Below are positions 1 through 64,000 of a stretch of DNA of 64,000 nucleotides, piece after piece. The notes beneath the pieces were generated by a model that was not told the origin of the DNA, searched no databases, and was given only the letters and a program-made list of their open reading frames with translations. Position numbers and translations under genes: made by a program. Positions within the stretch are counted from its first letter, which is position 1. Every line of letters begins with the position of its first letter. This DNA is from Variovorax paradoxus (GTDB lineage: Bacteria > Pseudomonadota > Gammaproteobacteria > Burkholderiales > Burkholderiaceae_C): positions 4,157,001 to 4,221,000 of the forward strand of contig NZ_CP045644.1 of the NCBI RefSeq assembly GCF_009498455.1. The letters run 5' to 3'.

Positions 1-55
1 CCTTTAAATTCAATAGTTATCGCGCGACAAGTCAGTTTCCAGGCCCTGACCATAA

Positions 56-81
56 GGCCGCCCTAGGCGGCTTTTGTTTTT
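56..81 (+). terminator. Rho-independent terminator
   Basis: A GCCGCC/GGCGGC stem (57-62 and 66-71) with a 3-base loop is followed by a run of T interrupted by one G. It reads in the plus direction, so it would end a transcript entering from left of the window. Bases 1-55 show no gene. Confidence 0.6.
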
Positions 82-375
82 GTGGAGCCAGTACGTGCCG
101 TTGGGCCTGCAGTGCCTGATTCCGAGCCGAAAGAGGCCGAGTTGGATCTCGACGCGTCCGCGGACTTCGCGCAGACTCGCGCCCCCTGCACGCTCGAGCT
201 GCCGGGGTCCCGCGCACAGCCCGCGCGCACAAGTTCTTTCTCCGACGCAATCCTTCTTTAGCGCATCCCATGACCGATTTGAACGACAGCGTTTTCGAGT
301 TTGAGCCTAGCAAGACCCCGGTCGATTTCTCTGGGCAAAAGCTCTTTGTCCAGGGTTGCGTATTCCGATGGTCCC
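82..375. other. Stretch without a recognisable gene
   Basis: Nothing here matches a known gene. The only coding-like signal is a short frame from ATG at 270 to TGA at 399-401, beginning MTDLNDSVFEFEPSKTPVDF, with reasonable codon use. It runs into the 23-bp repeat array and stops in the second copy. It could be the 5' end of a chromosomal gene cut by the repeat/IS21 element, but 43 codons are too few to be sure. Confidence 0.3.
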
Positions 376-674
376 TGAGCACCCATTCCGGTTTGACCTG
401 AGCACCCATTCCGGTTTGACCTGAGCACCCATTTCGGTTTGACCTGAGCACCCATTTCGGTTTGACCTGAGCACCCATTCCGGTTTGACCTGAGCACCCG
501 TTCCGGTTTGACCTGAGCACCCGTTCCGGTTTGACCCGAGCACTCGTTCTGGTTTGACCTGAGCACCCATTCCGGTTTGACCTGAGCACCCGTTCCGGTT
601 TGACCCGAGCACCCGTTCTGGTTTGACCTGAGCACTCATTCCAGTTCAACCCAAGAACCCGTTCCGATGGACAT
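376..674. repeat. Array of twelve 23-bp direct repeats plus a decayed copy
   Basis: The unit TGAGCACCCATTCCGGTTTG followed by ACC repeats with an exact 23-bp period. Copies start at 376, 399, 422, 445, 468, 491, 514, 537, 560, 583, 606 and 629, with a degenerate thirteenth at about 652. Variation sits at a few positions: CCCATT/CCCGTT, TTCC/TTTC/TTCT, TGAG/CGAG. The array begins about 55 bp beyond the istB stop codon. IS21-family ends are known to carry several short repeats bound by the transposase, so this may be an amplified terminal-repeat region. It has no spacers and no long palindrome in the unit, so it is not a CRISPR array. Confidence 0.9.
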
Positions 675-728
675 CGGCACCCGTCGATGTGCGGCGCGGC
701 GGAGCCCTCACCCTCGCGGCGTTAGCTT

Positions 729-1481
729 TCAGGCCTCCTCAAGCCGCTTACGGCCTTGCAACTTCCGCATCGACTCGCCCTTCAGCTGAATGCGATGTGC
801 CTGATGGACGACACGATCAAGCACGGCGTCGGCAATGGTTGGGTCTGGAAAAAAGGAATGCCATTTCTCAGTTGGATACTGCGAGGTAATGAGCAGCGAT
901 CCCGTCCGCATACGGCGATCAACAACGTCCAGCAGGACCTGCGCGGCGGACGCCGACATCTCGCCGATCCCAAAATCGTCAAGGATGAGAAGGCTCGGCT
1001 TGCTGAGCGCGAGCTTCAGCTTCGGCAGCGAGCCGTCATGCACGGCCTCTCCGATGTCACCGTAGAGATCACTGGTCCGATAGAACGTGACTGGGATCTT
1101 CAGGCGACATGCTTGGTGCCCGAAGGCACAGGCGAGCCATGTTTTTCCGACTCCTGTGGGACCGACAACGATGAGATTTTGCTGTCGTCTGATCCACCCG
1201 CATGTGGACAAAGTAGATAGCAGTGATTTATCCAATCCCCTGGATGGCCGATTGTCGATTTCTTCGAATGCGGCCTTGTCCGGAAGTGCTGCGACCTGTA
1301 CAAGTCGGGACAGCTTGCGATTTTCTCTGCCGGATACTTCCGCTTCGACCAGCAGCGCCAGCCGTTCGTCGAAGGAGTGTTCTTGGAGCTTTGGTTGTTC
1401 GGTCTGTAGTTCATACGCCTGTGCCATGGTCGTCAATCTGAGTTCGCGCAAACGGGCGCAAGTCTGTTCGATCGTGCTCAT
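729..1481 (-). CDS. istB: IS21-family helper ATPase IstB
   Basis: This 250-residue AAA+ ATPase helps the IS21 transposase select and activate target DNA. A Walker A motif GPTGVGKT is at residues 107-114, and a Walker B/sensor stretch beginning LLILDDFG lies near residue 165. Length is normal for the family. Its ATG (1479-1481) overlaps the istA stop codon in an ATGA, so the two genes are translationally coupled, as is usual in IS21 elements. No frameshift is seen. Confidence 0.93.
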   Translation of the reverse strand: MSTIEQTCARLRELRLTTMAQAYELQTEQPKLQEHSFDERLALLVEAEVSGRENRKLSRLVQVAALPDKAAFEEIDNRPSRGLDKSLLSTLSTCGWIRRQQNLIVVGPTGVGKTWLACAFGHQACRLKIPVTFYRTSDLYGDIGEAVHDGSLPKLKLALSKPSLLILDDFGIGEMSASAAQVLLDVVDRRMRTGSLLITSQYPTEKWHSFFPDPTIADAVLDRVVHQAHRIQLKGESMRKLQGRKRLEEA

Positions 1482-3019
1482 GATTCATCTCCGTAGTATT
1501 CGGGCCCGCGCACGTTGTCATGCGTAGGACGAGGCTTTGCTTCGGGTTCCTGCTGGGCACGCAGATCTGCCTCCTTCGTCAAGATGGAGGAAATGCTGCG
1601 CAATGATGTGATGTTGAGAGGAAGCGCATAGGCGCAGACCGCCTCGAACCGCGCTTCCCCATGTTCCGACGCAAGAGTACGCATACGCCGCGCGGCCTTG
1701 ATGCCGTTGGCCAGATCGCTGCGCTCTTGGACATGATGAATGATCATGTGCATGGCATGAGGACCGACGCCTTCCGCCCACTTCATCAGCGCGCGAGGCT
1801 CACCGTCAAGAACGCGCTGGTGGGCAATGGGCCGATGTTCCTGAACGGTGCTCGCATCGCCCGCATTCTTGAGAAGCGCGTGCAGTGCAACGCGGCGTGC
1901 TTTGAAGAAGATCTCGATCATCGAAGTCGTGATGCGCAAATCAACACGTTCGCGGGTGAGCGCGAACGGCACCGAATAAAAGCACTTCCGGTGCTCGACA
2001 TGGTAGTCATCGCCCACCCGTACTTCATAGCGCCACTCGCAGAGTTCATACGGTCGGATTGGTAAGGGCTGTAGTGCGGCCTTGTCCGCCGCCTCAAAGC
2101 GCTCTCGCCGACAGCCTGCTATCTTCTTGAAGGGGTGCTCGTTCAACGCAACCGTCAACCGACGAAGCTCCGCATTGAGCTCCTCGAGGCCGAAGAACAC
2201 ACGATTGCGAAGCTTGAAGAGCATCCAGCGCTGCGCAATCTGAACGCCCACCTCCGCCTTTGCCTTTTGCTTTGGCCTTAGCGGCTGGGCAGGGACAGCG
2301 GCTGTGTTGTAGTGACGAAGCATCTCGTCGTAGTCGGGGTTGATCAAGACTTGATCTCGCCCATGGCGCAAAACCCCCGCCTTGAGGTTGTCGCTGACAA
2401 CCCATTTTGGGGTGCCGCCCAGCGCCTCAAAGCAATTGCAATGGCAGATCAACCAATCGGCAACAGTTTGACTGGCGACGGCCTGAACATAGGTGAAATT
2501 GGAGTGCCCCATGACAGCAATGAAGATCTGTGCGAACGTCGACTCACCACCTTTGGCGTCCCGGATTTCTACAGTCTGTCCCGCGAAGTCGACGAAGAGC
2601 TTCTCGCCAGGCACATGCGTGCGCCGCATCACCACGTGCTGTTCTTTTAGCCAATGCCGGTAAAGTGCGGTGAACTGTGAGTACGCGATTCCGTTTGGAG
2701 TTACTTCACGCCACTCTTGCCAGAGCTGCTCGAGGGTGGCGCTCGGACGCTGCATCTCGGCATGAATCCATTGCCAATCGGGCGCGGGCCTATGCGGCAG
2801 CTTGGATTTATCCTCCGTTCCAAGGGTCCTGCACCATTGATCGTCGTCCAACTCCTTCAGCATCTGCCAGTCGGGGGATCGCGCGATCAGGAGGCCTCTG
2901 AGGGTCTTGACGGTTTCTGCAGAGACCCCAGTGCTCCTGGCGATGAAACGGTTTGATTTTGAGGGTGAGTGAAAGTGCAGGCGCACAATCTCTCGCTGCT
3001 TGCGGACAGGGAGCTTCAT
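1478..3019 (-). CDS. istA: IS21-family transposase IstA
   Basis: This 513-residue DDE transposase has an N-terminal helix-turn-helix (about residues 5-50, RKQREIVRLHFHSPSKSNRF) and an RNase-H-fold catalytic core. Candidate catalytic residues are D144 (VDFAG), D210 (VSDNLK) and E256 (KAEVGVQ). The C-terminal Mu-type beta domain extends past residue 320. The gene is full length and intact. The start at 3019 is supported by a GGAGGT ribosome-binding site five bases upstream, which lies inside a potential hairpin (3025-3052). Confidence 0.93.
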   Translation of the reverse strand: MKLPVRKQREIVRLHFHSPSKSNRFIARSTGVSAETVKTLRGLLIARSPDWQMLKELDDDQWCRTLGTEDKSKLPHRPAPDWQWIHAEMQRPSATLEQLWQEWREVTPNGIAYSQFTALYRHWLKEQHVVMRRTHVPGEKLFVDFAGQTVEIRDAKGGESTFAQIFIAVMGHSNFTYVQAVASQTVADWLICHCNCFEALGGTPKWVVSDNLKAGVLRHGRDQVLINPDYDEMLRHYNTAAVPAQPLRPKQKAKAEVGVQIAQRWMLFKLRNRVFFGLEELNAELRRLTVALNEHPFKKIAGCRRERFEAADKAALQPLPIRPYELCEWRYEVRVGDDYHVEHRKCFYSVPFALTRERVDLRITTSMIEIFFKARRVALHALLKNAGDASTVQEHRPIAHQRVLDGEPRALMKWAEGVGPHAMHMIIHHVQERSDLANGIKAARRMRTLASEHGEARFEAVCAYALPLNITSLRSISSILTKEADLRAQQEPEAKPRPTHDNVRGPEYYGDES

Positions 3020-3024
3020 AGGCT

Positions 3025-3052
3025 ACCTCCGGGCCATGTGGCCACCGGAGGT
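3025..3052 (-). promoter_or_regulatory. Hairpin covering the istA ribosome-binding site
   Basis: On the minus strand, ACCTCCGG (3045-3052) can pair with CCGGAGGT (3025-3032) across a 12-base loop. The second arm contains the istA Shine-Dalgarno GGAGGT, five bases before ATG. A transcript starting upstream would fold with its ribosome-binding site paired. Several transposases are known to be restrained this way against read-through transcription; that this hairpin acts so is inference. Confidence 0.55.
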
Positions 3053-3164
3053 AAGTGGCCAGGATGAGTTCTGCCCCAGCATCCACCGTACTTGACGCGC
3101 GGAATTCGCCGACCGATACTCCCGCCATACATATTCAAACTTGTCTGGCGCGGCCGGACGCTTG

Positions 3165-3196
3165 AGCCCGTGGTTGCAGCCTCGGGCTTTTGCGTT
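3165..3196 (+). terminator. Possible rho-independent terminator
   Basis: AGCCCG (3165-3170) pairs with CGGGCT (3183-3188) over a 12-base loop and is followed by TTTTGCGTTTTT. It reads in the plus direction, although no plus-strand gene precedes it here. It may belong to a gene separated from it by the IS21 insertion. Confidence 0.3.
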
Positions 3197-3212
3197 TTTA
3201 GGGCACTGTTTC

Positions 3213-3629
3213 CTAGTGAGTCTCTATAGGCTGGCCTTTCTTGGATTCGGCGGCGCCCGAGAGGCGAGCTCTCGCGAGCCATGCAGCTACATCGCTCGTC
3301 AGAGCGAAATACCCCCTTCGATGGGGTAAGTTGAACAAGGAAACAGGCACCTGCCCGCGTTTCTGGGCCTGTCGCAGGCTTGCCGATGTGTTGTGCCCCA
3401 AGGCCGCCACCAATGTCCGCCCTCCCAGCAGAGGACCATGTTTGGCCTCGAGCGCTTCCCGTAGCTCCGCGTGAAGCTGCTCGAATGAAGACGGGACCAA
3501 CTCGGGCAGTGGCATGAAACCCTTTTCCGGTACAGCGATGTCTCGTAGTGTTCGCTGGAGTTCGCTTCGGGTCCACCTCGCACGAAACTCGGAATTTCTG
3601 TACGCTTTCGAGATGGCCTTCCCTCTCAA
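3213..3629 (-). CDS. Unrecognised protein, possible DNA-binding C-terminus
   Basis: A 138-residue frame with convincing amino-acid composition. Residues 1-60 are charged and helical (ISKAYRNSEFRARW, ELQRTLRDIAVPEKGF). The last 50 residues read GHNTSASLRQAQKRGQVPVS then GYFALTSDVAAWLARARL, which resembles a winged helix-turn-helix as in small excisionase or AlpA-type proteins; that resemblance is weak. No ATG is available upstream, so translation would begin at the TTG at 3629. The 5' end overlaps the divergent gene at 3613 by 17 bases. Function unknown. Confidence 0.55.
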   Translation of the reverse strand: MRGKAISKAYRNSEFRARWTRSELQRTLRDIAVPEKGFMPLPELVPSSFEQLHAELREALEAKHGPLLGGRTLVAALGHNTSASLRQAQKRGQVPVSLFNLPHRRGYFALTSDVAAWLARARLSGAAESKKGQPIETH

Positions 3630-4368
3630 ACGGTCACGCGTTGGGCGTCCTTGCCGCGATCCGGTGGATCAACTACGAACGCAGATGTGGTTCTGGGCAA
3701 CCCTCTTCAGGAGCGGCCTGCCTTCCGCCGACGCCCTTGAACGCCTGTTGCAGCCAGAACTCGTCCGTCCGTGCGCGGACGGAGTACTGCGTTCCGGCAA
3801 ATATTTCCGATACAAGGATGGCTCGAGAGTCCCCAGCAGAATTGCCGGCAGGAAGTACCCCGTCGACCTTGCAGAGAAAGCCTTTCCTGGGACCGGGATC
3901 TATTTCAACTCCGTCATGTGGGATCTAGTCAGAGGTCGGCGCCTCACAGTCGAGGAGGCCGACGATCTGCTTTGGGCCATGTCTGACGAAGTGCGTTACG
4001 TGATCTTCGATTCGAGGCGCGCATTGATCGAACCGCGAAGAAGGCTGAAGAAGCAGCTCTATTACCTCAACGACGAGGTATCGCAAGCGCTCGCCCAACT
4101 CGGAACGTTCGAGGCTTTAACGGCGGTGGTGGTGCTCATGGCCAAAGCTGAAGCGATCCCTCCGTCGATGGGGCTTAGGCAAGCGGCGCAACTCTGCTAT
4201 CTGCGTATGCAGAAAAATTTGCTGAAAAACCCTGAGATTGCTCCCGCGATTGAGGCCGTGTTTGTACGGATCGACGAGTGTTTTCTCGAGTGGGTCGGCA
4301 TTCACGATCAGATGCAACTGGCATTGCCCATGCAATCCAAACTTCAGCGCGAGCGGAAGCTCCAGTAG
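3613..4368 (+). CDS. Unrecognised conserved-looking protein
   Basis: A 251-residue protein from the ATG at 3613 (MAFPLKRSRVGRPCRDPVDQ). In-frame ATGs lie at 3514 and 3538, but starting there would run deep into the opposite gene. It contains WFWATLFRSGLPSADALERL, an aromatic middle part (GKYFRYKDGSRVPSR), then a helical C-terminal half with charged stretches (PRRRLKKQLYYLNDEVSQAL). No signal peptide, membrane segment or known catalytic motif is visible. It is divergent from and overlaps the gene at 3213-3629, suggesting a gene pair that travels together. Both lie between the IS21 element and the metal-efflux operon, which points to an acquired segment. Confidence 0.6.
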   Translation: MAFPLKRSRVGRPCRDPVDQLRTQMWFWATLFRSGLPSADALERLLQPELVRPCADGVLRSGKYFRYKDGSRVPSRIAGRKYPVDLAEKAFPGTGIYFNSVMWDLVRGRRLTVEEADDLLWAMSDEVRYVIFDSRRALIEPRRRLKKQLYYLNDEVSQALAQLGTFEALTAVVVLMAKAEAIPPSMGLRQAAQLCYLRMQKNLLKNPEIAPAIEAVFVRIDECFLEWVGIHDQMQLALPMQSKLQRERKLQ

Positions 4369-4476
4369 CTTGCGACTTCCAGAAGTTGAGCGCTTCAAGC
4401 CCAGCTCGTCGCAGAGCGAACGATCTTTCCCTTCGACTTTCTGAGCTGAGCCGACAGCGCTACACTCCGCGCACAT

Positions 4477-4863
4477 ATGCTCCGCCGCCACTTGTTCCAT
4501 CGCTGCATGACCGCGCTTTTCGTGGTCCTGTCGCTGCTGTTCTCTCAGCTGGCGCTGGCAAGCTATGTCTGCCCGGGAGTGCCCGACACGAATTCGATGG
4601 CTGAGATGATGGCGACAGGTGCCCCATGCGAAGGCATGGACATGGCCCAACCAGTGCTCTGCTTCCAGCACGCCGCCGACCTGTCGCTGTCCTTCGAACC
4701 GGTGAAGCTGACCACGCCCTCGCTGCCCGCCATCGTGCAGGTCGTGGTCATGCCCCTGGTGCTGGTGTCCGAAGGCCACGCCTTTCCGCAGCAGGCCTTA
4801 CCGGAGCGGCAGCATCCGCCGCCCGATCCCGTTTTTCTCGCTACACGCAGACTTCGCGTCTGA
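4477..4863 (+). CDS. Small exported protein heading the cus operon
   Basis: 128 residues with a clear N-terminal signal (RRHLFH, then a hydrophobic run ending LALA). The mature part carries a Cys/Met/His cluster, CEGMDMAQPVLCFQHA, plus an earlier cysteine in SYVCPG, so binding of copper or silver in the periplasm is plausible. It sits 76 bp before cusC in the same direction and is probably co-transcribed. Small Cys/Met-rich proteins of this kind are common beside Cus-type efflux genes, but I do not recognise a named family. Specific role unknown. Confidence 0.7.
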   Translation: MLRRHLFHRCMTALFVVLSLLFSQLALASYVCPGVPDTNSMAEMMATGAPCEGMDMAQPVLCFQHAADLSLSFEPVKLTTPSLPAIVQVVVMPLVLVSEGHAFPQQALPERQHPPPDPVFLATRRLRV

Positions 4864-4939
4864 AATCTCCGTCGACTGACCGGTGCTGGTGCGGCTCGTC
4901 CGCTCGCCAGCGATTGCCTCGTTCGTCTGCGGAGTTTTC

Positions 4940-6172
4940 ATGTTCATCCTTTTCCCACGCGCGGCCGTATTGGCCGTCGCGTTGCTGCCGTACCTTGCGA
5001 CGGCCGCCCCCTTGTCTCTCGAGGCGGCGCTTCAGCTTGCAGTTCAGCGCTCCGAAACTACCCGCGCCGCCCGTGCCGGCGCATCGAGTGCCACGGAGGC
5101 GGCGCATGCCGCCGCCCAGCTTCCCGATCCCACGCTGCGCATTGGCGTCGACAACCTGCCCGCGACGGGCCCGGACCGTTTTCACACGACCCGCGATTCG
5201 ATGACGATGAAGCGCATCGGCATCAGCCAGGAATGGCTGTCCGCCGACAAGCGCGCCGCGCGGCAGGCCGCTGCCGATGCGTCGGTCGGGCGGGAGACGG
5301 TGCAGGTGCAGGCCGCAGCCGCCGACACCCGCCGACAGACCGCGCTCGCGTACGTGGATGCGTTCTACGTCGGCGAGAGCCTGAAGCTCGCGAGGCTCAT
5401 GGCGCACCATGCGCACGAAGAACTGGAGGCCTCGCGCGCACGCCTGTCTTCGGCCGCGGGGAACAGCCAGGACGTGCTGGCACTGGCTGGCGCAAAAGGC
5501 ATCTCGGAAGACGAGACGGCAGACATCCTGCAGCAGAAAGATGCCGCAGGCGTCGCCTTCCAGCGATGGACCGGCGTGCCGCCCGACGAGCTGCTGCCCC
5601 CTGGCTCCATCGCCGTGCCGCTCGAAGCCGCCTACGTGGCCGCGCACCCCACGGTCGCGGCCATGCGGCGTGATGTCGACGTGGCAAGGCAGACGGCAGC
5701 CGTGACCGCGTCCAACCGCAAGCCCAACTGGACCTGGGAGCTCGCCTATGGCCAGCGCACCGGCTATTCGGACATGGTGTCGGTGGGCGTGAGCATTCCT
5801 CTGCCCGTCGCCCCCGGCGAAAGGCAGGACCGGGACATCGCTGCCAAGCTGGCGCTCGTCGAGAAGGCCGAAGCCGACCTCGCGGAAGCGATCCGGGTCG
5901 CGACCGCCGAGTACCGATCGCTGCGCAGCGATGCGCAACGCCTGGCACAGCGCATCGATCGCTACCGCAGCGGCGTGGTCGCTCCGGCCAGCCAAAGAAC
6001 GGCTGCCGCGATCGCGGCCTATCGCTCCAACCAGGGCAGCCTCGTCACCCTGTTCGAGGCGCGGCACGCCGAAGTCGAAGCGCAGCGCAAGCTGTTGACG
6101 CTGCAGCGCGACCTGGCCAAAACCCAATTCCAATTGGCCTTCCGGCCGCTCACTGCCGAGGTGGCGCAATGA
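4940..6172 (+). CDS. cusC: Outer-membrane factor of heavy-metal RND efflux (CusC/CzcC type)
   Basis: A 410-residue TolC-family outer-membrane channel for metal efflux. A signal peptide (residues 1-22, ending ATAA) precedes two outer-membrane efflux repeats rich in alpha-helix (LSLEAALQLAVQRSE near 25; GQRTGYSDMVSVGVSIPLPV near 270). The ATG at 4940 was chosen because GGAG lies five bases upstream; the reading frame extends further upstream without support. Its last four bases overlap the next start (ATGA at 6169), so cusC, cusB, cusA and cusF are coupled one after another. Confidence 0.88.
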   Translation: MFILFPRAAVLAVALLPYLATAAPLSLEAALQLAVQRSETTRAARAGASSATEAAHAAAQLPDPTLRIGVDNLPATGPDRFHTTRDSMTMKRIGISQEWLSADKRAARQAAADASVGRETVQVQAAAADTRRQTALAYVDAFYVGESLKLARLMAHHAHEELEASRARLSSAAGNSQDVLALAGAKGISEDETADILQQKDAAGVAFQRWTGVPPDELLPPGSIAVPLEAAYVAAHPTVAAMRRDVDVARQTAAVTASNRKPNWTWELAYGQRTGYSDMVSVGVSIPLPVAPGERQDRDIAAKLALVEKAEADLAEAIRVATAEYRSLRSDAQRLAQRIDRYRSGVVAPASQRTAAAIAAYRSNQGSLVTLFEARHAEVEAQRKLLTLQRDLAKTQFQLAFRPLTAEVAQ

Positions 6173-7686
6173 ACCGCACACGCATGATCGGCGCCTCGCT
6201 GCTGGCCGCCCTGTTGCTCGCAGCGAGCGCCTTCTACCTGGGCCGCAAGACAGCACAACCCGCGGACACGTCGATGGCCGCGCCGGCCAACGCACCCACT
6301 GCCGACGGCCGCAAGGTTCTCTACTGGCACGACCCCATGGTTCCGGGCCCGCGCTTCGACAAGCCCGGCAAGTCTCCCTTCATGGACATGCAACTGGTGC
6401 CCATGTATGCAGACAGCGCAACGGGCACGGCCAATGAGGGCGGCGTACAGGTGAGCCCCACGGTCCAGCAGAACCTCGGCATCCGGTATGCCAACGTGCG
6501 GCGCGCAGAAACCTCCGCGTCCTTCGACGCGGTCGGCGCCGTGCAATTCGACGAGCGGCTCAATGTCGTCGTGCAGACGCGTGTCGCAGGCTACATCGAA
6601 CGCCTGTCGGTTCGTGCGCCCATGGAGCGCGTGCGCAAGGGCCAGGCGCTGGCGACAGTCTTCGCGCCGGAGTGGCTCGGACCGCAGAACGAGCTGCTCG
6701 CCCTGAAGCGAGCTGGCGTTGCCCCCGATCTCGTCGCAGCTGCGCGCGAGCGCATGCGGGCCATGTCCATCCCCGCCGAGCTCATCCGACGCAGCGAAGA
6801 AACCGGCACGGCACAGGCGCGCTACGTGCTCACCGCACCGTCCGACGGCGTGGTGGCTGAGTTGGGCGTGCGCGAAGGCGTCGCGGTCACGCCCGGCATG
6901 ACGCTGTTTCGCATCGCAGGCCTGGAGAAGGTCTGGGCGGTGGCCGAGATTCCGGAAGTGCAGGCAGTGCGTCTAGCGCGCGGCCAGAAGGTCAAGGCGA
7001 TCCTTCAGGCCGATGCGGCCCAGTCTTTCGATGGAACGCTCGACGAGATACTTCCAGAGATCAACACCTCGACCCGCACCCTGAAGGCCCGCTTCGAGGT
7101 CGACAACAGGAACGGCAAGCTCACGCCCGGCATGCTGCTGCGCCTGCAGGTGGCCGGCCCCGCCAGCACCCGGTTGGTCGTGCCGTCCGAAGCCGTCATC
7201 CGCACCGGCAAGCGCGCCGTCGTCATCGTGCGCAAGACCGACAGCGCCTTCGAGCCGCGCGACGTGTCGCTGGGCGCGGACCAGGGCGACGACACCGAAG
7301 TCGTCTCGGGCTTGAACGAAGGCGATCAGGTGGTCGCCAGCGGTCAGTTCCTGATCGACTCGGAGGCCCGGCTGCGTTCCGTGCTGGGCAACATGGCCGC
7401 ACCTGCAGCCGCACCGACCGCAGGAGCCTCCGCGCCGGGCGTGGCGACGATTCACAAGGCCGAGGGCAAGGTCGAAAGCGTGGCGCCCGACGGCATCACC
7501 ATCTCGCACGGCCCTGTCGCCACGCTCAAGTGGCCATCCATGACGATGGGCTTCGCCAAGACGTCGCCAGACGCCTTCGCCGAGATCAAGCCCGGTGACC
7601 AGATCCGCTTCGAGTTCAAGGAAGGCGGCCCCACGGGCTACGAACTGGTCTCCGTGCAGCGCATGCCACAGGGTGCGAAGCAATGA
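6169..7686 (+). CDS. cusB: Periplasmic adaptor CusB with N-terminal metal-binding and C-terminal CusF-like domains
   Basis: A 505-residue membrane-fusion protein linking CusA to CusC. After an N-terminal membrane anchor (residues 7-24) comes a short heavy-metal-binding domain ([20 protein letters not shown] then [10 protein letters not shown]). The lipoyl and beta-barrel adaptor domains occupy roughly 90-400. From about residue 425 to the end is a complete CusF-like fold ([16 protein letters not shown]) with the His, Trp and two Met residues that bind Cu(I)/Ag(I) in CusF. The fusion makes it longer than E. coli CusB. ATGA overlaps join it to cusC and cusA. Confidence 0.92.
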
Positions 7687-10600
7687 TCGCCGCCCTCATC
7701 CGCTGGTCGGTCGGCAACCGCTTCCTGGTGCTGATCGCGACCCTGTTCCTGGTGGCTGCCGGCTGGTGGTCGGCCGCCCGCACGCCGCTCGATGCGCTGC
7801 CCGACCTGTCGGACACGCAGGTCATCATCCGCACGCCTTTCCCTGGCAAGGCGCCCCAGGTGGTCGAAGACCTCGTCACCTACCCGCTGACCACCACGAT
7901 GCTCAGCGTGCCCGGCGCCAAGACCGTGCGCGGCTACTCGTTCTTCGGCGACTCGTTCGTCTACGTGCTGTTCGACGACAAGACCGACCCGTACTGGGCG
8001 CGCTCGCGCGTGGTCGAGTACCTGAACCAGGTGCAGGGCAGGTTGCCGGCCGGCGCCAACGCCTCGCTGGGCCCCGATGCCACGGGCGTGGGCTGGGTCT
8101 ACGAGTACGCGCTGGTCGACCGCACGGGCACACGCGACATCGGGCAACTGCGCGCGCTGAACGACTGGTTCCTCAAGTTCGAACTCAAGACCGTGCCCGA
8201 CGTGGCCGAGGTCGCCAGCATCGGCGGCATGGTGCGCCAGTACCAGGTGGTGCTCGACCCCGACCGCATGCGCGCGCTCGGCATCACGCAGTCGACGGTC
8301 GTGGCGGCCTTGCAAAAGGCCAACCAGGCCTCGGGCGGCTCGGTCGTCGAATTCGCCGAGGCCGAGTACATGGTGCGTTCGCGCGGCTACCTGCGTTCGC
8401 TGGACGACTTTCGCAGCATTCCGCTTTCGGTGACGGGCGCCACACCCGTGCTGCTGCGTGACGTGGCGACCGTTCAGATCGGCCCCGAGATGCGCCGCGG
8501 CATCGCCGAGCTGGACGGCGAAGGCGAAGTGGCCGGCGGCGTGATCGTCATGCGCTCGGGCAAGAACGCGCGCTCGACCATCGAGGCTGTCAAGGCGAAG
8601 TTGGAGACGCTCAAGCCCGGCCTGCCGCCGGGCGTCGAGATCGTGCCCACCTACGACCGCTCGCTGCTGATCGACCGCGCGGTGGACAACTTGCGCGGCA
8701 AGCTGATCGAAGAGTTCATCGTGGTGGCGCTGGTCTGCGCGGTCTTCCTGTTCCACCTGCGCTCGGCGCTGGTAGCGGTGGTCGCGTTGCCGATCGGCGT
8801 GCTGGCGGCGTTCATCGTCATGCACTGGCAGGGCGTCAACGCCAACATCATGTCGCTGGGCGGCATCGCGATCGCCATCGGTGCGATGGTGGACGGCGCG
8901 ATCGTGATGGTCGAGAACGCGCACAAGCACATCGAGGCTTTCGAGACACAACACGACCGACAGCCCACGGTGGGGGAACGGTGGCAGCTCGTCGCCGATG
9001 CGTCCGTGGAGGTTGGGCCAGCGCTGTTCTTCTCGCTGCTGGTGATCACGCTGTCTTTCGTGCCCGTGTTCTCGCTCGAGGCGCAGGAGGGGCGGCTGTT
9101 CTCGCCGCTGGCTTTCACCAAGACCTACGCGATGGCGGCTGCAGCGGGCCTGTCGGTGACGCTGATCCCGGTGCTCATGGGTTACCTGGTGCGCGGACGC
9201 ATTCCGCACGAAGCGTCCAACCCCGTGAATCGCTTCCTGATGGCGGTGTACCGGCCCGCGCTGGAGCTGGTGCTGCGCTTTCCCAAGGGAACGCTCGCCG
9301 TTGCCGCGGTGCTGCTGGCGCTCACCGCCGTTCCGCTGATGCGGCTGGGCGGTGAGTTCATGCCGCCGCTGGACGAAGGCGACCTGCTCTACATGCCTTC
9401 CGCGCTGCCGGGGCTGTCTGTGTCGAAGGCCGCCGAGCTGCTGCAGCAGACCGACCGCCTGATCAAGACCGTGCCCGAGGTCGCGCGCGTGTTCGGCAAG
9501 GCCGGCCGCGCAGACACCGCGACCGACCCCGCGCCGCTCGAGATGTTCGAGACCACCATCCAGTTCAAGCCGAAGGACCAATGGCGCGCCGGCATGACGC
9601 CCGACAGGCTGGTCGAGGAGCTGGACCGCGCCGTCAAGGTGCCGGGTCTGACCAACGTGTGGGTGCCGCCCATCCGCAACCGCATCGACATGCTGGCCAC
9701 GGGCATCAAGAGCCCGGTCGGCATCAAGGTGGCGGGGTCGGACCTGGCCACCATCGATTCGCTCACCACGCAGATCGAGGTGGCGGTCAAGAACGTTCCC
9801 GGTGTGTCGTCGGCGCTGGCCGAGCGGCTCACCGGCGGGCGCTACATCGACGTCGATGTCGACCGGCTCGCCGCGGCGCGCTACGGGCTCTCGGTGGCGG
9901 ACGTGCAGGCCGTGGTGTCCACGGCCATTGGCGGCGAGAACGTCGGCGAAGTCATCCAGGGCCGCGAGCGCTATCCCATCAACGTGCGCTACCCGCGCGA
10001 GATCCGCGATTCGCTGGAGCGGCTGCGGCAGTTGCCCTTCGTGACCGACAAGGGCGCGCAGCTGCTGTTGGGTGACGTCGCGCGCATCGCCATCGAAGAC
10101 GGCCCGCCGATGCTGCGCAGCGAGAACGCGCGGCTCTCGGGCTGGGTCTACGTCGATGTGCGCGGGCGCGACCTGCGCTCCGCCGTCAACGACATGCAGG
10201 CCGCCGTCGACAAGGCCGTGAAGATGCCCGCCGGCTATGCGGTGTCGTGGTCCGGCCAGTTTGAATACCTGGAGCGCGCGACCGAGCGGCTGAAGCTGGT
10301 CGTCCCGGCCACGCTGGCGGTCATCTTCGTGCTGCTGTATCTGCTGTTCAGGTCGTTCGGCGATGCGGCCCTTGTGATGGCGGCCGTGCCGTTCTCGCTC
10401 GTCGGCGGCTTCTGGCTCATCTGGGCGCTGGGCCACTCGATCTCGGTTGCGACGGCGGTGGGCTTCATCGCGCTGGCGGGCGTGGCGGCCGAGTTCGGCG
10501 TGGTGATGCTGATCTACCTGAAGAACGCGCTGGCACGGCGCCTCGAGGCCGGAGAGCCGATGAACGACGACACCCTGCTCGCCGCGATCCGCGAAGGCGC

Positions 10601-10859
10601 GGTGCTGCGCGTGCGGCCCAAGGCGATGACCGTGGCCGTTGTGATGGCTGGACTGCTGCCCATCCTGTGGGGCAGCGGCACCGGCTCGGAGGTGATGACC
10701 CGCATTGCCGCGCCCATGGTGGGCGGCATGGTCACCGCGCCGCTGCTGAGCATGCTCGTCGTGCCCGCGGCCTGGTATCTGCTGCGCCGGCGTGGCCAGG
10801 TTGCGCACGCCCCTTTGTCTGCTGTCTCCACTCAACCCACCGAAGGAGTTACTCCATGA
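7683..10859 (+). CDS. cusA: Cu(I)/Ag(I) RND efflux pump CusA
   Basis: A 1,058-residue inner-membrane proton-driven transporter of the heavy-metal RND class with the usual 12 helices and two large periplasmic loops. The TM4 motif [17 protein letters not shown] is of the monovalent-cation (Cus) type, not the Czc type. The three methionines known to bind Cu(I)/Ag(I) in E. coli CusA are all present in matching contexts: [16 protein letters not shown] and [13 protein letters not shown]. This makes copper/silver a much better assignment than zinc/cobalt/cadmium. Full length and intact. Confidence 0.96.
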
Positions 10860-11203
10860 AAGTTTTGCACACCCTCGCATTCGCACTGCTCGTCGCATCG
10901 GCCGCCGCGGCTCAGGCCCAGATGTCGAAAGACGACATGTCGTCCATGAAGATGTCGGCGCCCGGCCAGCAATCGGCCGGCATGCTGACCGACGCTGTCG
11001 TCCAGAAGATCGATCAGGCCGGCGGCGTGATCGTGCTGAAGCACGGCGATATTCCCAACCTCGCCATGCCGGCCATGACCATGGGCTTCGATGTGGCCGA
11101 CAGGAAGATGCTCACCCAGGTCAAGCCGGGCGACAAGGTGAGATTTCATGTGGAGGTCGTGAAAGGCAAGCCGACCGTGACGCACCTTGAGGCTGCGCGC
11201 TGA
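10856..11203 (+). CDS. cusF: Periplasmic metallochaperone CusF
   Basis: A 115-residue secreted CusF-fold protein that would hand copper or silver to the CusABC pump. A signal peptide (residues 1-21, ending AAQAQ) is followed by a Met-rich linker ([11 protein letters not shown]) and the metal site [17 protein letters not shown]. His and the MTM pair are kept, but the tryptophan that caps the copper in E. coli CusF (W44) is replaced by methionine. The fused CusF domain in cusB retains Trp. ATG overlaps the cusA stop, completing the coupled operon. Confidence 0.93.
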
Positions 11204-11238
11204 CCCTCGCCCTTGGGCCGGCCGTCTTCGGCAGTCAA

Positions 11239-11278
11239 TGCTTGATGGTCCACCTTTGAACAGGTGCGGGATCAAGCA
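11239..11278. repeat. Interrupted inverted repeat after the cus operon
   Basis: TGCTTGAT (11239-11246) and ATCAAGCA (11271-11278) flank an inner inverted pair CACCT/AGGTG (11251-11255, 11262-11266). The 40-bp structure lies 35 bp after the cusF stop. With no T-run it is a weak terminator candidate; it could instead be an operator for the downstream permease gene. Confidence 0.4.
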
Positions 11279-11430
11279 AAGCTGCAGAAGCCTGTCCAAC
11301 CGTCGGTGCCGGCCGGCCGGCGCTGCCGTTGCACCTATGTCGAAAGCATTTCGAGGCGAATGGATTGGCCTCAAGCAAAAGCGCAGACCAATGAACGAAA
11401 ATGCTTGTCGTTCTTATTTCGGATTGAAGA

Positions 11431-13362
11431 ATGAAGCGCTTGCTGTTGATTCTGTGGGTTGGACTGTGTTTCATGGGCTCTGCCACCGCGCAGACCCCTG
11501 CTGCTGGAGCCGACGAAGGGCCGCGTCAGCTATGGCAGTTGCTGGACTATGTCGCCGTGGACTACGGTGGTGCAGTCGACAAAGGCGCCATCGTCAGCGA
11601 GTCGGAATATGCGGAAATGCGCGATTTCACCGCCAATGCGGTGACCCAGGCGCGCAGCCTTCCTGCGCATGCCTCCAAGGACGCGGTAGTCACTGCTGCC
11701 ACCAAACTGCAGGCGGCCGTTTCCGGCAAGGCAGATAGCGCAGAGGTCGCGCGCCTGGCGCATGAGGCGGAAGCGCTGCTGGTGGCCGCCTATCCCATTC
11801 CCGTGGCACCGAAGGCCCTGCCTGACCTCAAGCGAGGCGCGGCTCTGTTCCAGGCGCAATGCGCCTCTTGTCACGGCGCTACAGGCGGTGGCGACGGACC
11901 ACTTGCAGCCAAAATGGACCCTCCACCCATCGCCTTCACTGACCGGGAGCGTGCTCGATCCCGAAGCATCATGGCGCTGTATCAAGTCGTCTCTCAAGGC
12001 GTCGCGGGCACGGCGATGCCGAGTTTTGCGGGGCTGTCCGATGAGGACCGGTGGGCGCTGGCGTTCTTTGCGGGCACGCTTTCTCACGACGTCGGCATGC
12101 GCGAACGAGGCGAGCAGTTGTGGAAACGAGATGCCGCAACTCGCAAGGAGTTCGCCGACTTGGCCGCGGTGACCACGGTCACCGAAGTTGCAGCCGCCGC
12201 CCGGATCGGGCCTGAGGCAGCCCGAGATGTGACCGCCTTCCTGCGAAGCCAGCCGGCGGCGGCGTCTGCGGCGGGGAATGCCAGCGGGCTGACCCTTTCC
12301 CGAACGCGCCTTGACGAGAGCTTGGCTGCAATTCGCAAGGGCGACAAGCCAGCGGCCACGCGGCTGGCGCTCTCCGCCTACCTTGACGGCTTCGAGCCGC
12401 TGGAGCCGTCCCTAGGCGCGCGCAACAAGGCGCTTCTGACGGAGGTGGAAAACGGCATGCTGGCCTATCGCTCGGCCATTGCCAATGGCACGCTGGCTCA
12501 AGCCGAGGCTGCAGCTCAAAAGCTGGACTACCTCTTTGCCGAGGTGGAAAAGGAACTGGGTGGCGAATCGGCGGCACCGCTCACCACCTTCCTGGGCTCG
12601 CTGACGATCTTGCTCAGAGAAGGGCTTGAGGCCCTGCTGATCGTGGTCGGCATGGTGGCCTTCCTGAAGAAGGCCAATCGTCCGGACGTCCTGCGCTACG
12701 TGCACGGCGGCTGGATCGTGGCGTTGGCCGCCGGCGGTCTGACTTGGGCGGTGGCAACCTACTTCGTGAACATCAGCGGGGCAAGCCGAGAGGTGACCGA
12801 AGGGCTCTCGTCGCTTTTTGCCGCGCTCGTGTTGCTGAGCGTGGGCTTGTGGATGCACCAGAAGAGCGCTGCGGGCCGTTGGCAGGCCTACCTCAAGGAA
12901 AAACTGTCCTCGGCCATGTCGAAGCGCTCTGCGTGGGCCTTGTTCGGTCTTTCGTTCATCGCGGTCTACCGCGAGGTCTTCGAAACCGTGCTTTTCTACT
13001 CGGCCCTGTCGGCCGATGGGAACCGCGATGCGCTGTTGGGTGGCCTTGGTTTGGGCGTCGCCCTGTTGGCCGTCCTGGCCTGGGTGATGCTCAGGACCAG
13101 CGCGCGGATGCCGATCGGGAAGTTTTTCAGCATCAGCTCGATCTTGGTCGCCGTGCTCGCCGTTGTCCTGGCCGGCAAGGGCGTCGCGGGGCTACAGGAA
13201 GCTGGCTGGCTGGGTGCCACTCCGATCATGGCGCCCCGGATCGACTTGCTGGGCATGTACCCCTCGGCCGAAACCGTGGTGGCTCAGGTCATCGTTCTGC
13301 TGATTGCGGTCTCGGGCTTTGCGATGAACGCATACCGGGGCCGTCGGTTGCAGGCTGCATGA
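11431..13362 (+). CDS. pbrT: PbrT-like FTR1-family permease with cytochrome c domain
   Basis: A 643-residue membrane protein combining a signal peptide (1-20), a helical periplasmic region, a cytochrome c domain with haem site CASCHG near residue 145, and a C-terminal FTR1 permease of about seven helices (from about residue 385). Both REXXE metal-binding motifs are present: REGLE near 394 and REVFE near 514. This architecture is that of PbrT, the lead-uptake protein of Cupriavidus pbr loci, and of related iron permeases. Neighbouring PbrR-, PbrA- and LspA-like genes favour a lead-resistance role, though iron transport cannot be excluded. The start has only a weak ribosome-binding site. Confidence 0.85.
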   Translation: MKRLLLILWVGLCFMGSATAQTPAAGADEGPRQLWQLLDYVAVDYGGAVDKGAIVSESEYAEMRDFTANAVTQARSLPAHASKDAVVTAATKLQAAVSGKADSAEVARLAHEAEALLVAAYPIPVAPKALPDLKRGAALFQAQCASCHGATGGGDGPLAAKMDPPPIAFTDRERARSRSIMALYQVVSQGVAGTAMPSFAGLSDEDRWALAFFAGTLSHDVGMRERGEQLWKRDAATRKEFADLAAVTTVTEVAAAARIGPEAARDVTAFLRSQPAAASAAGNASGLTLSRTRLDESLAAIRKGDKPAATRLALSAYLDGFEPLEPSLGARNKALLTEVENGMLAYRSAIANGTLAQAEAAAQKLDYLFAEVEKELGGESAAPLTTFLGSLTILLREGLEALLIVVGMVAFLKKANRPDVLRYVHGGWIVALAAGGLTWAVATYFVNISGASREVTEGLSSLFAALVLLSVGLWMHQKSAAGRWQAYLKEKLSSAMSKRSAWALFGLSFIAVYREVFETVLFYSALSADGNRDALLGGLGLGVALLAVLAWVMLRTSARMPIGKFFSISSILVAVLAVVLAGKGVAGLQEAGWLGATPIMAPRIDLLGMYPSAETVVAQVIVLLIAVSGFAMNAYRGRRLQAA

Positions 13363-13388
13363 CCTTGGGGGCTGGGCGACGGCTGATC

Positions 13389-14015
13389 TCATGTGCTGGC
13401 TTCGCGTCGAGCCGTTTCCGACGCTTCGCGCAAGATTTCACGGCCACCGTTTGCCGCGATGCCAGCCACGAGGACGCCTAGCACCAGGTCCGGGACATTC
13501 GATCCGAGCCACATCACCAGCGCTCCGGACAACACGATCGCGCCGTTGACGATGGAGTCGTTGCTCGTGAAGATCGCCGACGCCTTGAAGTTCACGTCTT
13601 CCCCGCGATGGCGGCGCAGTAGTCTGAGGCACACCAGGTTCAGCGCTGCGTTGACCGCGGCCATGGCCATCATGGCTGGGCCGACGGGCGCTTCCCCTCC
13701 GACGAAGCGGCGCAGGACTTCCAACAGCAGCAGCGCGGCAAGGCCAATGAGCAGGAAGCCCGACAGCCGCGCCGCGCGCACCTTGACCATGGCCGCCCGG
13801 CCGACGGCGTACAGGCTGACCGCATAGACCGACGCGTCGGCGAGGTTGTCCAGCCCGGCGCCCATCAGCGCGGTCGAGGCTGCCCACAGGCCAAGGCCGA
13901 CGCCCGCGGCGGACTGGCCCAGATTGATCAGCAACACGGTCCGCAGAATCTTGCGGTCCACCTCGTTGCGTGCGTCCAAGCCGCCCAGATCATCGTCTTC
14001 GTCGCTGCTAGCCAT
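13389..14015 (-). CDS. Cation diffusion facilitator family transporter
   Basis: A 208-residue, six-helix CDF-type metal/proton antiporter. The TM2 metal site reads DNLAD (D-x3-D, not the HxxxD of typical zinc exporters) in GAGLDNLADASVYAVSLYA; the TM5 counterpart is FTSNDSIVNGAI. The cytoplasmic C-terminal domain of larger CDF proteins is absent. Translation starts at 14015 with GGAA upstream. It is divergent from the desaturase gene and converges on pbrT. Its own promoter region (14040-14070) resembles a MerR-type promoter, so co-regulation with the lead genes is likely. Confidence 0.85.
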   Translation of the reverse strand: MASSDEDDDLGGLDARNEVDRKILRTVLLINLGQSAAGVGLGLWAASTALMGAGLDNLADASVYAVSLYAVGRAAMVKVRAARLSGFLLIGLAALLLLEVLRRFVGGEAPVGPAMMAMAAVNAALNLVCLRLLRRHRGEDVNFKASAIFTSNDSIVNGAIVLSGALVMWLGSNVPDLVLGVLVAGIAANGGREILREASETARREAST

Positions 14016-14039
14016 GAGTTATTCCTTCCATGCCACGGG

Positions 14040-14070
14040 ATGCTGAAGCCTATAGCGGCTGGAGAGTCAA
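14040..14070 (-). promoter_or_regulatory. Probable MerR-type promoter of the CDF gene
   Basis: On the minus strand TTGACT (14065-14070) is separated by exactly 19 bp from CAGCAT (14040-14045). The spacer contains a partly degenerate form of the dyad seen at 14192 and 15918 (CTCTC...TATAG instead of CTCTA...TAGAG). The 19-bp spacer is a hallmark of MerR-family activation; the weak -10 and imperfect dyad make this the least certain of the three. Confidence 0.45.
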
Positions 14071-14187
14071 GCACCGAGCGGCGAATTTGCGCGGCGCGAT
14101 CGTTGGGAGTGACCTCTCCAAAGACGTCCAGGATGCATCCGTGCGCGGATTGTCGGCAGGCTTGTGCGACCGAAGTGTTTGACCCAC

Positions 14188-14218
14188 TTGACTCTATTGC
14201 TACTAGAGGGTTTTCAAT
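14188..14218 (+). promoter_or_regulatory. PbrR/CadR-type promoter and operator of the desaturase gene
   Basis: TTGACT (14188-14193), a 19-bp spacer and TTCAAT (14213-14218). The spacer holds the dyad CTCTATTGCTACTAGAG (14192-14208), matching the operator in front of the P-type ATPase except in the central bases. Over-long spacers with a dyad are realigned by metal-bound MerR-family regulators; the likely one is encoded at 15495-15893. Confidence 0.75.
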
Positions 14219-14243
14219 CGCTGTCAAACCCCTTGTAAGGACA

Positions 14244-15482
14244 ATGATGAGCACAAGAGAACTCTCCTTCGTCGAGAATTTCATTCGTTATGGCAGCTAT
14301 CCACTGATCGTTGGCGCAACGGCTGCGTTGCTCTTCGGCGGGCTTACTGCCGGTTGGCCGTACTTCCCTACGGTGCCGTTCACCGTGGCCGCCGCACTCA
14401 CTTCCGTGGCCTTGTTGGAGCGGCGGCTGCCCTTTCATGCGGACTGGGGGCAGGATCATCGTGACAGCACGTGCGACGCGATCCATGCGGGTGTCAACCT
14501 CGCCGTGCTCCTGGCGGTGCATGGCGTTGTAGCGGCGTTGGCGCCGCTTTGGTCGGCCGGGACATGGTGGCCCGATCAGTGGCCACTCTGGGCACAAGCC
14601 GTTGCCGTCGGTGCGGTGCTCGATTTCAGTCTCTACAGCGTCCATTGGCTGAGTCACCGTGCGGCTTGGCTCTGGCGGTTCCACGCGATCCACCACAGCT
14701 CGGAACGCCTCTATTGGCTCAACGGGGAGCGCCGGCATCCCTTGCATGCAGCGATGATGGCCGCGCCTGGCTTGATCGCCGTCGTGCTCATGGGCGCGCC
14801 GGCATTGGCCACCGGCGCGTGGCTTGGCCTGCTCGCCGTGCACCTGGCCTTCCAGCATTCCAACCTGGATTACCGCGTGGGACCGCTACGGTTCATCGTT
14901 GGAGCGGCTGAAGTCCATCGATGGCACCACAAGCGTGAGTACGAAGACGCCCAAGTCAACTACGGTGAGTTCTGGATGGTCTGGGACCACCTGTTCGGCA
15001 CTTTCCGATTGCCAAAGCACCAACTGGGCGCCAACGAAGTGGGACTCAGGGAGACGGACTTTCCGATGGACTACGGGCAGCAGCTGGTCTATCCCTTCGG
15101 TCGCCGCGCAGGGACGGCAGACGCTTCGGCCGGGGACTACGGGCTTGCGCGCGCCGCCTTCCTGCGCGAGACGCGCCTTGCTGCTTCTTGCGAGGCCGCC
15201 AACGATCTGAGCGCCGCATGGCGTGCTCACGAGTTGGGCCATATCGTGGCACAGTCCTACCTTGGCCTGCACCTGCGCAGCCACGCCGCGATGCTCGGGC
15301 TGGCCTGGAGGACGCGCAACGTTGCGGAGGTCGCGGCACAGGTCGTGCGTCTCGCGCTGGCTCCTGTGGGCCACGCCCTTGGGAGTACCCCGCCTCAGAA
15401 CGTCGGCACCGGACGCTTTGGCGTGATGGAACACGGCGCATGGCCGCCGGAACTGGACCCGATCACTTTTCAGCGCCGATGA
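14244..15482 (+). CDS. Sterol desaturase/fatty acid hydroxylase fused to a DUF3703-like domain
   Basis: A 412-residue protein. Residues 1 to about 280 form a membrane-bound di-iron hydroxylase with the three histidine boxes HWLSH, HAIHH and HRWHH and four or more hydrophobic segments. From about residue 290 to the end (ARAAFLRETRLAASCEAAND then AWRAHELGHIVAQSYLGLHL) the sequence resembles DUF3703, usually a separate small protein near metal-resistance genes. ATG at 14244 has AAGGA upstream and lies 26 bp past the MerR-type promoter, so expression should follow the lead regulator. The substrate is unknown; lipid modification during metal stress is one possibility. Confidence 0.8.
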   Translation: MMSTRELSFVENFIRYGSYPLIVGATAALLFGGLTAGWPYFPTVPFTVAAALTSVALLERRLPFHADWGQDHRDSTCDAIHAGVNLAVLLAVHGVVAALAPLWSAGTWWPDQWPLWAQAVAVGAVLDFSLYSVHWLSHRAAWLWRFHAIHHSSERLYWLNGERRHPLHAAMMAAPGLIAVVLMGAPALATGAWLGLLAVHLAFQHSNLDYRVGPLRFIVGAAEVHRWHHKREYEDAQVNYGEFWMVWDHLFGTFRLPKHQLGANEVGLRETDFPMDYGQQLVYPFGRRAGTADASAGDYGLARAAFLRETRLAASCEAANDLSAAWRAHELGHIVAQSYLGLHLRSHAAMLGLAWRTRNVAEVAAQVVRLALAPVGHALGSTPPQNVGTGRFGVMEHGAWPPELDPITFQRR

Positions 15483-15494
15483 CGCCCTCGGGCT

Positions 15495-15893
15495 TCAGGC
15501 AGGCTCGGCCAGGCTGTTGAGAATGCCGCACTCGCGCGAGGTTCGGGCACTGTCGCAGGAGCGCCGCAAATCCATCAGCTCGCGCTCGAGCTCGCGCAAC
15601 TCCTTCATCTTGGCCCGGACCTGGGCGATGTGGGAATCGACCAGCGCATTCACCTCACCGCAGTCCAGCTCCGGCCGATCCCGGAAGTTCAGCAGCTGAC
15701 GGATTTCCTCCAGCGTCATGTCCTTGGCCCGGCAACGGCGGATGAACAGCAGGCGTTCAAGGTGCGAGTCGTCGTACAGCCTGAAGTTGCCCTCGCTGCG
15801 CGCAGGCTCGGGAAGCAAGCCTTCGGACTCGTAGAAGCGCACGGTCTGTACCAAACAGTCCGCCTTCTTGCCCAATTCACCGATCCGCATCAT
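15495..15893 (-). CDS. pbrR: MerR-family metal regulator, PbrR/CadR type
   Basis: A 132-residue MerR-type activator: winged helix (residues 3-70, RIGELGKKADCLVQTVRFYE), dimerisation helix, and a C-terminal metal loop. Cysteines at 78, 113 and 122 match the set used by PbrR and CadR to bind Pb(II) or Cd(II). The gene is divergent from the P-type ATPase, with the shared operator at 15918-15934 between them. Two related operators at 14192 and near 14046-14064 suggest it controls at least three units. Pb and Cd cannot be separated from sequence alone. Confidence 0.88.
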   Translation of the reverse strand: MMRIGELGKKADCLVQTVRFYESEGLLPEPARSEGNFRLYDDSHLERLLFIRRCRAKDMTLEEIRQLLNFRDRPELDCGEVNALVDSHIAQVRAKMKELRELERELMDLRRSCDSARTSRECGILNSLAEPA

Positions 15894-15913
15894 GGTTGCT
15901 CCTCCGGAAAAGC

Positions 15914-15944
15914 TTGACTCTATACCTACTAGAGGTTGTCCAAT
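15914..15944 (+). promoter_or_regulatory. MerR-type promoter of the P-type ATPase gene
   Basis: TTGACT (15914-15919), a 19-bp spacer and TCCAAT (15939-15944), with dyad CTCTATACCTACTAGAG (15918-15934) lying between. This is the classic PbrR/CadR arrangement and lies between the divergent regulator and ATPase genes, 42 bp before the ATPase start codon. Confidence 0.85.
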
Positions 15945-15985
15945 GATGGCATTCGGGAAAAAGCCCTGTCAATGAAGCGCGATCT

Positions 15986-18898
15986 ATGAACAAAGAACTT
16001 TCCAACTCATGCGGCTGCTCCGGCGGCAATGGTCAACAGACGAGCTGCGCCAGTGAGCAGGTCAGTATCGAAACCACCGTTTTCCACGTGAGCAATATGG
16101 ATTGCCGCAATGAGGAAGCACTGGTGCGGCGAACGCTGGAGGGCATGCCCGGTGTCGAGCGGCTCCTATTCGATCTTCCGCAGCGTTTGTTGACCATTTC
16201 GCACCGCGAGGTCTCAGCCGGTGCCTTGGAGCAAGCGCTGAACTCAGTGGGCATGAAAGCTCAGGCTTTCCGTGATGCCGCCGTGTTGACGACCTACCGC
16301 ATCGAGAACATGGACTGCCCGAGCGAGGAAAAACTGATTCGCTCGCACCTCGGGGCGGTCGAGGGAATCCAGGACCTGGACTTCGACCTCGCCGAACGCA
16401 CCCTGTCAGTGAAGCACCTCGCGCAGGCACGCGCGCAGATGGAGCAGGTCCTGGCCTCGATCGGCATGCGCGCCAAGGAGCAGGCCGCCAGCCGCACGGC
16501 GCCGACCGAAGCTGCGGTCGCGATCCCATCCCCGGCCTTGCAGCGCCAGCCCTCCGTTCAGACTTCCGCGCCGCCGATGGGCGAGCGCGTGACGTACCGC
16601 ATCGAGAACATGGATTGCCCGACGGAAGAAGCGCTGATCCGCGACCGGCTGGGCAAGGTGTCGGGCGTGACCGCGCTCGACTTCAACCTGATGCATCGTG
16701 TGCTGGGAGTCCAGCACACCCTGACTACCACGGCGCCGATCGAGAAGGCCCTTGCTTCCATCGGCATGCAGGCTGCGCGGCAAGACATGCAGACAGCCAC
16801 CACGGTACTTCGCATCGCGAAGATGGACTGTCCCACCGAGGAAAGCCTGATCCGCGGCAAGTTAGAAGGCATGTCGGGCGTGCAGGGACTGGAGTTCAAC
16901 CTGATGCAGCGCACGCTCACGGTTCGGCACACGCCTGACGCGATCAAGCCGGCGGTCCAAGCCATCGAATCGCTGGGCATGGACGCCGAGGTCCAGACGA
17001 CGGACGAGCCGCGCGATGTCCCAGCGGCCGCGCACAAGACCAATTGGTGGCCGATGGCGGTCTCCGGCGTCACTGCGGTGCTCGCCGAAGGCGTGTACTG
17101 GGTCAACGATGGCAACCATTGGGCCGTGATCGCATTGGCACTGGTCTCGATCTTCACTGGCGGCCTCAGCACCTACAAGAAGGGCTGGATCGCGCTGAAG
17201 AACCTCAACCTGAACATGAACGCCCTGATGGCCATTGCGGTCACGGGCGGCATGGCCATCGGCCATTGGCCGGAGGCCGCCATGGTCATGTTCCTGTTCG
17301 CATTGGCGGAGGTGATCGAGGCGAAGTCGCTGGACCGCGCCCGCAACGCCATCCGTGGGCTGATGGATCTGGCGCCCGAAACCGCGACGGTGCGGCAGGA
17401 CGATGGTTCATGGACAGAGCTGCCGGCCAAGGAGGTCGCGAAGGGCGCGGTGGTCCGCGTGCGTCCTGGCGAGCGCATCGCACTGGACGGCCTGATCACC
17501 TCGGGTCGATCCGCCATCAACCAGGCGCCCATCACCGGCGAGAGCCTGCCGGTCGAGAAGGCCGAAGGTGACCAGGTCTTCGCCGGAACCATCAATGAGA
17601 CCGGCTCTTTCGAGTACAGAGTGACCGCGGGCGCCAGCGACTCGACGCTCGCGCGCATCATCCATGCCGTGGAGTCCGCGCAAGGCAGTCGCGCGCCCAC
17701 GCAGCGCTTCGTCGACCAGTTTGCCCGCGTCTACACGCCGGCCGTGTTCGCGGTGTCCGTGCTGGTCGCCGTCGTTCCGCCGCTCGCCTTCGGCGGTGCC
17801 TGGTTCGACTGGGTCTACAAGGCGCTGGTACTGCTGGTGATCGCCTGCCCCTGCGCTCTGGTCATCTCCACGCCAGTCACCATCGTCAGCGGCTTGGCCG
17901 CTGCCGCCAGGCGCGGCATCCTGATCAAGGGCGGCGTCTACCTGGAGGGCGGGCGCAAGCTCAAGGCACTTGCATTGGACAAGACCGGGACGCTCACCCA
18001 CGGCAAGCCCGAGCAGACGGATTTCGTGCCGCTGATCGGCGACGCGCAGGAAGTTGCCGCATGGGCGGCAAGCCTCGCGGCGCGCTCGGACCATCCCGTA
18101 TCTCAGGCCGTTGCCCGCAAGGCGAGCCGGGACGGCATCACGCTGCACGAGGTCGACGACTTCGCGGCGTTGCCAGGGCGCGGCGTGCGCGGCCGTGTCG
18201 CCGGGCGTATGTTGCACATGGGCAACCACAGGCTCGCCCAGGAACTGGGCCTGAGCGAAGCGGCGCTCCAAGCTCGGCTGGAGACCCTGGAGCGCCAAGG
18301 CAAGACAGCGATCCTGCTGATGGACGATACGACCGTGCTCGGCATTTTCGCAGTGGCCGACACCGTGAAGGAAACCAGCCGTGAGGCGGTGGCCGACCTG
18401 CAGGCGCTGGGCGTGCGCACGCTGATGCTGACGGGGGACAACCAGCACACGGCCGCGGCCATCGCCGCCCAGGTCGGAATCTCTGAAGCCCGGGGTGACC
18501 AGTTGCCCGAGGACAAGCTCAAGACCATCGAGAGCTTGGCCGGCGGTCAAGGCCAAGTCGGCATGGTGGGAGACGGCATCAATGATTCGCCGGCACTCGC
18601 CCGCGCAGACATCGGCTTCGCCATGGGCGCGGCCGGCACCGACACGGCCATCGAAACAGCTGACGTTGCCCTGATGGACGATGATCTGCGCAAGATCCCT
18701 GCCTTCATCCGACTGTCGCGCAGCACCGCGGCGATCCTCACACAGAACATCGTTCTGGCGCTGGGCATCAAGGCGGTGTTCGTTGCGTTGACGTTCACAG
18801 GGCATGCCACCATGTGGATGGCTGTGTTCGCCGACATGGGGGCGAGTCTTTTGGTTGTCTTCAATGGCTTGCGCCTCCTGAAGCTCAAGGCGTCATGA
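15986..18898 (+). CDS. pbrA: P1B-type ATPase (PbrA/CadA/ZntA class) with four HMA domains
   Basis: A 970-residue Zn/Cd/Pb-exporting ATPase. The N-terminus has a Cys cluster (SCGCSGGNG) and four consecutive HMA domains whose metal loops read MDCRNEE, MDCPSEE, MDCPTEE and MDCPTEE (near residues 38, 109, 210 and 280). None has the usual CxxC. The membrane core begins about 347 and has the actuator TGES (about 517), transport motif CPC (about 621), phosphorylation site DKTGT (about 665) and GDGINDSP hinge (about 862). Four HMA domains are more than the one or two usual for ZntA-like pumps. Upstream is the MerR-type promoter; lspA follows by 3 bp. Confidence 0.93.
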   Translation: MNKELSNSCGCSGGNGQQTSCASEQVSIETTVFHVSNMDCRNEEALVRRTLEGMPGVERLLFDLPQRLLTISHREVSAGALEQALNSVGMKAQAFRDAAVLTTYRIENMDCPSEEKLIRSHLGAVEGIQDLDFDLAERTLSVKHLAQARAQMEQVLASIGMRAKEQAASRTAPTEAAVAIPSPALQRQPSVQTSAPPMGERVTYRIENMDCPTEEALIRDRLGKVSGVTALDFNLMHRVLGVQHTLTTTAPIEKALASIGMQAARQDMQTATTVLRIAKMDCPTEESLIRGKLEGMSGVQGLEFNLMQRTLTVRHTPDAIKPAVQAIESLGMDAEVQTTDEPRDVPAAAHKTNWWPMAVSGVTAVLAEGVYWVNDGNHWAVIALALVSIFTGGLSTYKKGWIALKNLNLNMNALMAIAVTGGMAIGHWPEAAMVMFLFALAEVIEAKSLDRARNAIRGLMDLAPETATVRQDDGSWTELPAKEVAKGAVVRVRPGERIALDGLITSGRSAINQAPITGESLPVEKAEGDQVFAGTINETGSFEYRVTAGASDSTLARIIHAVESAQGSRAPTQRFVDQFARVYTPAVFAVSVLVAVVPPLAFGGAWFDWVYKALVLLVIACPCALVISTPVTIVSGLAAAARRGILIKGGVYLEGGRKLKALALDKTGTLTHGKPEQTDFVPLIGDAQEVAAWAASLAARSDHPVSQAVARKASRDGITLHEVDDFAALPGRGVRGRVAGRMLHMGNHRLAQELGLSEAALQARLETLERQGKTAILLMDDTTVLGIFAVADTVKETSREAVADLQALGVRTLMLTGDNQHTAAAIAAQVGISEARGDQLPEDKLKTIESLAGGQGQVGMVGDGINDSPALARADIGFAMGAAGTDTAIETADVALMDDDLRKIPAFIRLSRSTAAILTQNIVLALGIKAVFVALTFTGHATMWMAVFADMGASLLVVFNGLRLLKLKAS

Positions 18899-18901
18899 GC
18901 A

Positions 18902-19402
18902 ATGGATGAACCATCTCTTCGCAAGACACAGTGGTACTCACTCGCGATCGTTGTACTTGCCGGCGATCAGGCAGCCAAGAGCTACATTGACGCGACAACT
19001 TCCTTGGGCTGGTCGCACGAGGTGGCGTCCTTCTTCAACCTGGTTCATGTTCTCAATCCCGGCGCGGCGTTCAGCTTCCTTGCTGGCGCGGGTGGCTGGC
19101 AGCGATGGTTTTTCCTGGCGATCGCGTTTGCAATATCGGCGTGGCTTGCATGGCTGCTCTCCCGGCCGCTGCGCAAATCGGAAGGCCTTTCGTACAGCCT
19201 CATCCTGGGCGGCGCCTTGGGCAACGCGTTCGACCGCGCCGTGCGCGGGCACGTTATCGACTACATCGACTTCCACCTGCGCGGCTGGCACTGGCCCGCC
19301 TTCAACCTCGCTGACGTGGCCATCATGGGCGGAGTGATCGTGCTGGTGGCACGGTCGCTCATGAGCGTCGAGAATCGCGCCACCGCAAAAGAGTCCCGGT
19401 GA
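18902..19402 (+). CDS. lspA: Signal peptidase II (PbrC-like)
   Basis: A 166-residue, four-helix aspartic protease that normally cleaves prolipoprotein signal peptides. The conserved active-site blocks are present: GNAFDRAVRGHVIDYIDFH and FNLADVAI, supplying the two catalytic aspartates. It starts 3 bp after the ATPase stop with no clear ribosome-binding site, so it is probably translated by coupling. In Cupriavidus pbr operons an lspA-like gene (pbrC) follows the ATPase and works with the phosphatase PbrB. No PbrB is visible here, so the role in lead resistance is inferred from position. Confidence 0.9.
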   Translation: MDEPSLRKTQWYSLAIVVLAGDQAAKSYIDATTSLGWSHEVASFFNLVHVLNPGAAFSFLAGAGGWQRWFFLAIAFAISAWLAWLLSRPLRKSEGLSYSLILGGALGNAFDRAVRGHVIDYIDFHLRGWHWPAFNLADVAIMGGVIVLVARSLMSVENRATAKESR

Positions 19403-19599
19403 ACGGTGGCGTACGCAATGGACAAGGTCCGGGACATTGGTCTGAAGAGAGGGCCACGGCATCCGCGCTGTCGCAGCGGGGGCCTCGATGCCTTTGGGCC
19501 GCCTGCTTCCCCGCCACCTGCGCATCAGGACTGATCTCGTGCATCGATGTGCCTGCCCGAGTTCAACCCGGGCACCGGCCGCGTCGGCGCTCTCGCGCC

Positions 19600-19886
19600 C
19601 TCGGAATAGCCCGCAGAGCTGGACCGGGTGTTGCTCGCGAGCCGCGAAGCTTGACCGGCAAGCTTTCGATCACGCACGAGACGGCCGTGCTCAAGCGGCT
19701 GAAGTTCGCCGCCAAGTCCGAAGCCTTCAGCGCCGAACAGAAGAGCCTGGTGCACTCGGCGCATCTGAACGGCCACGAGCCGCAGGCATATCTGAAGGAC
19801 GTGCTCGAGCGACTACCGACTCAGCCGGCAAGCCGCATCAGGAGCTGCTGCCGCACCGCTGGCAGGCATCAGACCCCGCAGCTTGA
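19600..19886 (+). pseudogene. IS66-family transposase (TnpC) remnant
   Basis: Two non-adjacent parts of an IS66 TnpC are fused. The N-terminal coil (TGKLSITHETAVLKRLKFAA then KSEAFSAEQKSL) is joined directly to the extreme C-terminus (HLNGHEPQAYLKDVLERLPT). Further on the frame shifts and continues HQELLPHRWQ. The whole catalytic domain between is missing. The tail runs 18 bp into the 3' end of the opposing GDCCVxC gene. Bases 19403-19599 hold nothing else recognisable. This marks an old IS66 insertion or recombination beside the mer module. Confidence 0.75.
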
Positions 19887-20099
19887 GCAGCCCCGCTGCA
19901 TCTGCACCGGCGGGCACTTGACCGAGCCATACGAACAGAACACGCAGCAGTCCCCGGCCTTCGGGCGCAGCATCGTCTTGCACTGCTCGCACTCGTAGAA
20001 GAACTGGCAGGCATCGGTGGGCATGTGCTCACGCTTGGCGTGCCCGCACTGGGGGCAGGTCAGGACGGAGTCCAGCACAGGAGCGATCGCGTCTGTCAC
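19869..20099 (-). CDS. GDCCVxC-motif protein of the mer cluster
   Basis: A 76-residue cytoplasmic protein with eleven cysteines: a CPQC/CEQC zinc-ribbon-like pair, the signature GDCCVFCSYGSVKCPP (residues 49-64) and a C-terminal CSSC. Proteins with this signature recur in mercury-resistance clusters and in some organisms carry selenocysteine at one position; here the codons are all cysteine. The GTG start overlaps the merP stop (GTGA). Function is not established; thiol binding of mercury is a reasonable guess. The 3' end touches the IS66 remnant but the reading frame is complete. Confidence 0.85.
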   Translation of the reverse strand: MTDAIAPVLDSVLTCPQCGHAKREHMPTDACQFFYECEQCKTMLRPKAGDCCVFCSYGSVKCPPVQMQRGCSSCGV

Positions 20100-20374
20100 T
20101 TGCGCACCGTCGAGGGGAAGCCCGCATCGGTCGTAGCCTTGACCAGTGCCGCGGCGGTGGTCTTGTCGGCGTCGAACGTGACCGTGGCCGTCTTCTTCTC
20201 GAAGTCGATCCGCGCATGGCTCACACCGGACACGTGCTCCAGCGACTTCTTGACGGTGACGGGGCACAGGTTGCAGGTCATGTTCTGCACGTCAAGCACA
20301 GTGGTCTGCGGCGCGGCCGCCAGCGCGGCGAACGGCATCAAGGCGACCAACAGGGTGGCAAACGAGTTGCGCAT
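20096..20374 (-). CDS. merP: Periplasmic mercury-binding protein MerP
   Basis: A 92-residue secreted HMA-fold protein that captures Hg(II) and passes it to MerT. Signal peptide residues 1-20 (ending AALAAA) are followed by the metal motif MTCNLC near residue 32. Start at 20374, 10 bp after the merT stop. It is the second gene of the merT-merP-GDCCVxC operon. Confidence 0.94.
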   Translation of the reverse strand: MRNSFATLLVALMPFAALAAAPQTTVLDVQNMTCNLCPVTVKKSLEHVSGVSHARIDFEKKTATVTFDADKTTAAALVKATTDAGFPSTVRK

Positions 20375-20384
20375 GGGGGGTCCT

Positions 20385-20732
20385 TCAGAGAAAGTACGGC
20401 GCCAGCCAGGGCACCGACAACAAGGCCAGAAGCGCGAGCGCCACGATCCAGAAAGTCCATCGCTGACGCCTGAGCACGATCGGCTTGGCACACGTCGCGC
20501 CCGGCTCACAGACCTGCGGCTGCAAGTACAGGCGACGGAACGCCAAGCTGAGGAACAGCAGCGTCGCGCCGATGAGCCAGGGCCGCAGAGGCTCCAGCGC
20601 CGTGAGATTGGCGACCCAGGCGCCGCCGATGCCGAGCATCAGCAGCACGAGCGGACCGACGCAGCAGACCGAAGCGCCGATGGCAGCCAGCACACCGGCG
20701 AAGAGGGAGCCCTTGACGTTGAACGTTGCCAT
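20385..20732 (-). CDS. merT: Mercuric transport protein MerT
   Basis: A 115-residue inner-membrane mercury importer with three predicted helices. The essential cysteine pair is in helix 1 (GASVCCVGPLVLLMLGIGG) and a second pair is in the cytoplasmic loop (QVCEPGATCAKP). The start at 20732 gives the normal MerT length. It is transcribed from the mer promoter at 20761-20792, divergent from merR. No merA reductase follows in this window, so imported mercury has no visible reduction route here. Confidence 0.94.
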   Translation of the reverse strand: MATFNVKGSLFAGVLAAIGASVCCVGPLVLLMLGIGGAWVANLTALEPLRPWLIGATLLFLSLAFRRLYLQPQVCEPGATCAKPIVLRRQRWTFWIVALALLALLSVPWLAPYFL

Positions 20733-20760
20733 CAGTGGGTGAACTTGTTTATTGGCAGGT

Positions 20761-20792
20761 AGTCTAGAGTCCGTACCATGGTACGGAGTCAA
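20761..20792 (-). promoter_or_regulatory. mer promoter/operator
   Basis: On the minus strand TTGACT (20787-20792) is followed by a perfect 16-bp palindrome, CCGTACCATGGTACGG (20771-20786), within a 19-20 bp spacer, then a -10-like CTAGAC/TAGACT (20761-20767). This matches the Tn501-type MerR operator layout (GTAC half-sites between -35 and -10). merR reads outward on the plus strand from the same region. Confidence 0.9.
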
Positions 20793-20803
20793 GAGGAATT
20801 GCG

Positions 20804-21199
20804 ATGGCTGAATTGACCATAGGGCGTCTGGCTGCCGAGGCTGGAGTGAACGTCGAGACGATCCGCTACTACCAGCGACGCGGATTGATGACGGAGCCGG
20901 ACAAGCCGACCAACGGGCAGCGGCGTTACGCTGGCGACGCGGTCAGGCGTGTGCGCTTCATCAAGCGGGCGCAGGTGCTGGGCTTCACGCTGGAAGAGAT
21001 CGGCGGCCTGCTGGAACTCGATGAAGCGCACGCCTGTGCCGAGACTCGCGAACTCGCCGCGCACAAGTTGGAGGTCATCGAAAGCAAGCTGGCCGACCTG
21101 AAGGCGATGCGCAAGGCATTGGCTGCTCTGCTGCGTGAGTGCGATACGGGCGCAGCAACGGGCGCCTGCCCGATCATCCACGCGTTGGCAGCGGATTGA
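20804..21199 (+). CDS. merR: Mercury-responsive regulator MerR
   Basis: A 131-residue MerR. The DNA-binding domain (TIGRLAAEAGVNVETIRYYQ) is followed by the dimerisation helix and the three mercury-binding cysteines at 78, 113 and 122. AAGAGG lies seven bases before ATG. It is divergent from merT over the palindromic operator. Sequence and operator both indicate Hg(II) sensing, unlike the Pb/Cd-type regulator at 15495. Confidence 0.93.
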   Translation: MAELTIGRLAAEAGVNVETIRYYQRRGLMTEPDKPTNGQRRYAGDAVRRVRFIKRAQVLGFTLEEIGGLLELDEAHACAETRELAAHKLEVIESKLADLKAMRKALAALLRECDTGAATGACPIIHALAAD

Positions 21200-21277
21200 C
21201 GCCACATCAAGGCGTGATCACCGGACATGTATGTCCAACAGGTACAAATCGGCACTAGGCGCGATGTGTCTGCCTTT

Positions 21278-22285
21278 TTAAGTCCCCGCAGTGGAGCCGT
21301 TGCTGACCTCCGAGGAGGTGGTCGGTTCTTCTACTGTGGCCTCCGTAAGAACTGCCATCAGGTCAGTCTGCTCCAACACGTGTGCGCGGAGTGCACCGCG
21401 CTTTGAAGCGGGTCGGTCGTAGCTGCAAATATCGACGACCAGCAGGTAGAGCGTCTTGCCTCCGAAATTGACGAACGGAACCATCACATCACTGCTTGCA
21501 AAGGGAAACTGCAGATCCTCAGGACAGGTGCGATAGATCACAAGATATCCGACCAACTGGTTGAAGTCTCGCGCATACGTCATGAGTTGATTGACGCCAT
21601 GCTTGATGTACCGAGTGCCCCGCGAGGATGCGTCACCATCGAATATCTTCGCGTCAAGAACCAGATCGGGGGAAACAAGATCGGCCTCGCCGGAGGCCGA
21701 CTGGGGTTCGATGTGGAAGTCCAGACCTTGATCGAACAGGTAGGCGTAGAGGTGCTTGGCCAGTGCGCGTTCGCCTTCGGCAGCGAGCGCGCAGGCAGTC
21801 TCCCGCTCAAACCATTCCACCTTGCGTTTGTATTTGATCAGCAAGGAAAGAACGGCAGCTTGCTGATCGAGCGATTCATCCAGATGTTCGTAGAACGGCT
21901 CAAGGAAGTACTCGCGGAAACCGTCCAACATCTCATCCGTCTTCCCGGAGCGTGCTAGAACGCGCCCAATCATGATCTCCGGTCCAATGCCTCCCCCAAG
22001 GGGCTGCTGAGTGCAATGCTCGATCACGCGATAGACAAAAGCCGATGCCTCGCCTTCGTGAGAAAAGATCGGAATGCTTCCGTGCGTCAAAGCTTCCAAG
22101 TCCTCAACGTGGGCTGGAGCTTCGGCCTTTTGCCGCGCGAGAACCCCCGCAAGGAGCGGTTGCGCATGAAGGTAGTTCCAGAACTGGACGAGCGAGCTGT
22201 GAAAAACTTTCGCGTCGCAAGAGTTCAGCCGACGGATTCGCTTCTGGAGTTGGAACCGTTGCTGCTGAAGGTACTGGGAATCCAT
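21278..22285 (-). CDS. PD-(D/E)XK nuclease-like protein of unknown role
   Basis: 335 residues. An N-terminal helical part (about 1-130, HSSLVQFWNYLHAQPLLAGV) precedes a probable restriction-endonuclease fold. Candidate catalytic residues are E200 and D202 (GEADL) and D211/K213 (VLDAK), with a Q-x5 segment QLMTYARDFNQLVGYLVIY (233-251) typical of this fold's later helix and strand. No membrane segment is seen. It lies 2 bp after the zinc-ribbon gene, so the two form an operon. Base composition is visibly less GC-rich than the flanks, and IS relics lie on both sides. A defence or mobile-element function is inferred; no named family is recognised. Confidence 0.7.
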   Translation of the reverse strand: MDSQYLQQQRFQLQKRIRRLNSCDAKVFHSSLVQFWNYLHAQPLLAGVLARQKAEAPAHVEDLEALTHGSIPIFSHEGEASAFVYRVIEHCTQQPLGGGIGPEIMIGRVLARSGKTDEMLDGFREYFLEPFYEHLDESLDQQAAVLSLLIKYKRKVEWFERETACALAAEGERALAKHLYAYLFDQGLDFHIEPQSASGEADLVSPDLVLDAKIFDGDASSRGTRYIKHGVNQLMTYARDFNQLVGYLVIYRTCPEDLQFPFASSDVMVPFVNFGGKTLYLLVVDICSYDRPASKRGALRAHVLEQTDLMAVLTEATVEEPTTSSEVSNGSTAGT

Positions 22286-22287
22286 AG

Positions 22288-22530
22288 TCAGAGTGTGATC
22301 CTGATGGTTTTATTGAGCGTTGCGACCGTCCGTTCCAGATCGGCGATCGCTGATGCCACCTGCTTGCGCACTTTCCGGCACTCGTTCATATGATTGTCTA
22401 GCTGAATGTTCGCCTTACAGCCGCGGCAAATCAAGACATCTCGAAGCCGGGCATCGCGGTAGAAGATCTTGGCCGCGAAACTGCATCGAGGACATTCGAC
22501 GTCGAATGACGCGCGGTCAATATCGATCAT
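22288..22530 (-). CDS. Small zinc-ribbon protein paired with the nuclease-like gene
   Basis: 80 residues with two CxxC knuckles (CPRC at 13-16, CRGC at 35-38) followed by a long coiled-coil-like helix (HMNECRKVRKQVASAIADLE). GGAG lies upstream of the ATG. Its stop is 2 bp before the nuclease-like start, indicating co-translation. A DNA-recognition or adaptor role for the nuclease is possible but not shown. Confidence 0.7.
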   Translation of the reverse strand: MIDIDRASFDVECPRCSFAAKIFYRDARLRDVLICRGCKANIQLDNHMNECRKVRKQVASAIADLERTVATLNKTIRITL

Positions 22531-22763
22531 GGCTACTCCGGTGCATAGGTAGATATCTTCAGTCTTCGACGTTTGCTGTCATTCTCGAACTCTGCAATCT
22601 GCCTAGCTGCTCCCCCGGGTCTGGACAGCAAGGCAACGCGACTTGGGCTAAATATTTAGCCGAGGGTGCCGTGCTTGACTTCAGACAAGCATAGTAGCGT
22701 TCACTGCAAACTGCGTTTCAGCGCAGGCCAGTGGTACGTTTGACCAACTCCTGGGAGAAAGCT

Positions 22764-23248
22764 TGTTGATTGCCGCCGAAAATTGACCCTGCTAACGCAG
22801 TAATTTCCGTCTAAGACTGACCCACGTAAAACCCTACCCTGCTCATTTTTAAAGCAGGGGATCCTAGGAGTGATAGACGTGGCGACATTGAGTGTCATCA
22901 GACGCTGGGCCCTGCGCGAGCAGATGTCCATTCGCGAGATAGCTAGGCGTACGGGCCTGTCTCGCAACACCGTAAAGAAGTACCTGCGAGCCGGCGATGA
23001 AGAGCCGCGCTACGCCAAGCGGACGAGTTCAAGCAAGCTCGATCCCTATGCCGAGAAGCTCGCGACCTGGCTCGCGATCGAGGCAACCAAATCGCGCAAA
23101 CAGCGGCGCAATCTGCGGCAGATCCACACACCCAACCTAAAAAGGAGAACACCAAGCACTTATCCACACCGTGAAGCCTTCAGGCTCACAAAGCGGGTGG
23201 GTCAGTATTCAGTGGAAATCCGGGGTCAGAGGTCGGCGGAATTCAACA
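22764..23248. mobile_element. Internally deleted IS21-family relic (485 bp) with both ends
   Basis: The left end starts TGTTGA then TTGCCGCCGAAAATTG and has an inner repeat ATTTCCGTCTAAGACTGACC. The right end, read inward, starts TGTTGAATTCCGCCGA and has ATTTCCACTGAATACTGACC. Terminal TG...CA and repeated subterminal blocks are IS21 features. Only the N-terminal fifth of istA remains and istB is gone. No target duplication is obvious. It separates the nuclease-like operon from the gene at 23243 and forms the end of that gene. Upstream bases 22531-22763 hold no gene. Confidence 0.75.
22870..23125 (+). pseudogene. istA N-terminal fragment
   Basis: From GTG at 22870 the frame reads VATLSVIRRWALREQMSIRE, then ARRTGLSRNTVKKYLRAGDE, then KLATWLAIEATKSRKQRRNL, the helix-turn-helix region of IS21 IstA. 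Recognisable similarity ends about 23125, after which the frame becomes unrelated. Catalytic residues are all missing. Confidence 0.8.
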
Positions 23249-23896
23249 GAGCACCACTTGGCCGTCCACCCGGATTTCGGGAACTTCGCCAATGTCGATG
23301 AACCTTCCGCCAAGCCAGATGTGGGTGGGCGGGAAGAACGAGAGCTGGCGGGTATGTTTGTAGGCCTCCTCAAGGGAGGTGGGAGCGACTGTGCCCAAGT
23401 AGCGGAAGAGCCTGTAGTTCTGCAGGTCATCCAGCGCCGTGCTGGCCAAGTCCTCGGGTGACTGTGTCTCGAAGAGCGTGGTGCCCGTCTCGTCGTCACG
23501 GTAGTGGACCAACCCCCGCCATAGGTCTCTGGCAGCGAGATACCAGCCATCGTCGCATTCAGCGTACTCGGAGGTCAGGGAAAGCTCTTCCGCGTCCTTG
23601 ACGTCCATTGCGAACACAAAGCCTTGGGCGAAGGCCTTCTGTGATTCGGCCGATGCGGGCTTGCGCATGGCGGCCCGATCCAGAAGATCCTTCAGCGAGT
23701 CGGGAAGCGGTCTGCTGCGACTGACGTTGGCTGTCTGCTCGATGCACACGGTCACATGCTTCCAGTGCTCGTAGCCGTGCTGCCTGGCGATAGCATCCAG
23801 CGCGACGGCAAGCGATGTGCCCGTGGCTTTACGAAGCGTCTTGGCCAGACGCTTGAGTTTTTCGGCGGCAGTCGCCGTGGTGGAGATGAATTCCAT
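23243..23896 (-). CDS. Unrecognised protein truncated by the IS21 relic
   Basis: A 217-residue frame from ATG at 23896 (AAGGAA seven bases upstream). Residues 5-45 (EKLKRLAKTLRKATGTSLAV, ARQHGYEHWKHV) resemble a short helical module found at the start of several plasmid and mobile-element proteins. The rest (ECDDGWYLAARDLWRGLVHY, SFFPPTHIWLGGRFIDIGEV) has no known motif. The last sense codon and the TGA stop come from the terminal bases of the IS21 relic, so the natural C-terminus is lost. Function unknown. Confidence 0.6.
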   Translation of the reverse strand: MEFISTTATAAEKLKRLAKTLRKATGTSLAVALDAIARQHGYEHWKHVTVCIEQTANVSRSRPLPDSLKDLLDRAAMRKPASAESQKAFAQGFVFAMDVKDAEELSLTSEYAECDDGWYLAARDLWRGLVHYRDDETGTTLFETQSPEDLASTALDDLQNYRLFRYLGTVAPTSLEEAYKHTRQLSFFPPTHIWLGGRFIDIGEVPEIRVDGQVVLC

Positions 23897-23938
23897 CGTG
23901 CGTTCCTTCATGTTGCCGCGGATGTACCCGGTGCTCAC

Positions 23939-24296
23939 TGCCGCGCTCCGCGAAACATGGGAAGCTCAGAAGAAGGTCTTCACGTCGTCCCGGCGAACCG
24001 GGTGGGCCATGGTGAGCAGCTGGCGTCGACGAACGCACGGAGAAATTCTATCGCACTGGGCGCGGCCAAATGCGGAAAGTGGTTGCGATCAAGCAGGGTC
24101 GGGCGAGGAAATCGGCTCGGACTTGCCATCGACCCACCCCGATGGGTGCGCCTCGGGTAGAACGTGTTCGCCAGAAAGCGGGGGATTCATCAATACATCG
24201 ATCAATGTGAACCAGCTGAACTAGCCGGACTAAGACGGCGACCGCGTCTTGATCGCCGTGCGAGGGGCCCCGCGGGATTTCGGCGCAAAGCGTGGT
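23939..24296. other. Non-coding stretch before the integrase leader
   Basis: I see no gene, tRNA or clear signal here. Short frames on both strands lack coding character. It may be residue of the integrated element's end. Confidence 0.4.
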
Positions 24297-24320
24297 GGGG
24301 GTACAAAAGGGGGTACAAAA
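24297..24320. repeat. Two tandem 12-bp repeats upstream of the integrase
   Basis: GGGGGTACAAAA occurs twice without a gap (24297-24308, 24309-24320), followed by a T-run. Lying 260 bp before an integrase start, it is a candidate arm-type binding site or part of the attachment region. No tRNA 3' end is recognisable here. Confidence 0.45.
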
Positions 24321-24426
24321 GTTTTTTTGAATTGGCAGAAACCAGTATTCATGCGGGGCACAGCCCATCTTTCGATCGGTTTCACACGACCATAGATAGT
24401 TCCGGCAACGGCCAGCGTTGTCCAAG

Positions 24427-24461
24427 AAGCCCTAAGTGAATCAATCACTTAGGGCTTTTTT
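24427..24461 (+). terminator. Strong rho-independent terminator
   Basis: A perfect 13-bp stem, AAGCCCTAAGTGA (24427-24439) with TCACTTAGGGCTT (24445-24457), has a 5-base loop and a T-run. It lies between an unassigned upstream segment and the integrase. It would insulate the integrase from upstream transcription, or it may mark the 3' end of the gene used as the integration site. Confidence 0.85.
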
Positions 24462-24580
24462 GTTTCCGCTTGCGTCCAGGGTTGTATGCTTAAAGCCAGC
24501 GGGTTTTGCTGGTATGAGCGCTGGTATCGGCCGATCGAGCTGATGGTATCTACCGTGCGGGCCCGTCATGAAGGCGCTCA

Positions 24581-25792
24581 ATGGCACTCTCCGACACCGC
24601 CGTTCGCAAGGCGAAGCCCGAGGCAAAACCCTACAACCTCGCCGACGCGGCTGGCCTCTATCTCCAGGTCACTCCCGCCGGCGGCAAGCTCTGGCGCTGG
24701 AACTACCGGCATGAGGGCAAGCAGAAGACCATGGCATTCGGCAGCTACCCCGACGTGCCACTCGCTGACGCACGAGAAGCACACCAGACGGCCCGCAAGC
24801 TGAAGGCGACAGGTGTTGACCCGATGGCGCAGCGAAAGACTGAGAAGGTGGCCAGTCGCATTGCCGCGGAGAACTCGTTCAAGTCGGTTGCCGAGCAGTG
24901 GCAGGCCCAGTGGAAGCCCACAAAGAGCGAGCGGCATGCGCTCAGCGTCTGGCGCCGGCTGGAGATCGACGTGTTCCCGGCCATCGGCAGCCGGCCTGTG
25001 TCTGAGGTCAAGCCGGCCGAACTGGTTGCGATGCTCAAGAAGATCGCCGAGCGCGGCGCGCTCGACATCGCAAAGCGCTGCCTCCAGATGTCCGGCCAGG
25101 TATTCCGCTACGCCGTGGCGCACGGGCTCGCGGAACGTAACCCCGTCGCTGACATCAAGCCCAGCGACGTGCTGCCGTCGCGAAAGACGAAGAACTTCGC
25201 GCGCGTGGGCGCCGACGAACTGCCCGACCTGCTGCGCAAGATCGAGGGCTACGGCGGAGCCGCCATCACACGCCTGGCCGTGAAGCTGCTGGCGTATACC
25301 TTCGTGCGCACCGGTGAGCTGATCGGCGCGAGCTGGGATGAGTTCGATCTCGACGGCGCCGTGTGGCGCATTCCGAAAGAGCGGATGAAGATGGAGACGC
25401 CCCACATCGTGCCGCTGTCGAAGCAAGCGGTGGAGGTGCTGCGCACCTTGCACCTCATCACTGGCCACGGCGTTCTGCTGTTCCCAGGTGAGCGCGATCA
25501 CGAGAAGCCGATGAGCAACAACACGATCCTGGGTGCGTTGAAGCGCATGGGCTACGCCGGGCAGATGACCGGGCACGGGTTCCGCGGCGTGGCGTCGACC
25601 GAGTTGCACGAGATGGGTTTCGAGGATGCGCACATCGAGGTGCAGCTCTCGCATCTGAAGCGTAATCGCGTTGCTGGCGCCTACGACCACTCGAAGTACC
25701 TCAAGCCGCGCGCCGCGATGATGCAGGCGTGGGCCGATCACCTCGACCAGCTTCGTCAAGGGGCAAAGATTCTGGCGTTCAAGGCCGCGTAG
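24581..25792 (+). CDS. int: Tyrosine recombinase, P4-type integrase
   Basis: A 403-residue phage/island integrase: N-terminal DUF4102-type arm-binding domain (ALSDTAVRKAKPEAKPYNLA), core-binding SAM-like domain (about 95-190) and catalytic domain. Active-site candidates are Arg in TFVRTGEL (about 245), H-x-x-R in GHGFRG (about 328), His in LSHLKRN (about 352) and the nucleophile Tyr in AGAYDHSKYL. The gene is complete. Such enzymes usually integrate at tRNA 3' ends; the target here is not evident. It implies that part of this accessory region entered as an integrative element. Confidence 0.93.
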   Translation: MALSDTAVRKAKPEAKPYNLADAAGLYLQVTPAGGKLWRWNYRHEGKQKTMAFGSYPDVPLADAREAHQTARKLKATGVDPMAQRKTEKVASRIAAENSFKSVAEQWQAQWKPTKSERHALSVWRRLEIDVFPAIGSRPVSEVKPAELVAMLKKIAERGALDIAKRCLQMSGQVFRYAVAHGLAERNPVADIKPSDVLPSRKTKNFARVGADELPDLLRKIEGYGGAAITRLAVKLLAYTFVRTGELIGASWDEFDLDGAVWRIPKERMKMETPHIVPLSKQAVEVLRTLHLITGHGVLLFPGERDHEKPMSNNTILGALKRMGYAGQMTGHGFRGVASTELHEMGFEDAHIEVQLSHLKRNRVAGAYDHSKYLKPRAAMMQAWADHLDQLRQGAKILAFKAA

Positions 25793-25850
25793 TTGGCGTC
25801 ATGGTGTGCCCGCAGACATAGAGGGATGCGGATCGCACTGCGCCGGAAGT

Positions 25851-25869
25851 GTGAACAAAACGTCACATG
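25851..25869 (+). promoter_or_regulatory. GTGAA-N5-CGTCACATG motif before the STN gene
   Basis: GTGAA (25851-25855), five bases, CGTCACATG (25861-25869). Nearly the same arrangement is found at 28275-28293 before the haemagglutinin gene. It lies about 117 bp before the STN gene start. It may be part of the promoter recognised by the adjacent ECF sigma factor. Confidence 0.45.
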
Positions 25870-25967
25870 TCGGTCATGCGCGGCGGCTAGTCTCGCCAGC
25901 ACGCTCACCGTGGCCGCGCGGCGGACGGCCGCTTCCCAAACTCTTCCTGTTGTTGATCCTCCGTCAC

Positions 25968-26702
25968 ATGACACGTACTCCCGCATCGGGCGGTGCCCTG
26001 ACACTGTCCTGGTGCCTTGTCATGGCGCTGGTGATGTGCGCCGCCCACGCGGCAGCAGCCGACGACATGGCGACCGACGCGGTGCCTTTGCATTTCGATC
26101 TGCCGGCGCAGCCGCTGGCGCGCTCCCTTGCCGTCTTCGGCCACCTCACAGGCCACTCGGTGCTCGTCACCAGCCGCCTCACCGATGGGCGCGAGGCGTC
26201 GCCTGTGCAAGGCGACTTCGCGCCGCATGAAGCACTGCAGCGCATGCTTGTCGGCACCGGGCTGGTGGCCCGCTACACCGGCGCCAGCGCGTTCACGCTC
26301 ATGCCGGTACAGGCGACAACCGCGGTTCAGGACGAACGCGCGCCGGCGGGCGCCCCCACGGCAGGCAGTGCCGGTGCCTTGCAGGCCTACGCGGCCGTCC
26401 TGCAGGGTGCAGTCACCCGTGTGCTGTGCGTTGCGCAACCCGACGCCTTCGGCCGCTACCGGCTCGCGATCCAGTTGTGGATCGACGCGGCGGGTGTCGT
26501 CACCGAGGTCCGCCTGCTCGAGGGCAGTGGCGTGCCGGCGCGCGACGCCGCGGTGCTCGCCAGCCTGCGCACGCTCGGCCTGGACACGCCGCTGCCGGCC
26601 GCGCTGACGCAGCCCGTCACCCTCCTGCTGACCCCGCGTCCCGACCCGGCGCGCGACTGCCGCCCGTACCTGCGTGCGCGCGCGGCCGGTGCCGTGGGCT
26701 GA
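25968..26702 (+). CDS. STN domain and TonB C-terminal-like domain protein
   Basis: A 244-residue exported protein: signal peptide about 1-30 (ALTLSWCLVMALVMCAAHAA), an STN domain (about 38-105, LHFDLPAQPLARSLAVFGHL; VQGDFAPHEALQRMLVGTGL), a linker, and a TonB_C-like domain (about 145-225, RYRLAIQLWIDAAGVVTEVR; LLEGSGVPARDAAVLASL). STN domains usually sit at the N-terminus of TonB receptors and signal to FecR; here there is no barrel. It lies 5 bp before an ECF sigma gene, so it is likely a free-standing signalling component of that FecR pathway. Confidence 0.82.
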   Translation: MTRTPASGGALTLSWCLVMALVMCAAHAAAADDMATDAVPLHFDLPAQPLARSLAVFGHLTGHSVLVTSRLTDGREASPVQGDFAPHEALQRMLVGTGLVARYTGASAFTLMPVQATTAVQDERAPAGAPTAGSAGALQAYAAVLQGAVTRVLCVAQPDAFGRYRLAIQLWIDAAGVVTEVRLLEGSGVPARDAAVLASLRTLGLDTPLPAALTQPVTLLLTPRPDPARDCRPYLRARAAGAVG

Positions 26703-26707
26703 GGCGC

Positions 26708-27268
26708 ATGTCCGAATCAATCAAGGCGTCGCTGCGCGCGTTGTTTCTCGCGCGCTATGCGCAGTTCCGCAAGCACCTGCACCACCGCCTCGGCTCGGAA
26801 GACCTCGCCAACGATGCGCTGCAGGAGGCTTACCTGCGCGTGGAGAGCTCGACCGTGCGCAGCGCCGTGCGCTATCCCTCGGCCTACCTGTTCCGCATTG
26901 CGCTGAACGTGGCGGAAGACCAGCGCAAGAGCAACGCGCGGCTGCTGAGCGTGGGTGAGATCGAAGCGCTGTACGACATGGCTGACGAGGCCGCCGACCC
27001 CGCGCGCGGCGCCGAGGCGCGCAACGAACTCGAGGCGCTCGAGCGCGCGCTGGCTGAGCTGCCGCGCCGCCGCCGCGCCATCGTGCTGGCCGCGCGAATC
27101 GACGAGATGCCGCACAAGGACATCGCGGCGCGTTACGGCGTGTCGGCGCGCACCGTCGAAAAAGAACTGCGCGCCGGTCTCGAGCATTGCTGCGAGCGGC
27201 TCGGCAGGGATTTCATCCAGCGCTTCGGTCCCGGCGCCGGAAAACAGTCTTCCCATGATGACCGCTGA
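26708..27268 (+). CDS. ECF (FecI-like) sigma factor
   Basis: A 186-residue extracytoplasmic-function sigma factor with region 2 (about 10-75, FRKHLHHRLGSEDLANDALQ) and region 4 helix-turn-helix (about 115-165, MPHKDIAARYGVSARTVEKE). It is second in the STN-sigma-FecR operon and overlaps the FecR start by 14 bp. Predicted targets are its own operon and the downstream haemagglutinin gene, based on position and a shared upstream motif. Confidence 0.9.
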   Translation: MSESIKASLRALFLARYAQFRKHLHHRLGSEDLANDALQEAYLRVESSTVRSAVRYPSAYLFRIALNVAEDQRKSNARLLSVGEIEALYDMADEAADPARGAEARNELEALERALAELPRRRRAIVLAARIDEMPHKDIAARYGVSARTVEKELRAGLEHCCERLGRDFIQRFGPGAGKQSSHDDR

Positions 27269-28253
27269 AGAACCCGAAGCGACCGAGGCCATGAAGACCC
27301 TGCAACGCGAAGCGCAAGCCTGGGTGGTGCGGCTCGGCTCGCAACAGGCGACGGAGGCCGACGGTCAGGCCTTCCGGCGCTGGTGCGCGCGCAGCCGCGA
27401 CCATGCGCAGGCCTTCGTGCAGGCGCGCGAGGTGTGGCAGGCCATGGCGCCGGCCGCGCAGCGCGTGCGCCAGCAGGAGGGGCGCGAGGCGGCCCGCCGC
27501 CTTCCGGTGCCCGGCCGCCGCGCCTTCCTGGGCGGTGCGGTCGCGGCATCGGTCGCCTACCTCACTGTGTCGCCGCCGCTGGCGCTGTGGCCCTCGCTCG
27601 CCGAGTGGGGCGACGACTACCGCACTGTCACCGGTGAACAGCGCGAGGTCGCCATGGGCGACGGCGTGGTGCTGCAGATGAACACGCAAACGCGTATCAA
27701 CCTGCGGCGCGGCGCGGCGCCAGAGCCCGCAGGCGAGGCCATCGAGCTGGTGTCCGGCGAGGCCGAGGTGCTGGCCGGCGGTTCGACCTCGGCGCGCATC
27801 ACGGTCGCGGCGGGCGCAGGCACGGTGTCGGCGACGCGCGCGCGCTTCAACATCCGCCATTTCGACGGCGAGGTCTGCGTGACCTGCCTTGCGGGACAGG
27901 TCGACGTGGCGCAAGGCACGCAGCAGGTGCGGCTCGACGAGGGCCGGCAGCTGCGCTACGGCGCTGCCGGGCTCGGCGTTGCCACGGCCGTGGACACCGC
28001 CGCTGTCATCGCATGGCGCCGCCGCCAGCTCGTGTTCGACCAGGTGCCGCTGTCACAGGTGGTGGCTGAGGTCAACCGCTACCGCCATGGCCGGCTCATC
28101 CTCACGAGCGAGGCGCTGGGCCGCAGCCGCGTGCAGGCCAGCTTTTCCATCGACCGGCTGGACGACGTGGCCCTCCTCGTGCGCGATGTGTATGGCGCCG
28201 AACTCACGCAGTTGCCCGGCGGCATCGTGCTGCTGGGCGCCGCGAACGCCTGA
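27255..28253 (+). CDS. FecR-family sigma regulator
   Basis: A 332-residue anti-sigma/signal transducer: cytoplasmic DUF4880-type N-domain (about 12-60, EAQAWVVRLGSQQATEADGQ), a single membrane segment after RRAFLGGAVAASVAYLTV (about 88-110), and a periplasmic FecR domain (about 125-225) followed by an STN-like tail (FDQVPLSQVVAEVNRYRHGR). Two adjacent ATGs (27255, 27258) are possible. It would relay a signal from the exported STN protein to the ECF sigma factor. Confidence 0.9.
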   Translation: MMTAEEPEATEAMKTLQREAQAWVVRLGSQQATEADGQAFRRWCARSRDHAQAFVQAREVWQAMAPAAQRVRQQEGREAARRLPVPGRRAFLGGAVAASVAYLTVSPPLALWPSLAEWGDDYRTVTGEQREVAMGDGVVLQMNTQTRINLRRGAAPEPAGEAIELVSGEAEVLAGGSTSARITVAAGAGTVSATRARFNIRHFDGEVCVTCLAGQVDVAQGTQQVRLDEGRQLRYGAAGLGVATAVDTAAVIAWRRRQLVFDQVPLSQVVAEVNRYRHGRLILTSEALGRSRVQASFSIDRLDDVALLVRDVYGAELTQLPGGIVLLGAANA

Positions 28254-28274
28254 GGCGTGCCGAACCGCGCGTTC

Positions 28275-28293
28275 GTGAAGATTTCGTGACATG
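28275..28293 (+). promoter_or_regulatory. GTGAA-N5-CGTGACATG motif before the haemagglutinin gene
   Basis: GTGAA (28275-28279), five bases, CGTGACATG (28285-28293); 13 of 14 specified positions match the copy at 25851. It is about 122 bp before the preferred haemagglutinin start, almost the same offset as in front of the STN gene. Confidence 0.45.
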
Positions 28294-28396
28294 GTGCAGT
28301 CGCACCCGACCTTCGCTGTCATAGCTCGGTAGTCCACGAGCCGTTTCGGTTCGTGGCCCCAATCGAGCAACGAAACACGAACTCATGGAAGTCCGC

Positions 28397-31300
28397 ATGC
28401 AACGCAGCAGCAGCCGCACGGTGTCCCGGCGTAGTCAGCCGAACGCGTCCTCTTCCTCGTCCACGGCAGTCGTGCAGGCACGGCTCACGCCACTGGTGCG
28501 CGCCATCGCGCTGCTGCTAGCCGGCGGTGCAGCGTTCGACGGCGTGCAGGCGCAGCAGGCTTTCAGCGGCGCCTGGATGGCGCAGAAGAACATGGCGCAG
28601 AGCACCGCGCTGGCCACCGGCCGCCTGCCCAACGGCATGCCCGCCGCGATGCTCGCGGGACCGCAGGCACAGCAGCAACGCGCGAACGAACAGCTGCAGC
28701 AGTCCATCGGCAATTTGAATTTGGCGGCGCGTGCCATCGCGGCGCAACAATCGGCCCAGGCCGCAGCGCGCGCGGCTGCACAGAACGATCCGTCGGTGCC
28801 CGACGGCCTTGCCGAAGGCGGCCTGAAGGTCGACACGAATGCGCTCACCGCCGGCTGGCACAACGCGCGCCCGCTCACGGCCGATTCGCAGCGGCAGGCC
28901 GCGGGCCGCACGGTGGTCATGGTCGAGCAGACGGCAGACAAGGCGATCCTCAACTGGGAGACCTTCAACGTCGGCAGGAACACCACGGTGAAGTTCGACC
29001 AGAAGGTCAACTGGGCGGTGCTCAACCGGGTGAACGATCCGAAGGCTCGGCCAAGCCAGATACAAGGCCAGATCAAGGCCGATGGCACGGTGATGGTGGT
29101 CAACCGGAACGGCATCATCTTCAGCGGCAGCAGCCAGATCGACACGCGCAACTTGGCGGCATCGGCGTTGAACATCAGCGACGCACAGTTTGGCAAGGGG
29201 CTGTTCAGCGAGGCGCAGGGGTCGGCCCATATTCCCACCTTCGCCAACGACCTCGCCATCGGTGCCAGCAGCTTCGCTCACGGCGCGGCGACTGCCGGCG
29301 TCACCGTCGAAACCGGCGCGCGCATCGCCACGCGCGCGCCGCAGTCGGTGACGGAGGGCGGCGGATATGTGCTGCTGCTGGGCCGCGAAGTGCGCAATGC
29401 CGGCGAGATTGCCACGCCCTCCGGCCAGACCGTGCTCGGCGCTGGCGATGCCTTCGTGATCCGCAAGGGCCTGGCCACCGATTCGAATCAGGCCTCCACC
29501 ACGCGCGGCAACGTCGTGAGCTCGTTGCGCAACAGCGGCAGCGGGGCCGGAGATGTCCTCAACAGCGGCTTGGTGCAGGCGACGACCGGCGACATCACCC
29601 TGGTCGGGAAGAACCTGCGCCAGGAAGGCGCGCTGGTCGCCACCACCTCGGTACACACGCGTGGCACGGTCCACCTGCTGGCGGACCGGGCCGATGCCGC
29701 GAGCCAGGTGACGATGGGCGAGGGCAGCCTGACGGCGGTGGTGCTCGATGCGTCCGCGACCACCGCGCTCGACGTGCAGCGCGAGACGCTGGTCCAGGCT
29801 TCCGAGAGACCCGGAGACGGCGTGTCTCACCGGCGCGACCAGTCGCTGGTCCGGATCGACAGCGGGAGCAGCGTCGACTTCAACGCCGGCTCGTTGACGC
29901 TTGCCACGGGCGGCCAGGTGCTGGTGGATGCCCCCCGCCGCAGCACCGTGCACGCGGGCGCCGCCATCGACGTTGCGGGCGCGGTCGGCGTCGTCGTCGC
30001 GATGGAGGCCAACAACGTGCAGGTCAATGTGCAGGGCAACGAGCAGCGCGATGCGCCCGGCAACCGCGACTCGAAGCGGCTGAACAACAGCAACCTCTGG
30101 CTAGACCGGCGCGACCTGGTCCGAGTGGCCGCCGGCACGAACGGCTACGAGACCGACCGCTGGTACACGGCGGGCGGCCTGCTCGAGGTGGGCGGCTACC
30201 TCGGCGTGACCGGACACGGCATCGCCGAATGGTCGGCGCTGGGGGGCACCGTGCAGTTCGGCGGCAGCGAGCTCGTCACACGGCCGGGCTCGTCCATCAA
30301 TGTGTCCGGCGGAACGCTCGACGTGCAGACCGGTTATATCCACCAGTCGTGGCTCGTGGGAACCGACGGCCGGCTCTACAACGCCTCGCGTGCACCGGGC
30401 GACCTGCTCTACAGCGGCGTCTACAAGGGCTTCCGGACCGAGCATGTGCGCTGGGGCAACGCAGCTGAAGAATCGTTCTACAGCCCACTGATCGGGCCGA
30501 TGCGGCGGCTGGAGAACGGCTACACCGTCGGCCGCGACGCGGGCAGGCTCGTGGTCGCCACGCAGGCGGCGGTGCTCGAGGGCGACGTCGAAGGCACGAC
30601 CTTCCAGGGCGAGCGCCAGACGCGCGGCCGCGATGCGGACATGGACGGCTACCAGCAGGCGCAGACGGCGGTCGCCCGCGGCGCGCGGCTTGTGCTCGGC
30701 AGCCTCACGCCGATCTACGACAAGCAGACAGGCCGCCTGCGCGACAGCCCCGCTGCGATCGTGAACGAGGTCCTGATCGGCGACATGCCCGACGGCGCCA
30801 TGCCCGACAGTGGGCGCATCGTGCTCGACGCCGGCTGGCTCAACGGGCTCGGGCTGGGTGCATTGGAGGTTTATGCGCGCGGTGCCGTGATGGTGCAAAA
30901 GGGCGTCGAGGTGGCCACGGGCGGCGACATCGCTCTGCATGCGACGCAGGTCCGCGTCGATGCCGATCTCACCGCACGCAGCGGCTCCATCGCCCTGGGC
31001 AACCTGTTCGTCCGCCGCTCCGAAGCGGCCGGCGGCGCGTGGCTCGAAGAGCCCGTCAGCCTCACGGTGCCGACCGGGCGAGCCCTGGAGACGGTGGTGG
31101 CTGACGGCGTGAGGCTGGACGTGCGGGGCGTGTGGAGCAACCTGCAGCAGGACCCCGCCGGCTCCGGCGGGCTGCCCTTCATCGACGGCGGCAAGGTGGC
31201 GATCCGCGGCAGCGGCAACGTGGCCATCGGAAAGGACAGCCTGATCGATGTGTCTTCCGGCGCGGCCTTGATGGCGGACGGCTCGCTGCGGGGCGGCCGC

Positions 31301-34300
31301 GGCGGGGACGTCGACCTGGCCGCCGGGCAACACAGCGGCACCGGCGTGCTTTCGCTGGACGGTGCGTTGCGCGGACATGGCGTCGAGGGTGGCGGTCAGC
31401 TCCATATCGCCCATGGCACGCTGGTCAGCATCGGCGGCAGGCTGCCGCAGGCCGTCGAGCAGTTGCAGGCCGGCCAGGCCACCACGCTGCCGCTGCGGCT
31501 GGCCAACGACTACGTCGTCGGCGCGGGCCAGGTCATCCCGATGAACTTCTCGGTCACGGTGTCGCGCCTGTTGCCGGGCCAGCCCTTGCTGACCGGCACG
31601 CAGCCCCTGGTCCAGTCCGGCAACCCCGTGACCCTGCAGGCGCCGTGGCTGGTGCCGGTGACCGTGGTCACTGCGGGCGGCCAGCAGGTCCACGCCGGCG
31701 CGACCCTTCCCGCCGGCACGGTGCTGACCACCATCGGCAGGCTCGATGCGGGCTACGTGCTGCCGGCCAGCGTCTTCCCCGACGGCCTCCCGATCACGCC
31801 CTCCACGCGCAGCTACCAGGCTGGCAGCATCGCGGCCGCGCCGGTGGTCGTGCCGGCGGGCATGCGCATTCCGGTCGGCACCTTCTGGCCCGAAGCGGTG
31901 GCGGTGCAGCCTTCGCTGGCGCTGGGCACTGGCCTGTTCCAGAGTGGCTTCCGCCACTACGCGGTCGAGGGCCAGGACGGACTGGTTGTCGTCGACGGCG
32001 CGCAGCTCTCGGTCGCCATGCCGGTGCTGCGCGCGGACCCTGCGCTGGCGCGCGGGCTTGCCAGCGGCGAAGACCCGTCGCTCGCGCTGCAGGCGTGGTT
32101 GCCGCCGCTGCTGCAGAACGATCCGGCAAAGGCGCGGATGCGCCTGCGCGAAGGCGCCAGCCTCTCGCTGGTGGCGGGCTCGCGGCTGTCCGAGGGCGAC
32201 GCGCACGTCGGCGCGGGCGCGCGCATCACCGTTGATCCGGGCGAGGCCATCACGCTGACCGGCAATGCGCAGATCACCATCGAGGGCGAACTGCGGGCGC
32301 ACGGCGGACGCATCTCCGTATTGCCGGGCACCTTCGGCACGGGCTCGTCGCAGGGCGCCCCCAGCGCGCGCTCGCTCTGGATCGGCGAGCAGGCGGTGCT
32401 CGACGTTTCCGGCCAGGCATACGTCGGTGTGGACGCGAAGGGTCGGCGCCATGGGCAGGTGCTCGATGGCGGCGTCATCGAAATCGGCGGCAGGCACGAC
32501 CTGGCGGCGCAGATCTTCGATGCGATCGACAGCTTTGTCGTGGTGCGCAAGGGCGCGCGGCTGGATGCCTCCGGTGCGTCCGCCACGCTCGACCTGCCGG
32601 GCCTGGGCGAGGTCTTCCTGCCCAGCGACGGCGGCGCGATCTCGCTGAGTTCGGGCAACGGACTCTACATCGACGGCGCGCTGCGCGCCGCAGCGGGCGG
32701 GGCAGGCGCATCCGGCGGCAGCCTGGCGCTCAACTTGGAGACGCCGGTCTATCTCGGCGTCGAACGCAACAGCCTTCTGGGCGATGCCGTCAGCGACGAG
32801 GTGCGCGTGCCGCGCGAGCTGGTGCTGGGGCAGACCCATGCGGGCAGCGGCCTGCGCGCCGACCTGAAAGCGGGTGCTGCCGATGCGGGCCTGGCCTACG
32901 GCAAGGCGCGCTACGGCGTGGATGCGGTGCATGCCGGCGGCTTCGACACGCTGTCGCTGTTCGCCAACGGACTGCTTGGCTTCGATGGCAACGTCGAGCT
33001 GCAGATGGGCAACGCGCTGTACCTCACCGCGAGTGCGCTCGGGCTGAGCCAGTCGGCGCCCCGCGACAGCCGGGTGCACCTGTCGGCACCGTACCTGCGG
33101 CTGGCTGGCAGCACGGCCCGCCAAGGGGACGGCACCCTGATGCCCAATCCGGTGTTCGGCTCAAGGAACGTCAGCGCGGGCAGCGGCACGCTGGGGGTGC
33201 CGCTGGTCGCCGAGGGCGCGGGGCTGCTGCTCGAGGGCGGCCTGATCGATGTGGTGGGCGAGTTCGGCATGGGTGCGCGCGGCGAGATCGTGCACAACAG
33301 CGGCACGCCCCTGAAGGTCGAGCGCGATGCCTTCGGCGACGTGCAACTGCGCAGCCGCGGCGACCTGCGCCTGCGCGGCGCGGCCCTGTTCTCGCCGGGC
33401 GACATGGTGTTGGCGGCGCGCCAGATCCACGGCAGCGGCACGGTGGTGGTGGGCCAGCGAACCGCCTTCGACACCTGGGGCAACGCCAGCATCGCGCTCG
33501 ACCCGGCACGCAGCCTGGACATCGAACGCGTCGGCGAGGTGCTGCCGCCGATGCCGTACAGCGTGTTCGGCGAGATGGCTTTCTTCGCCGCCACAGTCAA
33601 CCAGGGCGGCGTGCTGCGCGCGCCCCTGGGCAGCATCACGCTGGGGCGGGCCGACGGCAGCGGCTACACCGGGCAGGTCAACCTGCTGCCGGGCAGTGTC
33701 ACGTCGGTCAGTGCCAATGGCCTGACCATGCCCTACGGCGGCACAGTCGACGGGCTGAGCTACTACTACGACGGCGCGGATGTGGACTACCGCGGCGTCG
33801 GCCTCGAGCCGAAGGTCCTGTTCAACGCGCACGCCGTCGATGTGCGCGGCGGCGCGGTGATCGACCTGTCCGGCGGCGGCGAGCTGACCGGCGCGGCCTT
33901 CCTGAGCGGGCGCGGCGGCTCCACCGATGCACGCCTGCATCCGCTGATGCAGCGGTCGGGCGACGGCCGCGGCTTCGTGCTGCCGGGCCTGGCCACCAAC
34001 CCGGTGTACGCCATCGTGCCCGGCGCGCAGGCGGGGCAGGCGCCCGTCGCCCCCGAGAAGGGCGCGGGCGATCCGGCGATCGGCCGGCAGATCACCATCG
34101 GCGCGGGTGTACCGGGCCTGCCCGCAGGCACCTACACGCTGCTGCCCTCGACCTATGCGCTGTTGCCGGGCGCCTTCCGCGTCGAGCTCAACGGCTTGGC
34201 CGCGAGTGTCAGCGCCTTCGGCACCGGCAGTGCAATGCGCAACGGCTCATGGAGCACGTCGGCGCGCCTGGGCATGGCCCAGTCGGGCGTGCAGGACGTG

Positions 34301-37300
34301 CTGCCCACGCAGGTGGTGCTCACGCCGGCCGGCACTCTGCGCAGCTACTCGCAGTACAACGAGACCAGCTACGCCGGCTTCGCGACCGCCGTGGCCGCGC
34401 GCGACGGGGTGCCGCGCCCGGTGCTGGAACGCGATGCAAAGGCCGTTCACTTCAATTTCCTGTCGCCCGACCAGGCTGGCGCGCTCGGCGCGGCGCCTGC
34501 GCTGCGCTTCGATGGCGCGCTGCGCGGCAACGCCGCAGGCGGCGGCCATGGGGCGACCGCGGTGGTCCGCAACGCATCGCGCTACGAGCTGCTCGCCGAC
34601 GGGGCCGCGCCCACGAGCGGCTTCGATGGCGTGTCGGTGCATGCGAGCAGCCTGAATGCGCTCGGCGCTTCGCGGCTGGTCATCGGCGGTGAGCTCAGGT
34701 CCGTCTACACCGACTCGCAGACCGGATCGCACCAGTCGGCGAACATCATCAGCGTGGCTGGCGCGAACACCGGCGGCATCGTGCTGCGCGCGGGCGCAGA
34801 GCTGAAGGCGGCCGAGGTGTTCCTGCTGACCGGCCGCGTCGATGGCGGCATCGTGCTGGAGCAGGGCGCCGCCATCAACACGCTGGGCCGGGGTGCCGCG
34901 TCGTACGACGCCGGCCAGGGCTATGCCTACGACCCGGGGCGCAGTTCGATGCTCGCCGTCTCCAACGGCGTGCTCCACATGCTGGCGCCGTCGGCCGCAG
35001 ATGCGCAGGGCAACGGCGCGGGTTCGATCGAGATCGGCAACTGCGCCGTGGCGGCGGGCTGCAGCGGCGTCACGCGGCTGTATTCCGAAGGCACGATCAC
35101 GGCGGCAACGGACAACCGCTTCGTGCTCGGCGATGCGGTGCGCTACGGCACGCGCAACCTCGTGCTCGCCGTGGGCAGCATCAACGCTGGCACCGCGCCA
35201 GCGCTGAGCGACGCCGCCGCGCGCGGCGTGCTGAAGGCGGGCCTGACGCTCAACCAGGACGTGCTCGGCCGACTGCTGCTCGGTGACACCAGCGTGGGCG
35301 CGCCGGCCCTGGAGAACCTGGTGCTGACCGCGCGCGATTCGGTCAACTTCTTCGGCAACGTGACGCTGTCCACCATCGACCCCGCCACCGGCCGCTCCGC
35401 GCTGGAGCGCCTGGTGCTCGGCACGCCGGCCATCTACGGCAGCGGCAGCGCGGGCGACACCGCGCGCATCCACACCGACACGCTGGTCTGGACCGGCACG
35501 ATCAATCCGGCGGGCGCCGTCGTGGCGGGCGGCGCGGGCACCGGCAGCGGGCAGCTCACGGTCGATGCGCGCGAAATCGAGTTCGGCTTCGGCCCCGGCA
35601 TCCGCGTGGATTCGGTGCGCTCGCACGACCGGCTGGCGTTGGGTTTCGCGTCGGTGAACTTGAACGCGGCCGAGCGCATCACGGCCAACCACAAGGGCAC
35701 GCTGTCGGTCCATGCGGCGCAAGGTGCGTGGAACGACGCCACCAAGGCCTTCGACCGCAGCGGCGGCAACCTGAACATCAGCACGCCGCTGTTGACCGGC
35801 CGGGCAGGCTCCGTCAACAGGCTCTCGGCCGGCGGCGACATCCGCGTGGGCAGGCCTGCCGGTGCTGCGGCGCCGACCGAAAGCGCCACGCCGGCTGGCG
35901 CGCTGGGCGCCGAACTGGCGCTGGACAGCCTGGCCGGCCGCCTGGTGCTCGACACCGCCGTGCTGCTGCCCAGCGGCAAGCTGGGCCTCGGCGCGCAGGG
36001 CAACGTGCAGCTTGGCGACGGCGCGCAAATCGACCTGGCCGGCCGTCGCATCGGCTTCTTCGACACCGCCCGCTACAGCTGGGGCGGCGACGTCGCGATC
36101 GAGAGCCGGGGCGGCGACATCGCGCAGTCCGCGGGCTCCCGCATCGACCTGTCGGCACGGAACAACCGGGCCGGCAAGCTCACGGCCATCGCGCTCGGCC
36201 AGGGCGCGGGCACCGTGGCGCTGGCCGGCACGCTCGAAGGCGCGAGCAGCGGCCACTACGACGCCGGCGGCACCGAGGTGCCTTTCGCTGCCGGTGCCAT
36301 CGAGGTGCGCGCGCAGCACATCGCCGATTTCTCCGGGCTCAACCGGCGCCTCACCGACGGCGGTGTCGTCGGGCGCCGCAGCTTCCAGCTGAAGCAAGGC
36401 GATTTGGCCATCGGAAGCGAGATCAAGGCGCGCGAAGTCAACGTATCGGTCGACAGGGGCCATCTCACGGTCCACGGCACCATCGACGCCAGCGGCGAAC
36501 AGGTCGGCAGCATCCGCCTGGCGGGCCGGCAGGGTGTGACGTTCACGGGTTCGGCCGTGCTAGACGCCCATGCCAGCGTGCAGCGTGTCGACAGCTATGG
36601 CCAGACCATCGACGCACCGAACCGGGCGGTCATCGAGGTCGACTCGGGCGACGGGCGCCTCACGCTCGCAAGCGGTGTGCGCATGGACCTGCGCGTGGCC
36701 GGTGCCAGTCGCCACCAGGGAACGGTCGTGCTCAACGCACCGCGCCTGGGCGGCGCGCGCGGCAACGACGTCGACATCGACGCGGCCGGAACCATCGCCA
36801 TCGACGGCGCCAAGGCCATCGTCGTCAATGCCTTCATCACTGACGACAGTGCCCCGGCCGGCACTGACGCCACGGCCGACGGCCGCACCTACCAGCGGAT
36901 CGACCAGGCTTGGCTGGACGCTCGTCATGCCGACAGCGTGGCGTTCATCGGCAATGCGCTGGACAACGCCAGCCTGATGAACGGCAAGCTCGCGGGCCTG
37001 CGCGGCTACACGTCGCAGTTCCGCCTGCGTCCGGGGCTCGAGGTTGCCAGCCATGCGGCCAACACCGATGGCGATCTGCACATCGACGGCGACATCGACC
37101 TGTCGAGATACCGCTACGCCAGCGTGAACCCCGCCACGCAGATGACGGATGCGTACGGATCGGGCGAGGCCGGCGCGCTGGTGGTGCGCGCGGCGGGCAA
37201 CCTCGAGGTGTTCGGCAGCATCAGCGACGGTTTCGACGGTTCGCGCCTGCACGCCACCGCCGACGACAACGGCTGGGTCCTGCTCAAGGGCCGACAGCCC

Positions 37301-40300
37301 TGGGGCGCCGATGTAGTCGTGCCGCACGGCGGGCTGGTCACGCTCGCGCGGGACACCTTCTTCCCGTCTGGCAAGGTCCTGAACTACGACCTGCCGATGC
37401 AGGCGATGAGCCTGGCCGCGAACACGCTGCTGCCGGTCGCCGCCACCTTGAGCGAGCCGCTGAGCCTGGCGGCTGGCACGGTGTTGTCGGGCCCGGTGTC
37501 CGATGCCGCGGGCAACCTGCTGCATGCGGCGGGCACGGTGCTGGCGCAAGGGACCACGCTGCCCGAGGGCGCCCGGCTGGGTGCGGGCGTGCGCCTGCCG
37601 GTGGGCGCGAAGGTCGCCGCCATGACCTGGCCGCGCGGCGTGGCGCTGCCGTTCCCGATCGGCGCGGTCAACGACACGACCGATGCATGGAGCACACCCA
37701 ATGGCGTGCAGCTTGCGCAGGACCTGACGCTGCGCAAAGGCTCGCTCGTCCCCAGCGAGACGGTGGTCAGGCTGCCCGGCGGCGCCGAGATGGTGGACCT
37801 GCGCCCGCGCGAAGCCGACGGCATGCAGGGCCGCAACTGGGCGGTGGCCCCGATGCTGCCTTCGGGCTCGCAGTCGTGGGACATCACGCTGGTCGGCGGC
37901 GCCGAAACGGGGGCTGCCGACCGGTTGGCGACGGCCCGCGGTACGAAGGGCGGCGTGCGGGTGTCCGACCTGCACTACGGCATGGGCCAGGACGAGGTGC
38001 CCGTGCCGGGGACCGGCACGCCAGCCACGTACCGGTGGGCGGCCGATGCGGATGTTGCGATGTGGGAGACGTGGGGGCTGCCGCCGGGGACCCTGGTGCC
38101 GGGCGGCACGATTACGCCAGAGGCCCTGCAGACACTGTTCGATTTCGGCTTCATATCCGCGTCACCGCTGGAGCTGAACGACTGGGGTCTGGGCAACACG
38201 GTGGCCGTGGAGAGCCCCGGCACGCCGCCCGACACCACCCGGGTTTCGCGTCCCGTGCGCGAGGAGCTCTTCAGCGTGCTGCGCACCGGAACGGGCGACC
38301 TGCGTGTCGTCTCGGGCGCCGACATCCTCACCACCTCGCTCTACGGCGTCTACACCGCGGGCACGCCGTCGGCGTCCCTGGCGCCAGCGGGCCAGCCCGA
38401 TCGCCATGACCTGGGCCGCAGCGTCGGCCACGACGGCACGCTGCTGGGTCCGAAGGGCAGGTCTTTCGCACCGCTGGTGGACGGCGGCGGTCAGAGCCTC
38501 TATGCGGCCTGGTACCCCGAAGCCGGGGGCAACCTGCTGCTGCGCGCGCAGGGCGAGGTGATGGGCGACAGCATCGGCCGGCGCGGGGAACGACAGCGCG
38601 AGGAAGGCTTCGGCTACCCGGTGGCGCCGCTCACCGGCAGCGCGTCGGTCGGCACCTGGCTGTGGCGCCAGGGCACCGGCCGCGTGGAGACCGGCCCCGA
38701 GGCCGTGCCCACCGCGTGGTGGATCAATTTCGGCACTTACGTGCCGTCGTTCGTGGAAGACGGCAACGCCTACAGTCCGATGCCGCGCCTCGTCGGCTTC
38801 ACCGGCTTCGGAACGCTGGGCGGCGGCAACCTGGTGCTGGAAGCCGGCGGCGATGCGGGCATGCTCACCGGCCGCGGCGATTGGGGTGCGGTCTTCGTCA
38901 ACCGCAGCCAGGGCCTGAACCTGGCGGTGGCCGGCACCGGGCGCATGGCGTCGGATGGCAGCTTGGTGCTCACGGGCGGCGGTGACCTCGACGTTCGCAT
39001 CGGCGGTGGGCTCAATGCCGATCCAGCGCTGCGCAGTTTCAGCGGACGCAGTTCCGGCGAGAGTGCCAACACCGCCTATCTGCGCGACACGCACCGAGTC
39101 GACCTCAACGGCATGCTCGTCAACCTGCGCGGTGCGCTGCGGCTGGAGGCAGGCAGCGTCGGCGGCGTCGAGCTGCTCTATGGTCGGCAGGACAGCAAGG
39201 AGTCGCGCGCCTATGGCCTGGCCACGGCCAGCTCCGCCACCGCCAGCGGTGGGCCGGTGCTGGTGCCCGGCGATGCCGGGGTGCGGATCGATGCGCGCGG
39301 CGACCTGGTGATCGCCAACGTGGTCGATCCCGGCCGCGTGCCCCAGTTCAGCGGCGGCACGCCCTTCCATGCGGACGGTGCGCAGCACGACGGCGGCGGC
39401 TTCAGCTGGTTCTCGCTGTGGACGCCGTCCACGGCCGTGGACCTGCTGTCTGCGGGCGGCCATCTGGCGCCCACCCTGGCATGGCTGAGCAATGGGCAGG
39501 GCGATGCCACGGCGACCGACGGCGCGAACCTGTACCCGTCGATCTTCCGTGCGGCGGCCGCCAGCGGCAGCCTCTACTACGGCTACAAGCCCGCCAACGA
39601 GGACACCACCATCACGCGGCAGCACGTGGTGCTGGCGCCATCCCCGGTGGATCCGCACTTCAAGGCGACCGGCACCGGCCAGCTCGAGCTGCTGGCCGCC
39701 GGTTCCATCTATGCAGGCGGCTTCGGCTTCTCGATGTCGGGCGCGGACCCGACCGCGTTGCCCAGCCCGTTCAACCCCGGTTTCGTGGGGGACGCGGAAA
39801 CCATCTGGTACGGCCCGCGCAAGGTGCACAACGTGAGCAGCGCCGCCCTCGCGCCGGCGGTGCTGCTGAACACGGGTCCCATGGGCGGCGGCGGCGGAGC
39901 GGGCACGTATCCGCTGTTCTCGTTCACACCGCCGACGGCTTCCGGCCATGTGCACGTGGGGCAGCCGCCGGCGCGCTACTACGCGGCGCAAGGCGACATC
40001 ATCGGTCTTCGTACCGGATCGATCATCCACCGGGGCAACAACACCGGCCAGCTCGGCAGCTACGCGAGCTGGTACGACGGCGGCGGGCCGGTGGCGATCC
40101 GTGCGGGGCGCGACATCGTCAATGCCGGCACCACGCTGGGGAGCTACGACAACCTGGGCAGCGTCTATCGCTTCGAGCCGGGCGCGCTGGGCTGGCTCAC
40201 GATGGAGAACCTAGGTGATCTCGGTGCCCCGCAGAAACCTGTAGCCGTGCCGGGCGGAACGGGCCGCGGCAACCTGATCGTGCACAACAGCCTGGACGAC

Positions 40301-41896
40301 GTGTCGGTCGTCGAAGCGGGTCGCGACATTCTCACCAGTACCTTCTACGTCGCGGGCCCGGGCCTGCTGGACCTCAGTGCCGGGCGTAATGTCTACATGG
40401 CCGACAAGGCCGAGCTGCGCAGCATCGGCCCGGTGGCCAGCGCGGTGCCCGGCGACCGAGGCAGTGGCGCCGGCATCGCGGTCATGGCGGGCGTCGGATC
40501 GCACGGACCCGCTTGGCGCGCATTCGCCGAGCGCTACCTGGATCCGGCCAACCAGGCCGATCCGGCGGTGGCCTTCGCCGACCAGCCGGGCAAGGCGCTC
40601 GAGATCTACAGCGGCAGCCTGCACCTGGTCAAGTGGCTGAGCGAGCGCTTCGGCGGCGCCAACGGCTTGGGGCTGCATTTCGATGCCGCGACCATGGACG
40701 CGCGCGCCTTCTTCACCGCGCTGCCACCGGCGCAGCAGAACGTGTTCCTGCGCGACATCTACTACGCCGAACTCAAGGCCGCCGGCCGCGAGTACAACGA
40801 CGCGGACGGCAAGCGCTCGGGCAGCTACCTGCGCGGGCGCGAAGCCATCGCCACGCTGTTCCCGGCGCAGGATGCCGAAGGCAGCGCCTTGCGCTACGAG
40901 GGCGACCTCACGATGTTCAGCAGCGCGCTGTACTACAGGCAGTACGTCGACAGCCCCGCCACCCGCCGGCCCGAGCGCGGCCTGACATACATCCGCGAGG
41001 ACGAGTGGGTGGCGCGCGGCAGCCCGGGCTACGACGTGCCGTTCTACAAGGTGCTCGACGCCGGCATGCACACCGACTTCGGCGGCGACATCAGCCTGAT
41101 GGTGCCGGGCGGCCGCGCGCTGGTTGGGGTGGACGGCGGCTTCACTCCGGGCGAAGGCTCGGGCCTGCTCACGCAGGGCGCGGGCGACATCCGGATCTAC
41201 ACGCAAGGTAGCCTGCTGCTGGGCCAGAGCCGCATCTTCACCACCTTCGGCGGGCACATCCTGGCGTGGTCGGCCGAAGGCGACATCAACGCCGGGCGGG
41301 GCAGCAAGACCACCGTCGTCTACACGCCGCAGCGGCGTGCCTACGACAGCATCGGCAACGTGTCCCTGTCGCCGACCACGCCGAACACCGGCGCCGGCAT
41401 CGCCACGCTCAACCCGATCCCGGAAGTGCCGCCCGGTGACATCGACCTGATCGCGCCGTTGGGCACCATCGATGCAGGCGAGGCGGGCATCCGCGTCTCG
41501 GGCAATGTCAACTTGGCGGCGCTCCAGGTGGTCAACGCCGAGAACATCCAGGTGCAGGGCGAGTCGGTGGGCATCCCGGTGGTCGCCGCCGTCAATGTGG
41601 GAGCGTTGACCAATGCCAGCGCGGCGGCCTCGCAGGCTGCCACAGCGGCGCAGGACGCCGTGCAGCGCGACCGCGCGGCCCAGCGCCAAGCGCTGCCGTC
41701 GGTGTTCACCGTGCGCGTGCTCGGCTTCGGCAACGAACCCGCGGGCGGCGAGGCCGGTGGCGGCGGTGCCGGACCCGAGCGCAGCGGCGCGGCCTACGAC
41801 CCCAAGGGTGTGGTGCAGGTGCTCGGCGCGGGCACGCTCACGACCGCGCAGATGCAGTCGCTCACGCCGGGCGAGCAGCGGGGGCTGAAACGCTGA
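28397..41896 (+). CDS. Giant filamentous haemagglutinin (TpsA-type exoprotein)
   Basis: About 4,499 residues. An extended basic/Ser-rich signal region (to about residue 57, ending GVQAQ) leads into a TPS/haemagglutination-activity domain (about 140-285) with NRNGIIFSGSSQIDTRNLAA. A very long repetitive beta-helical stem of Gly/Asp/Val-rich strands follows. Near residues 3010-3100 is a run of LAAGTVLSGP/LPEGARLGAG-type repeats. The C-terminal 190 residues (AYDSIGNVSLSPTTPNTGAG; GDIDLIAPLGTIDAGEAGIR) resemble DUF3739. The start at 28397 is preferred over ATG 28385 because GGAAG lies five bases before it. No TpsB transporter gene is nearby. It follows the STN/ECF/FecR operon. Confidence 0.9.
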   Translation: MQRSSSRTVSRRSQPNASSSSSTAVVQARLTPLVRAIALLLAGGAAFDGVQAQQAFSGAWMAQKNMAQSTALATGRLPNGMPAAMLAGPQAQQQRANEQLQQSIGNLNLAARAIAAQQSAQAAARAAAQNDPSVPDGLAEGGLKVDTNALTAGWHNARPLTADSQRQAAGRTVVMVEQTADKAILNWETFNVGRNTTVKFDQKVNWAVLNRVNDPKARPSQIQGQIKADGTVMVVNRNGIIFSGSSQIDTRNLAASALNISDAQFGKGLFSEAQGSAHIPTFANDLAIGASSFAHGAATAGVTVETGARIATRAPQSVTEGGGYVLLLGREVRNAGEIATPSGQTVLGAGDAFVIRKGLATDSNQASTTRGNVVSSLRNSGSGAGDVLNSGLVQATTGDITLVGKNLRQEGALVATTSVHTRGTVHLLADRADAASQVTMGEGSLTAVVLDASATTALDVQRETLVQASERPGDGVSHRRDQSLVRIDSGSSVDFNAGSLTLATGGQVLVDAPRRSTVHAGAAIDVAGAVGVVVAMEANNVQVNVQGNEQRDAPGNRDSKRLNNSNLWLDRRDLVRVAAGTNGYETDRWYTAGGLLEVGGYLGVTGHGIAEWSALGGTVQFGGSELVTRPGSSINVSGGTLDVQTGYIHQSWLVGTDGRLYNASRAPGDLLYSGVYKGFRTEHVRWGNAAEESFYSPLIGPMRRLENGYTVGRDAGRLVVATQAAVLEGDVEGTTFQGERQTRGRDADMDGYQQAQTAVARGARLVLGSLTPIYDKQTGRLRDSPAAIVNEVLIGDMPDGAMPDSGRIVLDAGWLNGLGLGALEVYARGAVMVQKGVEVATGGDIALHATQVRVDADLTARSGSIALGNLFVRRSEAAGGAWLEEPVSLTVPTGRALETVVADGVRLDVRGVWSNLQQDPAGSGGLPFIDGGKVAIRGSGNVAIGKDSLIDVSSGAALMADGSLRGGRGGDVDLAAGQHSGTGVLSLDGALRGHGVEGGGQLHIAHGTLVSIGGRLPQAVEQLQAGQATTLPLRLANDYVVGAGQVIPMNFSVTVSRLLPGQPLLTGTQPLVQSGNPVTLQAPWLVPVTVVTAGGQQVHAGATLPAGTVLTTIGRLDAGYVLPASVFPDGLPITPSTRSYQAGSIAAAPVVVPAGMRIPVGTFWPEAVAVQPSLALGTGLFQSGFRHYAVEGQDGLVVVDGAQLSVAMPVLRADPALARGLASGEDPSLALQAWLPPLLQNDPAKARMRLREGASLSLVAGSRLSEGDAHVGAGARITVDPGEAITLTGNAQITIEGELRAHGGRISVLPGTFGTGSSQGAPSARSLWIGEQAVLDVSGQAYVGVDAKGRRHGQVLDGGVIEIGGRHDLAAQIFDAIDSFVVVRKGARLDASGASATLDLPGLGEVFLPSDGGAISLSSGNGLYIDGALRAAAGGAGASGGSLALNLETPVYLGVERNSLLGDAVSDEVRVPRELVLGQTHAGSGLRADLKAGAADAGLAYGKARYGVDAVHAGGFDTLSLFANGLLGFDGNVELQMGNALYLTASALGLSQSAPRDSRVHLSAPYLRLAGSTARQGDGTLMPNPVFGSRNVSAGSGTLGVPLVAEGAGLLLEGGLIDVVGEFGMGARGEIVHNSGTPLKVERDAFGDVQLRSRGDLRLRGAALFSPGDMVLAARQIHGSGTVVVGQRTAFDTWGNASIALDPARSLDIERVGEVLPPMPYSVFGEMAFFAATVNQGGVLRAPLGSITLGRADGSGYTGQVNLLPGSVTSVSANGLTMPYGGTVDGLSYYYDGADVDYRGVGLEPKVLFNAHAVDVRGGAVIDLSGGGELTGAAFLSGRGGSTDARLHPLMQRSGDGRGFVLPGLATNPVYAIVPGAQAGQAPVAPEKGAGDPAIGRQITIGAGVPGLPAGTYTLLPSTYALLPGAFRVELNGLAASVSAFGTGSAMRNGSWSTSARLGMAQSGVQDVLPTQVVLTPAGTLRSYSQYNETSYAGFATAVAARDGVPRPVLERDAKAVHFNFLSPDQAGALGAAPALRFDGALRGNAAGGGHGATAVVRNASRYELLADGAAPTSGFDGVSVHASSLNALGASRLVIGGELRSVYTDSQTGSHQSANIISVAGANTGGIVLRAGAELKAAEVFLLTGRVDGGIVLEQGAAINTLGRGAASYDAGQGYAYDPGRSSMLAVSNGVLHMLAPSAADAQGNGAGSIEIGNCAVAAGCSGVTRLYSEGTITAATDNRFVLGDAVRYGTRNLVLAVGSINAGTAPALSDAAARGVLKAGLTLNQDVLGRLLLGDTSVGAPALENLVLTARDSVNFFGNVTLSTIDPATGRSALERLVLGTPAIYGSGSAGDTARIHTDTLVWTGTINPAGAVVAGGAGTGSGQLTVDAREIEFGFGPGIRVDSVRSHDRLALGFASVNLNAAERITANHKGTLSVHAAQGAWNDATKAFDRSGGNLNISTPLLTGRAGSVNRLSAGGDIRVGRPAGAAAPTESATPAGALGAELALDSLAGRLVLDTAVLLPSGKLGLGAQGNVQLGDGAQIDLAGRRIGFFDTARYSWGGDVAIESRGGDIAQSAGSRIDLSARNNRAGKLTAIALGQGAGTVALAGTLEGASSGHYDAGGTEVPFAAGAIEVRAQHIADFSGLNRRLTDGGVVGRRSFQLKQGDLAIGSEIKAREVNVSVDRGHLTVHGTIDASGEQVGSIRLAGRQGVTFTGSAVLDAHASVQRVDSYGQTIDAPNRAVIEVDSGDGRLTLASGVRMDLRVAGASRHQGTVVLNAPRLGGARGNDVDIDAAGTIAIDGAKAIVVNAFITDDSAPAGTDATADGRTYQRIDQAWLDARHADSVAFIGNALDNASLMNGKLAGLRGYTSQFRLRPGLEVASHAANTDGDLHIDGDIDLSRYRYASVNPATQMTDAYGSGEAGALVVRAAGNLEVFGSISDGFDGSRLHATADDNGWVLLKGRQPWGADVVVPHGGLVTLARDTFFPSGKVLNYDLPMQAMSLAANTLLPVAATLSEPLSLAAGTVLSGPVSDAAGNLLHAAGTVLAQGTTLPEGARLGAGVRLPVGAKVAAMTWPRGVALPFPIGAVNDTTDAWSTPNGVQLAQDLTLRKGSLVPSETVVRLPGGAEMVDLRPREADGMQGRNWAVAPMLPSGSQSWDITLVGGAETGAADRLATARGTKGGVRVSDLHYGMGQDEVPVPGTGTPATYRWAADADVAMWETWGLPPGTLVPGGTITPEALQTLFDFGFISASPLELNDWGLGNTVAVESPGTPPDTTRVSRPVREELFSVLRTGTGDLRVVSGADILTTSLYGVYTAGTPSASLAPAGQPDRHDLGRSVGHDGTLLGPKGRSFAPLVDGGGQSLYAAWYPEAGGNLLLRAQGEVMGDSIGRRGERQREEGFGYPVAPLTGSASVGTWLWRQGTGRVETGPEAVPTAWWINFGTYVPSFVEDGNAYSPMPRLVGFTGFGTLGGGNLVLEAGGDAGMLTGRGDWGAVFVNRSQGLNLAVAGTGRMASDGSLVLTGGGDLDVRIGGGLNADPALRSFSGRSSGESANTAYLRDTHRVDLNGMLVNLRGALRLEAGSVGGVELLYGRQDSKESRAYGLATASSATASGGPVLVPGDAGVRIDARGDLVIANVVDPGRVPQFSGGTPFHADGAQHDGGGFSWFSLWTPSTAVDLLSAGGHLAPTLAWLSNGQGDATATDGANLYPSIFRAAAASGSLYYGYKPANEDTTITRQHVVLAPSPVDPHFKATGTGQLELLAAGSIYAGGFGFSMSGADPTALPSPFNPGFVGDAETIWYGPRKVHNVSSAALAPAVLLNTGPMGGGGGAGTYPLFSFTPPTASGHVHVGQPPARYYAAQGDIIGLRTGSIIHRGNNTGQLGSYASWYDGGGPVAIRAGRDIVNAGTTLGSYDNLGSVYRFEPGALGWLTMENLGDLGAPQKPVAVPGGTGRGNLIVHNSLDDVSVVEAGRDILTSTFYVAGPGLLDLSAGRNVYMADKAELRSIGPVASAVPGDRGSGAGIAVMAGVGSHGPAWRAFAERYLDPANQADPAVAFADQPGKALEIYSGSLHLVKWLSERFGGANGLGLHFDAATMDARAFFTALPPAQQNVFLRDIYYAELKAAGREYNDADGKRSGSYLRGREAIATLFPAQDAEGSALRYEGDLTMFSSALYYRQYVDSPATRRPERGLTYIREDEWVARGSPGYDVPFYKVLDAGMHTDFGGDISLMVPGGRALVGVDGGFTPGEGSGLLTQGAGDIRIYTQGSLLLGQSRIFTTFGGHILAWSAEGDINAGRGSKTTVVYTPQRRAYDSIGNVSLSPTTPNTGAGIATLNPIPEVPPGDIDLIAPLGTIDAGEAGIRVSGNVNLAALQVVNAENIQVQGESVGIPVVAAVNVGALTNASAAASQAATAAQDAVQRDRAAQRQALPSVFTVRVLGFGNEPAGGEAGGGGAGPERSGAAYDPKGVVQVLGAGTLTTAQMQSLTPGEQRGLKR

Positions 41897-41949
41897 GCCG
41901 CTGACTGTCGTGTGCATCGTGTGCATGCTCGCTGCGAAGGGGCCTTCGA

Positions 41950-42171
41950 ATGCCGAGAGCCAAGGGCAACGAAATCGAGCTGTTCGCCGCAGCTCTGCTG
42001 CGCTCCGTTGAGGAGATGAAGCGTGGCGAGCATGCGGTGGTGCGTACGCCCGAGCAGATCGCACGTGGGAGGGCAGAAGCTCTCGAGACGAGTGAAACAG
42101 GCTACCGCTGGGTCAAGCGGAAGCAGCACTGCGAAACCACCGGCGATACGCCGGCATGCTGTGCATGCTAG
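41950..42171 (+). CDS. Small protein, probably the N-terminal part of a transcriptional regulator
   Basis: 73 residues from ATG 41950 (PRAKGNEIELFAAALLRSVE, EMKRGEHAVVRTPEQIARGR). The opening resembles the leader of small XRE-type antitoxin or regulator proteins, in which a helix-turn-helix would follow. Here the frame ends in an unrelated Cys-rich tail (TTGDTPACCAC) about 30 bp before the IS21 end. Truncation by that insertion is likely. Low certainty that it is expressed. Confidence 0.4.
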   Translation: MPRAKGNEIELFAAALLRSVEEMKRGEHAVVRTPEQIARGRAEALETSETGYRWVKRKQHCETTGDTPACCAC

Positions 42172-42201
42172 GCGCCGGAAGCGCACGGCGATCTCCATCG
42201 G

Positions 42202-42261
42202 GATCAGATTCGGCGGAAATTACTGGGAATTAGGGGGGGCAATTTTCGGCGGCAACCAACA
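42202..42261 (-). mobile_element. Solitary IS21-family terminus
   Basis: Read inward from 42261 on the minus strand it begins TGTTGG then TTGCCGCCGAAAATTG, with an inner CAGTAATTTCCG block about 38 bp in. This matches the left end of the relic at 22764 (same TTGCCGCCGAAAATTG and CAGTAATTTCCG, same spacing) in opposite orientation. No istA or istB accompanies it. Confidence 0.75.
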
Positions 42262-42320
42262 ACCGGACGCCCTTTTTCATTGGGAAGCCTCACAGCCAGC
42301 GATGGCGGACCCTTATTTGT

Positions 42321-42338
42321 TGAGAAGTATTCGCATTT
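42321..42338. promoter_or_regulatory. Fur-box-like sequence before the second ECF gene
   Basis: TGAGAAGTATTCGCATTT resembles betaproteobacterial Fur sites, which run close to TGAGAATTATTCGCATTT. It lies 41 bp before the sigma start, consistent with iron repression. An overlapping TTCGCA...TGCGAA dyad is also present. The rest of 42262-42378 is non-coding. Confidence 0.6.
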
Positions 42339-42378
42339 ATAATGAGTGCGAAAGTTTTTCATCCGAAAAGAGGCATCG

Positions 42379-42906
42379 ATGGCTGTCGGCGAGTCGACCC
42401 CGCACCAGCAGGCGCACGCCCTCTACCGCGCGCACCATGGCTGGCTTTTCAGCTGGCTGCGCGGCCGTCTGGGCAACAGCTTCGATGCGGCGGACATCGC
42501 CCACGACACCTTCCTGCGCATGTGGTCCGGCCTGCGGGCCGGCGCCATTCCCACGCTGCACGAACCGCGCGCCTACCTGACCACGGTGGCCAAGCGCCTC
42601 GTGATCAACCACCGCGAACGCCAGTCGCTGGAGCGCGCTTACCAAGCCTCGCTCGCGCAGTTGCCCGACGCGCTGGTGCCCTCGGTCGAGGAGCGCGCGA
42701 TCCTGCTCGAGACCCTGCACGAACTCGACGCGCTGCTCGACGAACTGCCCGCCCGCGCGCGCACCGCGTTCCTGCTGTCGCAGCTCGAAGGCCTGGCCTA
42801 TGAAGAGATCGCCGCGCGGCTCGGCGTCAGCGTGCGCACCGTGACGCGCTACATGGCGCGAGGCTTCGCGCAGTGCCTGCGGCTCATGCTGGCGACGCCG
42901 CTGTGA
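42379..42906 (+). CDS. fecI: FecI-type ECF sigma factor
   Basis: A 175-residue ECF sigma factor: region 2 (about 10-80, HQQAHALYRAHHGWLFSWLR; FDAADIAHDTFLRMW) and region 4 (about 115-165, SQLEGLAYEEIAARLGVSVR). AAGAGG precedes the chosen ATG. It is followed by FecR with a GTGA overlap and a TonB receptor, the standard iron-uptake signalling set. A Fur-like box lies upstream. Confidence 0.92.
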   Translation: MAVGESTPHQQAHALYRAHHGWLFSWLRGRLGNSFDAADIAHDTFLRMWSGLRAGAIPTLHEPRAYLTTVAKRLVINHRERQSLERAYQASLAQLPDALVPSVEERAILLETLHELDALLDELPARARTAFLLSQLEGLAYEEIAARLGVSVRTVTRYMARGFAQCLRLMLATPL

Positions 42907-43883
42907 GCGCGACGCAGGCACACGGCGCTGTCGATCCGCGCCTGGTGGACGAGGCCGCGCAGTGGCTCGCGCGCATGCATGCGGGCCGGCTGTCCGAGGC
43001 CGACGCGCAGCGCTGGACGCAGTGGCGCGACCAGAGTCCCGCGCATCAACGGGTGTGGCACAGCGCCGAGCAACTGAGCCGCAAGTTCGGCGCGGTGCCG
43101 CCGGGCGTGGGCATGCCGGTGCTCGACCGGCGCCGCGGCGCGGCCAACCGGCGCGCGCTGCTGCGCACCGTGGCCGTGCTGCTGGCCGCACCGACCGCCG
43201 CCTGGGTCGGCTACCGCGCCGTGCCCTGGCCGTCGCTGGGCGCCGAATACCGCACCGCGACCGGCGAGCGCCGCACTGTCGAGTTGCCCGACCGCAGCCT
43301 CACCCTGCTCAACACCGCGACGGCCATCGACGTGGTGTTCGACGCCACGCAGCGGCTGGTGCGGCAGCGAAGCGGCGAAATCCTCGTCGAGACCGCACCC
43401 GATGCGAACCCGGGCTTCCAGCGCCCGTTCCTGGTCGAGACGCCGCAAGGCCGGTTGCGCGCGCTGGGCACGCGCTTCATCGTGCGCATCGACGAAGAAG
43501 GGCACAGCCGCCTCACCGTGCTGGCCGGTGCAGTGGAGGTGAGCCCGGCCCGCGCGGCCAGCACGCCGGTGATCGTTCCGGCTGGCCGGCAGATGCGCTT
43601 CACCGCCGATGCGACGGGCCCCGTGGCGCCGGCTGCGACGGGCGCCGAGGCCTGGACGCAGGGCGTGCTCTACGCCGAGGACATGCGCCTGGCCGATGTG
43701 CTGGCCGACATCGGCCGCTACCGCAGCGGCGTGCTGCGCTGCGACCCGGCCGTGGCTGACCTGCGCGTGTCGGGCGCGTTCCAGCTCGAAGACACCGACC
43801 GCGTGCTCGCCGTGCTCGCACAGACCTTGCCCGTGCGCGTCGACGCACGCACGCGCTACTGGGTGACGGTCACGTCCCGGTGA
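42903..43883 (+). CDS. fecR: FecR-family sigma regulator
   Basis: 326 residues: DUF4880 N-domain (DPRLVDEAAQWLARMHAGRL), a membrane segment near 85-105 (ALLRTVAVLLAAPTAAWVGY), a FecR domain (YRTATGERRTVELPDRSLTL) and a C-terminal STN-like part (YAEDMRLADVLADIGRYRSG). The GTG start overlaps the sigma stop. It transmits the receptor signal to the sigma factor at 42379. Confidence 0.9.
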   Translation: MSATQAHGAVDPRLVDEAAQWLARMHAGRLSEADAQRWTQWRDQSPAHQRVWHSAEQLSRKFGAVPPGVGMPVLDRRRGAANRRALLRTVAVLLAAPTAAWVGYRAVPWPSLGAEYRTATGERRTVELPDRSLTLLNTATAIDVVFDATQRLVRQRSGEILVETAPDANPGFQRPFLVETPQGRLRALGTRFIVRIDEEGHSRLTVLAGAVEVSPARAASTPVIVPAGRQMRFTADATGPVAPAATGAEAWTQGVLYAEDMRLADVLADIGRYRSGVLRCDPAVADLRVSGAFQLEDTDRVLAVLAQTLPVRVDARTRYWVTVTSR

Positions 43884-43930
43884 TCGGCCGGCGCAGCGCG
43901 CGCCGCCCCCAAAAAAATCTTGCCGGTGCG

Positions 43931-43958
43931 TGTCCGGTTTTCGCGTCTCGCCTGTCAT
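43931..43958 (+). promoter_or_regulatory. Possible FecI-dependent promoter of the receptor gene
   Basis: TGTCCGGTTTT (43931-43941) and CTGTCAT (43952-43958) lie between an A-rich tract (43910-43917) and the receptor start. The arrangement resembles FecI-type receptor promoters in related bacteria, but no start site is known. Confidence 0.3.
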
Positions 43959-44020
43959 GTCGATTGAAAGCACACCGCCATCCACATCCCGACATGCGAC
44001 ATGCGACAAGGACACCCTTC

Positions 44021-46540
44021 ATGACCGACCGGCCTTCCGTTCTCCCCACCTCCCGTGACGCCACGCACCGCCAGCGCCTCGCCGTGCAAGCCGTGCGGGG
44101 TGCGCTGTGCGCCCTCGGCCTGGCCACCGTCGGGCTGGCCATGGTGCCGGCCCATGCGGCCGACGCCGTGGCGGCCCCGGTGCGCAAGGCCTACCGCGTG
44201 CCGGCCGGTCCGCTCGGGCCGGCGTTGCTGAGCTTCGCGGGGCAGGGCGGCTTCAACCTCAGCTTCGACCTGGCCCGCACGCGCGGGCTGACCACGCCCG
44301 GCCTTGCCGGCGAGTTCTCGGCCGAAGAAGGACTCGGCCGGCTGCTGGAAGGCAGCGGCTTGCGCGCGCGTCGGCTGGCCGGCGGCGACTTCACGCTGGA
44401 TGCGGCGCCGGCGCCCGCCGCCGCCGCGCCGGCGGTTGAATCCGCACCGGCGGACGACGCGCTGCCCGCCGTCACCGTCACCGGGCGCACGCAGAGCAAC
44501 CTCATGGCGCCGACCCGGCAGGTCACCGTGCTCGAGCGTGAAGAGCTCGACACCCTGCGCCAGGGCTCCGACAGCGTCGCGACGCTGCTCAGCAAGGTCG
44601 TGCCCGGCATGGCCGATTCGAGCCACACCATCACCGACTTCGGCCAGACCCTGCGCGGGCGCAACATGCTCGTGCTGGTCGACGGCATTCCGCTCAACAC
44701 CAACCGCGATTCGTCGCGCAACCTCGCCAACATCAACCCCGCCGACGTCGAACAGATTGAGGTGCTGCGCGGCAGCAGCGCCATCTACGGCAGCGGCGCG
44801 GCCGGCGGCATCGTGTCGATCCGCACGCGCCAGCCCAGCGGCGAGCCGCGCGCAGAGACCACCGTCACCGGCGTGCTGCCGCTGTCGCGTCCGGGCGGCG
44901 CCGGCCTCGGCGGCGAGGTGCAGCACTACATCTCGGGCGGCGGCGAGGTCTTCGACTACTCGGTGAGCCTGGGCGCGCGGCGCGTGGGCGGCTCGTACGA
45001 CGCGCGCGGCGACCGCATTGCGCCCGAGCCCAGCCAGGGCGACCTGTTCGACTCGAACATCTACAACGCCTCCGCCAAGATCGGCTACCGCATCGACGCC
45101 AACCAGCGGCTGCAGCTGTCGGCCAGCCACTACGACGCGAAGCAGGACACCGACGACGCCTCCGACCCGTCCGTTGCCAAACTGCCCGCGGGCAGCGTCG
45201 CAGCGCGCCCGCTCAAGGGCCTGCAGCTCGACCAGCAGAACCGCGTGACCAACAGCCTGCTCGGCCTGGACTACACGAACCGCGACATCGCCGGCAGCAC
45301 GCTGGCCGCGCAGCTGTACTACCGCGACTTCTTCACCCGCTTCGCGCCCTTCGACGCGCGCGGCGTCGTGGCGCGTGGCTCGAGCGTCGACCAGGTGATG
45401 CAGAACTCGCGCGTGTACGGCGGGCGGCTCACGGTCAAGACGCCGTTCGGCGCCGACAAGAAGACGCAGCTCACCTGGGGCGCCGACTTCAACCAGGAGC
45501 GCACCGACATGCCGCTGGACGTGTTCGACGCCAGGCTGTACGACAGCAGCCGCGGGCTGAGCTTCCAGCGCATGGGCACGCTGATCTTCATGCCGCCGAT
45601 CACCACGCGCAGCCTGGGCGTCTTCGGCCAGCTGCAGCACCGCTTCAACGAACAGTGGTCGGTGGAGGGCGGCGCGCGCTACGACAAGGCCAGCGCGCGC
45701 TTCGACAGCTTCACGCCGCTGTCGCAGTTGCGCGCACGCCATCCCGCCCAGGTGGCGGGCGGTACCGTGGACTACAGCGGCTGGACCTACAACGCCGGCG
45801 TGGTGTTCAACCCGAGCAAGCGCCACGATATCTACGCCTCGTACAGCCAGGGCTTCGAGCTGCCCGACATCGGCCTGCAGGTGCGCAACGCAACGCCCAG
45901 CTTCAACATCCGCAGCTCCAACCTGCAGCCGGTGAAGACCGACACGGTGGAGCTGGGCTGGCGCGGCCGCTTCGACAACGCGGCGGCCAGCCTCAGCGTG
46001 TTTCATTCGCAATCGGCGCTGGGCGCAGTGCAGAGCTCGTTCAACGGCCTGGTCATGACGCGCACCCGGGAGCGCATCCACGGCATCGAAGGCGCCATCG
46101 ACTACGCGGGCAGCAGCGACCGCTGGGCCGCGGGCGGTTCCTTCACCTGGATGAAGGGCCGCGAGCTGCCGCAGGGCGGCACGCGCTACCAGGACATGTG
46201 GGGCTACCGCATCCCGCCGCTCAAGCTGACCGCCTACGTCGAGTACAAACCTAGCGCCCGCTGGAGCCACCGGCTGCAGGCCGTGTCATACGGCTCGAAG
46301 GACTACCGGCTCGACGGCGTGAACAGCTTCGGGCGCCGCGAGGCCAGCGGCTACACCACGGTCGACCTCATCAGCCGCTTCAAGATCGACGAGAAGAACA
46401 ACGTCGTCATCGGCGTGGAGAACCTGTTCAACCGCCGGTACTTCCCGCTGTACAGCCAGCTCCTGCGCAACAGCAACAACACGAGCCGGTTGCCGGCAGC
46501 GGGTGCGGTGTTGAAGGTGAGCTACTCGCATCGCTGGTAG
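44021..46540 (+). CDS. TonB-dependent siderophore receptor with STN signalling domain
   Basis: An 839-residue transducing outer-membrane receptor: signal peptide (about 1-46, ending AHAAD), STN domain (about 55-125, YRVPAGPLGPALLSFAGQGG), TonB box region (LPAVTVTGR, about 148), plug (about 165-275, LLSKVVPGMADSSHTITDFG; EQIEVLRGSSAIYGSGAAGG) and a 22-strand barrel ending VSYSHRW. The STN domain and the adjacent FecI/FecR indicate substrate-induced surface signalling. A ferric siderophore is the likely ligand; its identity cannot be read. AAGGA lies before the ATG. The 84 bp after it include a GC-rich hairpin but no gene. Confidence 0.92.
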   Translation: MTDRPSVLPTSRDATHRQRLAVQAVRGALCALGLATVGLAMVPAHAADAVAAPVRKAYRVPAGPLGPALLSFAGQGGFNLSFDLARTRGLTTPGLAGEFSAEEGLGRLLEGSGLRARRLAGGDFTLDAAPAPAAAAPAVESAPADDALPAVTVTGRTQSNLMAPTRQVTVLEREELDTLRQGSDSVATLLSKVVPGMADSSHTITDFGQTLRGRNMLVLVDGIPLNTNRDSSRNLANINPADVEQIEVLRGSSAIYGSGAAGGIVSIRTRQPSGEPRAETTVTGVLPLSRPGGAGLGGEVQHYISGGGEVFDYSVSLGARRVGGSYDARGDRIAPEPSQGDLFDSNIYNASAKIGYRIDANQRLQLSASHYDAKQDTDDASDPSVAKLPAGSVAARPLKGLQLDQQNRVTNSLLGLDYTNRDIAGSTLAAQLYYRDFFTRFAPFDARGVVARGSSVDQVMQNSRVYGGRLTVKTPFGADKKTQLTWGADFNQERTDMPLDVFDARLYDSSRGLSFQRMGTLIFMPPITTRSLGVFGQLQHRFNEQWSVEGGARYDKASARFDSFTPLSQLRARHPAQVAGGTVDYSGWTYNAGVVFNPSKRHDIYASYSQGFELPDIGLQVRNATPSFNIRSSNLQPVKTDTVELGWRGRFDNAAASLSVFHSQSALGAVQSSFNGLVMTRTRERIHGIEGAIDYAGSSDRWAAGGSFTWMKGRELPQGGTRYQDMWGYRIPPLKLTAYVEYKPSARWSHRLQAVSYGSKDYRLDGVNSFGRREASGYTTVDLISRFKIDEKNNVVIGVENLFNRRYFPLYSQLLRNSNNTSRLPAAGAVLKVSYSHRW

Positions 46541-46624
46541 GTCGCGCGGCCCTGCCGCGACGACGGTTCATGGCGCAGCCAGATGCGCTGAAGAAGCGGA
46601 ACCAGCGGCGGCTCGACCGGCTGC

Positions 46625-47659
46625 TCAACAGCGAGAAGACGTGCGGCCCCGTGGCTTGGTCCTGGCACCGGGCGTCGCTCTTTCGGCCAAGGCCGCTTCG
46701 GCCTCGCGGTCGGCCATGCTGCGGATCACGTCCATGAACGCCAGCACGGGCGTGCTGGGGGGCTCGCCTTGCAGCGTGATCAGGCCGAAGTCGGGGATGC
46801 GGTTGGGGAGCTCGGCCGCGATGCGTGTCAGCAGGCCGCGCCGTACATATTTGTCCACCAGCGCGGCGGGCTGCAGCGACAGCATGGTCGTGCTTTGCAT
46901 CAGTTCCAGCGCGAACAGAAACGACGGCGTCTCGACGATGCCCGAGGTGAGCGACAGGCCTGTGCTGCGGAAGATGTCATCCGACACCTTGCGCAGCGCC
47001 GTGGATGTCGGATAAAGAATCCACGGCCAGTTCGACAGTTCCCTCAGTCCAGGAGTCTTCGATCCGCGCAGCGGATGGTGCACGCCTGCAGTGATCTGCA
47101 ACCCTTCACTGGTCAGGTTTTCGTAGTGGAACTGGTCGCGCTGAGACTCGTCGGTGAAGCGGCCGATCATCACGTCGATCTTGCGTTCGGCCAGCCACAC
47201 GATCAGCTGATCGCTGCTCTGTTCCAGCACCTTCACCACCAGCAGCGGCCGCAGGCGCTGCAGCTCGGCCACCGCGGCAATCAGCAGATGCGCCGCCGCA
47301 CCCGAGATGGCACCGATCGACAGATGGCCGTGCCCTCCGAGTTTCAGGTTGCTGAACTCGTCCACGAACTTGCGGTGGCCGTCCAGTGCCGAGTACGCAT
47401 AGCGCAAGGTGAAGAGTCCCAGCTCGTTCGGTTGCATGTCGCGCGGCAGGCGATCGAACAGGCGCGCTTCCAGCATCTCCTCGATGTCCATCAGCACCTT
47501 GGTGGCCGCCGACTGCGTCATGTACATCTGCTCGGCCGTCAGGCGCAAATTGCGCGTCTTGCCCAGGATGTCGAGGAACTGCAGATGCCGGAAACGCAGA
47601 CGCGAGACTTGCGCCAGCATCAGGGGTTTGTCAGAGGTCTTGCCTGAACTCATCAGCAT
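46625..47659 (-). CDS. LysR-family regulator
   Basis: A 344-residue LysR regulator: N-terminal helix-turn-helix (about 22-80, FLDILGKTRNLRLTAEQMYM; TQSAATKVLMDIEEML) and a substrate-binding domain (about 110-320). The sequence style resembles GbpR-type sugar regulators. It is divergent from the FAH-family gene at 48052, the probable target. Ligand unknown; a sugar acid is suggested by context. Confidence 0.88.
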   Translation of the reverse strand: MLMSSGKTSDKPLMLAQVSRLRFRHLQFLDILGKTRNLRLTAEQMYMTQSAATKVLMDIEEMLEARLFDRLPRDMQPNELGLFTLRYAYSALDGHRKFVDEFSNLKLGGHGHLSIGAISGAAAHLLIAAVAELQRLRPLLVVKVLEQSSDQLIVWLAERKIDVMIGRFTDESQRDQFHYENLTSEGLQITAGVHHPLRGSKTPGLRELSNWPWILYPTSTALRKVSDDIFRSTGLSLTSGIVETPSFLFALELMQSTTMLSLQPAALVDKYVRRGLLTRIAAELPNRIPDFGLITLQGEPPSTPVLAFMDVIRSMADREAEAALAERATPGARTKPRGRTSSRC

Positions 47660-48051
47660 TTGGAATGGATGCTAGCGAAAAAGTCAGTGGACCGGCAGAG
47701 GGCCGTCACCTAGCCTTCGGGTCCATCAAGCACGGCTTCGCAGAGAGCCGGCGACGCGCGGCAAGGCCGTTGCACCCCGCACATTCCATTCCGGAGACAT
47801 CATGAAAATCACATCGTTGGGTCTGGCGACTGCACTGCCGGCCGCATGGGCCGGCCCCGCTTCGCGCAGCAGGCGGCGGGCTGCGCTGGCTGCACGCCGG
47901 TGACGTGATCCGCGTCGGTCGCAAGGCCGGTCGTCGCGACTTGCCCGCGCTGCAGATGCCGCCCAGCCCATCCCCTTGCGAGGCCATGTGCCGCCGCATC
48001 GCCGAACGCACGCCGCACCACAACCATTGATCAAGCCCCAAGGAAATCTGA
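47660..48051. other. Intergenic region between LysR and FAH genes
   Basis: It should contain the divergent promoters. An ATG at 47802 opens KITSLGLATALPAAWAGPAS, resembling a signal-peptide start, but stops after about 33 codons; another frame reads GLRWLHAGDVIRVGRKAGRR and stops before 48030. These may be remains of a decayed gene; I cannot name it. Confidence 0.35.
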
Positions 48052-49266
48052 ATGACTGCAACAACGACGGCCATGCCGGTGCGCACCGATGGCCTGCACC
48101 AGGCGCTGCCGCAGGACGGCCTGGCCGGAACGCTCGTCGGTCGCGTCTGGCGTGCCGGCACGCCCGCGGGCCCGGCCGTGGTGGTGCTGCGCCCCGACGG
48201 CGTGTTCGATCTGAGCCGGCACTTCGCCACCATGAGTACGCTGCTGGAAACCGACCAGCCGGCGCAAGCCGTGCGTGCGGTGGCCGGCGAGTACCTGTGC
48301 AGCGTCGATGCGCTGCTCGACAACAGCAAGGCGGAAAGCCAGGACCCCGCCGTTCCCTGGCTGCTGGCGCCCTGCGACCTGCAGGTGGTCAAGGCCGCTG
48401 GCGTGACCTTTGCCGGCAGCATGATCGAACGCGTGATCGAGGAGCAGGCCGGCGGCGACGCCAGTCGTGCGCTCGCGCTGCGCAGCCAGATCACGGCGCT
48501 GATCGGCACCAGCCTGTCCGACATCCGTCCCGGCTCGGCCGAAGCGCTGGCGCTGAAGAGCCTGCTGCAGCAGCAGAAGCTGTGGTCGCAATACCTGGAG
48601 GTCGGCATCGGGCCCGATGCCGAGGTCTTCACCAAGGCGCCGGTGCTGGCATCGGTGGGGCATGGCCAGGACATCGGCATCCGCTCCGAATCGACCTGGA
48701 ACAACCCCGAGCCCGAGGTGGTGCTGGCCGTCAGCAGCCGCGGTGACATCGTCGGCGCCGCGCTGGGCAACGACGTCAACCTGCGCGACATCGAAGGCCG
48801 CAGCGCGCTGCTGCTCGGCAAGGCCAAGGACAACAACGCGTCCTGCGCCATCGGCCCCTTCATCCGCCTGTTCGATGGCCACTTCGGCCTCGACCAGCTG
48901 CGCCGCGAGACCGTGCACCTGCACGTGACCGGCGACGACGGCTACACGCTGCGAGGCATCAACACCATGGCCAGCATCAGCCGCGACCCGCTCGACCTGA
49001 TCGCGCAAACCCTGGCCTGCCACCAGTATCCCGACGGCTTCATGCTGTTCCTGGGCACGCTGTTCGCGCCCACCGAAGACCGCGACGAGCCCGGCGGCGG
49101 CTTCACCCACAAGCTGGGCGATGTGGTCAGCATCCACAGCCCCTGGCTGGGCTGCCTGAGAAACCGGGTCACGCATTGCGAGGCCGCACCGCCCTGGCGC
49201 TTCGGCCTGCGTGCCTTCATCGGCAACCTGGCCGAGCGCGGCCTGCTGCAGGGGGCGCGGCTGTGA
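48052..49266 (+). CDS. Fumarylacetoacetate hydrolase-family protein, likely sugar-acid dehydratase
   Basis: 404 residues with the FAH fold: metal-site stretches EVGIGPDAEVFTKAPVLASV, WNNPEPEVVLAVSSRGDIVG and GNDVNLRDIEGRSALLLGKA. The arrangement with SCAIGPFIRLFD resembles 2-keto-3-deoxy-pentonate dehydratases of the FAH superfamily (as in oxidative arabinose or xylose breakdown) more than true fumarylacetoacetase. AAGGAAA precedes the ATG. Divergent LysR control and a xylanase gene downstream agree with pentose use, but substrate remains an inference. Confidence 0.8.
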   Translation: MTATTTAMPVRTDGLHQALPQDGLAGTLVGRVWRAGTPAGPAVVVLRPDGVFDLSRHFATMSTLLETDQPAQAVRAVAGEYLCSVDALLDNSKAESQDPAVPWLLAPCDLQVVKAAGVTFAGSMIERVIEEQAGGDASRALALRSQITALIGTSLSDIRPGSAEALALKSLLQQQKLWSQYLEVGIGPDAEVFTKAPVLASVGHGQDIGIRSESTWNNPEPEVVLAVSSRGDIVGAALGNDVNLRDIEGRSALLLGKAKDNNASCAIGPFIRLFDGHFGLDQLRRETVHLHVTGDDGYTLRGINTMASISRDPLDLIAQTLACHQYPDGFMLFLGTLFAPTEDRDEPGGGFTHKLGDVVSIHSPWLGCLRNRVTHCEAAPPWRFGLRAFIGNLAERGLLQGARL

Positions 49267-49390
49267 CAGCCGGGCGCCTCATGGGGACCCCGCACTCGCC
49301 GTGAGGGAGGTGCCGGTGTTCGGCGACGTCATTGAAGACCTGAGCGCGTTCCCGCCCGGGAGTGATTCCTTTCAACCCAAGGAGACAAGC

Positions 49391-52255
49391 ATGCATCTGA
49401 CCATCGAACGTCGATCTGCGATATGCGCAAAGGCGTCTGCCGCAGAGCCACCCAACGAGAACGCTCCGGTCGTCGGAATCATGAGGAGGATCGGGACCAG
49501 GTTCAGCAGACTCGACTTCCAGCGTCTTTTGATGGCGCTGCCCACCGGACTTGTGATCGCGAACGCCGCCCTGGCGGCCGAGCGGCCTGCGAACCCTGCC
49601 GACTGGCCGGCGCTGAAGGAGGTGTACAAGAACCACTTCCTGATCGGCAGCACCAATCTCGACGCGCGCAACTTCGGCTCCGACGTGGTGCCGGGTGAAG
49701 ACTCGGTCGCCGCCATGACCCTGAAACACTTCAACGCGGTGACGCCCAGCAACGCGATGAAGCCCGATTTCTGGAACGGGGGGATGAGCAATCCAACCCC
49801 CAATTTCCTGACCAACCTGACCTCGGGCATCAACGCCGACATCAGCGCGGCCAATGCGCGCGGCGTCAAGGTCACCGGGCACGTGCTGCTCTGGCACAAC
49901 CAGTCGGCCCAATGGCCCGCCCCCAACGTCCTGACGCCGAGTGGTGGATGGGAAACGCCGTGGGACTACGCAACGGCGAAGACGAGTCTGGAACATTACG
50001 TCCGGACCGTGGCCGGCCATTTCGATCGGGAACCCTTCAAGGCCTATGCCTGGGACGTCGTCAACGAAGCGTTCAAGGACAACCCCGACAACCCCGCCGA
50101 CTGGAGGAACGCCCTGCGAACCGGCTACAGCCCCGAAGAGAGGCCGGCCCGATGGGCCCAGGCCTATGCCAAGGGAGGGAAAAGCTGGGACTACATGTAC
50201 GACGCGTTCTATTACGCGCGCCAGAACACGACGGCCATCCTGAACTACAACGACTTCAACGACAACGAGCGCGCCTCGAAGGCCACGGCGATCGCCGCGA
50301 TGGTCAAGGAATTCAATGAACGGTACGTGGCCGAATCGGCTGCGGGCAAAGGGCGGGTACTTCGGGACGCCAAGGGGAATCCCAGGCCGCTGGTCGACGT
50401 CATCGGCACGCAGGGTCACTGGGACATGAGGCTCAACCTGGACGCCTTCGAGAGGACCCTCAAGACCTATCTCGAAACCGGAGCGAATGTCGATCTGACC
50501 GAGCTGGATCTCGCGCCGACCTTGGGTCTGGACAAGGGCCAGCGGATCCAGAATGGCCCTGAAATGGAAGCCCTGTTCATGGAGCAGGGCATCCAGTACG
50601 CGAAACTCTTCAGCCTGCTCAAGGAGTACGCCGCCGGCCCGGGAGGTCGTCACCCCGAGTACAAGGGGGGCGTGCACCGGGTCACCTGGTGGGGGATGAC
50701 GGACCCGGGTTATCACACTAATGGGTATCCATGGTCTGGCGTCGGCCGACCGAAGGAGGCGTACTGGGCCACGACGAACCCGGAGCAGTACCTCATCGAT
50801 GCAGGCTTGCCGCCGAACGGCGTCACCGCGACTTTCAGCTATGGCGGCGAATCCTTCAAAGCCCGCACCTGGGGCGGCAAGAACGCCCAGGCAATGCTCG
50901 ACATCAACGTGCCGGCCGACACGAAGAACGTCGTCTTCACCGCTGCCAACGTGTCCCTGCCTTCGGGGTTTGCCGTCGAGACCATGAAGTTCAATCCGCC
51001 CGACTGCGCGGTGGTTCCCGGCAAGCCCTGCCATGTCACGGTGACCGCCAGGGGGCCCGCACCGGCCACTGCGTCCGCGGAGAACACGGCGACGTTCGTC
51101 CTGTCCTTTGGAAAGATGACCGTCGGGTGGATGGATGCCGCCAACGCCCTGGAGGCACCCTTGTCCTATGCGGACGTTCGCTTCAGCGACGGCGTGACCC
51201 CCTTCAAACAGTACAAGACCACCTACGGGAGCGACGGCATGGCGAGAGCGTCCGGCGTCGTGGAAACGAAGGCAGTGCCGAAACATGGTCGCAACACGCT
51301 CGTCCTGTCACCGCAGGACCCGGTCGCCAACCCGTTCGGACTGCGGTTGCACAGGCATGCGGCGACGGAAAAAGCCTGGCGACTCGTCACGAGAATCGAA
51401 CCCGGCAGGACCTACATGGTCGTGTCCGGCGAGTCGGAATTCAACGGACAGACACAGGCCGCTGCGTTGACCAACCGGACCAAGCCAGCGACGACGGCCT
51501 CGCCGGAATCGCTGTCGCGCACGCCCGTCATCGTCCGGGGCGACACCCTGCTGCCATTGCCCAATGTGAATGCGCCCGCGGGCGAGCCCGCCCTGGCGCA
51601 GGACAACCTCAAGTTCGTCTTCGAAGAAGCGAAGAGTCCTGCCGCAGGACCTTACGCCGCCCAGGAAGGGCACACGATGCAGAGCTTCATCCATGGCACC
51701 AATGCCTACCCGCATGTCATGTTCAGAGGCAACGGCGCGAGTGGCACCGTCGTGGCGGGTCGGCATTCGCTGATCACGCGACAGACGAACGGCCAGGAGG
51801 GTTCGCAGATCGCGGAGAGAGCGCTGGACCAGGCGGTCTGGTTCAACACGCCCATCGACCCGAAGACCGGCGAGATGAAGATGTTCCTGTACACCGAGAA
51901 GGACGGTGTCAAGCAACACCATGTGCTGAAGGAAGTGGTCGACGGCGAGACGCCGAACAGGGACGCCGGGAACGCCATCAGCCAGCGGCAGGGGTCCGTC
52001 GGCGGGTTCGTCGCCATGCAGGCGGAGAGTCCCAAGGAGGGGACGAGTGTCAAGCTCTATGCCTACGACATCGAGCCCTACGGGTCGAACAACGAGCCGC
52101 CGCCGACAACGCCGCCGACGACGGAGCCCCCGCCGCCGGTGATGCCGATCGCCTTCCCGTTCAGCAGACGCGGCGGATCGCTCGGCGCGGGCGACCTCGC
52201 CCTGGTGCTGGCCGGCCTCGCGGCGCTTGCGCTCGCCCGCCGCCGCCGGTCCTGA
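49391..52255 (+). CDS. GH10 endo-1,4-beta-xylanase with GlyGly-CTERM-like tail
   Basis: 954 residues. After an N-terminal export region (hydrophobic ALPTGLVIANAALAAE near 50-70) comes a glycoside hydrolase 10 domain (about 75-490): GHVLLWHNQ, acid/base E226 in WDVVNEAF, NYNDFND, nucleophile E371 in LTELDLAP, and WWGMTD. A long C-terminal region of unknown beta-rich domains follows (about 500-905), then a Pro-rich linker and a tail RRGGSLGAGDLALVLAGLAA ending ARRRRS. GG, one hydrophobic helix and a basic end are the pattern processed by rhombosortase, encoded next door. AAGGAGA precedes ATG 49391. Confidence 0.88.
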   Translation: MHLTIERRSAICAKASAAEPPNENAPVVGIMRRIGTRFSRLDFQRLLMALPTGLVIANAALAAERPANPADWPALKEVYKNHFLIGSTNLDARNFGSDVVPGEDSVAAMTLKHFNAVTPSNAMKPDFWNGGMSNPTPNFLTNLTSGINADISAANARGVKVTGHVLLWHNQSAQWPAPNVLTPSGGWETPWDYATAKTSLEHYVRTVAGHFDREPFKAYAWDVVNEAFKDNPDNPADWRNALRTGYSPEERPARWAQAYAKGGKSWDYMYDAFYYARQNTTAILNYNDFNDNERASKATAIAAMVKEFNERYVAESAAGKGRVLRDAKGNPRPLVDVIGTQGHWDMRLNLDAFERTLKTYLETGANVDLTELDLAPTLGLDKGQRIQNGPEMEALFMEQGIQYAKLFSLLKEYAAGPGGRHPEYKGGVHRVTWWGMTDPGYHTNGYPWSGVGRPKEAYWATTNPEQYLIDAGLPPNGVTATFSYGGESFKARTWGGKNAQAMLDINVPADTKNVVFTAANVSLPSGFAVETMKFNPPDCAVVPGKPCHVTVTARGPAPATASAENTATFVLSFGKMTVGWMDAANALEAPLSYADVRFSDGVTPFKQYKTTYGSDGMARASGVVETKAVPKHGRNTLVLSPQDPVANPFGLRLHRHAATEKAWRLVTRIEPGRTYMVVSGESEFNGQTQAAALTNRTKPATTASPESLSRTPVIVRGDTLLPLPNVNAPAGEPALAQDNLKFVFEEAKSPAAGPYAAQEGHTMQSFIHGTNAYPHVMFRGNGASGTVVAGRHSLITRQTNGQEGSQIAERALDQAVWFNTPIDPKTGEMKMFLYTEKDGVKQHHVLKEVVDGETPNRDAGNAISQRQGSVGGFVAMQAESPKEGTSVKLYAYDIEPYGSNNEPPPTTPPTTEPPPPVMPIAFPFSRRGGSLGAGDLALVLAGLAALALARRRRS

Positions 52256-52264
52256 CGCGGTGAC

Positions 52265-52295
52265 GCCGGCGCCGAGGTCAGGCCTCGGTGCCGGC
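52265..52295. terminator. GC-rich hairpin between convergent genes
   Basis: GCCGGCGCCGAGG (52265-52277) pairs with CCTCGGTGCCGGC (52283-52295), one mismatch, 5-base loop. It lies between the xylanase stop and the rhombosortase stop, overlapping the latter. No T-run follows, so termination efficiency is uncertain. Confidence 0.5.
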
Positions 52296-52889
52296 TCGGG
52301 CCCGCCGCAAGCGCGGCCACGCAGCCTGCCAGAGGCACAGCGCCAGTGCACACAGCGCGCCGTACAGGTGCGCCTCGACCATCACCTCGCCGCCGATCAG
52401 CGCACGCTGCGCATCCGAAGGCGGATGGAACATCTGCCAGCTGATGCGTGCGATGACGGCCACCAGGACGATCCAGGCCACGCGATCGCCGCGCCACGCA
52501 CGTGGCGCCAGCACCCAGATGAACAGCCCGTAGAGCACGCCCGAGAGGCCCGCGTAGTTCGTGGCCTCGGGCGATGCCGCCACCAGCAGCATCCCCACGC
52601 CGAGGGCCAGCACGACGATCGCGGCGGCCCAGGCACGCCCGCTACGGCTGCCTGCCGCGAACGCGGCGCACAGCACCAGCCCGCCGGTGTTCATCAGGCA
52701 GTGCGCCCAGCCCAGATGCACCGCATGCGCCGAAAGCAGGCGCCAGTACTGTCCGCCGAGCACGGCCGCGCGTTCGTAGCGCAGCGCTTCGTACACCGGC
52801 TCACCGCCCGCCTGCAAGGCCAGCACGAGGCAGGCGAGCGCGACGGGAACGAGCCAGTTGGCGAAGGAGCGCAGTGGGAGAGGTTGCAC
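52278..52889 (-). CDS. rrtA: Rhombosortase (rhomboid-family GlyGly-CTERM protease)
   Basis: A 203-residue rhomboid-type intramembrane serine protease. Signature segments: YWRLLSAHAVHLGWAHCLMN, the serine loop GLSGVLYGLF and the histidine in EAHLYGAL. About six helices. These match rhombosortases rather than general rhomboids. The start is uncertain: GTG 52889 gives the normal length but has only a weak upstream purine stretch; no ATG is nearby in frame. It converges on a xylanase that carries a GlyGly-CTERM-like tail, its probable substrate. Confidence 0.82.
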   Translation of the reverse strand: MQPLPLRSFANWLVPVALACLVLALQAGGEPVYEALRYERAAVLGGQYWRLLSAHAVHLGWAHCLMNTGGLVLCAAFAAGSRSGRAWAAAIVVLALGVGMLLVAASPEATNYAGLSGVLYGLFIWVLAPRAWRGDRVAWIVLVAVIARISWQMFHPPSDAQRALIGGEVMVEAHLYGALCALALCLWQAAWPRLRRARAGTEA

Positions 52890-53360
52890 GGGGCGCGGCC
52901 TATTCAGAGATAGGGGCAATTTGCCGCGAGGCAGGATGGAAGGTACTCGGTGAATGCCTTGTGATGGCGGAATTGTGCCGTTGGCTTGCGTCGGCTGCCA
53001 GCGCGCCAGTCGAGCGCTCGACAGGCGAGTTTTTCCTTGGCGCGACAACGGCGGCGAGCTGCGCTGCAACACGCCGGCCGAGTTCACAACGTGGATGCGT
53101 GCGTGAGGGTTGTCCCGCAATCCGAATCCAGTCCCGCAAAGTCCCCGTATTGACTCAAGCCGGTGCGCGTCGGGTCGGCAGCAACCCATTGGAATCTCAC
53201 CCATGAACAGACGCCATTCACGCGGTCGACAAGCTTCTCCTTCCCAGGCAAGACCCAAGGCACAGCGCCCCGGCCGCCATCCCGTGGCGTCCCGGCCCGC
53301 CGCGGCTTCGTGAGTCGCGAGTTCCGGCCGGCAGTTTCTTCCTCATCTTCAGGAGCGGCA
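52890..53360. other. Intergenic region before the TonB receptor
   Basis: I see no gene. It contains a small CCTAT/ATAGG inverted repeat near 52899-52914 and an AGGAG ribosome-binding site at 53351-53355 for the receptor. No Fur-like or canonical NikR palindrome could be found by eye. Confidence 0.5.
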
Positions 53361-55448
53361 ATGCCGAAGTTTTCGACGGGATTTCATCGCGTCTGGTTCG
53401 GCGTTTTCTTCGGCAGCGCCGCCGTCTGTGCGCAGCAAAGCCATCTTCCCGAGATCGAGGTGCGCGGTCCGCGGGATGCAGGCGTGGGTTCGGCTGACAG
53501 CGCGAGCGAAGGCGCGGCGCAGCGCGAGTCGTTTCAGACGCGGCCCAAGCTGCGGCCCGGCGACATCGTCGAGGCCGTACCCGGCGTGGTCGCCACGCAG
53601 CACTCGGGCGACGGCAAGGCCAACCAGTACTTCCTGCGCGGCTTCAACCTCGACCATGGCACCGATTTCTCGGTGACGGTCGATGGCATGCCCGTGAACA
53701 TGCCCACGCATGGACACGGCCAGGGCTATGCCGACCTGAACTTCCTGATTCCCGAGCTCGTGTCGGGGGTGCGCTACCGCAAGGGGCCGTACTTCGCCGA
53801 GAGCGGCGACTTCTCTCTGGCGGGAAGTGCATCGCTCGACTACCTCAGCGTGCTGGACGCGCCCTTTGCCGAAGTCACGCTCGGCGCCAACAACTTCAAG
53901 CGCCTGCTGGCCGCGGGCTCGCGCAGCCGCGAGGACCAGACCTGGCTGGGCGCCATCGAGCTCGAGGGAAACGACGGGCCGTGGGACGTGCCGGAGAACC
54001 TGCGCAAGGTGAGCGCCGCGGTGCGCTACTCGCAAGGCTCGCCCACGCGCGGTGTCAGCCTGACCGGCATGGCCTACAAGAGCCGCTGGACCTCGACCGA
54101 CCAGGTTCCGCAACGCCTGGTCGACAGCGGCCAGCTGTCGCGCTTCGGGTCACTCAATGCCACCGACGGCGGCAACACGCAGCGGGTGAGCCTGTCAGGC
54201 AAGTGGTTCGACAAGGGCGCGGCGGGTGACACGACGACGGTCAGCGCCTATGCGATCGACTACCGCTTCGACCTGTTTTCCGATTTCACCTATTTCCTGA
54301 ACAACCCGGTCAACGGCGACCAGTTCGAGCAGACCGACCGCCGGCGCATCTTCGGCGCGCAGGCGGCGCGCACGATGCCGACCCGGTTCGGCGGGCTGGA
54401 TGGCATCCTGAGCTTTGGCGCAAGCTGGCGCGGCGACAGGATCTCGGAAGTGGGCCTCTACGCCACGCAGGCCCGCGAGCGGCTCTCGACGGTGCGCAAC
54501 GACAAGGTGTCGCAAGACCTGTTCTCCGTGTACGGCCAGCAGCTGGTTTATTTCACCGACCGACTGCGCGGCTACGCGGGCGTGCGCGGCGACATGCTGC
54601 GCTACCGGGTCGACGGGCGCGAGCCCGTGCATGGCGCGGCCAATAGCGGCAGCGGTCGCGATTCGATCGCCAGCCCCAAGGCCGGCCTCGCCTTCGCGCT
54701 GACGCCGCAGCACGAGATCTACCTGAACGCCGGCGTCGGCTTTCACAGCAACGACGTGCGCGGCGCAACCATCGCCATCGATCCCGCGAGCGGCAACGCC
54801 GCCGACCGCGTGCCGGCGCTGGCCAAGGGCCGGGGCGCGGAGGTGGGTTGGCGCTTCCAGCCCGACGAGAACTTCACGGCGACGGTGGCGCTGTGGCAGC
54901 TCAAGCTCGACTCCGAGCTGGTCTACGTCGGCGATGCCGGGTCGACCGAGCCGGGGCGCGCGAGCAGCCGCCGCGGTATCGAGGCGACGATGCGCTGGAA
55001 GCTCGACCGCGCCTGGCGCGTGGAGCTCGACGGCGCGGTGTCGCGTGCGCGCTTCAGGGGGCTCGCGCCCGAAGGCGAAGGCAACCACGTCGACAACGCC
55101 GTCGAGCGCGTCTTTGCCGCGGGCCTCACGTACATCGACGGCCCGCTGACGGCATCGCTGCGGCTGCGCTACCTGGGGCCGCGCGCGCTGGATACGACCA
55201 ACAGCACGCGTTCGCGCTCGGCCACGCTGCTGAATTTCGGTGCGCGCTATGCCGTCCACAGGCATCTGACGCTGGGGCTCGACGTGTTCAACCTGGCCGG
55301 CAAGAAGGGCAACGACATCGAGTACGCCTATGCATCGTGCGCGGCGGGTGAAGTGGTGTCCGGCGCGTGCAACGGCGGCGTGAACGACCGGCATGTGCAT
55401 CCGATGGAGCCGCGCAGCGCTCGTGTCAGCGCGCGCTGGACGTTCTGA
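53361..55448 (+). CDS. TonB-dependent receptor, probably for a metal other than ferric siderophore
   Basis: A 695-residue outer-membrane receptor without an STN domain. Signal peptide (about 1-27), TonB box LPEIEVRG, plug (about 60-175: DIVEAVPGVVATQHSGDGKA, FLRGFNLDHGTDFSV) with a His-rich stretch NMPTHGHGQGYADLNFLIPE, then a barrel ending SARWTF, the usual terminal Phe. A His pair near the C-terminus (NDRHVHPMEP) adds metal-binding character. The NikR-like gene begins on the opposite strand right after it, suggesting nickel or cobalt uptake. AGGAG precedes the ATG. Confidence 0.85.
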   Translation: MPKFSTGFHRVWFGVFFGSAAVCAQQSHLPEIEVRGPRDAGVGSADSASEGAAQRESFQTRPKLRPGDIVEAVPGVVATQHSGDGKANQYFLRGFNLDHGTDFSVTVDGMPVNMPTHGHGQGYADLNFLIPELVSGVRYRKGPYFAESGDFSLAGSASLDYLSVLDAPFAEVTLGANNFKRLLAAGSRSREDQTWLGAIELEGNDGPWDVPENLRKVSAAVRYSQGSPTRGVSLTGMAYKSRWTSTDQVPQRLVDSGQLSRFGSLNATDGGNTQRVSLSGKWFDKGAAGDTTTVSAYAIDYRFDLFSDFTYFLNNPVNGDQFEQTDRRRIFGAQAARTMPTRFGGLDGILSFGASWRGDRISEVGLYATQARERLSTVRNDKVSQDLFSVYGQQLVYFTDRLRGYAGVRGDMLRYRVDGREPVHGAANSGSGRDSIASPKAGLAFALTPQHEIYLNAGVGFHSNDVRGATIAIDPASGNAADRVPALAKGRGAEVGWRFQPDENFTATVALWQLKLDSELVYVGDAGSTEPGRASSRRGIEATMRWKLDRAWRVELDGAVSRARFRGLAPEGEGNHVDNAVERVFAAGLTYIDGPLTASLRLRYLGPRALDTTNSTRSRSATLLNFGARYAVHRHLTLGLDVFNLAGKKGNDIEYAYASCAAGEVVSGACNGGVNDRHVHPMEPRSARVSARWTF

Positions 55449-55464
55449 GCAATGCCATCCGGCA

Positions 55465-55947
55465 TCAGTTCAACGGCGTGAGGTGCGAATGCGGGGGGGC
55501 CGATGAATGCGTGTGGACGTGCGGTGCCGCATCGTCCGCCAGCGCCACCACGTTCGCCTGGCCATGGCGAACGCCGCGCAGCGACATCAGCTGATCCGCC
55601 ACGTCGTGCACGGCGGCAATCGGGCCGCGCAGCACCACGCACTCCAGGCAGCTGCCATGGTCAAGCGGCGTCTGGTTGCAGGCGGTCACCATGCCGTGGT
55701 TCTCATGGCGCAGCGCCTGCAGCCGTGCCGCGAGGGCGACCTCGCGCGTGTCGTACACGTAGCTGACGCTGGCGATGCACGCCGACACCACGGCATCGAA
55801 CTGCATGCCCCGGAGCCCGGCGCGACCCAGCCCGTAGCGAATCAGGTCGCGCACGGCCTCGGAGCGGCTCGTGTAGCGTTTCTGCGCGATGAGCATCTCG
55901 AACTGGCGCGCGAGCTGCTCGTCGAGTGAAATGGTGAAGCGGTTCAT
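55465..55947 (-). CDS. nikR: NikR-family regulator with variant nickel site
   Basis: A 160-residue ribbon-helix-helix regulator (residues 1-48, NRFTISLDEQLARQFEMLIA; SRSEAVRDLIRYGL) with a C-terminal ACT-like metal domain. Aligned to E. coli NikR, H76 and C95 are kept (H81, C100), but the H87 and H89 ligands become Q92 and P94 within VTACNQTPLDHGSC. C90 and H97 are possible alternative ligands. A His-rich tail (DDAAPHVHTHSSAPPHSH) follows. Family membership is clear; the metal sensed may differ. It is convergent with the receptor gene and lies downstream of hupE. Confidence 0.87.
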   Translation of the reverse strand: MNRFTISLDEQLARQFEMLIAQKRYTSRSEAVRDLIRYGLGRAGLRGMQFDAVVSACIASVSYVYDTREVALAARLQALRHENHGMVTACNQTPLDHGSCLECVVLRGPIAAVHDVADQLMSLRGVRHGQANVVALADDAAPHVHTHSSAPPHSHLTPLN

Positions 55948-56027
55948 CGGGGTATGCAGCGGGTACGCGATCCGCCGCCGGTCGGATTCAGCGCGTGTGC
56001 CTTCCCTTGGCACCGTCTCCCATGTGC

Positions 56028-57179
56028 TCAGGAGAACGGCAGCACCTTGACGTCGAGCACGCGCTCGCACAGCCACACCGTGGCGACGACCACTGCCGCC
56101 ATCGAGCCGCCGTGCAGCACCAGTGGCGGATAGCGCCGCCAGTTGCGCAGCGCCAGCAGCACCATGAGCGCGACGGCCACCACCGCCAGTTGTCCGGCCT
56201 CCACCCCCAGGTTGAATTGCAGCAGCGCAAGCACGAACTGGCGCGTCGGCAGCTCGATTTCACCGAGGGCGCCGGCGAAGCCGAAGCCGTGGATCAGCCC
56301 GAACAGGAAGCTGAAGAGCCTGCGGCGTCCGCGCAGCACGGGCCGGATGTTGTCCAGCGCCGCGACGATGATGGTGATGGCGATCGCCGGCTCGATGAGG
56401 TGCGGCGAGATCGTCACGATCTTCAGCCCCGCCAGCGCCAGCGTGATCGAGTGCGCGATGGTGAACATCGTCACGATGCCCAGCATCGGCCAGGCGGCGT
56501 CCTTCCAGGCGAGCACCGGTGTCCACACGCCGTGCTTGCGCTGGAGCACGGCAGGCAGCAGCAGGCAGATCAGAAAGAGGATGTGGTCGTAGCCGATCAG
56601 GATGTGGTGGATGCCGTCGGCGAAGAAGCGGGCAGGCGGCGATGCCTCCCGGGTGTCCGCCCATTCGATGGAGACGGGGCCGGCCGAGGGGTCCAGCGAG
56701 CGCAGCATCGGTGCGGCGGCGCTTTGGGTTTGCGCGCGCAGCAGGCCGCGGTGGGTCGGGTCCACGTCCTGGAAGAGCCGGTAGTCGATGGACAGCGCGG
56801 CCGCTGCACTGCAGGGCGCCTGCATCTGCAGCACGAGGTAGGCGCCATCGATGCGGTTGTCGATCGCAGGCGGTCGGGTGTCGGCAGGCACGCATTGGCC
56901 TCCCTGAAGCCGCAGCCGTCCCAGCGCATAGGCCTGGATGTCGCCCAGGCGTGTGCGCACCTCGCCCCAGGAGAGTTTCTGGTCGGCGTTGGCGTCGAGG
57001 TCGAGCACCGCATCGAGGTCGCGCAGCGCAATGTCCCAGCGCAGGTCGATGCGGTCGCCATCGCGCGAAAGCTGCAGGTAGGCGTCGCTGGCCTTGTGGG
57101 CATGCGCCGGAAGCACGGCGAAGGCGAGCATCCAGAAGAACAGCGCGGCCAGCAGCGAACGACAGGTGCGTGGGGTCAT
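56028..57179 (-). CDS. HupE/UreJ-family membrane protein
   Basis: 383 residues. Signal peptide (1-26, ending PAHAH), a periplasmic beta-rich domain (about 27-190) containing an acidic stretch LDLDANADQKLSWGEVRTRL, then about seven helices with the HupE signature: HHILIGYDHILFLICLLLPA, FTIAHSITLALAGL and FGLIHGFGFAGALGE. HupE/UreJ proteins move nickel or cobalt; this longer two-domain form is common in proteobacteria but poorly characterised. It is last in the DUF4331-lipoprotein-TPR-HupE operon, 10 bp after the TPR gene. Confidence 0.87.
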   Translation of the reverse strand: MTPRTCRSLLAALFFWMLAFAVLPAHAHKASDAYLQLSRDGDRIDLRWDIALRDLDAVLDLDANADQKLSWGEVRTRLGDIQAYALGRLRLQGGQCVPADTRPPAIDNRIDGAYLVLQMQAPCSAAAALSIDYRLFQDVDPTHRGLLRAQTQSAAAPMLRSLDPSAGPVSIEWADTREASPPARFFADGIHHILIGYDHILFLICLLLPAVLQRKHGVWTPVLAWKDAAWPMLGIVTMFTIAHSITLALAGLKIVTISPHLIEPAIAITIIVAALDNIRPVLRGRRRLFSFLFGLIHGFGFAGALGEIELPTRQFVLALLQFNLGVEAGQLAVVAVALMVLLALRNWRRYPPLVLHGGSMAAVVVATVWLCERVLDVKVLPFS

Positions 57180-57189
57180 GGCATGGCGT

Positions 57190-58389
57190 TCAAAGCAGCG
57201 CATCGACGCGCGCATCTCGCAGGCCGATCTGCCGCACCAGCGCCCTGACTTCGGCACGCGCCGGCTCGTCCTTCGCCGCGACGGCCGCGCGTGCGAACAG
57301 CAGCAGGTCGATGGGCTCGCGCTGCAGTTGCACGTTGAGCCTGGCGAGGTCGAGTGCGCGCCTTGCGTCGCCCTCGACGTCGAGCGCGAACATCGCTTCT
57401 TCGCGCGCATGGACCGCGCCGGTGCCGGGCCGCTCGGCCGCCGCGTCGAAGCGGGCCTTGAGTTCGGCCGCGGCCGTGGCCGTGCGTGCACCCTCGAGGC
57501 CGCGCGCGGCGATGGCCATGCGCAGCAGCACCGCATCGCTGCGCGCCTCGGTGTCGAGCAGGGCGGGAATCTCCCGGGACCGGCCGGCGCGCTGCAGGTA
57601 GTCGCTGTAGGCAAGCAGCAGATAGCCCGAGCGCTCGGCTCGCAGGGCGAGGCGATACGCGACGCCGGCCTCGGCGGGGCGCCCGGCGAGCTCCTCGATT
57701 TCGGCCAGGCTGGTGAGCAGCCACTGGCGCGTGCCCGCCTGTTCGCGAGCCTGGAGGCTGGGCGCTTCCAGCAGCGTCTTCAATGCGTCGCGCGCTTCGC
57801 CGTGGTTGCCGCGCAGCCCCGCGTTCTCCGCCATGCAGGCCAGGCCGTAGAGCGCCGGGCCGACGCGACCGAGCGCGCGGCACGCCGCGTCCGAGTCGTC
57901 GTAGCGGCCGCGCACGCGGTAGATGGTGGCCAGCGTGATCAGCGCCTGGGCATTGGACGGCTGCCGCGCGAGCGCGGCCTTCAGCAGCATTTCCGCGCCG
58001 TCGAAGTCATGCAGGAACTGCGCGATGGTGGCGCGCATCACCAGCACGGCCGGCGGTGTCGCGGAGGGCGGGAGGGCAGCCCAGTGGGCGAGGGCGCCCA
58101 TGGCATGGCCGGCGTAGCGTGCATCGCCCTGCGAGCGCGCCAGCTCGAGATAGCGGGCGGCCGCGGCAATGGCCACGGCCGCGTCCGTGGGCCGCTGCTG
58201 CAGTTCGCGGCGCATCGCGCGCGCCTCGCGCGACCATCCGGCGACCGTCGGCAGCGATTCGACCACCTCGTTGTCGTCGGCGGGCACGCGCGGGGCCGCG
58301 CCGGCAGACGCCATCGCGGCAGCCATGGCGAGGACGGCGGCACCTGCCCGCCATGCGGACGCGGGCAGCAGGTGTCGTCGCACGGTCAT
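57190..58389 (-). CDS. Exported TPR-repeat protein
   Basis: A 399-residue periplasmic protein: signal peptide (1-34, AAVLAMAAAMASAGAAPRVP) followed by helical repeats with TPR character (VAIAAAARYLELARSQGDAR; AALARQPSNAQALITLATIY; DDSDAACRALGRVGPALYGL). No catalytic motif is visible. Its ATG overlaps the lipoprotein stop by one base. A scaffold role in the same envelope complex as the DUF4331 and HupE proteins is inferred from the operon. Confidence 0.82.
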   Translation of the reverse strand: MTVRRHLLPASAWRAGAAVLAMAAAMASAGAAPRVPADDNEVVESLPTVAGWSREARAMRRELQQRPTDAAVAIAAAARYLELARSQGDARYAGHAMGALAHWAALPPSATPPAVLVMRATIAQFLHDFDGAEMLLKAALARQPSNAQALITLATIYRVRGRYDDSDAACRALGRVGPALYGLACMAENAGLRGNHGEARDALKTLLEAPSLQAREQAGTRQWLLTSLAEIEELAGRPAEAGVAYRLALRAERSGYLLLAYSDYLQRAGRSREIPALLDTEARSDAVLLRMAIAARGLEGARTATAAAELKARFDAAAERPGTGAVHAREEAMFALDVEGDARRALDLARLNVQLQREPIDLLLFARAAVAAKDEPARAEVRALVRQIGLRDARVDALL

Positions 58390-58687
58390 CACTCGGTGGA
58401 AACCGGGTCCTTCGTTTCGGAGGTCGGCGGCGGGTCGAACACCGCCACGTCGGCGGCTTCGGCCGTGTCGAGCCCGCCGCCGTTCACCAACGCCTTCACG
58501 TAGGCAATGAAGGTGTCGTACGCATCCGCCTGCGGCGGGGGCGTCGTGGGCGGCGGCTGTTGTCCCTGTGCGCCGGGCGGGAACGGATAGAAGCTGAAAC
58601 CTCCGCCGCCCCACCGCCGCCGCCGCAGCCCGCGAGCGTGGCGACGACCAGGAGCGGGCCGGCGATGCGATAGAACGTGTGGTTCAT
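58389..58687 (-). pseudogene. Small lipoprotein gene with a one-base frameshift
   Basis: The 5' frame gives a lipoprotein signal (FYRIAGPLLVVATLAGCGGG; lipobox LAGC). Just after the poly-Gly stretch (about 58600-58612) the frame breaks. Adding one G restores GGGFSFYPFPPGAQGQQPPP, then DTFIAYVKALVNGGGLDTAE and DPPPTSETKDPVSTE, whose TGA abuts the TPR start exactly as expected in an operon. Either a G was lost from the run in sequencing or assembly, or the gene is truly broken in this strain. Confidence 0.75.
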
Positions 58688-58697
58688 GGCGTTGTCC

Positions 58698-60182
58698 TTA
58701 CTGCGCGCCCGGCAGCGGCGTATTCAGGTAGGGGAAGGTCTCCGGGAACTGCGCCGCGCTCTGCATCGCGCCGTCGGTGATCGCCGCGGCACCTGCGGGC
58801 GCGTCGGACGGCTTGCAGCCGACCTTGAGCGTGTCGGTGGCGCCGGTGGCCACGCACAGCACGCCCATCGCGACACGCAACTCGGCATCGACCACGTCGT
58901 CGCCCGGACGGCGGCCGTTCGGAAACCCGGCCGTGTCGCCCCCGAGCACGCCCAGGTTGTTCTGGCCTGCCTTGGGTGTCGGCGCAATGCCGGTGTTCAG
59001 GCGCAGCATTTCCGAGGCGGTCACGTTGGCGGGCTTGTTGACGCCCTCGACGCCCGTCAGGAAGGCCGCCACGAGGTCGGTGCGCGGAAAGTTCGTCGGC
59101 GCCGGTGCCGAGGGGAACAGCGTCTGCACCAGCGCAGGCAGCGTCGGGTTGGTCACGTAGTCGGCGAACTGGCCGTCGTCCTTCGGCCTGGAGCTGTTGA
59201 AGCGGTCCTTGTCCTTCAGGCCGATGACGACCTCGTTGACCAGCGGCATGCCCAGGCGCGAGACCTGTGCCCAGGCGCCGCCGGCCAGCGTGGTGGTCCC
59301 GTGGCCGCGCTTGGGCGGGCTGGCGACGAGCTGCCCCTGGCGCACGCTCGCGGTGGTCCAGCCGCCGATGATCGGCTTGCCGGCGGTGGTGACGCAGGCA
59401 ATGGGCACTTCGAGCGCCATGGTGGTGACGTTCTTGCCGGCCAGCGCGTCGGGGTTGCCGTTCGGCGCACCCAGCGGGTTCAGGTTGATCAGGTCGAAGA
59501 CCTGGCCCAGTGCGACGCTGAACGGGTCCTTGCGCTGCCCGACGAACACGCGGCCTGGCGCCGCGCAGCCCGGGATGTTGACGTTGTACAGATGCTGCGC
59601 CGCATAGGCGGCATAACCCGAGGGGCCGCCGAAGGTCTTGTCGCCGATGTTGTCGGTGGGCTTGTCGAATTCCCGGGTGCCGCCGGCCGCGGTGACGGCC
59701 TCGCTGGCGCCGGTGCGGCGGTCGCCGCGCACGATGTTCAGCGTGAAGGTCTCGCGCAGGTTGCTGGTGGCCTGGTTCGGGCCCGTGATGCCGCCGGCCT
59801 GCACGAGCGGAATGGAGACCTGCTTGCCCGCGATCGGCAGCTGGATGTCGCGCAGCGTGTTCTTGAAGCGGAACTGGAAGGTGATGTTCTCGACCGCATC
59901 GCCGTCGGTGTCCAGGTGAATCTCGTACAGCGCGTTGGGGTCCATCGTGAAGTAGTTCGGGCCGCCGTACGGGCTCTGGTCGGGCTGGTAGTTGGCGATG
60001 AGCGTCACGTAGTCCTGGCGGCCCGTTTCGTAGCTGCGGAACATGTAGAAATCGGTGGCGTCCACCTTCGGCATGCCGGCAATCGAGGGCGCCTCGCGGT
60101 GGCTGGAGGCAAAAGCGCCGGATGCCGTCATCGCGCATGCCGCGAGAACGCAGGCATGCAGAGGAATTCGAACGAAGTTCAT
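58698..60182 (-). CDS. DUF4331-family secreted protein
   Basis: 494 residues with a signal peptide (1-26, ACAMTASGAFASS) and the DUF4331 opening SSHREAPSIAGMPKVDATDF YM. It also contains NYFTMDPNALYEIHLDTDGD, FQFRFKNTLRD, GPSGYAAYAAQHLY and DVVDAELRVAMGVL, typical of the family. Biochemical role unknown. GAGGGTG precedes the ATG. First gene of the operon, 10 bp before the lipoprotein gene. Two direct TTCATACG repeats lie about 100 bp upstream. Confidence 0.88.
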   Translation of the reverse strand: MNFVRIPLHACVLAACAMTASGAFASSHREAPSIAGMPKVDATDFYMFRSYETGRQDYVTLIANYQPDQSPYGGPNYFTMDPNALYEIHLDTDGDAVENITFQFRFKNTLRDIQLPIAGKQVSIPLVQAGGITGPNQATSNLRETFTLNIVRGDRRTGASEAVTAAGGTREFDKPTDNIGDKTFGGPSGYAAYAAQHLYNVNIPGCAAPGRVFVGQRKDPFSVALGQVFDLINLNPLGAPNGNPDALAGKNVTTMALEVPIACVTTAGKPIIGGWTTASVRQGQLVASPPKRGHGTTTLAGGAWAQVSRLGMPLVNEVVIGLKDKDRFNSSRPKDDGQFADYVTNPTLPALVQTLFPSAPAPTNFPRTDLVAAFLTGVEGVNKPANVTASEMLRLNTGIAPTPKAGQNNLGVLGGDTAGFPNGRRPGDDVVDAELRVAMGVLCVATGATDTLKVGCKPSDAPAGAAAITDGAMQSAAQFPETFPYLNTPLPGAQ

Positions 60183-60276
60183 TGCTGTCACCCTCGGTAG
60201 GAGCTGGTTGTGGAAGAGGCCCAACTTGGATACGGAGGCTGCGGGCGACCGGTTTGTCGGACAGCGACCCGGGAAT

Positions 60277-60305
60277 TTCATACGAAAGCGCCATCGATTC
60301 ATACG
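60277..60305. promoter_or_regulatory. Direct TTCATACG repeats between DUF4331 and AraC genes
   Basis: TTCATACG occurs at 60277-60284 and 60298-60305, a 21-bp period (two helical turns). An inverted copy, CGTATGAA, covers the AraC start codon (60422-60429). Direct repeats at this spacing suit an AraC-type regulator; the core TCATAC also equals the NikR half-site known from E. coli, though there the half-sites are inverted. Confidence 0.45.
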
Positions 60306-60424
60306 CGGCGGCTGCTCTTCGGCCCGGCGCCCTGGACCCGCGGGCTCCTCGAGGCCGCATCCCGTGCGCGCGAAACGCGCTTATAAAAGGGCTTGCCCCA
60401 TCACTGATTCTTGAGCGAGTTCGT

Positions 60425-61444
60425 ATGAAGTCTGCAGGCTTGAAGGGAACCGTGTCCATTGAACTGGTGCACGAGGCGATCCATGCCGCGGCGCTGCGGA
60501 ACATGGACATCCGCAGCGTCCTCGAAAGCGCCAAGATCGATCGCGAACTGTTGAACGCGCCGCGTGCGCGCGTCTCGGCGGCGGCGTACTCGCAGATGTG
60601 GGTGGCGCTGGCCGACCTGATGGACGACGAGTTCTTCGGCCTCGACAGCCACGGTCTTCGCCGCGGCGGCTATGCGCTCATGACGCGCGCGGCGGTCAAC
60701 GCCGACAACCTGGCCCATGCCCTGCGCCGCATCCTGAGGTTTCTTCACGCCACGTTGGACGACTTTCGCGGCGAGCTGGTCTGCGAGGGCGACGAGGCGC
60801 GCGTCGTGCTGCATGACGGCGGCGTGCTGCGCCGGCTGTTCGGCTACGGCACCTGGTTCATCCTGGTCCACGGCCTGGCGTGCTGGCTCGTGCACCGGCG
60901 CATTCCCCTGCGCGAAATGCAGTTCCGGTGCCCGCCGCCCGCCGACGACAGCCACTACCGCACGCGCTTCTGCGAGAACGTGAAGTTCAACGGCCAGACC
61001 ACGCACATCAGCTTCGCCAGCGACCTGCTGGACCTGAAGATCGCGGAGTCGCCGGCCACCGTCGACAACTTTCTGCGGAAAGCGCCGGCCAACCTGCTGG
61101 TCAAGTACCGCAACGACGCCAGCACCAGCGCCCAGGTGCGCCACCGGCTGCGCAGTCAGATGCCCGAGGCGTGGCCCGAACTCGAAAAGCTCGCGCAGGA
61201 ACTCTGCGTTTCCGGCACCACGCTGCAACGCCGCCTGCAGCAGGAGGGCGTGAGCTACCAGCGCGTGAAAGACGACCTGCGGCGCGACATCGCCATCGAC
61301 CTGCTGTCGAGCGCCTCGCTGACGGTGGCCGAAGTCGCGGCCCGCACCGGCTTCCAGGAAACCAGCGCCTTCCATCGCGCCTTCAAGAAATGGACGGGCG
61401 TGAGCCCCGGCGCCTATCGCTCGTCTGCGCCCACCTCGGGATAA
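60425..61444 (+). CDS. AraC-family regulator
   Basis: 339 residues: N-terminal DUF-type ligand domain (about 10-195, SAAAYSQMWVALADLMDDEF; YGTWFILVHGLACWLVHRRI) and a C-terminal AraC DNA-binding domain (about 235-335, LAQELCVSGTTLQRRLQQEG; LTVAEVAARTGFQETSAFHR; FKKWTGVSPGAYR). This is the ArgR/OruR-like arrangement. Start ATG 60425 has a poor ribosome-binding site. It is divergent from DUF4331 and 147 bp upstream of the nitroreductase-ligase pair, either of which it may regulate. Confidence 0.9.
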   Translation: MKSAGLKGTVSIELVHEAIHAAALRNMDIRSVLESAKIDRELLNAPRARVSAAAYSQMWVALADLMDDEFFGLDSHGLRRGGYALMTRAAVNADNLAHALRRILRFLHATLDDFRGELVCEGDEARVVLHDGGVLRRLFGYGTWFILVHGLACWLVHRRIPLREMQFRCPPPADDSHYRTRFCENVKFNGQTTHISFASDLLDLKIAESPATVDNFLRKAPANLLVKYRNDASTSAQVRHRLRSQMPEAWPELEKLAQELCVSGTTLQRRLQQEGVSYQRVKDDLRRDIAIDLLSSASLTVAEVAARTGFQETSAFHRAFKKWTGVSPGAYRSSAPTSG

Positions 61445-61591
61445 GCCAAAGCTCCCGGCGTTTGCCGGGGGGCGGGCATGTCCGAACGCCCCATCCAGAT
61501 CGGGACGCGCGGGCATGGAAGCGCGGCGCGTGCAGAACTAACCTTCCTTCGACACCGCATCTCGCGACAGTCAGAACGAAAGGAAACCGGA

Positions 61592-62332
61592 ATGAACCGA
61601 ACGATGGCATCGCCGCTGGAGGCACAGGCGCTGCGGGGCGCGGTCGACTGGGCCATTGCCACCCGGCGCAGCGTCAGGGCGTTCCTGCCCCGGGCGGTGC
61701 CCAGGGACGAGGTCGAGGCGATCCTTTCGACCGCGCGCTACAGCGCTTCCGGCATGAACATGCAGCCCTGGCATGTGCATGTGCTGACCGGGCCCGCCAA
61801 GGCCCGCCTGTCGGCTGCGATTGCCGCGCTCGACGACGATCCCGGCCGGTCGGGCGAGCTGCTCGAACCCTACGACTACTACCCGCGCGAATGGTTTTCG
61901 CCGTACCTGGAGCGGCGTCGCAAGGTCGGCTGGGACCTCTACGGATTGCTCGGCATCGCCAAGGGCGACAAGCAGCGCATGCACCTGCAGCACGGGCGCA
62001 ACTACCGCTTCTTCGATGCGCCCGTGGGCCTGTTCTTCACGGTCGACCGCGAACTCCAGGAAGGCAGCCTGCTGGACTACGGCATGTTCCTGCAGAGCGT
62101 GATGGTGGCCGCGCGCGGCCGCAACCTCCACACCTGCCCGCAAGCCGCGTTCCTGAAATTCCATCGCCAGATCGCGGACCTGCTGGACATTCCCGGCGGC
62201 CAGATGCTGGTCTGCGGCATGAGCCTGGGCTATGCCGACCCAGCGTCGGTCGAGAACTCGCTCGTCACCGAGCGCGAGCCCGTGTCCGCCTTCACGACCT
62301 TCCACGACACCACCAAGGAGACCACCGCATGA
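61592..62332 (+). CDS. Nitroreductase-family FMN oxidoreductase
   Basis: 246 residues with the nitroreductase fold: FMN-binding ATRRSVRAFLP (about 24-34), ARYSASGMNMQPWHVHVLTG (about 49-68), and GRNLHTCPQAAFLKFHRQIA towards the C-terminus. AAAGGAAA precedes the ATG. Its stop overlaps the acyl-CoA ligase start (ATGA), so they are co-translated. The substrate is unknown; a linked function with the ligase in breakdown of an organic acid is possible. Confidence 0.9.
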   Translation: MNRTMASPLEAQALRGAVDWAIATRRSVRAFLPRAVPRDEVEAILSTARYSASGMNMQPWHVHVLTGPAKARLSAAIAALDDDPGRSGELLEPYDYYPREWFSPYLERRRKVGWDLYGLLGIAKGDKQRMHLQHGRNYRFFDAPVGLFFTVDRELQEGSLLDYGMFLQSVMVAARGRNLHTCPQAAFLKFHRQIADLLDIPGGQMLVCGMSLGYADPASVENSLVTEREPVSAFTTFHDTTKETTA

Positions 62333-63981
62333 GCGCGCCATCCTATGCACGGGGCCTCGAACGCTGCGCGGCGAATCATGTGCCGCTCACGCCGCTGGGC
62401 TTTCTCGACCGCGCGGCGCTCGCGCATCCGAACCGCGCGGCGGTGGTGCACGGCGATCTGACGCGAACCTGGGCGCAGACGCGCGAGCGCTGCCACCGCC
62501 TGGCGTCCGCGCTGGCGATGCGGGGCATCGCGCCGGGCGACACGGTGTCGGTGCTCGCGCCCAACACGCCGGCCATGCTCGAGGCCCACTTCGGCGTTCC
62601 GCTGGCCGGCGCGGTGCTCAACGCGATCAACCATCGCCTGGACGCCGAAGGCATCGCGTTCATCCTGCGCCACGGCGAGTGCAAGTTGCTGCTGGTCGAT
62701 CGCGAGTTCGCCGCCACGGTGGCCGCTGCATTGAAGCTGCTCGACCGTGCGCCCGCGGTCATCGACATCAACGATCACCTCGCACCGCCCGGCGAACGTA
62801 TCGGCGAGACCGACTACGAATCGCTGCTGGCGAGCGGAGACCCGGACTTTGCCGGCCGGTGGCCCGGCGACGAGTGGCAACCCATTGCGCTGAACTACAC
62901 CTCCGGCACCACCGGAGACCCCAAGGGCGTGGTAGCAAGCCACCGCGGCACCTACCTCATGAGCCTGCTGCAGATCACGAACTGGGCGATGCCGCGCGCG
63001 CCGACGTATCTGTGGACCCTGCCCATGTTCCACGCGAACGGCTGGTGCTTCACCTGGGCCGTGACGGCCGCCGCAGGCACCCATGTCTGCCTGCGCCGGG
63101 TGTCCGCCGACGCGGTGCTGGAGGCCATCGAACGGCACCCGATCGATCACCTCTGCGCAGCGCCCGTCGTGATGGCGATGCTCGCGGACGCGGCGAAAGA
63201 CATCCGGCTGCCGCGCCCCGTGCGCGTGCTCACGGCCGGCTCGCCGCCGCCCCTCGCCGTGCTGAATGCAGTGCTGGCGATGGGCTTCGACGTGGAGCAC
63301 GTCTTCGGCATCACGGAAGTGTCGGGCACGCCGGTGAGTTGCGTGTGGCAGGACGGCTGGGACGATCTGGCGCCCGCCGAGCAGGGCGCGCTGCGCGTGC
63401 GCCAGGGCGTGCGCGCCGCCATGTTCGAAGGCCTCATGGTCGGCGACGCCGACACGCTCGCGCCCGTCGTGCCCGACGGCAAATCGACGGGCGAGCTCAT
63501 GCTGCGCGGCAACACCGTGATGATGGGCTACTTCAAGAACGAGGCGGCCACGCGCAAGGCGCTCGCCGATGGCTGGTTCCGCACCGGCGACGTCGCCGTC
63601 CTGCATGCCAACGGGTATGCGCAGATCACCGACCGGTCGAAGGACGTGATCATCTCGGGCGGCGAGAACATCTCGTCGGTCGAAATCGAGGACGTGGTCC
63701 ATGGACACCCGGCGGTGCTGCATGCCGCCGTGGTGGCGCAGCCCGACCCCAAGTGGGGCGAGGTGCCGTGCGTGTTCATCGAGCTCAAAACCGGTGTCGC
63801 CGCGCCCACCGAACAAGAGATCATTTCGTTCTGCCGCGAGCGGCTGGCGCACTTCAAGTGTCCGCGCCGCGTGATCTTCACGCCCTTGCCGAAGACGGCC
63901 ACGGGAAAGATCCAGAAGTTCCGCCTGCGCCAGCAGGCCGGAAGCCAGGACGCCATCACGCGGCTCGCAAGCCATGGCTGA
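62329..63981 (+). CDS. Acyl-CoA synthetase (AMP-forming)
   Basis: A 550-residue ANL-superfamily ligase that activates a carboxylic acid to its CoA thioester through an acyl-adenylate. Motifs: A3 YTSGTTGDPKGVVASH (about 189-204), A5-like FGITEVSGTPVS, A7 GWFRTGDVAV, A8 TDRSKDVIISGGENISSVEI and the C-terminal lysine in PKTATGKIQKFR. It resembles the medium-chain/acyl-CoA synthetase group, but the acyl substrate cannot be read. The gene ends 19 bp before the window edge. Confidence 0.93.
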   Translation: MSAPSYARGLERCAANHVPLTPLGFLDRAALAHPNRAAVVHGDLTRTWAQTRERCHRLASALAMRGIAPGDTVSVLAPNTPAMLEAHFGVPLAGAVLNAINHRLDAEGIAFILRHGECKLLLVDREFAATVAAALKLLDRAPAVIDINDHLAPPGERIGETDYESLLASGDPDFAGRWPGDEWQPIALNYTSGTTGDPKGVVASHRGTYLMSLLQITNWAMPRAPTYLWTLPMFHANGWCFTWAVTAAAGTHVCLRRVSADAVLEAIERHPIDHLCAAPVVMAMLADAAKDIRLPRPVRVLTAGSPPPLAVLNAVLAMGFDVEHVFGITEVSGTPVSCVWQDGWDDLAPAEQGALRVRQGVRAAMFEGLMVGDADTLAPVVPDGKSTGELMLRGNTVMMGYFKNEAATRKALADGWFRTGDVAVLHANGYAQITDRSKDVIISGGENISSVEIEDVVHGHPAVLHAAVVAQPDPKWGEVPCVFIELKTGVAAPTEQEIISFCRERLAHFKCPRRVIFTPLPKTATGKIQKFRLRQQAGSQDAITRLASHG

Positions 63982-64000
63982 GTGCGAAGCCGCCGCAGCC

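Follow-up and report, generated by a model that had tools for sequence, protein, structure and literature searches.

A probable PUMA3/Vre-type surface-signalling unit in Variovorax and a composite promoter predicted to link its giant TpsA exoprotein to a remote TpsB operon

The closest described system is PUMA3 of Pseudomonas aeruginosa, published in 2009, which combines VreA-VreI-VreR with the two-partner secretion pair PdtA/PdtB (PMC2729926). VreA is described with an STN and a TolA-like domain, and the same paper notes clusters of this kind, repeated fourfold, in Janthinobacterium and Rhodopseudomonas (PMC2729926). The P. aeruginosa set includes pdtB, exbB2, exbD2, tonB4 and the genes from the porin PA0696 to the PPIase PA0699 (PMC2729926, PMC7035377). 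Expression of pdtA needs a pho box in addition to −35/−10 elements; the box consists of two 7-bp repeats at −40 to −45 and −50 to −56, and PhoB is required for binding of the sigma factor VreI, which it recruits (PMC4971064). Deletion of vreA is reported to have no effect on expression of the regulon in low phosphate or on virulence towards zebrafish embryos (PMC4971064, PMC7035377). The 2009 paper already describes the unit, ties it to two-partner secretion and records that it is multiplied in other genera (PMC2729926); the novelty that an earlier note on this DNA had implied for the arrangement is not supported. What is new here is a predicted composite promoter, formed by a pho-box-like repeat, the element GCAGTC, 16 bases and GTC.

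The window analysed here, a stretch of 64,000 bases, covers positions 4157001-4221000 of a genome that was searched as a single contig of 7,288,087 bases. Open reading frames and Pfam matches place four genes in succession on the plus strand: a VreA-like STN protein of 244 residues without a barrel (25968..26702), a VreI-like ECF sigma factor (26708..27268), a VreR-like FecR anti-sigma factor (27258..28253) and a giant exoprotein of 4,503 residues (28385..41896). This bears out the opening claim of the earlier note, that STN, ECF sigma and FecR genes precede a giant TpsA-like exoprotein. The STN and sigma genes are 5 bp apart, the sigma and FecR genes overlap, and 131 bases separate FecR from the giant reading frame. 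The closest named relatives belong to Variovorax, the FecR being 92% identical to that of V. boronicumulans. Upstream, similarity to related loci starts at 25825-25854, so the cassette retains its own upstream region. A tyrosine integrase gene (24581-25792) ends about 30-60 bases before that start, and a mobile element therefore seems to adjoin the cassette. Further upstream, metal-efflux genes (4883-21199) lie ahead of a stretch of lower G+C content (21-24 kb) and the integrase gene; they encode an outer-membrane efflux protein, a CusB-like protein with a CusF domain, an AcrB-type pump, an FTR1/cytochrome c protein, a heavy-metal P-type ATPase, signal peptidase II and a MerR regulator, and an IS66 remnant is also present. 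Directly 3' of the giant, on the same strand, a separate ordinary cassette of ECF sigma, FecR and STN-bearing TonB receptor occupies 42346-46540. Scans of the window for tRNA genes and Rfam families gave no matches.

The sigma factor carries Sigma70_r2 and Sigma70_r4_2 regions (3.4e-14 for the latter). FecR matches its family profile at 5.5e-14, with DUF4880 at the N-terminus and a C-terminal signalling domain that matches PupR (6ovk) at 9.6e-26; it contains Cys209, which is absent from the receptor-linked FecR of the window. The STN protein has a signal-peptide-like start, an STN domain (PF07660, E 2.2e-6, its 27.8 bits slightly below the cut-off of 28.4) and a C-terminal domain resembling TolA domain III, where Pfam gave a weak TonB_2 match below cut-off. 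Its structure model (mean pLDDT 86.4) predicts the fold of a signalling domain followed by TolA domain III, with neither plug nor barrel within the 244 residues, and the match to 6ovk gives the STN domain the fold known from solved structures to bind FecR-type proteins. Compared with four Variovorax loci, its dN/dS is 0.26-0.39. A profile of the protein found 16 matches in the genome, five of them full-length and each adjoining a giant; the other 11 are partial and mostly lie within receptor-length frames. The giant itself holds a TPS secretion domain (PF05860, 9.7e-20) at residues 171-386 (28895..29542) and a DUF3739 domain (5e-40) at residues 4289-4399 (41249..41581), and is predicted to be a TpsA destined for the cell surface. 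No paper naming DUF3739 was found among the open-access papers searched.

Going by the published description of PUMA3, the likeness extends to the barrel-less STN plus TolA-like protein, ECF sigma factor and FecR in the same order, to the giant TpsA and the TpsB-ExbB-ExbD-TonB-porin-PPIase set placed under their control (predicted here), and to the tpsB cluster of this genome, which resembles the PA0692-PA0699 set in kind. A pho box and a sigma promoter are established by experiment at both operons in P. aeruginosa; here the sequence clearly shows a shared pattern at both, whose likeness to a pho box is moderate. Unlike in PUMA3, the giant directly follows FecR: no type II secretion genes lie between the two, whereas P. 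chlororaphis does have such genes there; an Hxc-type system in the regulon is a P. aeruginosa trait not found in all relatives. Moreover, tpsB lies 92 kb beyond the giant, and the unit is present fivefold, with the pho-like repeat before the giant only in the window copy. The unit shares the STN fold, an ECF sigma factor and a FecR with PupR-type C-terminal domain with FecI-FecR-FecA, PupI-PupR-PupB and FpvI-FpvR-FpvA, but its STN protein lacks plug and barrel, its neighbour is an exoprotein rather than an iron receptor, and its FecR carries Cys209. As in FhaB/FhaC-type two-partner secretion, the giant has a TPS domain and the TpsB is of the ShlB/FhaC type with POTRA_2; in contrast to that type, the giant ends in DUF3739 and the exporter gene is remote, beside its own ExbB-ExbD-TonB-like genes.

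Conservation of the order across genomes, which the earlier note had named among the checks of its proposal, was found. Five giants with DUF3739 are encoded in the genome, and all five are preceded by an STN-ECF-FecR set; across the class, 369 genomes were sampled and 24 contain the domain, in one case below cut-off. Relatives were collected by scanning genome contigs with the N-termini of the giants, and the best 80 of 402 were examined. Twelve of these have less than 4.5 kb of upstream DNA and were excluded, though one (L072) still shows the full order. The order is kept in 62 of the 68 loci with enough upstream DNA, comprising 60 that passed a strict order test and two with split matches (L024 and L057), and the genera that show it include Variovorax, Cupriavidus, Azoarcus, Pandoraea, Janthinobacterium, Pigmentiphaga, Stenotrophomonas and Pseudoxanthomonas. 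In six loci no cassette adjoins the giant; five of these come from Achromobacter and one from P. chlororaphis. In the latter, the cassette is located about 17 kb upstream of the giant, and STN-ECF-FecR is followed by type II secretion genes, two PBP-type proteins and the giant, which is the PUMA3 layout; the genome of one Achromobacter exception (L089) contains a cassette-giant-tpsB run elsewhere (L170). Chance adjacency was rejected on the counts of 62 of 68 loci and five of five giants of this genome. One locus (L036), on a contig titled Bacillus subtilis, has the whole unit and a FecR that groups with Stenotrophomonas, and looks mislabelled. Close 3' of three of the other giants there is an extra ECF sigma gene (L011 6884-7441, L012 14231-14734, L014 9356-9904) with no adjacent FecR match.

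No TpsB was found among the window ORFs scanned. A genome search revealed two of the ShlB type. The first adjoins its own TpsA of 1,909 residues, in which DUF3739 was not found; because this TpsB sits with its own TpsA, the second, at 4291219 and 92 kb past the end of the giant, is left as the candidate exporter of the giant. The cluster that starts there encodes TpsB, an ExbB that carries DUF2341 and LamG domains, ExbD, a protein rich in proline whose C-terminus is TonB-like (no Pfam match, but a partial STN-profile match), a Porin_5 protein, a protein without a family above cut-off, and a PPIase. This ExbB fusion beside tpsB (L008 12931-14730), whose LamG domain is of the LamG type, is an energiser subunit with a large part that is likely periplasmic. 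In 13 of the 80 loci the STN gene is directly preceded by parts of the exporter cluster, tpsB itself being outside the fetched flank there, and in J. fluminis and an Achromobacter tpsB comes after the giant.

The gap between FecR and the giant contains TTCGTGAAGATTTCGTGACATGGTGCAGTC, 16 bases and GTC. Here, the pho-box-like repeat (28276-28290, a minus-strand match) is followed on the plus strand by GCAGTC at 28296-28301, 16 bases and GTC at 28318-28320. Comparing the upstream regions of the giant and tpsB, we wrote the pattern TTTCGTGACANNNNGCAGTC-N16-GTC, which has two perfect matches in the 7.29-Mb genome: one at 4185282, before the window giant, and one at 4291094, which is 125 bases before the tpsB ATG and 106 kb from the match at the giant. 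Two further places match at three mismatches, and the reversed control had no match in the genome. Within the window, the only match precedes the giant, and shuffles gave none. Because the pattern was derived from these two sites themselves, a matrix was built from giant promoters of other genomes only (18 loci, 6 distinct sites, window excluded). Over 614,296 positions of this genome's DNA, the matrix placed the window site at 70.0, tpsB at 30.5, a site after giant 2 at 23.2 and the next at 11.9. A plain 50-base identity scan with the giant's gap did not single out tpsB in this DNA (30/50, while three chance places reached 31); tpsB stood out only with the spaced pattern and with the matrix. 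The predicted promoter of the giant is thus 28270..28325, and its pattern is shared with the tpsB operon. No description of a promoter split between cassettes was found in the open-access papers searched.

The third matrix site precedes genes for a trypsin-like protease, a small protein and an HtrA-type protease. At that locus (L010 8837-11701), behind giant 2 and a copy of the composite promoter, the small protein has a TolA/TonB-like C-terminus. In nine other genomes, the relaxed pattern gave 14 matches at up to two mismatches, versus six for the reversed control. Six of the 14 precede giants or tpsB (two in EL159, one in Janthinobacterium WB4, one in J. fluminis and two in an Achromobacter), so that EL159 and one Achromobacter have the pattern at both genes; one more, a perfect copy, precedes the same protease genes in EL159. 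The remaining seven could not be tied to giant, tpsB or protease genes, among them those from the two Cupriavidus and from Pandoraea, and no match was obtained in two of the nine genomes. Separately, a strong matrix match (24.3) stands before a leftward gene of J. fluminis (L173 1068-1123, minus strand).

The repeat GTCAYNAAWNNKTCA, written from the promoters described above, is found in 36 of 71 FecR-giant gaps, and 36 of its 40 occurrences in 1,296,723 bases fall there. It occurs once in the window, at the giant. This genome and EL159 also have it at both tpsB and the protease operon, J. fluminis has it at tpsB, and P. chlororaphis at the giant. It is absent from the FecR-giant gaps of the other four giants of this genome, and the two Achromobacter promoter sites do not match it. 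On the FecR tree, where the window FecR and its P. chlororaphis counterpart join on a weak branch (SH-aLRT 84), the repeat label requires 5 changes compared with 23.6 for shuffled labels, a figure helped by near-copies; the repeat therefore follows cassette type. Sites were also scored out of 18 against an E. coli pho-box consensus, with shuffle p values. The pstS promoter of this genome (16) and the protease operon after giant 2 (14) are clear, a possible pho box before the STN-ECF-FecR operon (25860..25877, plus strand) is moderate at 13 (p 0.012), and tpsB is weak at 12 (p 0.12); the other four giants reach 10 to 12 (p 0.09 to 0.87). The upstream region with the possible box at the STN gene is also present in two related loci (L020, L021). 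The repeat is itself only a moderate match to this consensus, and the best site in the giant's gap (13) lies at the −10 region rather than at the repeat. Taken together, these data make control by PhoB likely. The start site of pdtA is 53 bases before its ATG (PMC4971064), and by analogy transcription of the giant may begin near 28328, 57 bases before the ATG.

In our preferred reading, to which we assign a probability of about 0.7, the locus is a PUMA3/Vre-type surface-signalling unit whose sigma factor, together with PhoB, fires the giant and the remote TpsB operon through the shared promoter pattern. Phosphate limitation would cause PhoB and the housekeeping sigma factor to transcribe STN-ECF-FecR, and FecR would retain the sigma factor at the inner membrane until a cue led to FecR proteolysis; the STN-TolA-like protein may pass this cue on to the C-terminal domain of FecR. 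The sigma factor and PhoB would then transcribe the giant and the tpsB-exbB-exbD-tonB-porin-PPIase operon, and probably the trypsin/TolA-like/HtrA operon as well, so that cargo, exporter and periplasmic helpers would appear together. The earlier note had proposed that the unit acts on the giant, with the STN protein sensing something at the envelope or secretion itself. Control of the giant is well supported as a prediction from the conserved order and from the conserved promoter that the FecR-giant gap shares with the region before tpsB; sensing by the STN protein found no direct support here, and vreA deletions are silent in the P. aeruginosa reports (PMC4971064, PMC7035377). That the adjacency is merely historical, the sigma factor mainly serving the receptor cassette at 42346-46540 or other genes, is very improbable: that cassette does follow on the same strand, but it has its own sigma factor, FecR and STN receptor, the giant follows STN-ECF-FecR in other loci too, and the conserved promoter before the giant contains the window's single copies of both pattern and repeat.

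The part played by the STN-TolA-like protein is where the readings diverge. The core might consist of PhoB, sigma factor and FecR only, with the STN-TolA-like protein outside signalling and instead helping the giant at the envelope or in secretion, an option we take seriously while leaning against it. The unchanged regulon and zebrafish virulence of the vreA deletion speak for it (PMC4971064, PMC7035377), as does a domain-level test in which the STN domain and the C-terminal part of FecR did not co-vary (partial r 0.05, p 0.32; 46 loci retained of 61). Against it, the STN gene stays next to the sigma and FecR genes in the 62 loci, its STN domain has the FecR-binding fold (6ovk), and the whole protein co-varies with FecR at a partial r of 0.44 and with the sigma factor at 0.08, among 44 loci left of 59 after removal of near-copies; the dN/dS of 0.26-0.39 likewise favours a part for the protein in the circuit. 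At the domain level, it is the TolA-like domain that co-varies with the FecR C-terminal part (0.32, p 0.0005); as the signal falls there and not on the expected STN domain, a model of STN-FecR contact gained nothing firm. Two cysteines are invariant in the STN proteins (52/52) and one is almost invariant in FecR (66/67); cysteine-based redox signalling was considered and set aside, the conserved residues suggesting no mechanism and standing as an observation only. Alternatively, the STN-TolA-like protein could report export of the giant, binding the periplasmic TpsB-TpsA-TonB side and releasing or engaging FecR according to export status. It travels with giants in five separate sets in one genome, the exporter operon contains its own ExbB-ExbD-TonB-like set, and the protein co-varies weakly with the giant N-terminus, but this partial r of 0.22 is small and comes without a permutation test, and the silent vreA deletions also count against the idea, which we regard as doubtful. 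A further proposal, likewise unlikely, is a division of labour in which the window cassette acts as a phosphate-gated master, connected through a common sigma/PhoB promoter with the only exporter-energiser operon and with a protease operon. The four satellite cassettes, which lack the repeat and have a sigma factor, FecR and STN-TolA protein each, would add giant cargoes to the same exporter, and every giant would have its export monitored by the STN-TolA protein of its own set.

The role of VreA has been open since 2009, its deletion being without reported effect in P. aeruginosa. The genome analysed here offers five natural STN-sigma-FecR-giant sets with one candidate exporter, that is, five comparisons within one genome, and the promoter pattern names the genes expected to respond together; the regulon can thus be tested directly outside a pathogen, and so can what the STN-TolA-like protein does. 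For several genera of the Burkholderiales, our preferred reading predicts that giant adhesin-like exoproteins would be linked to phosphate limitation.
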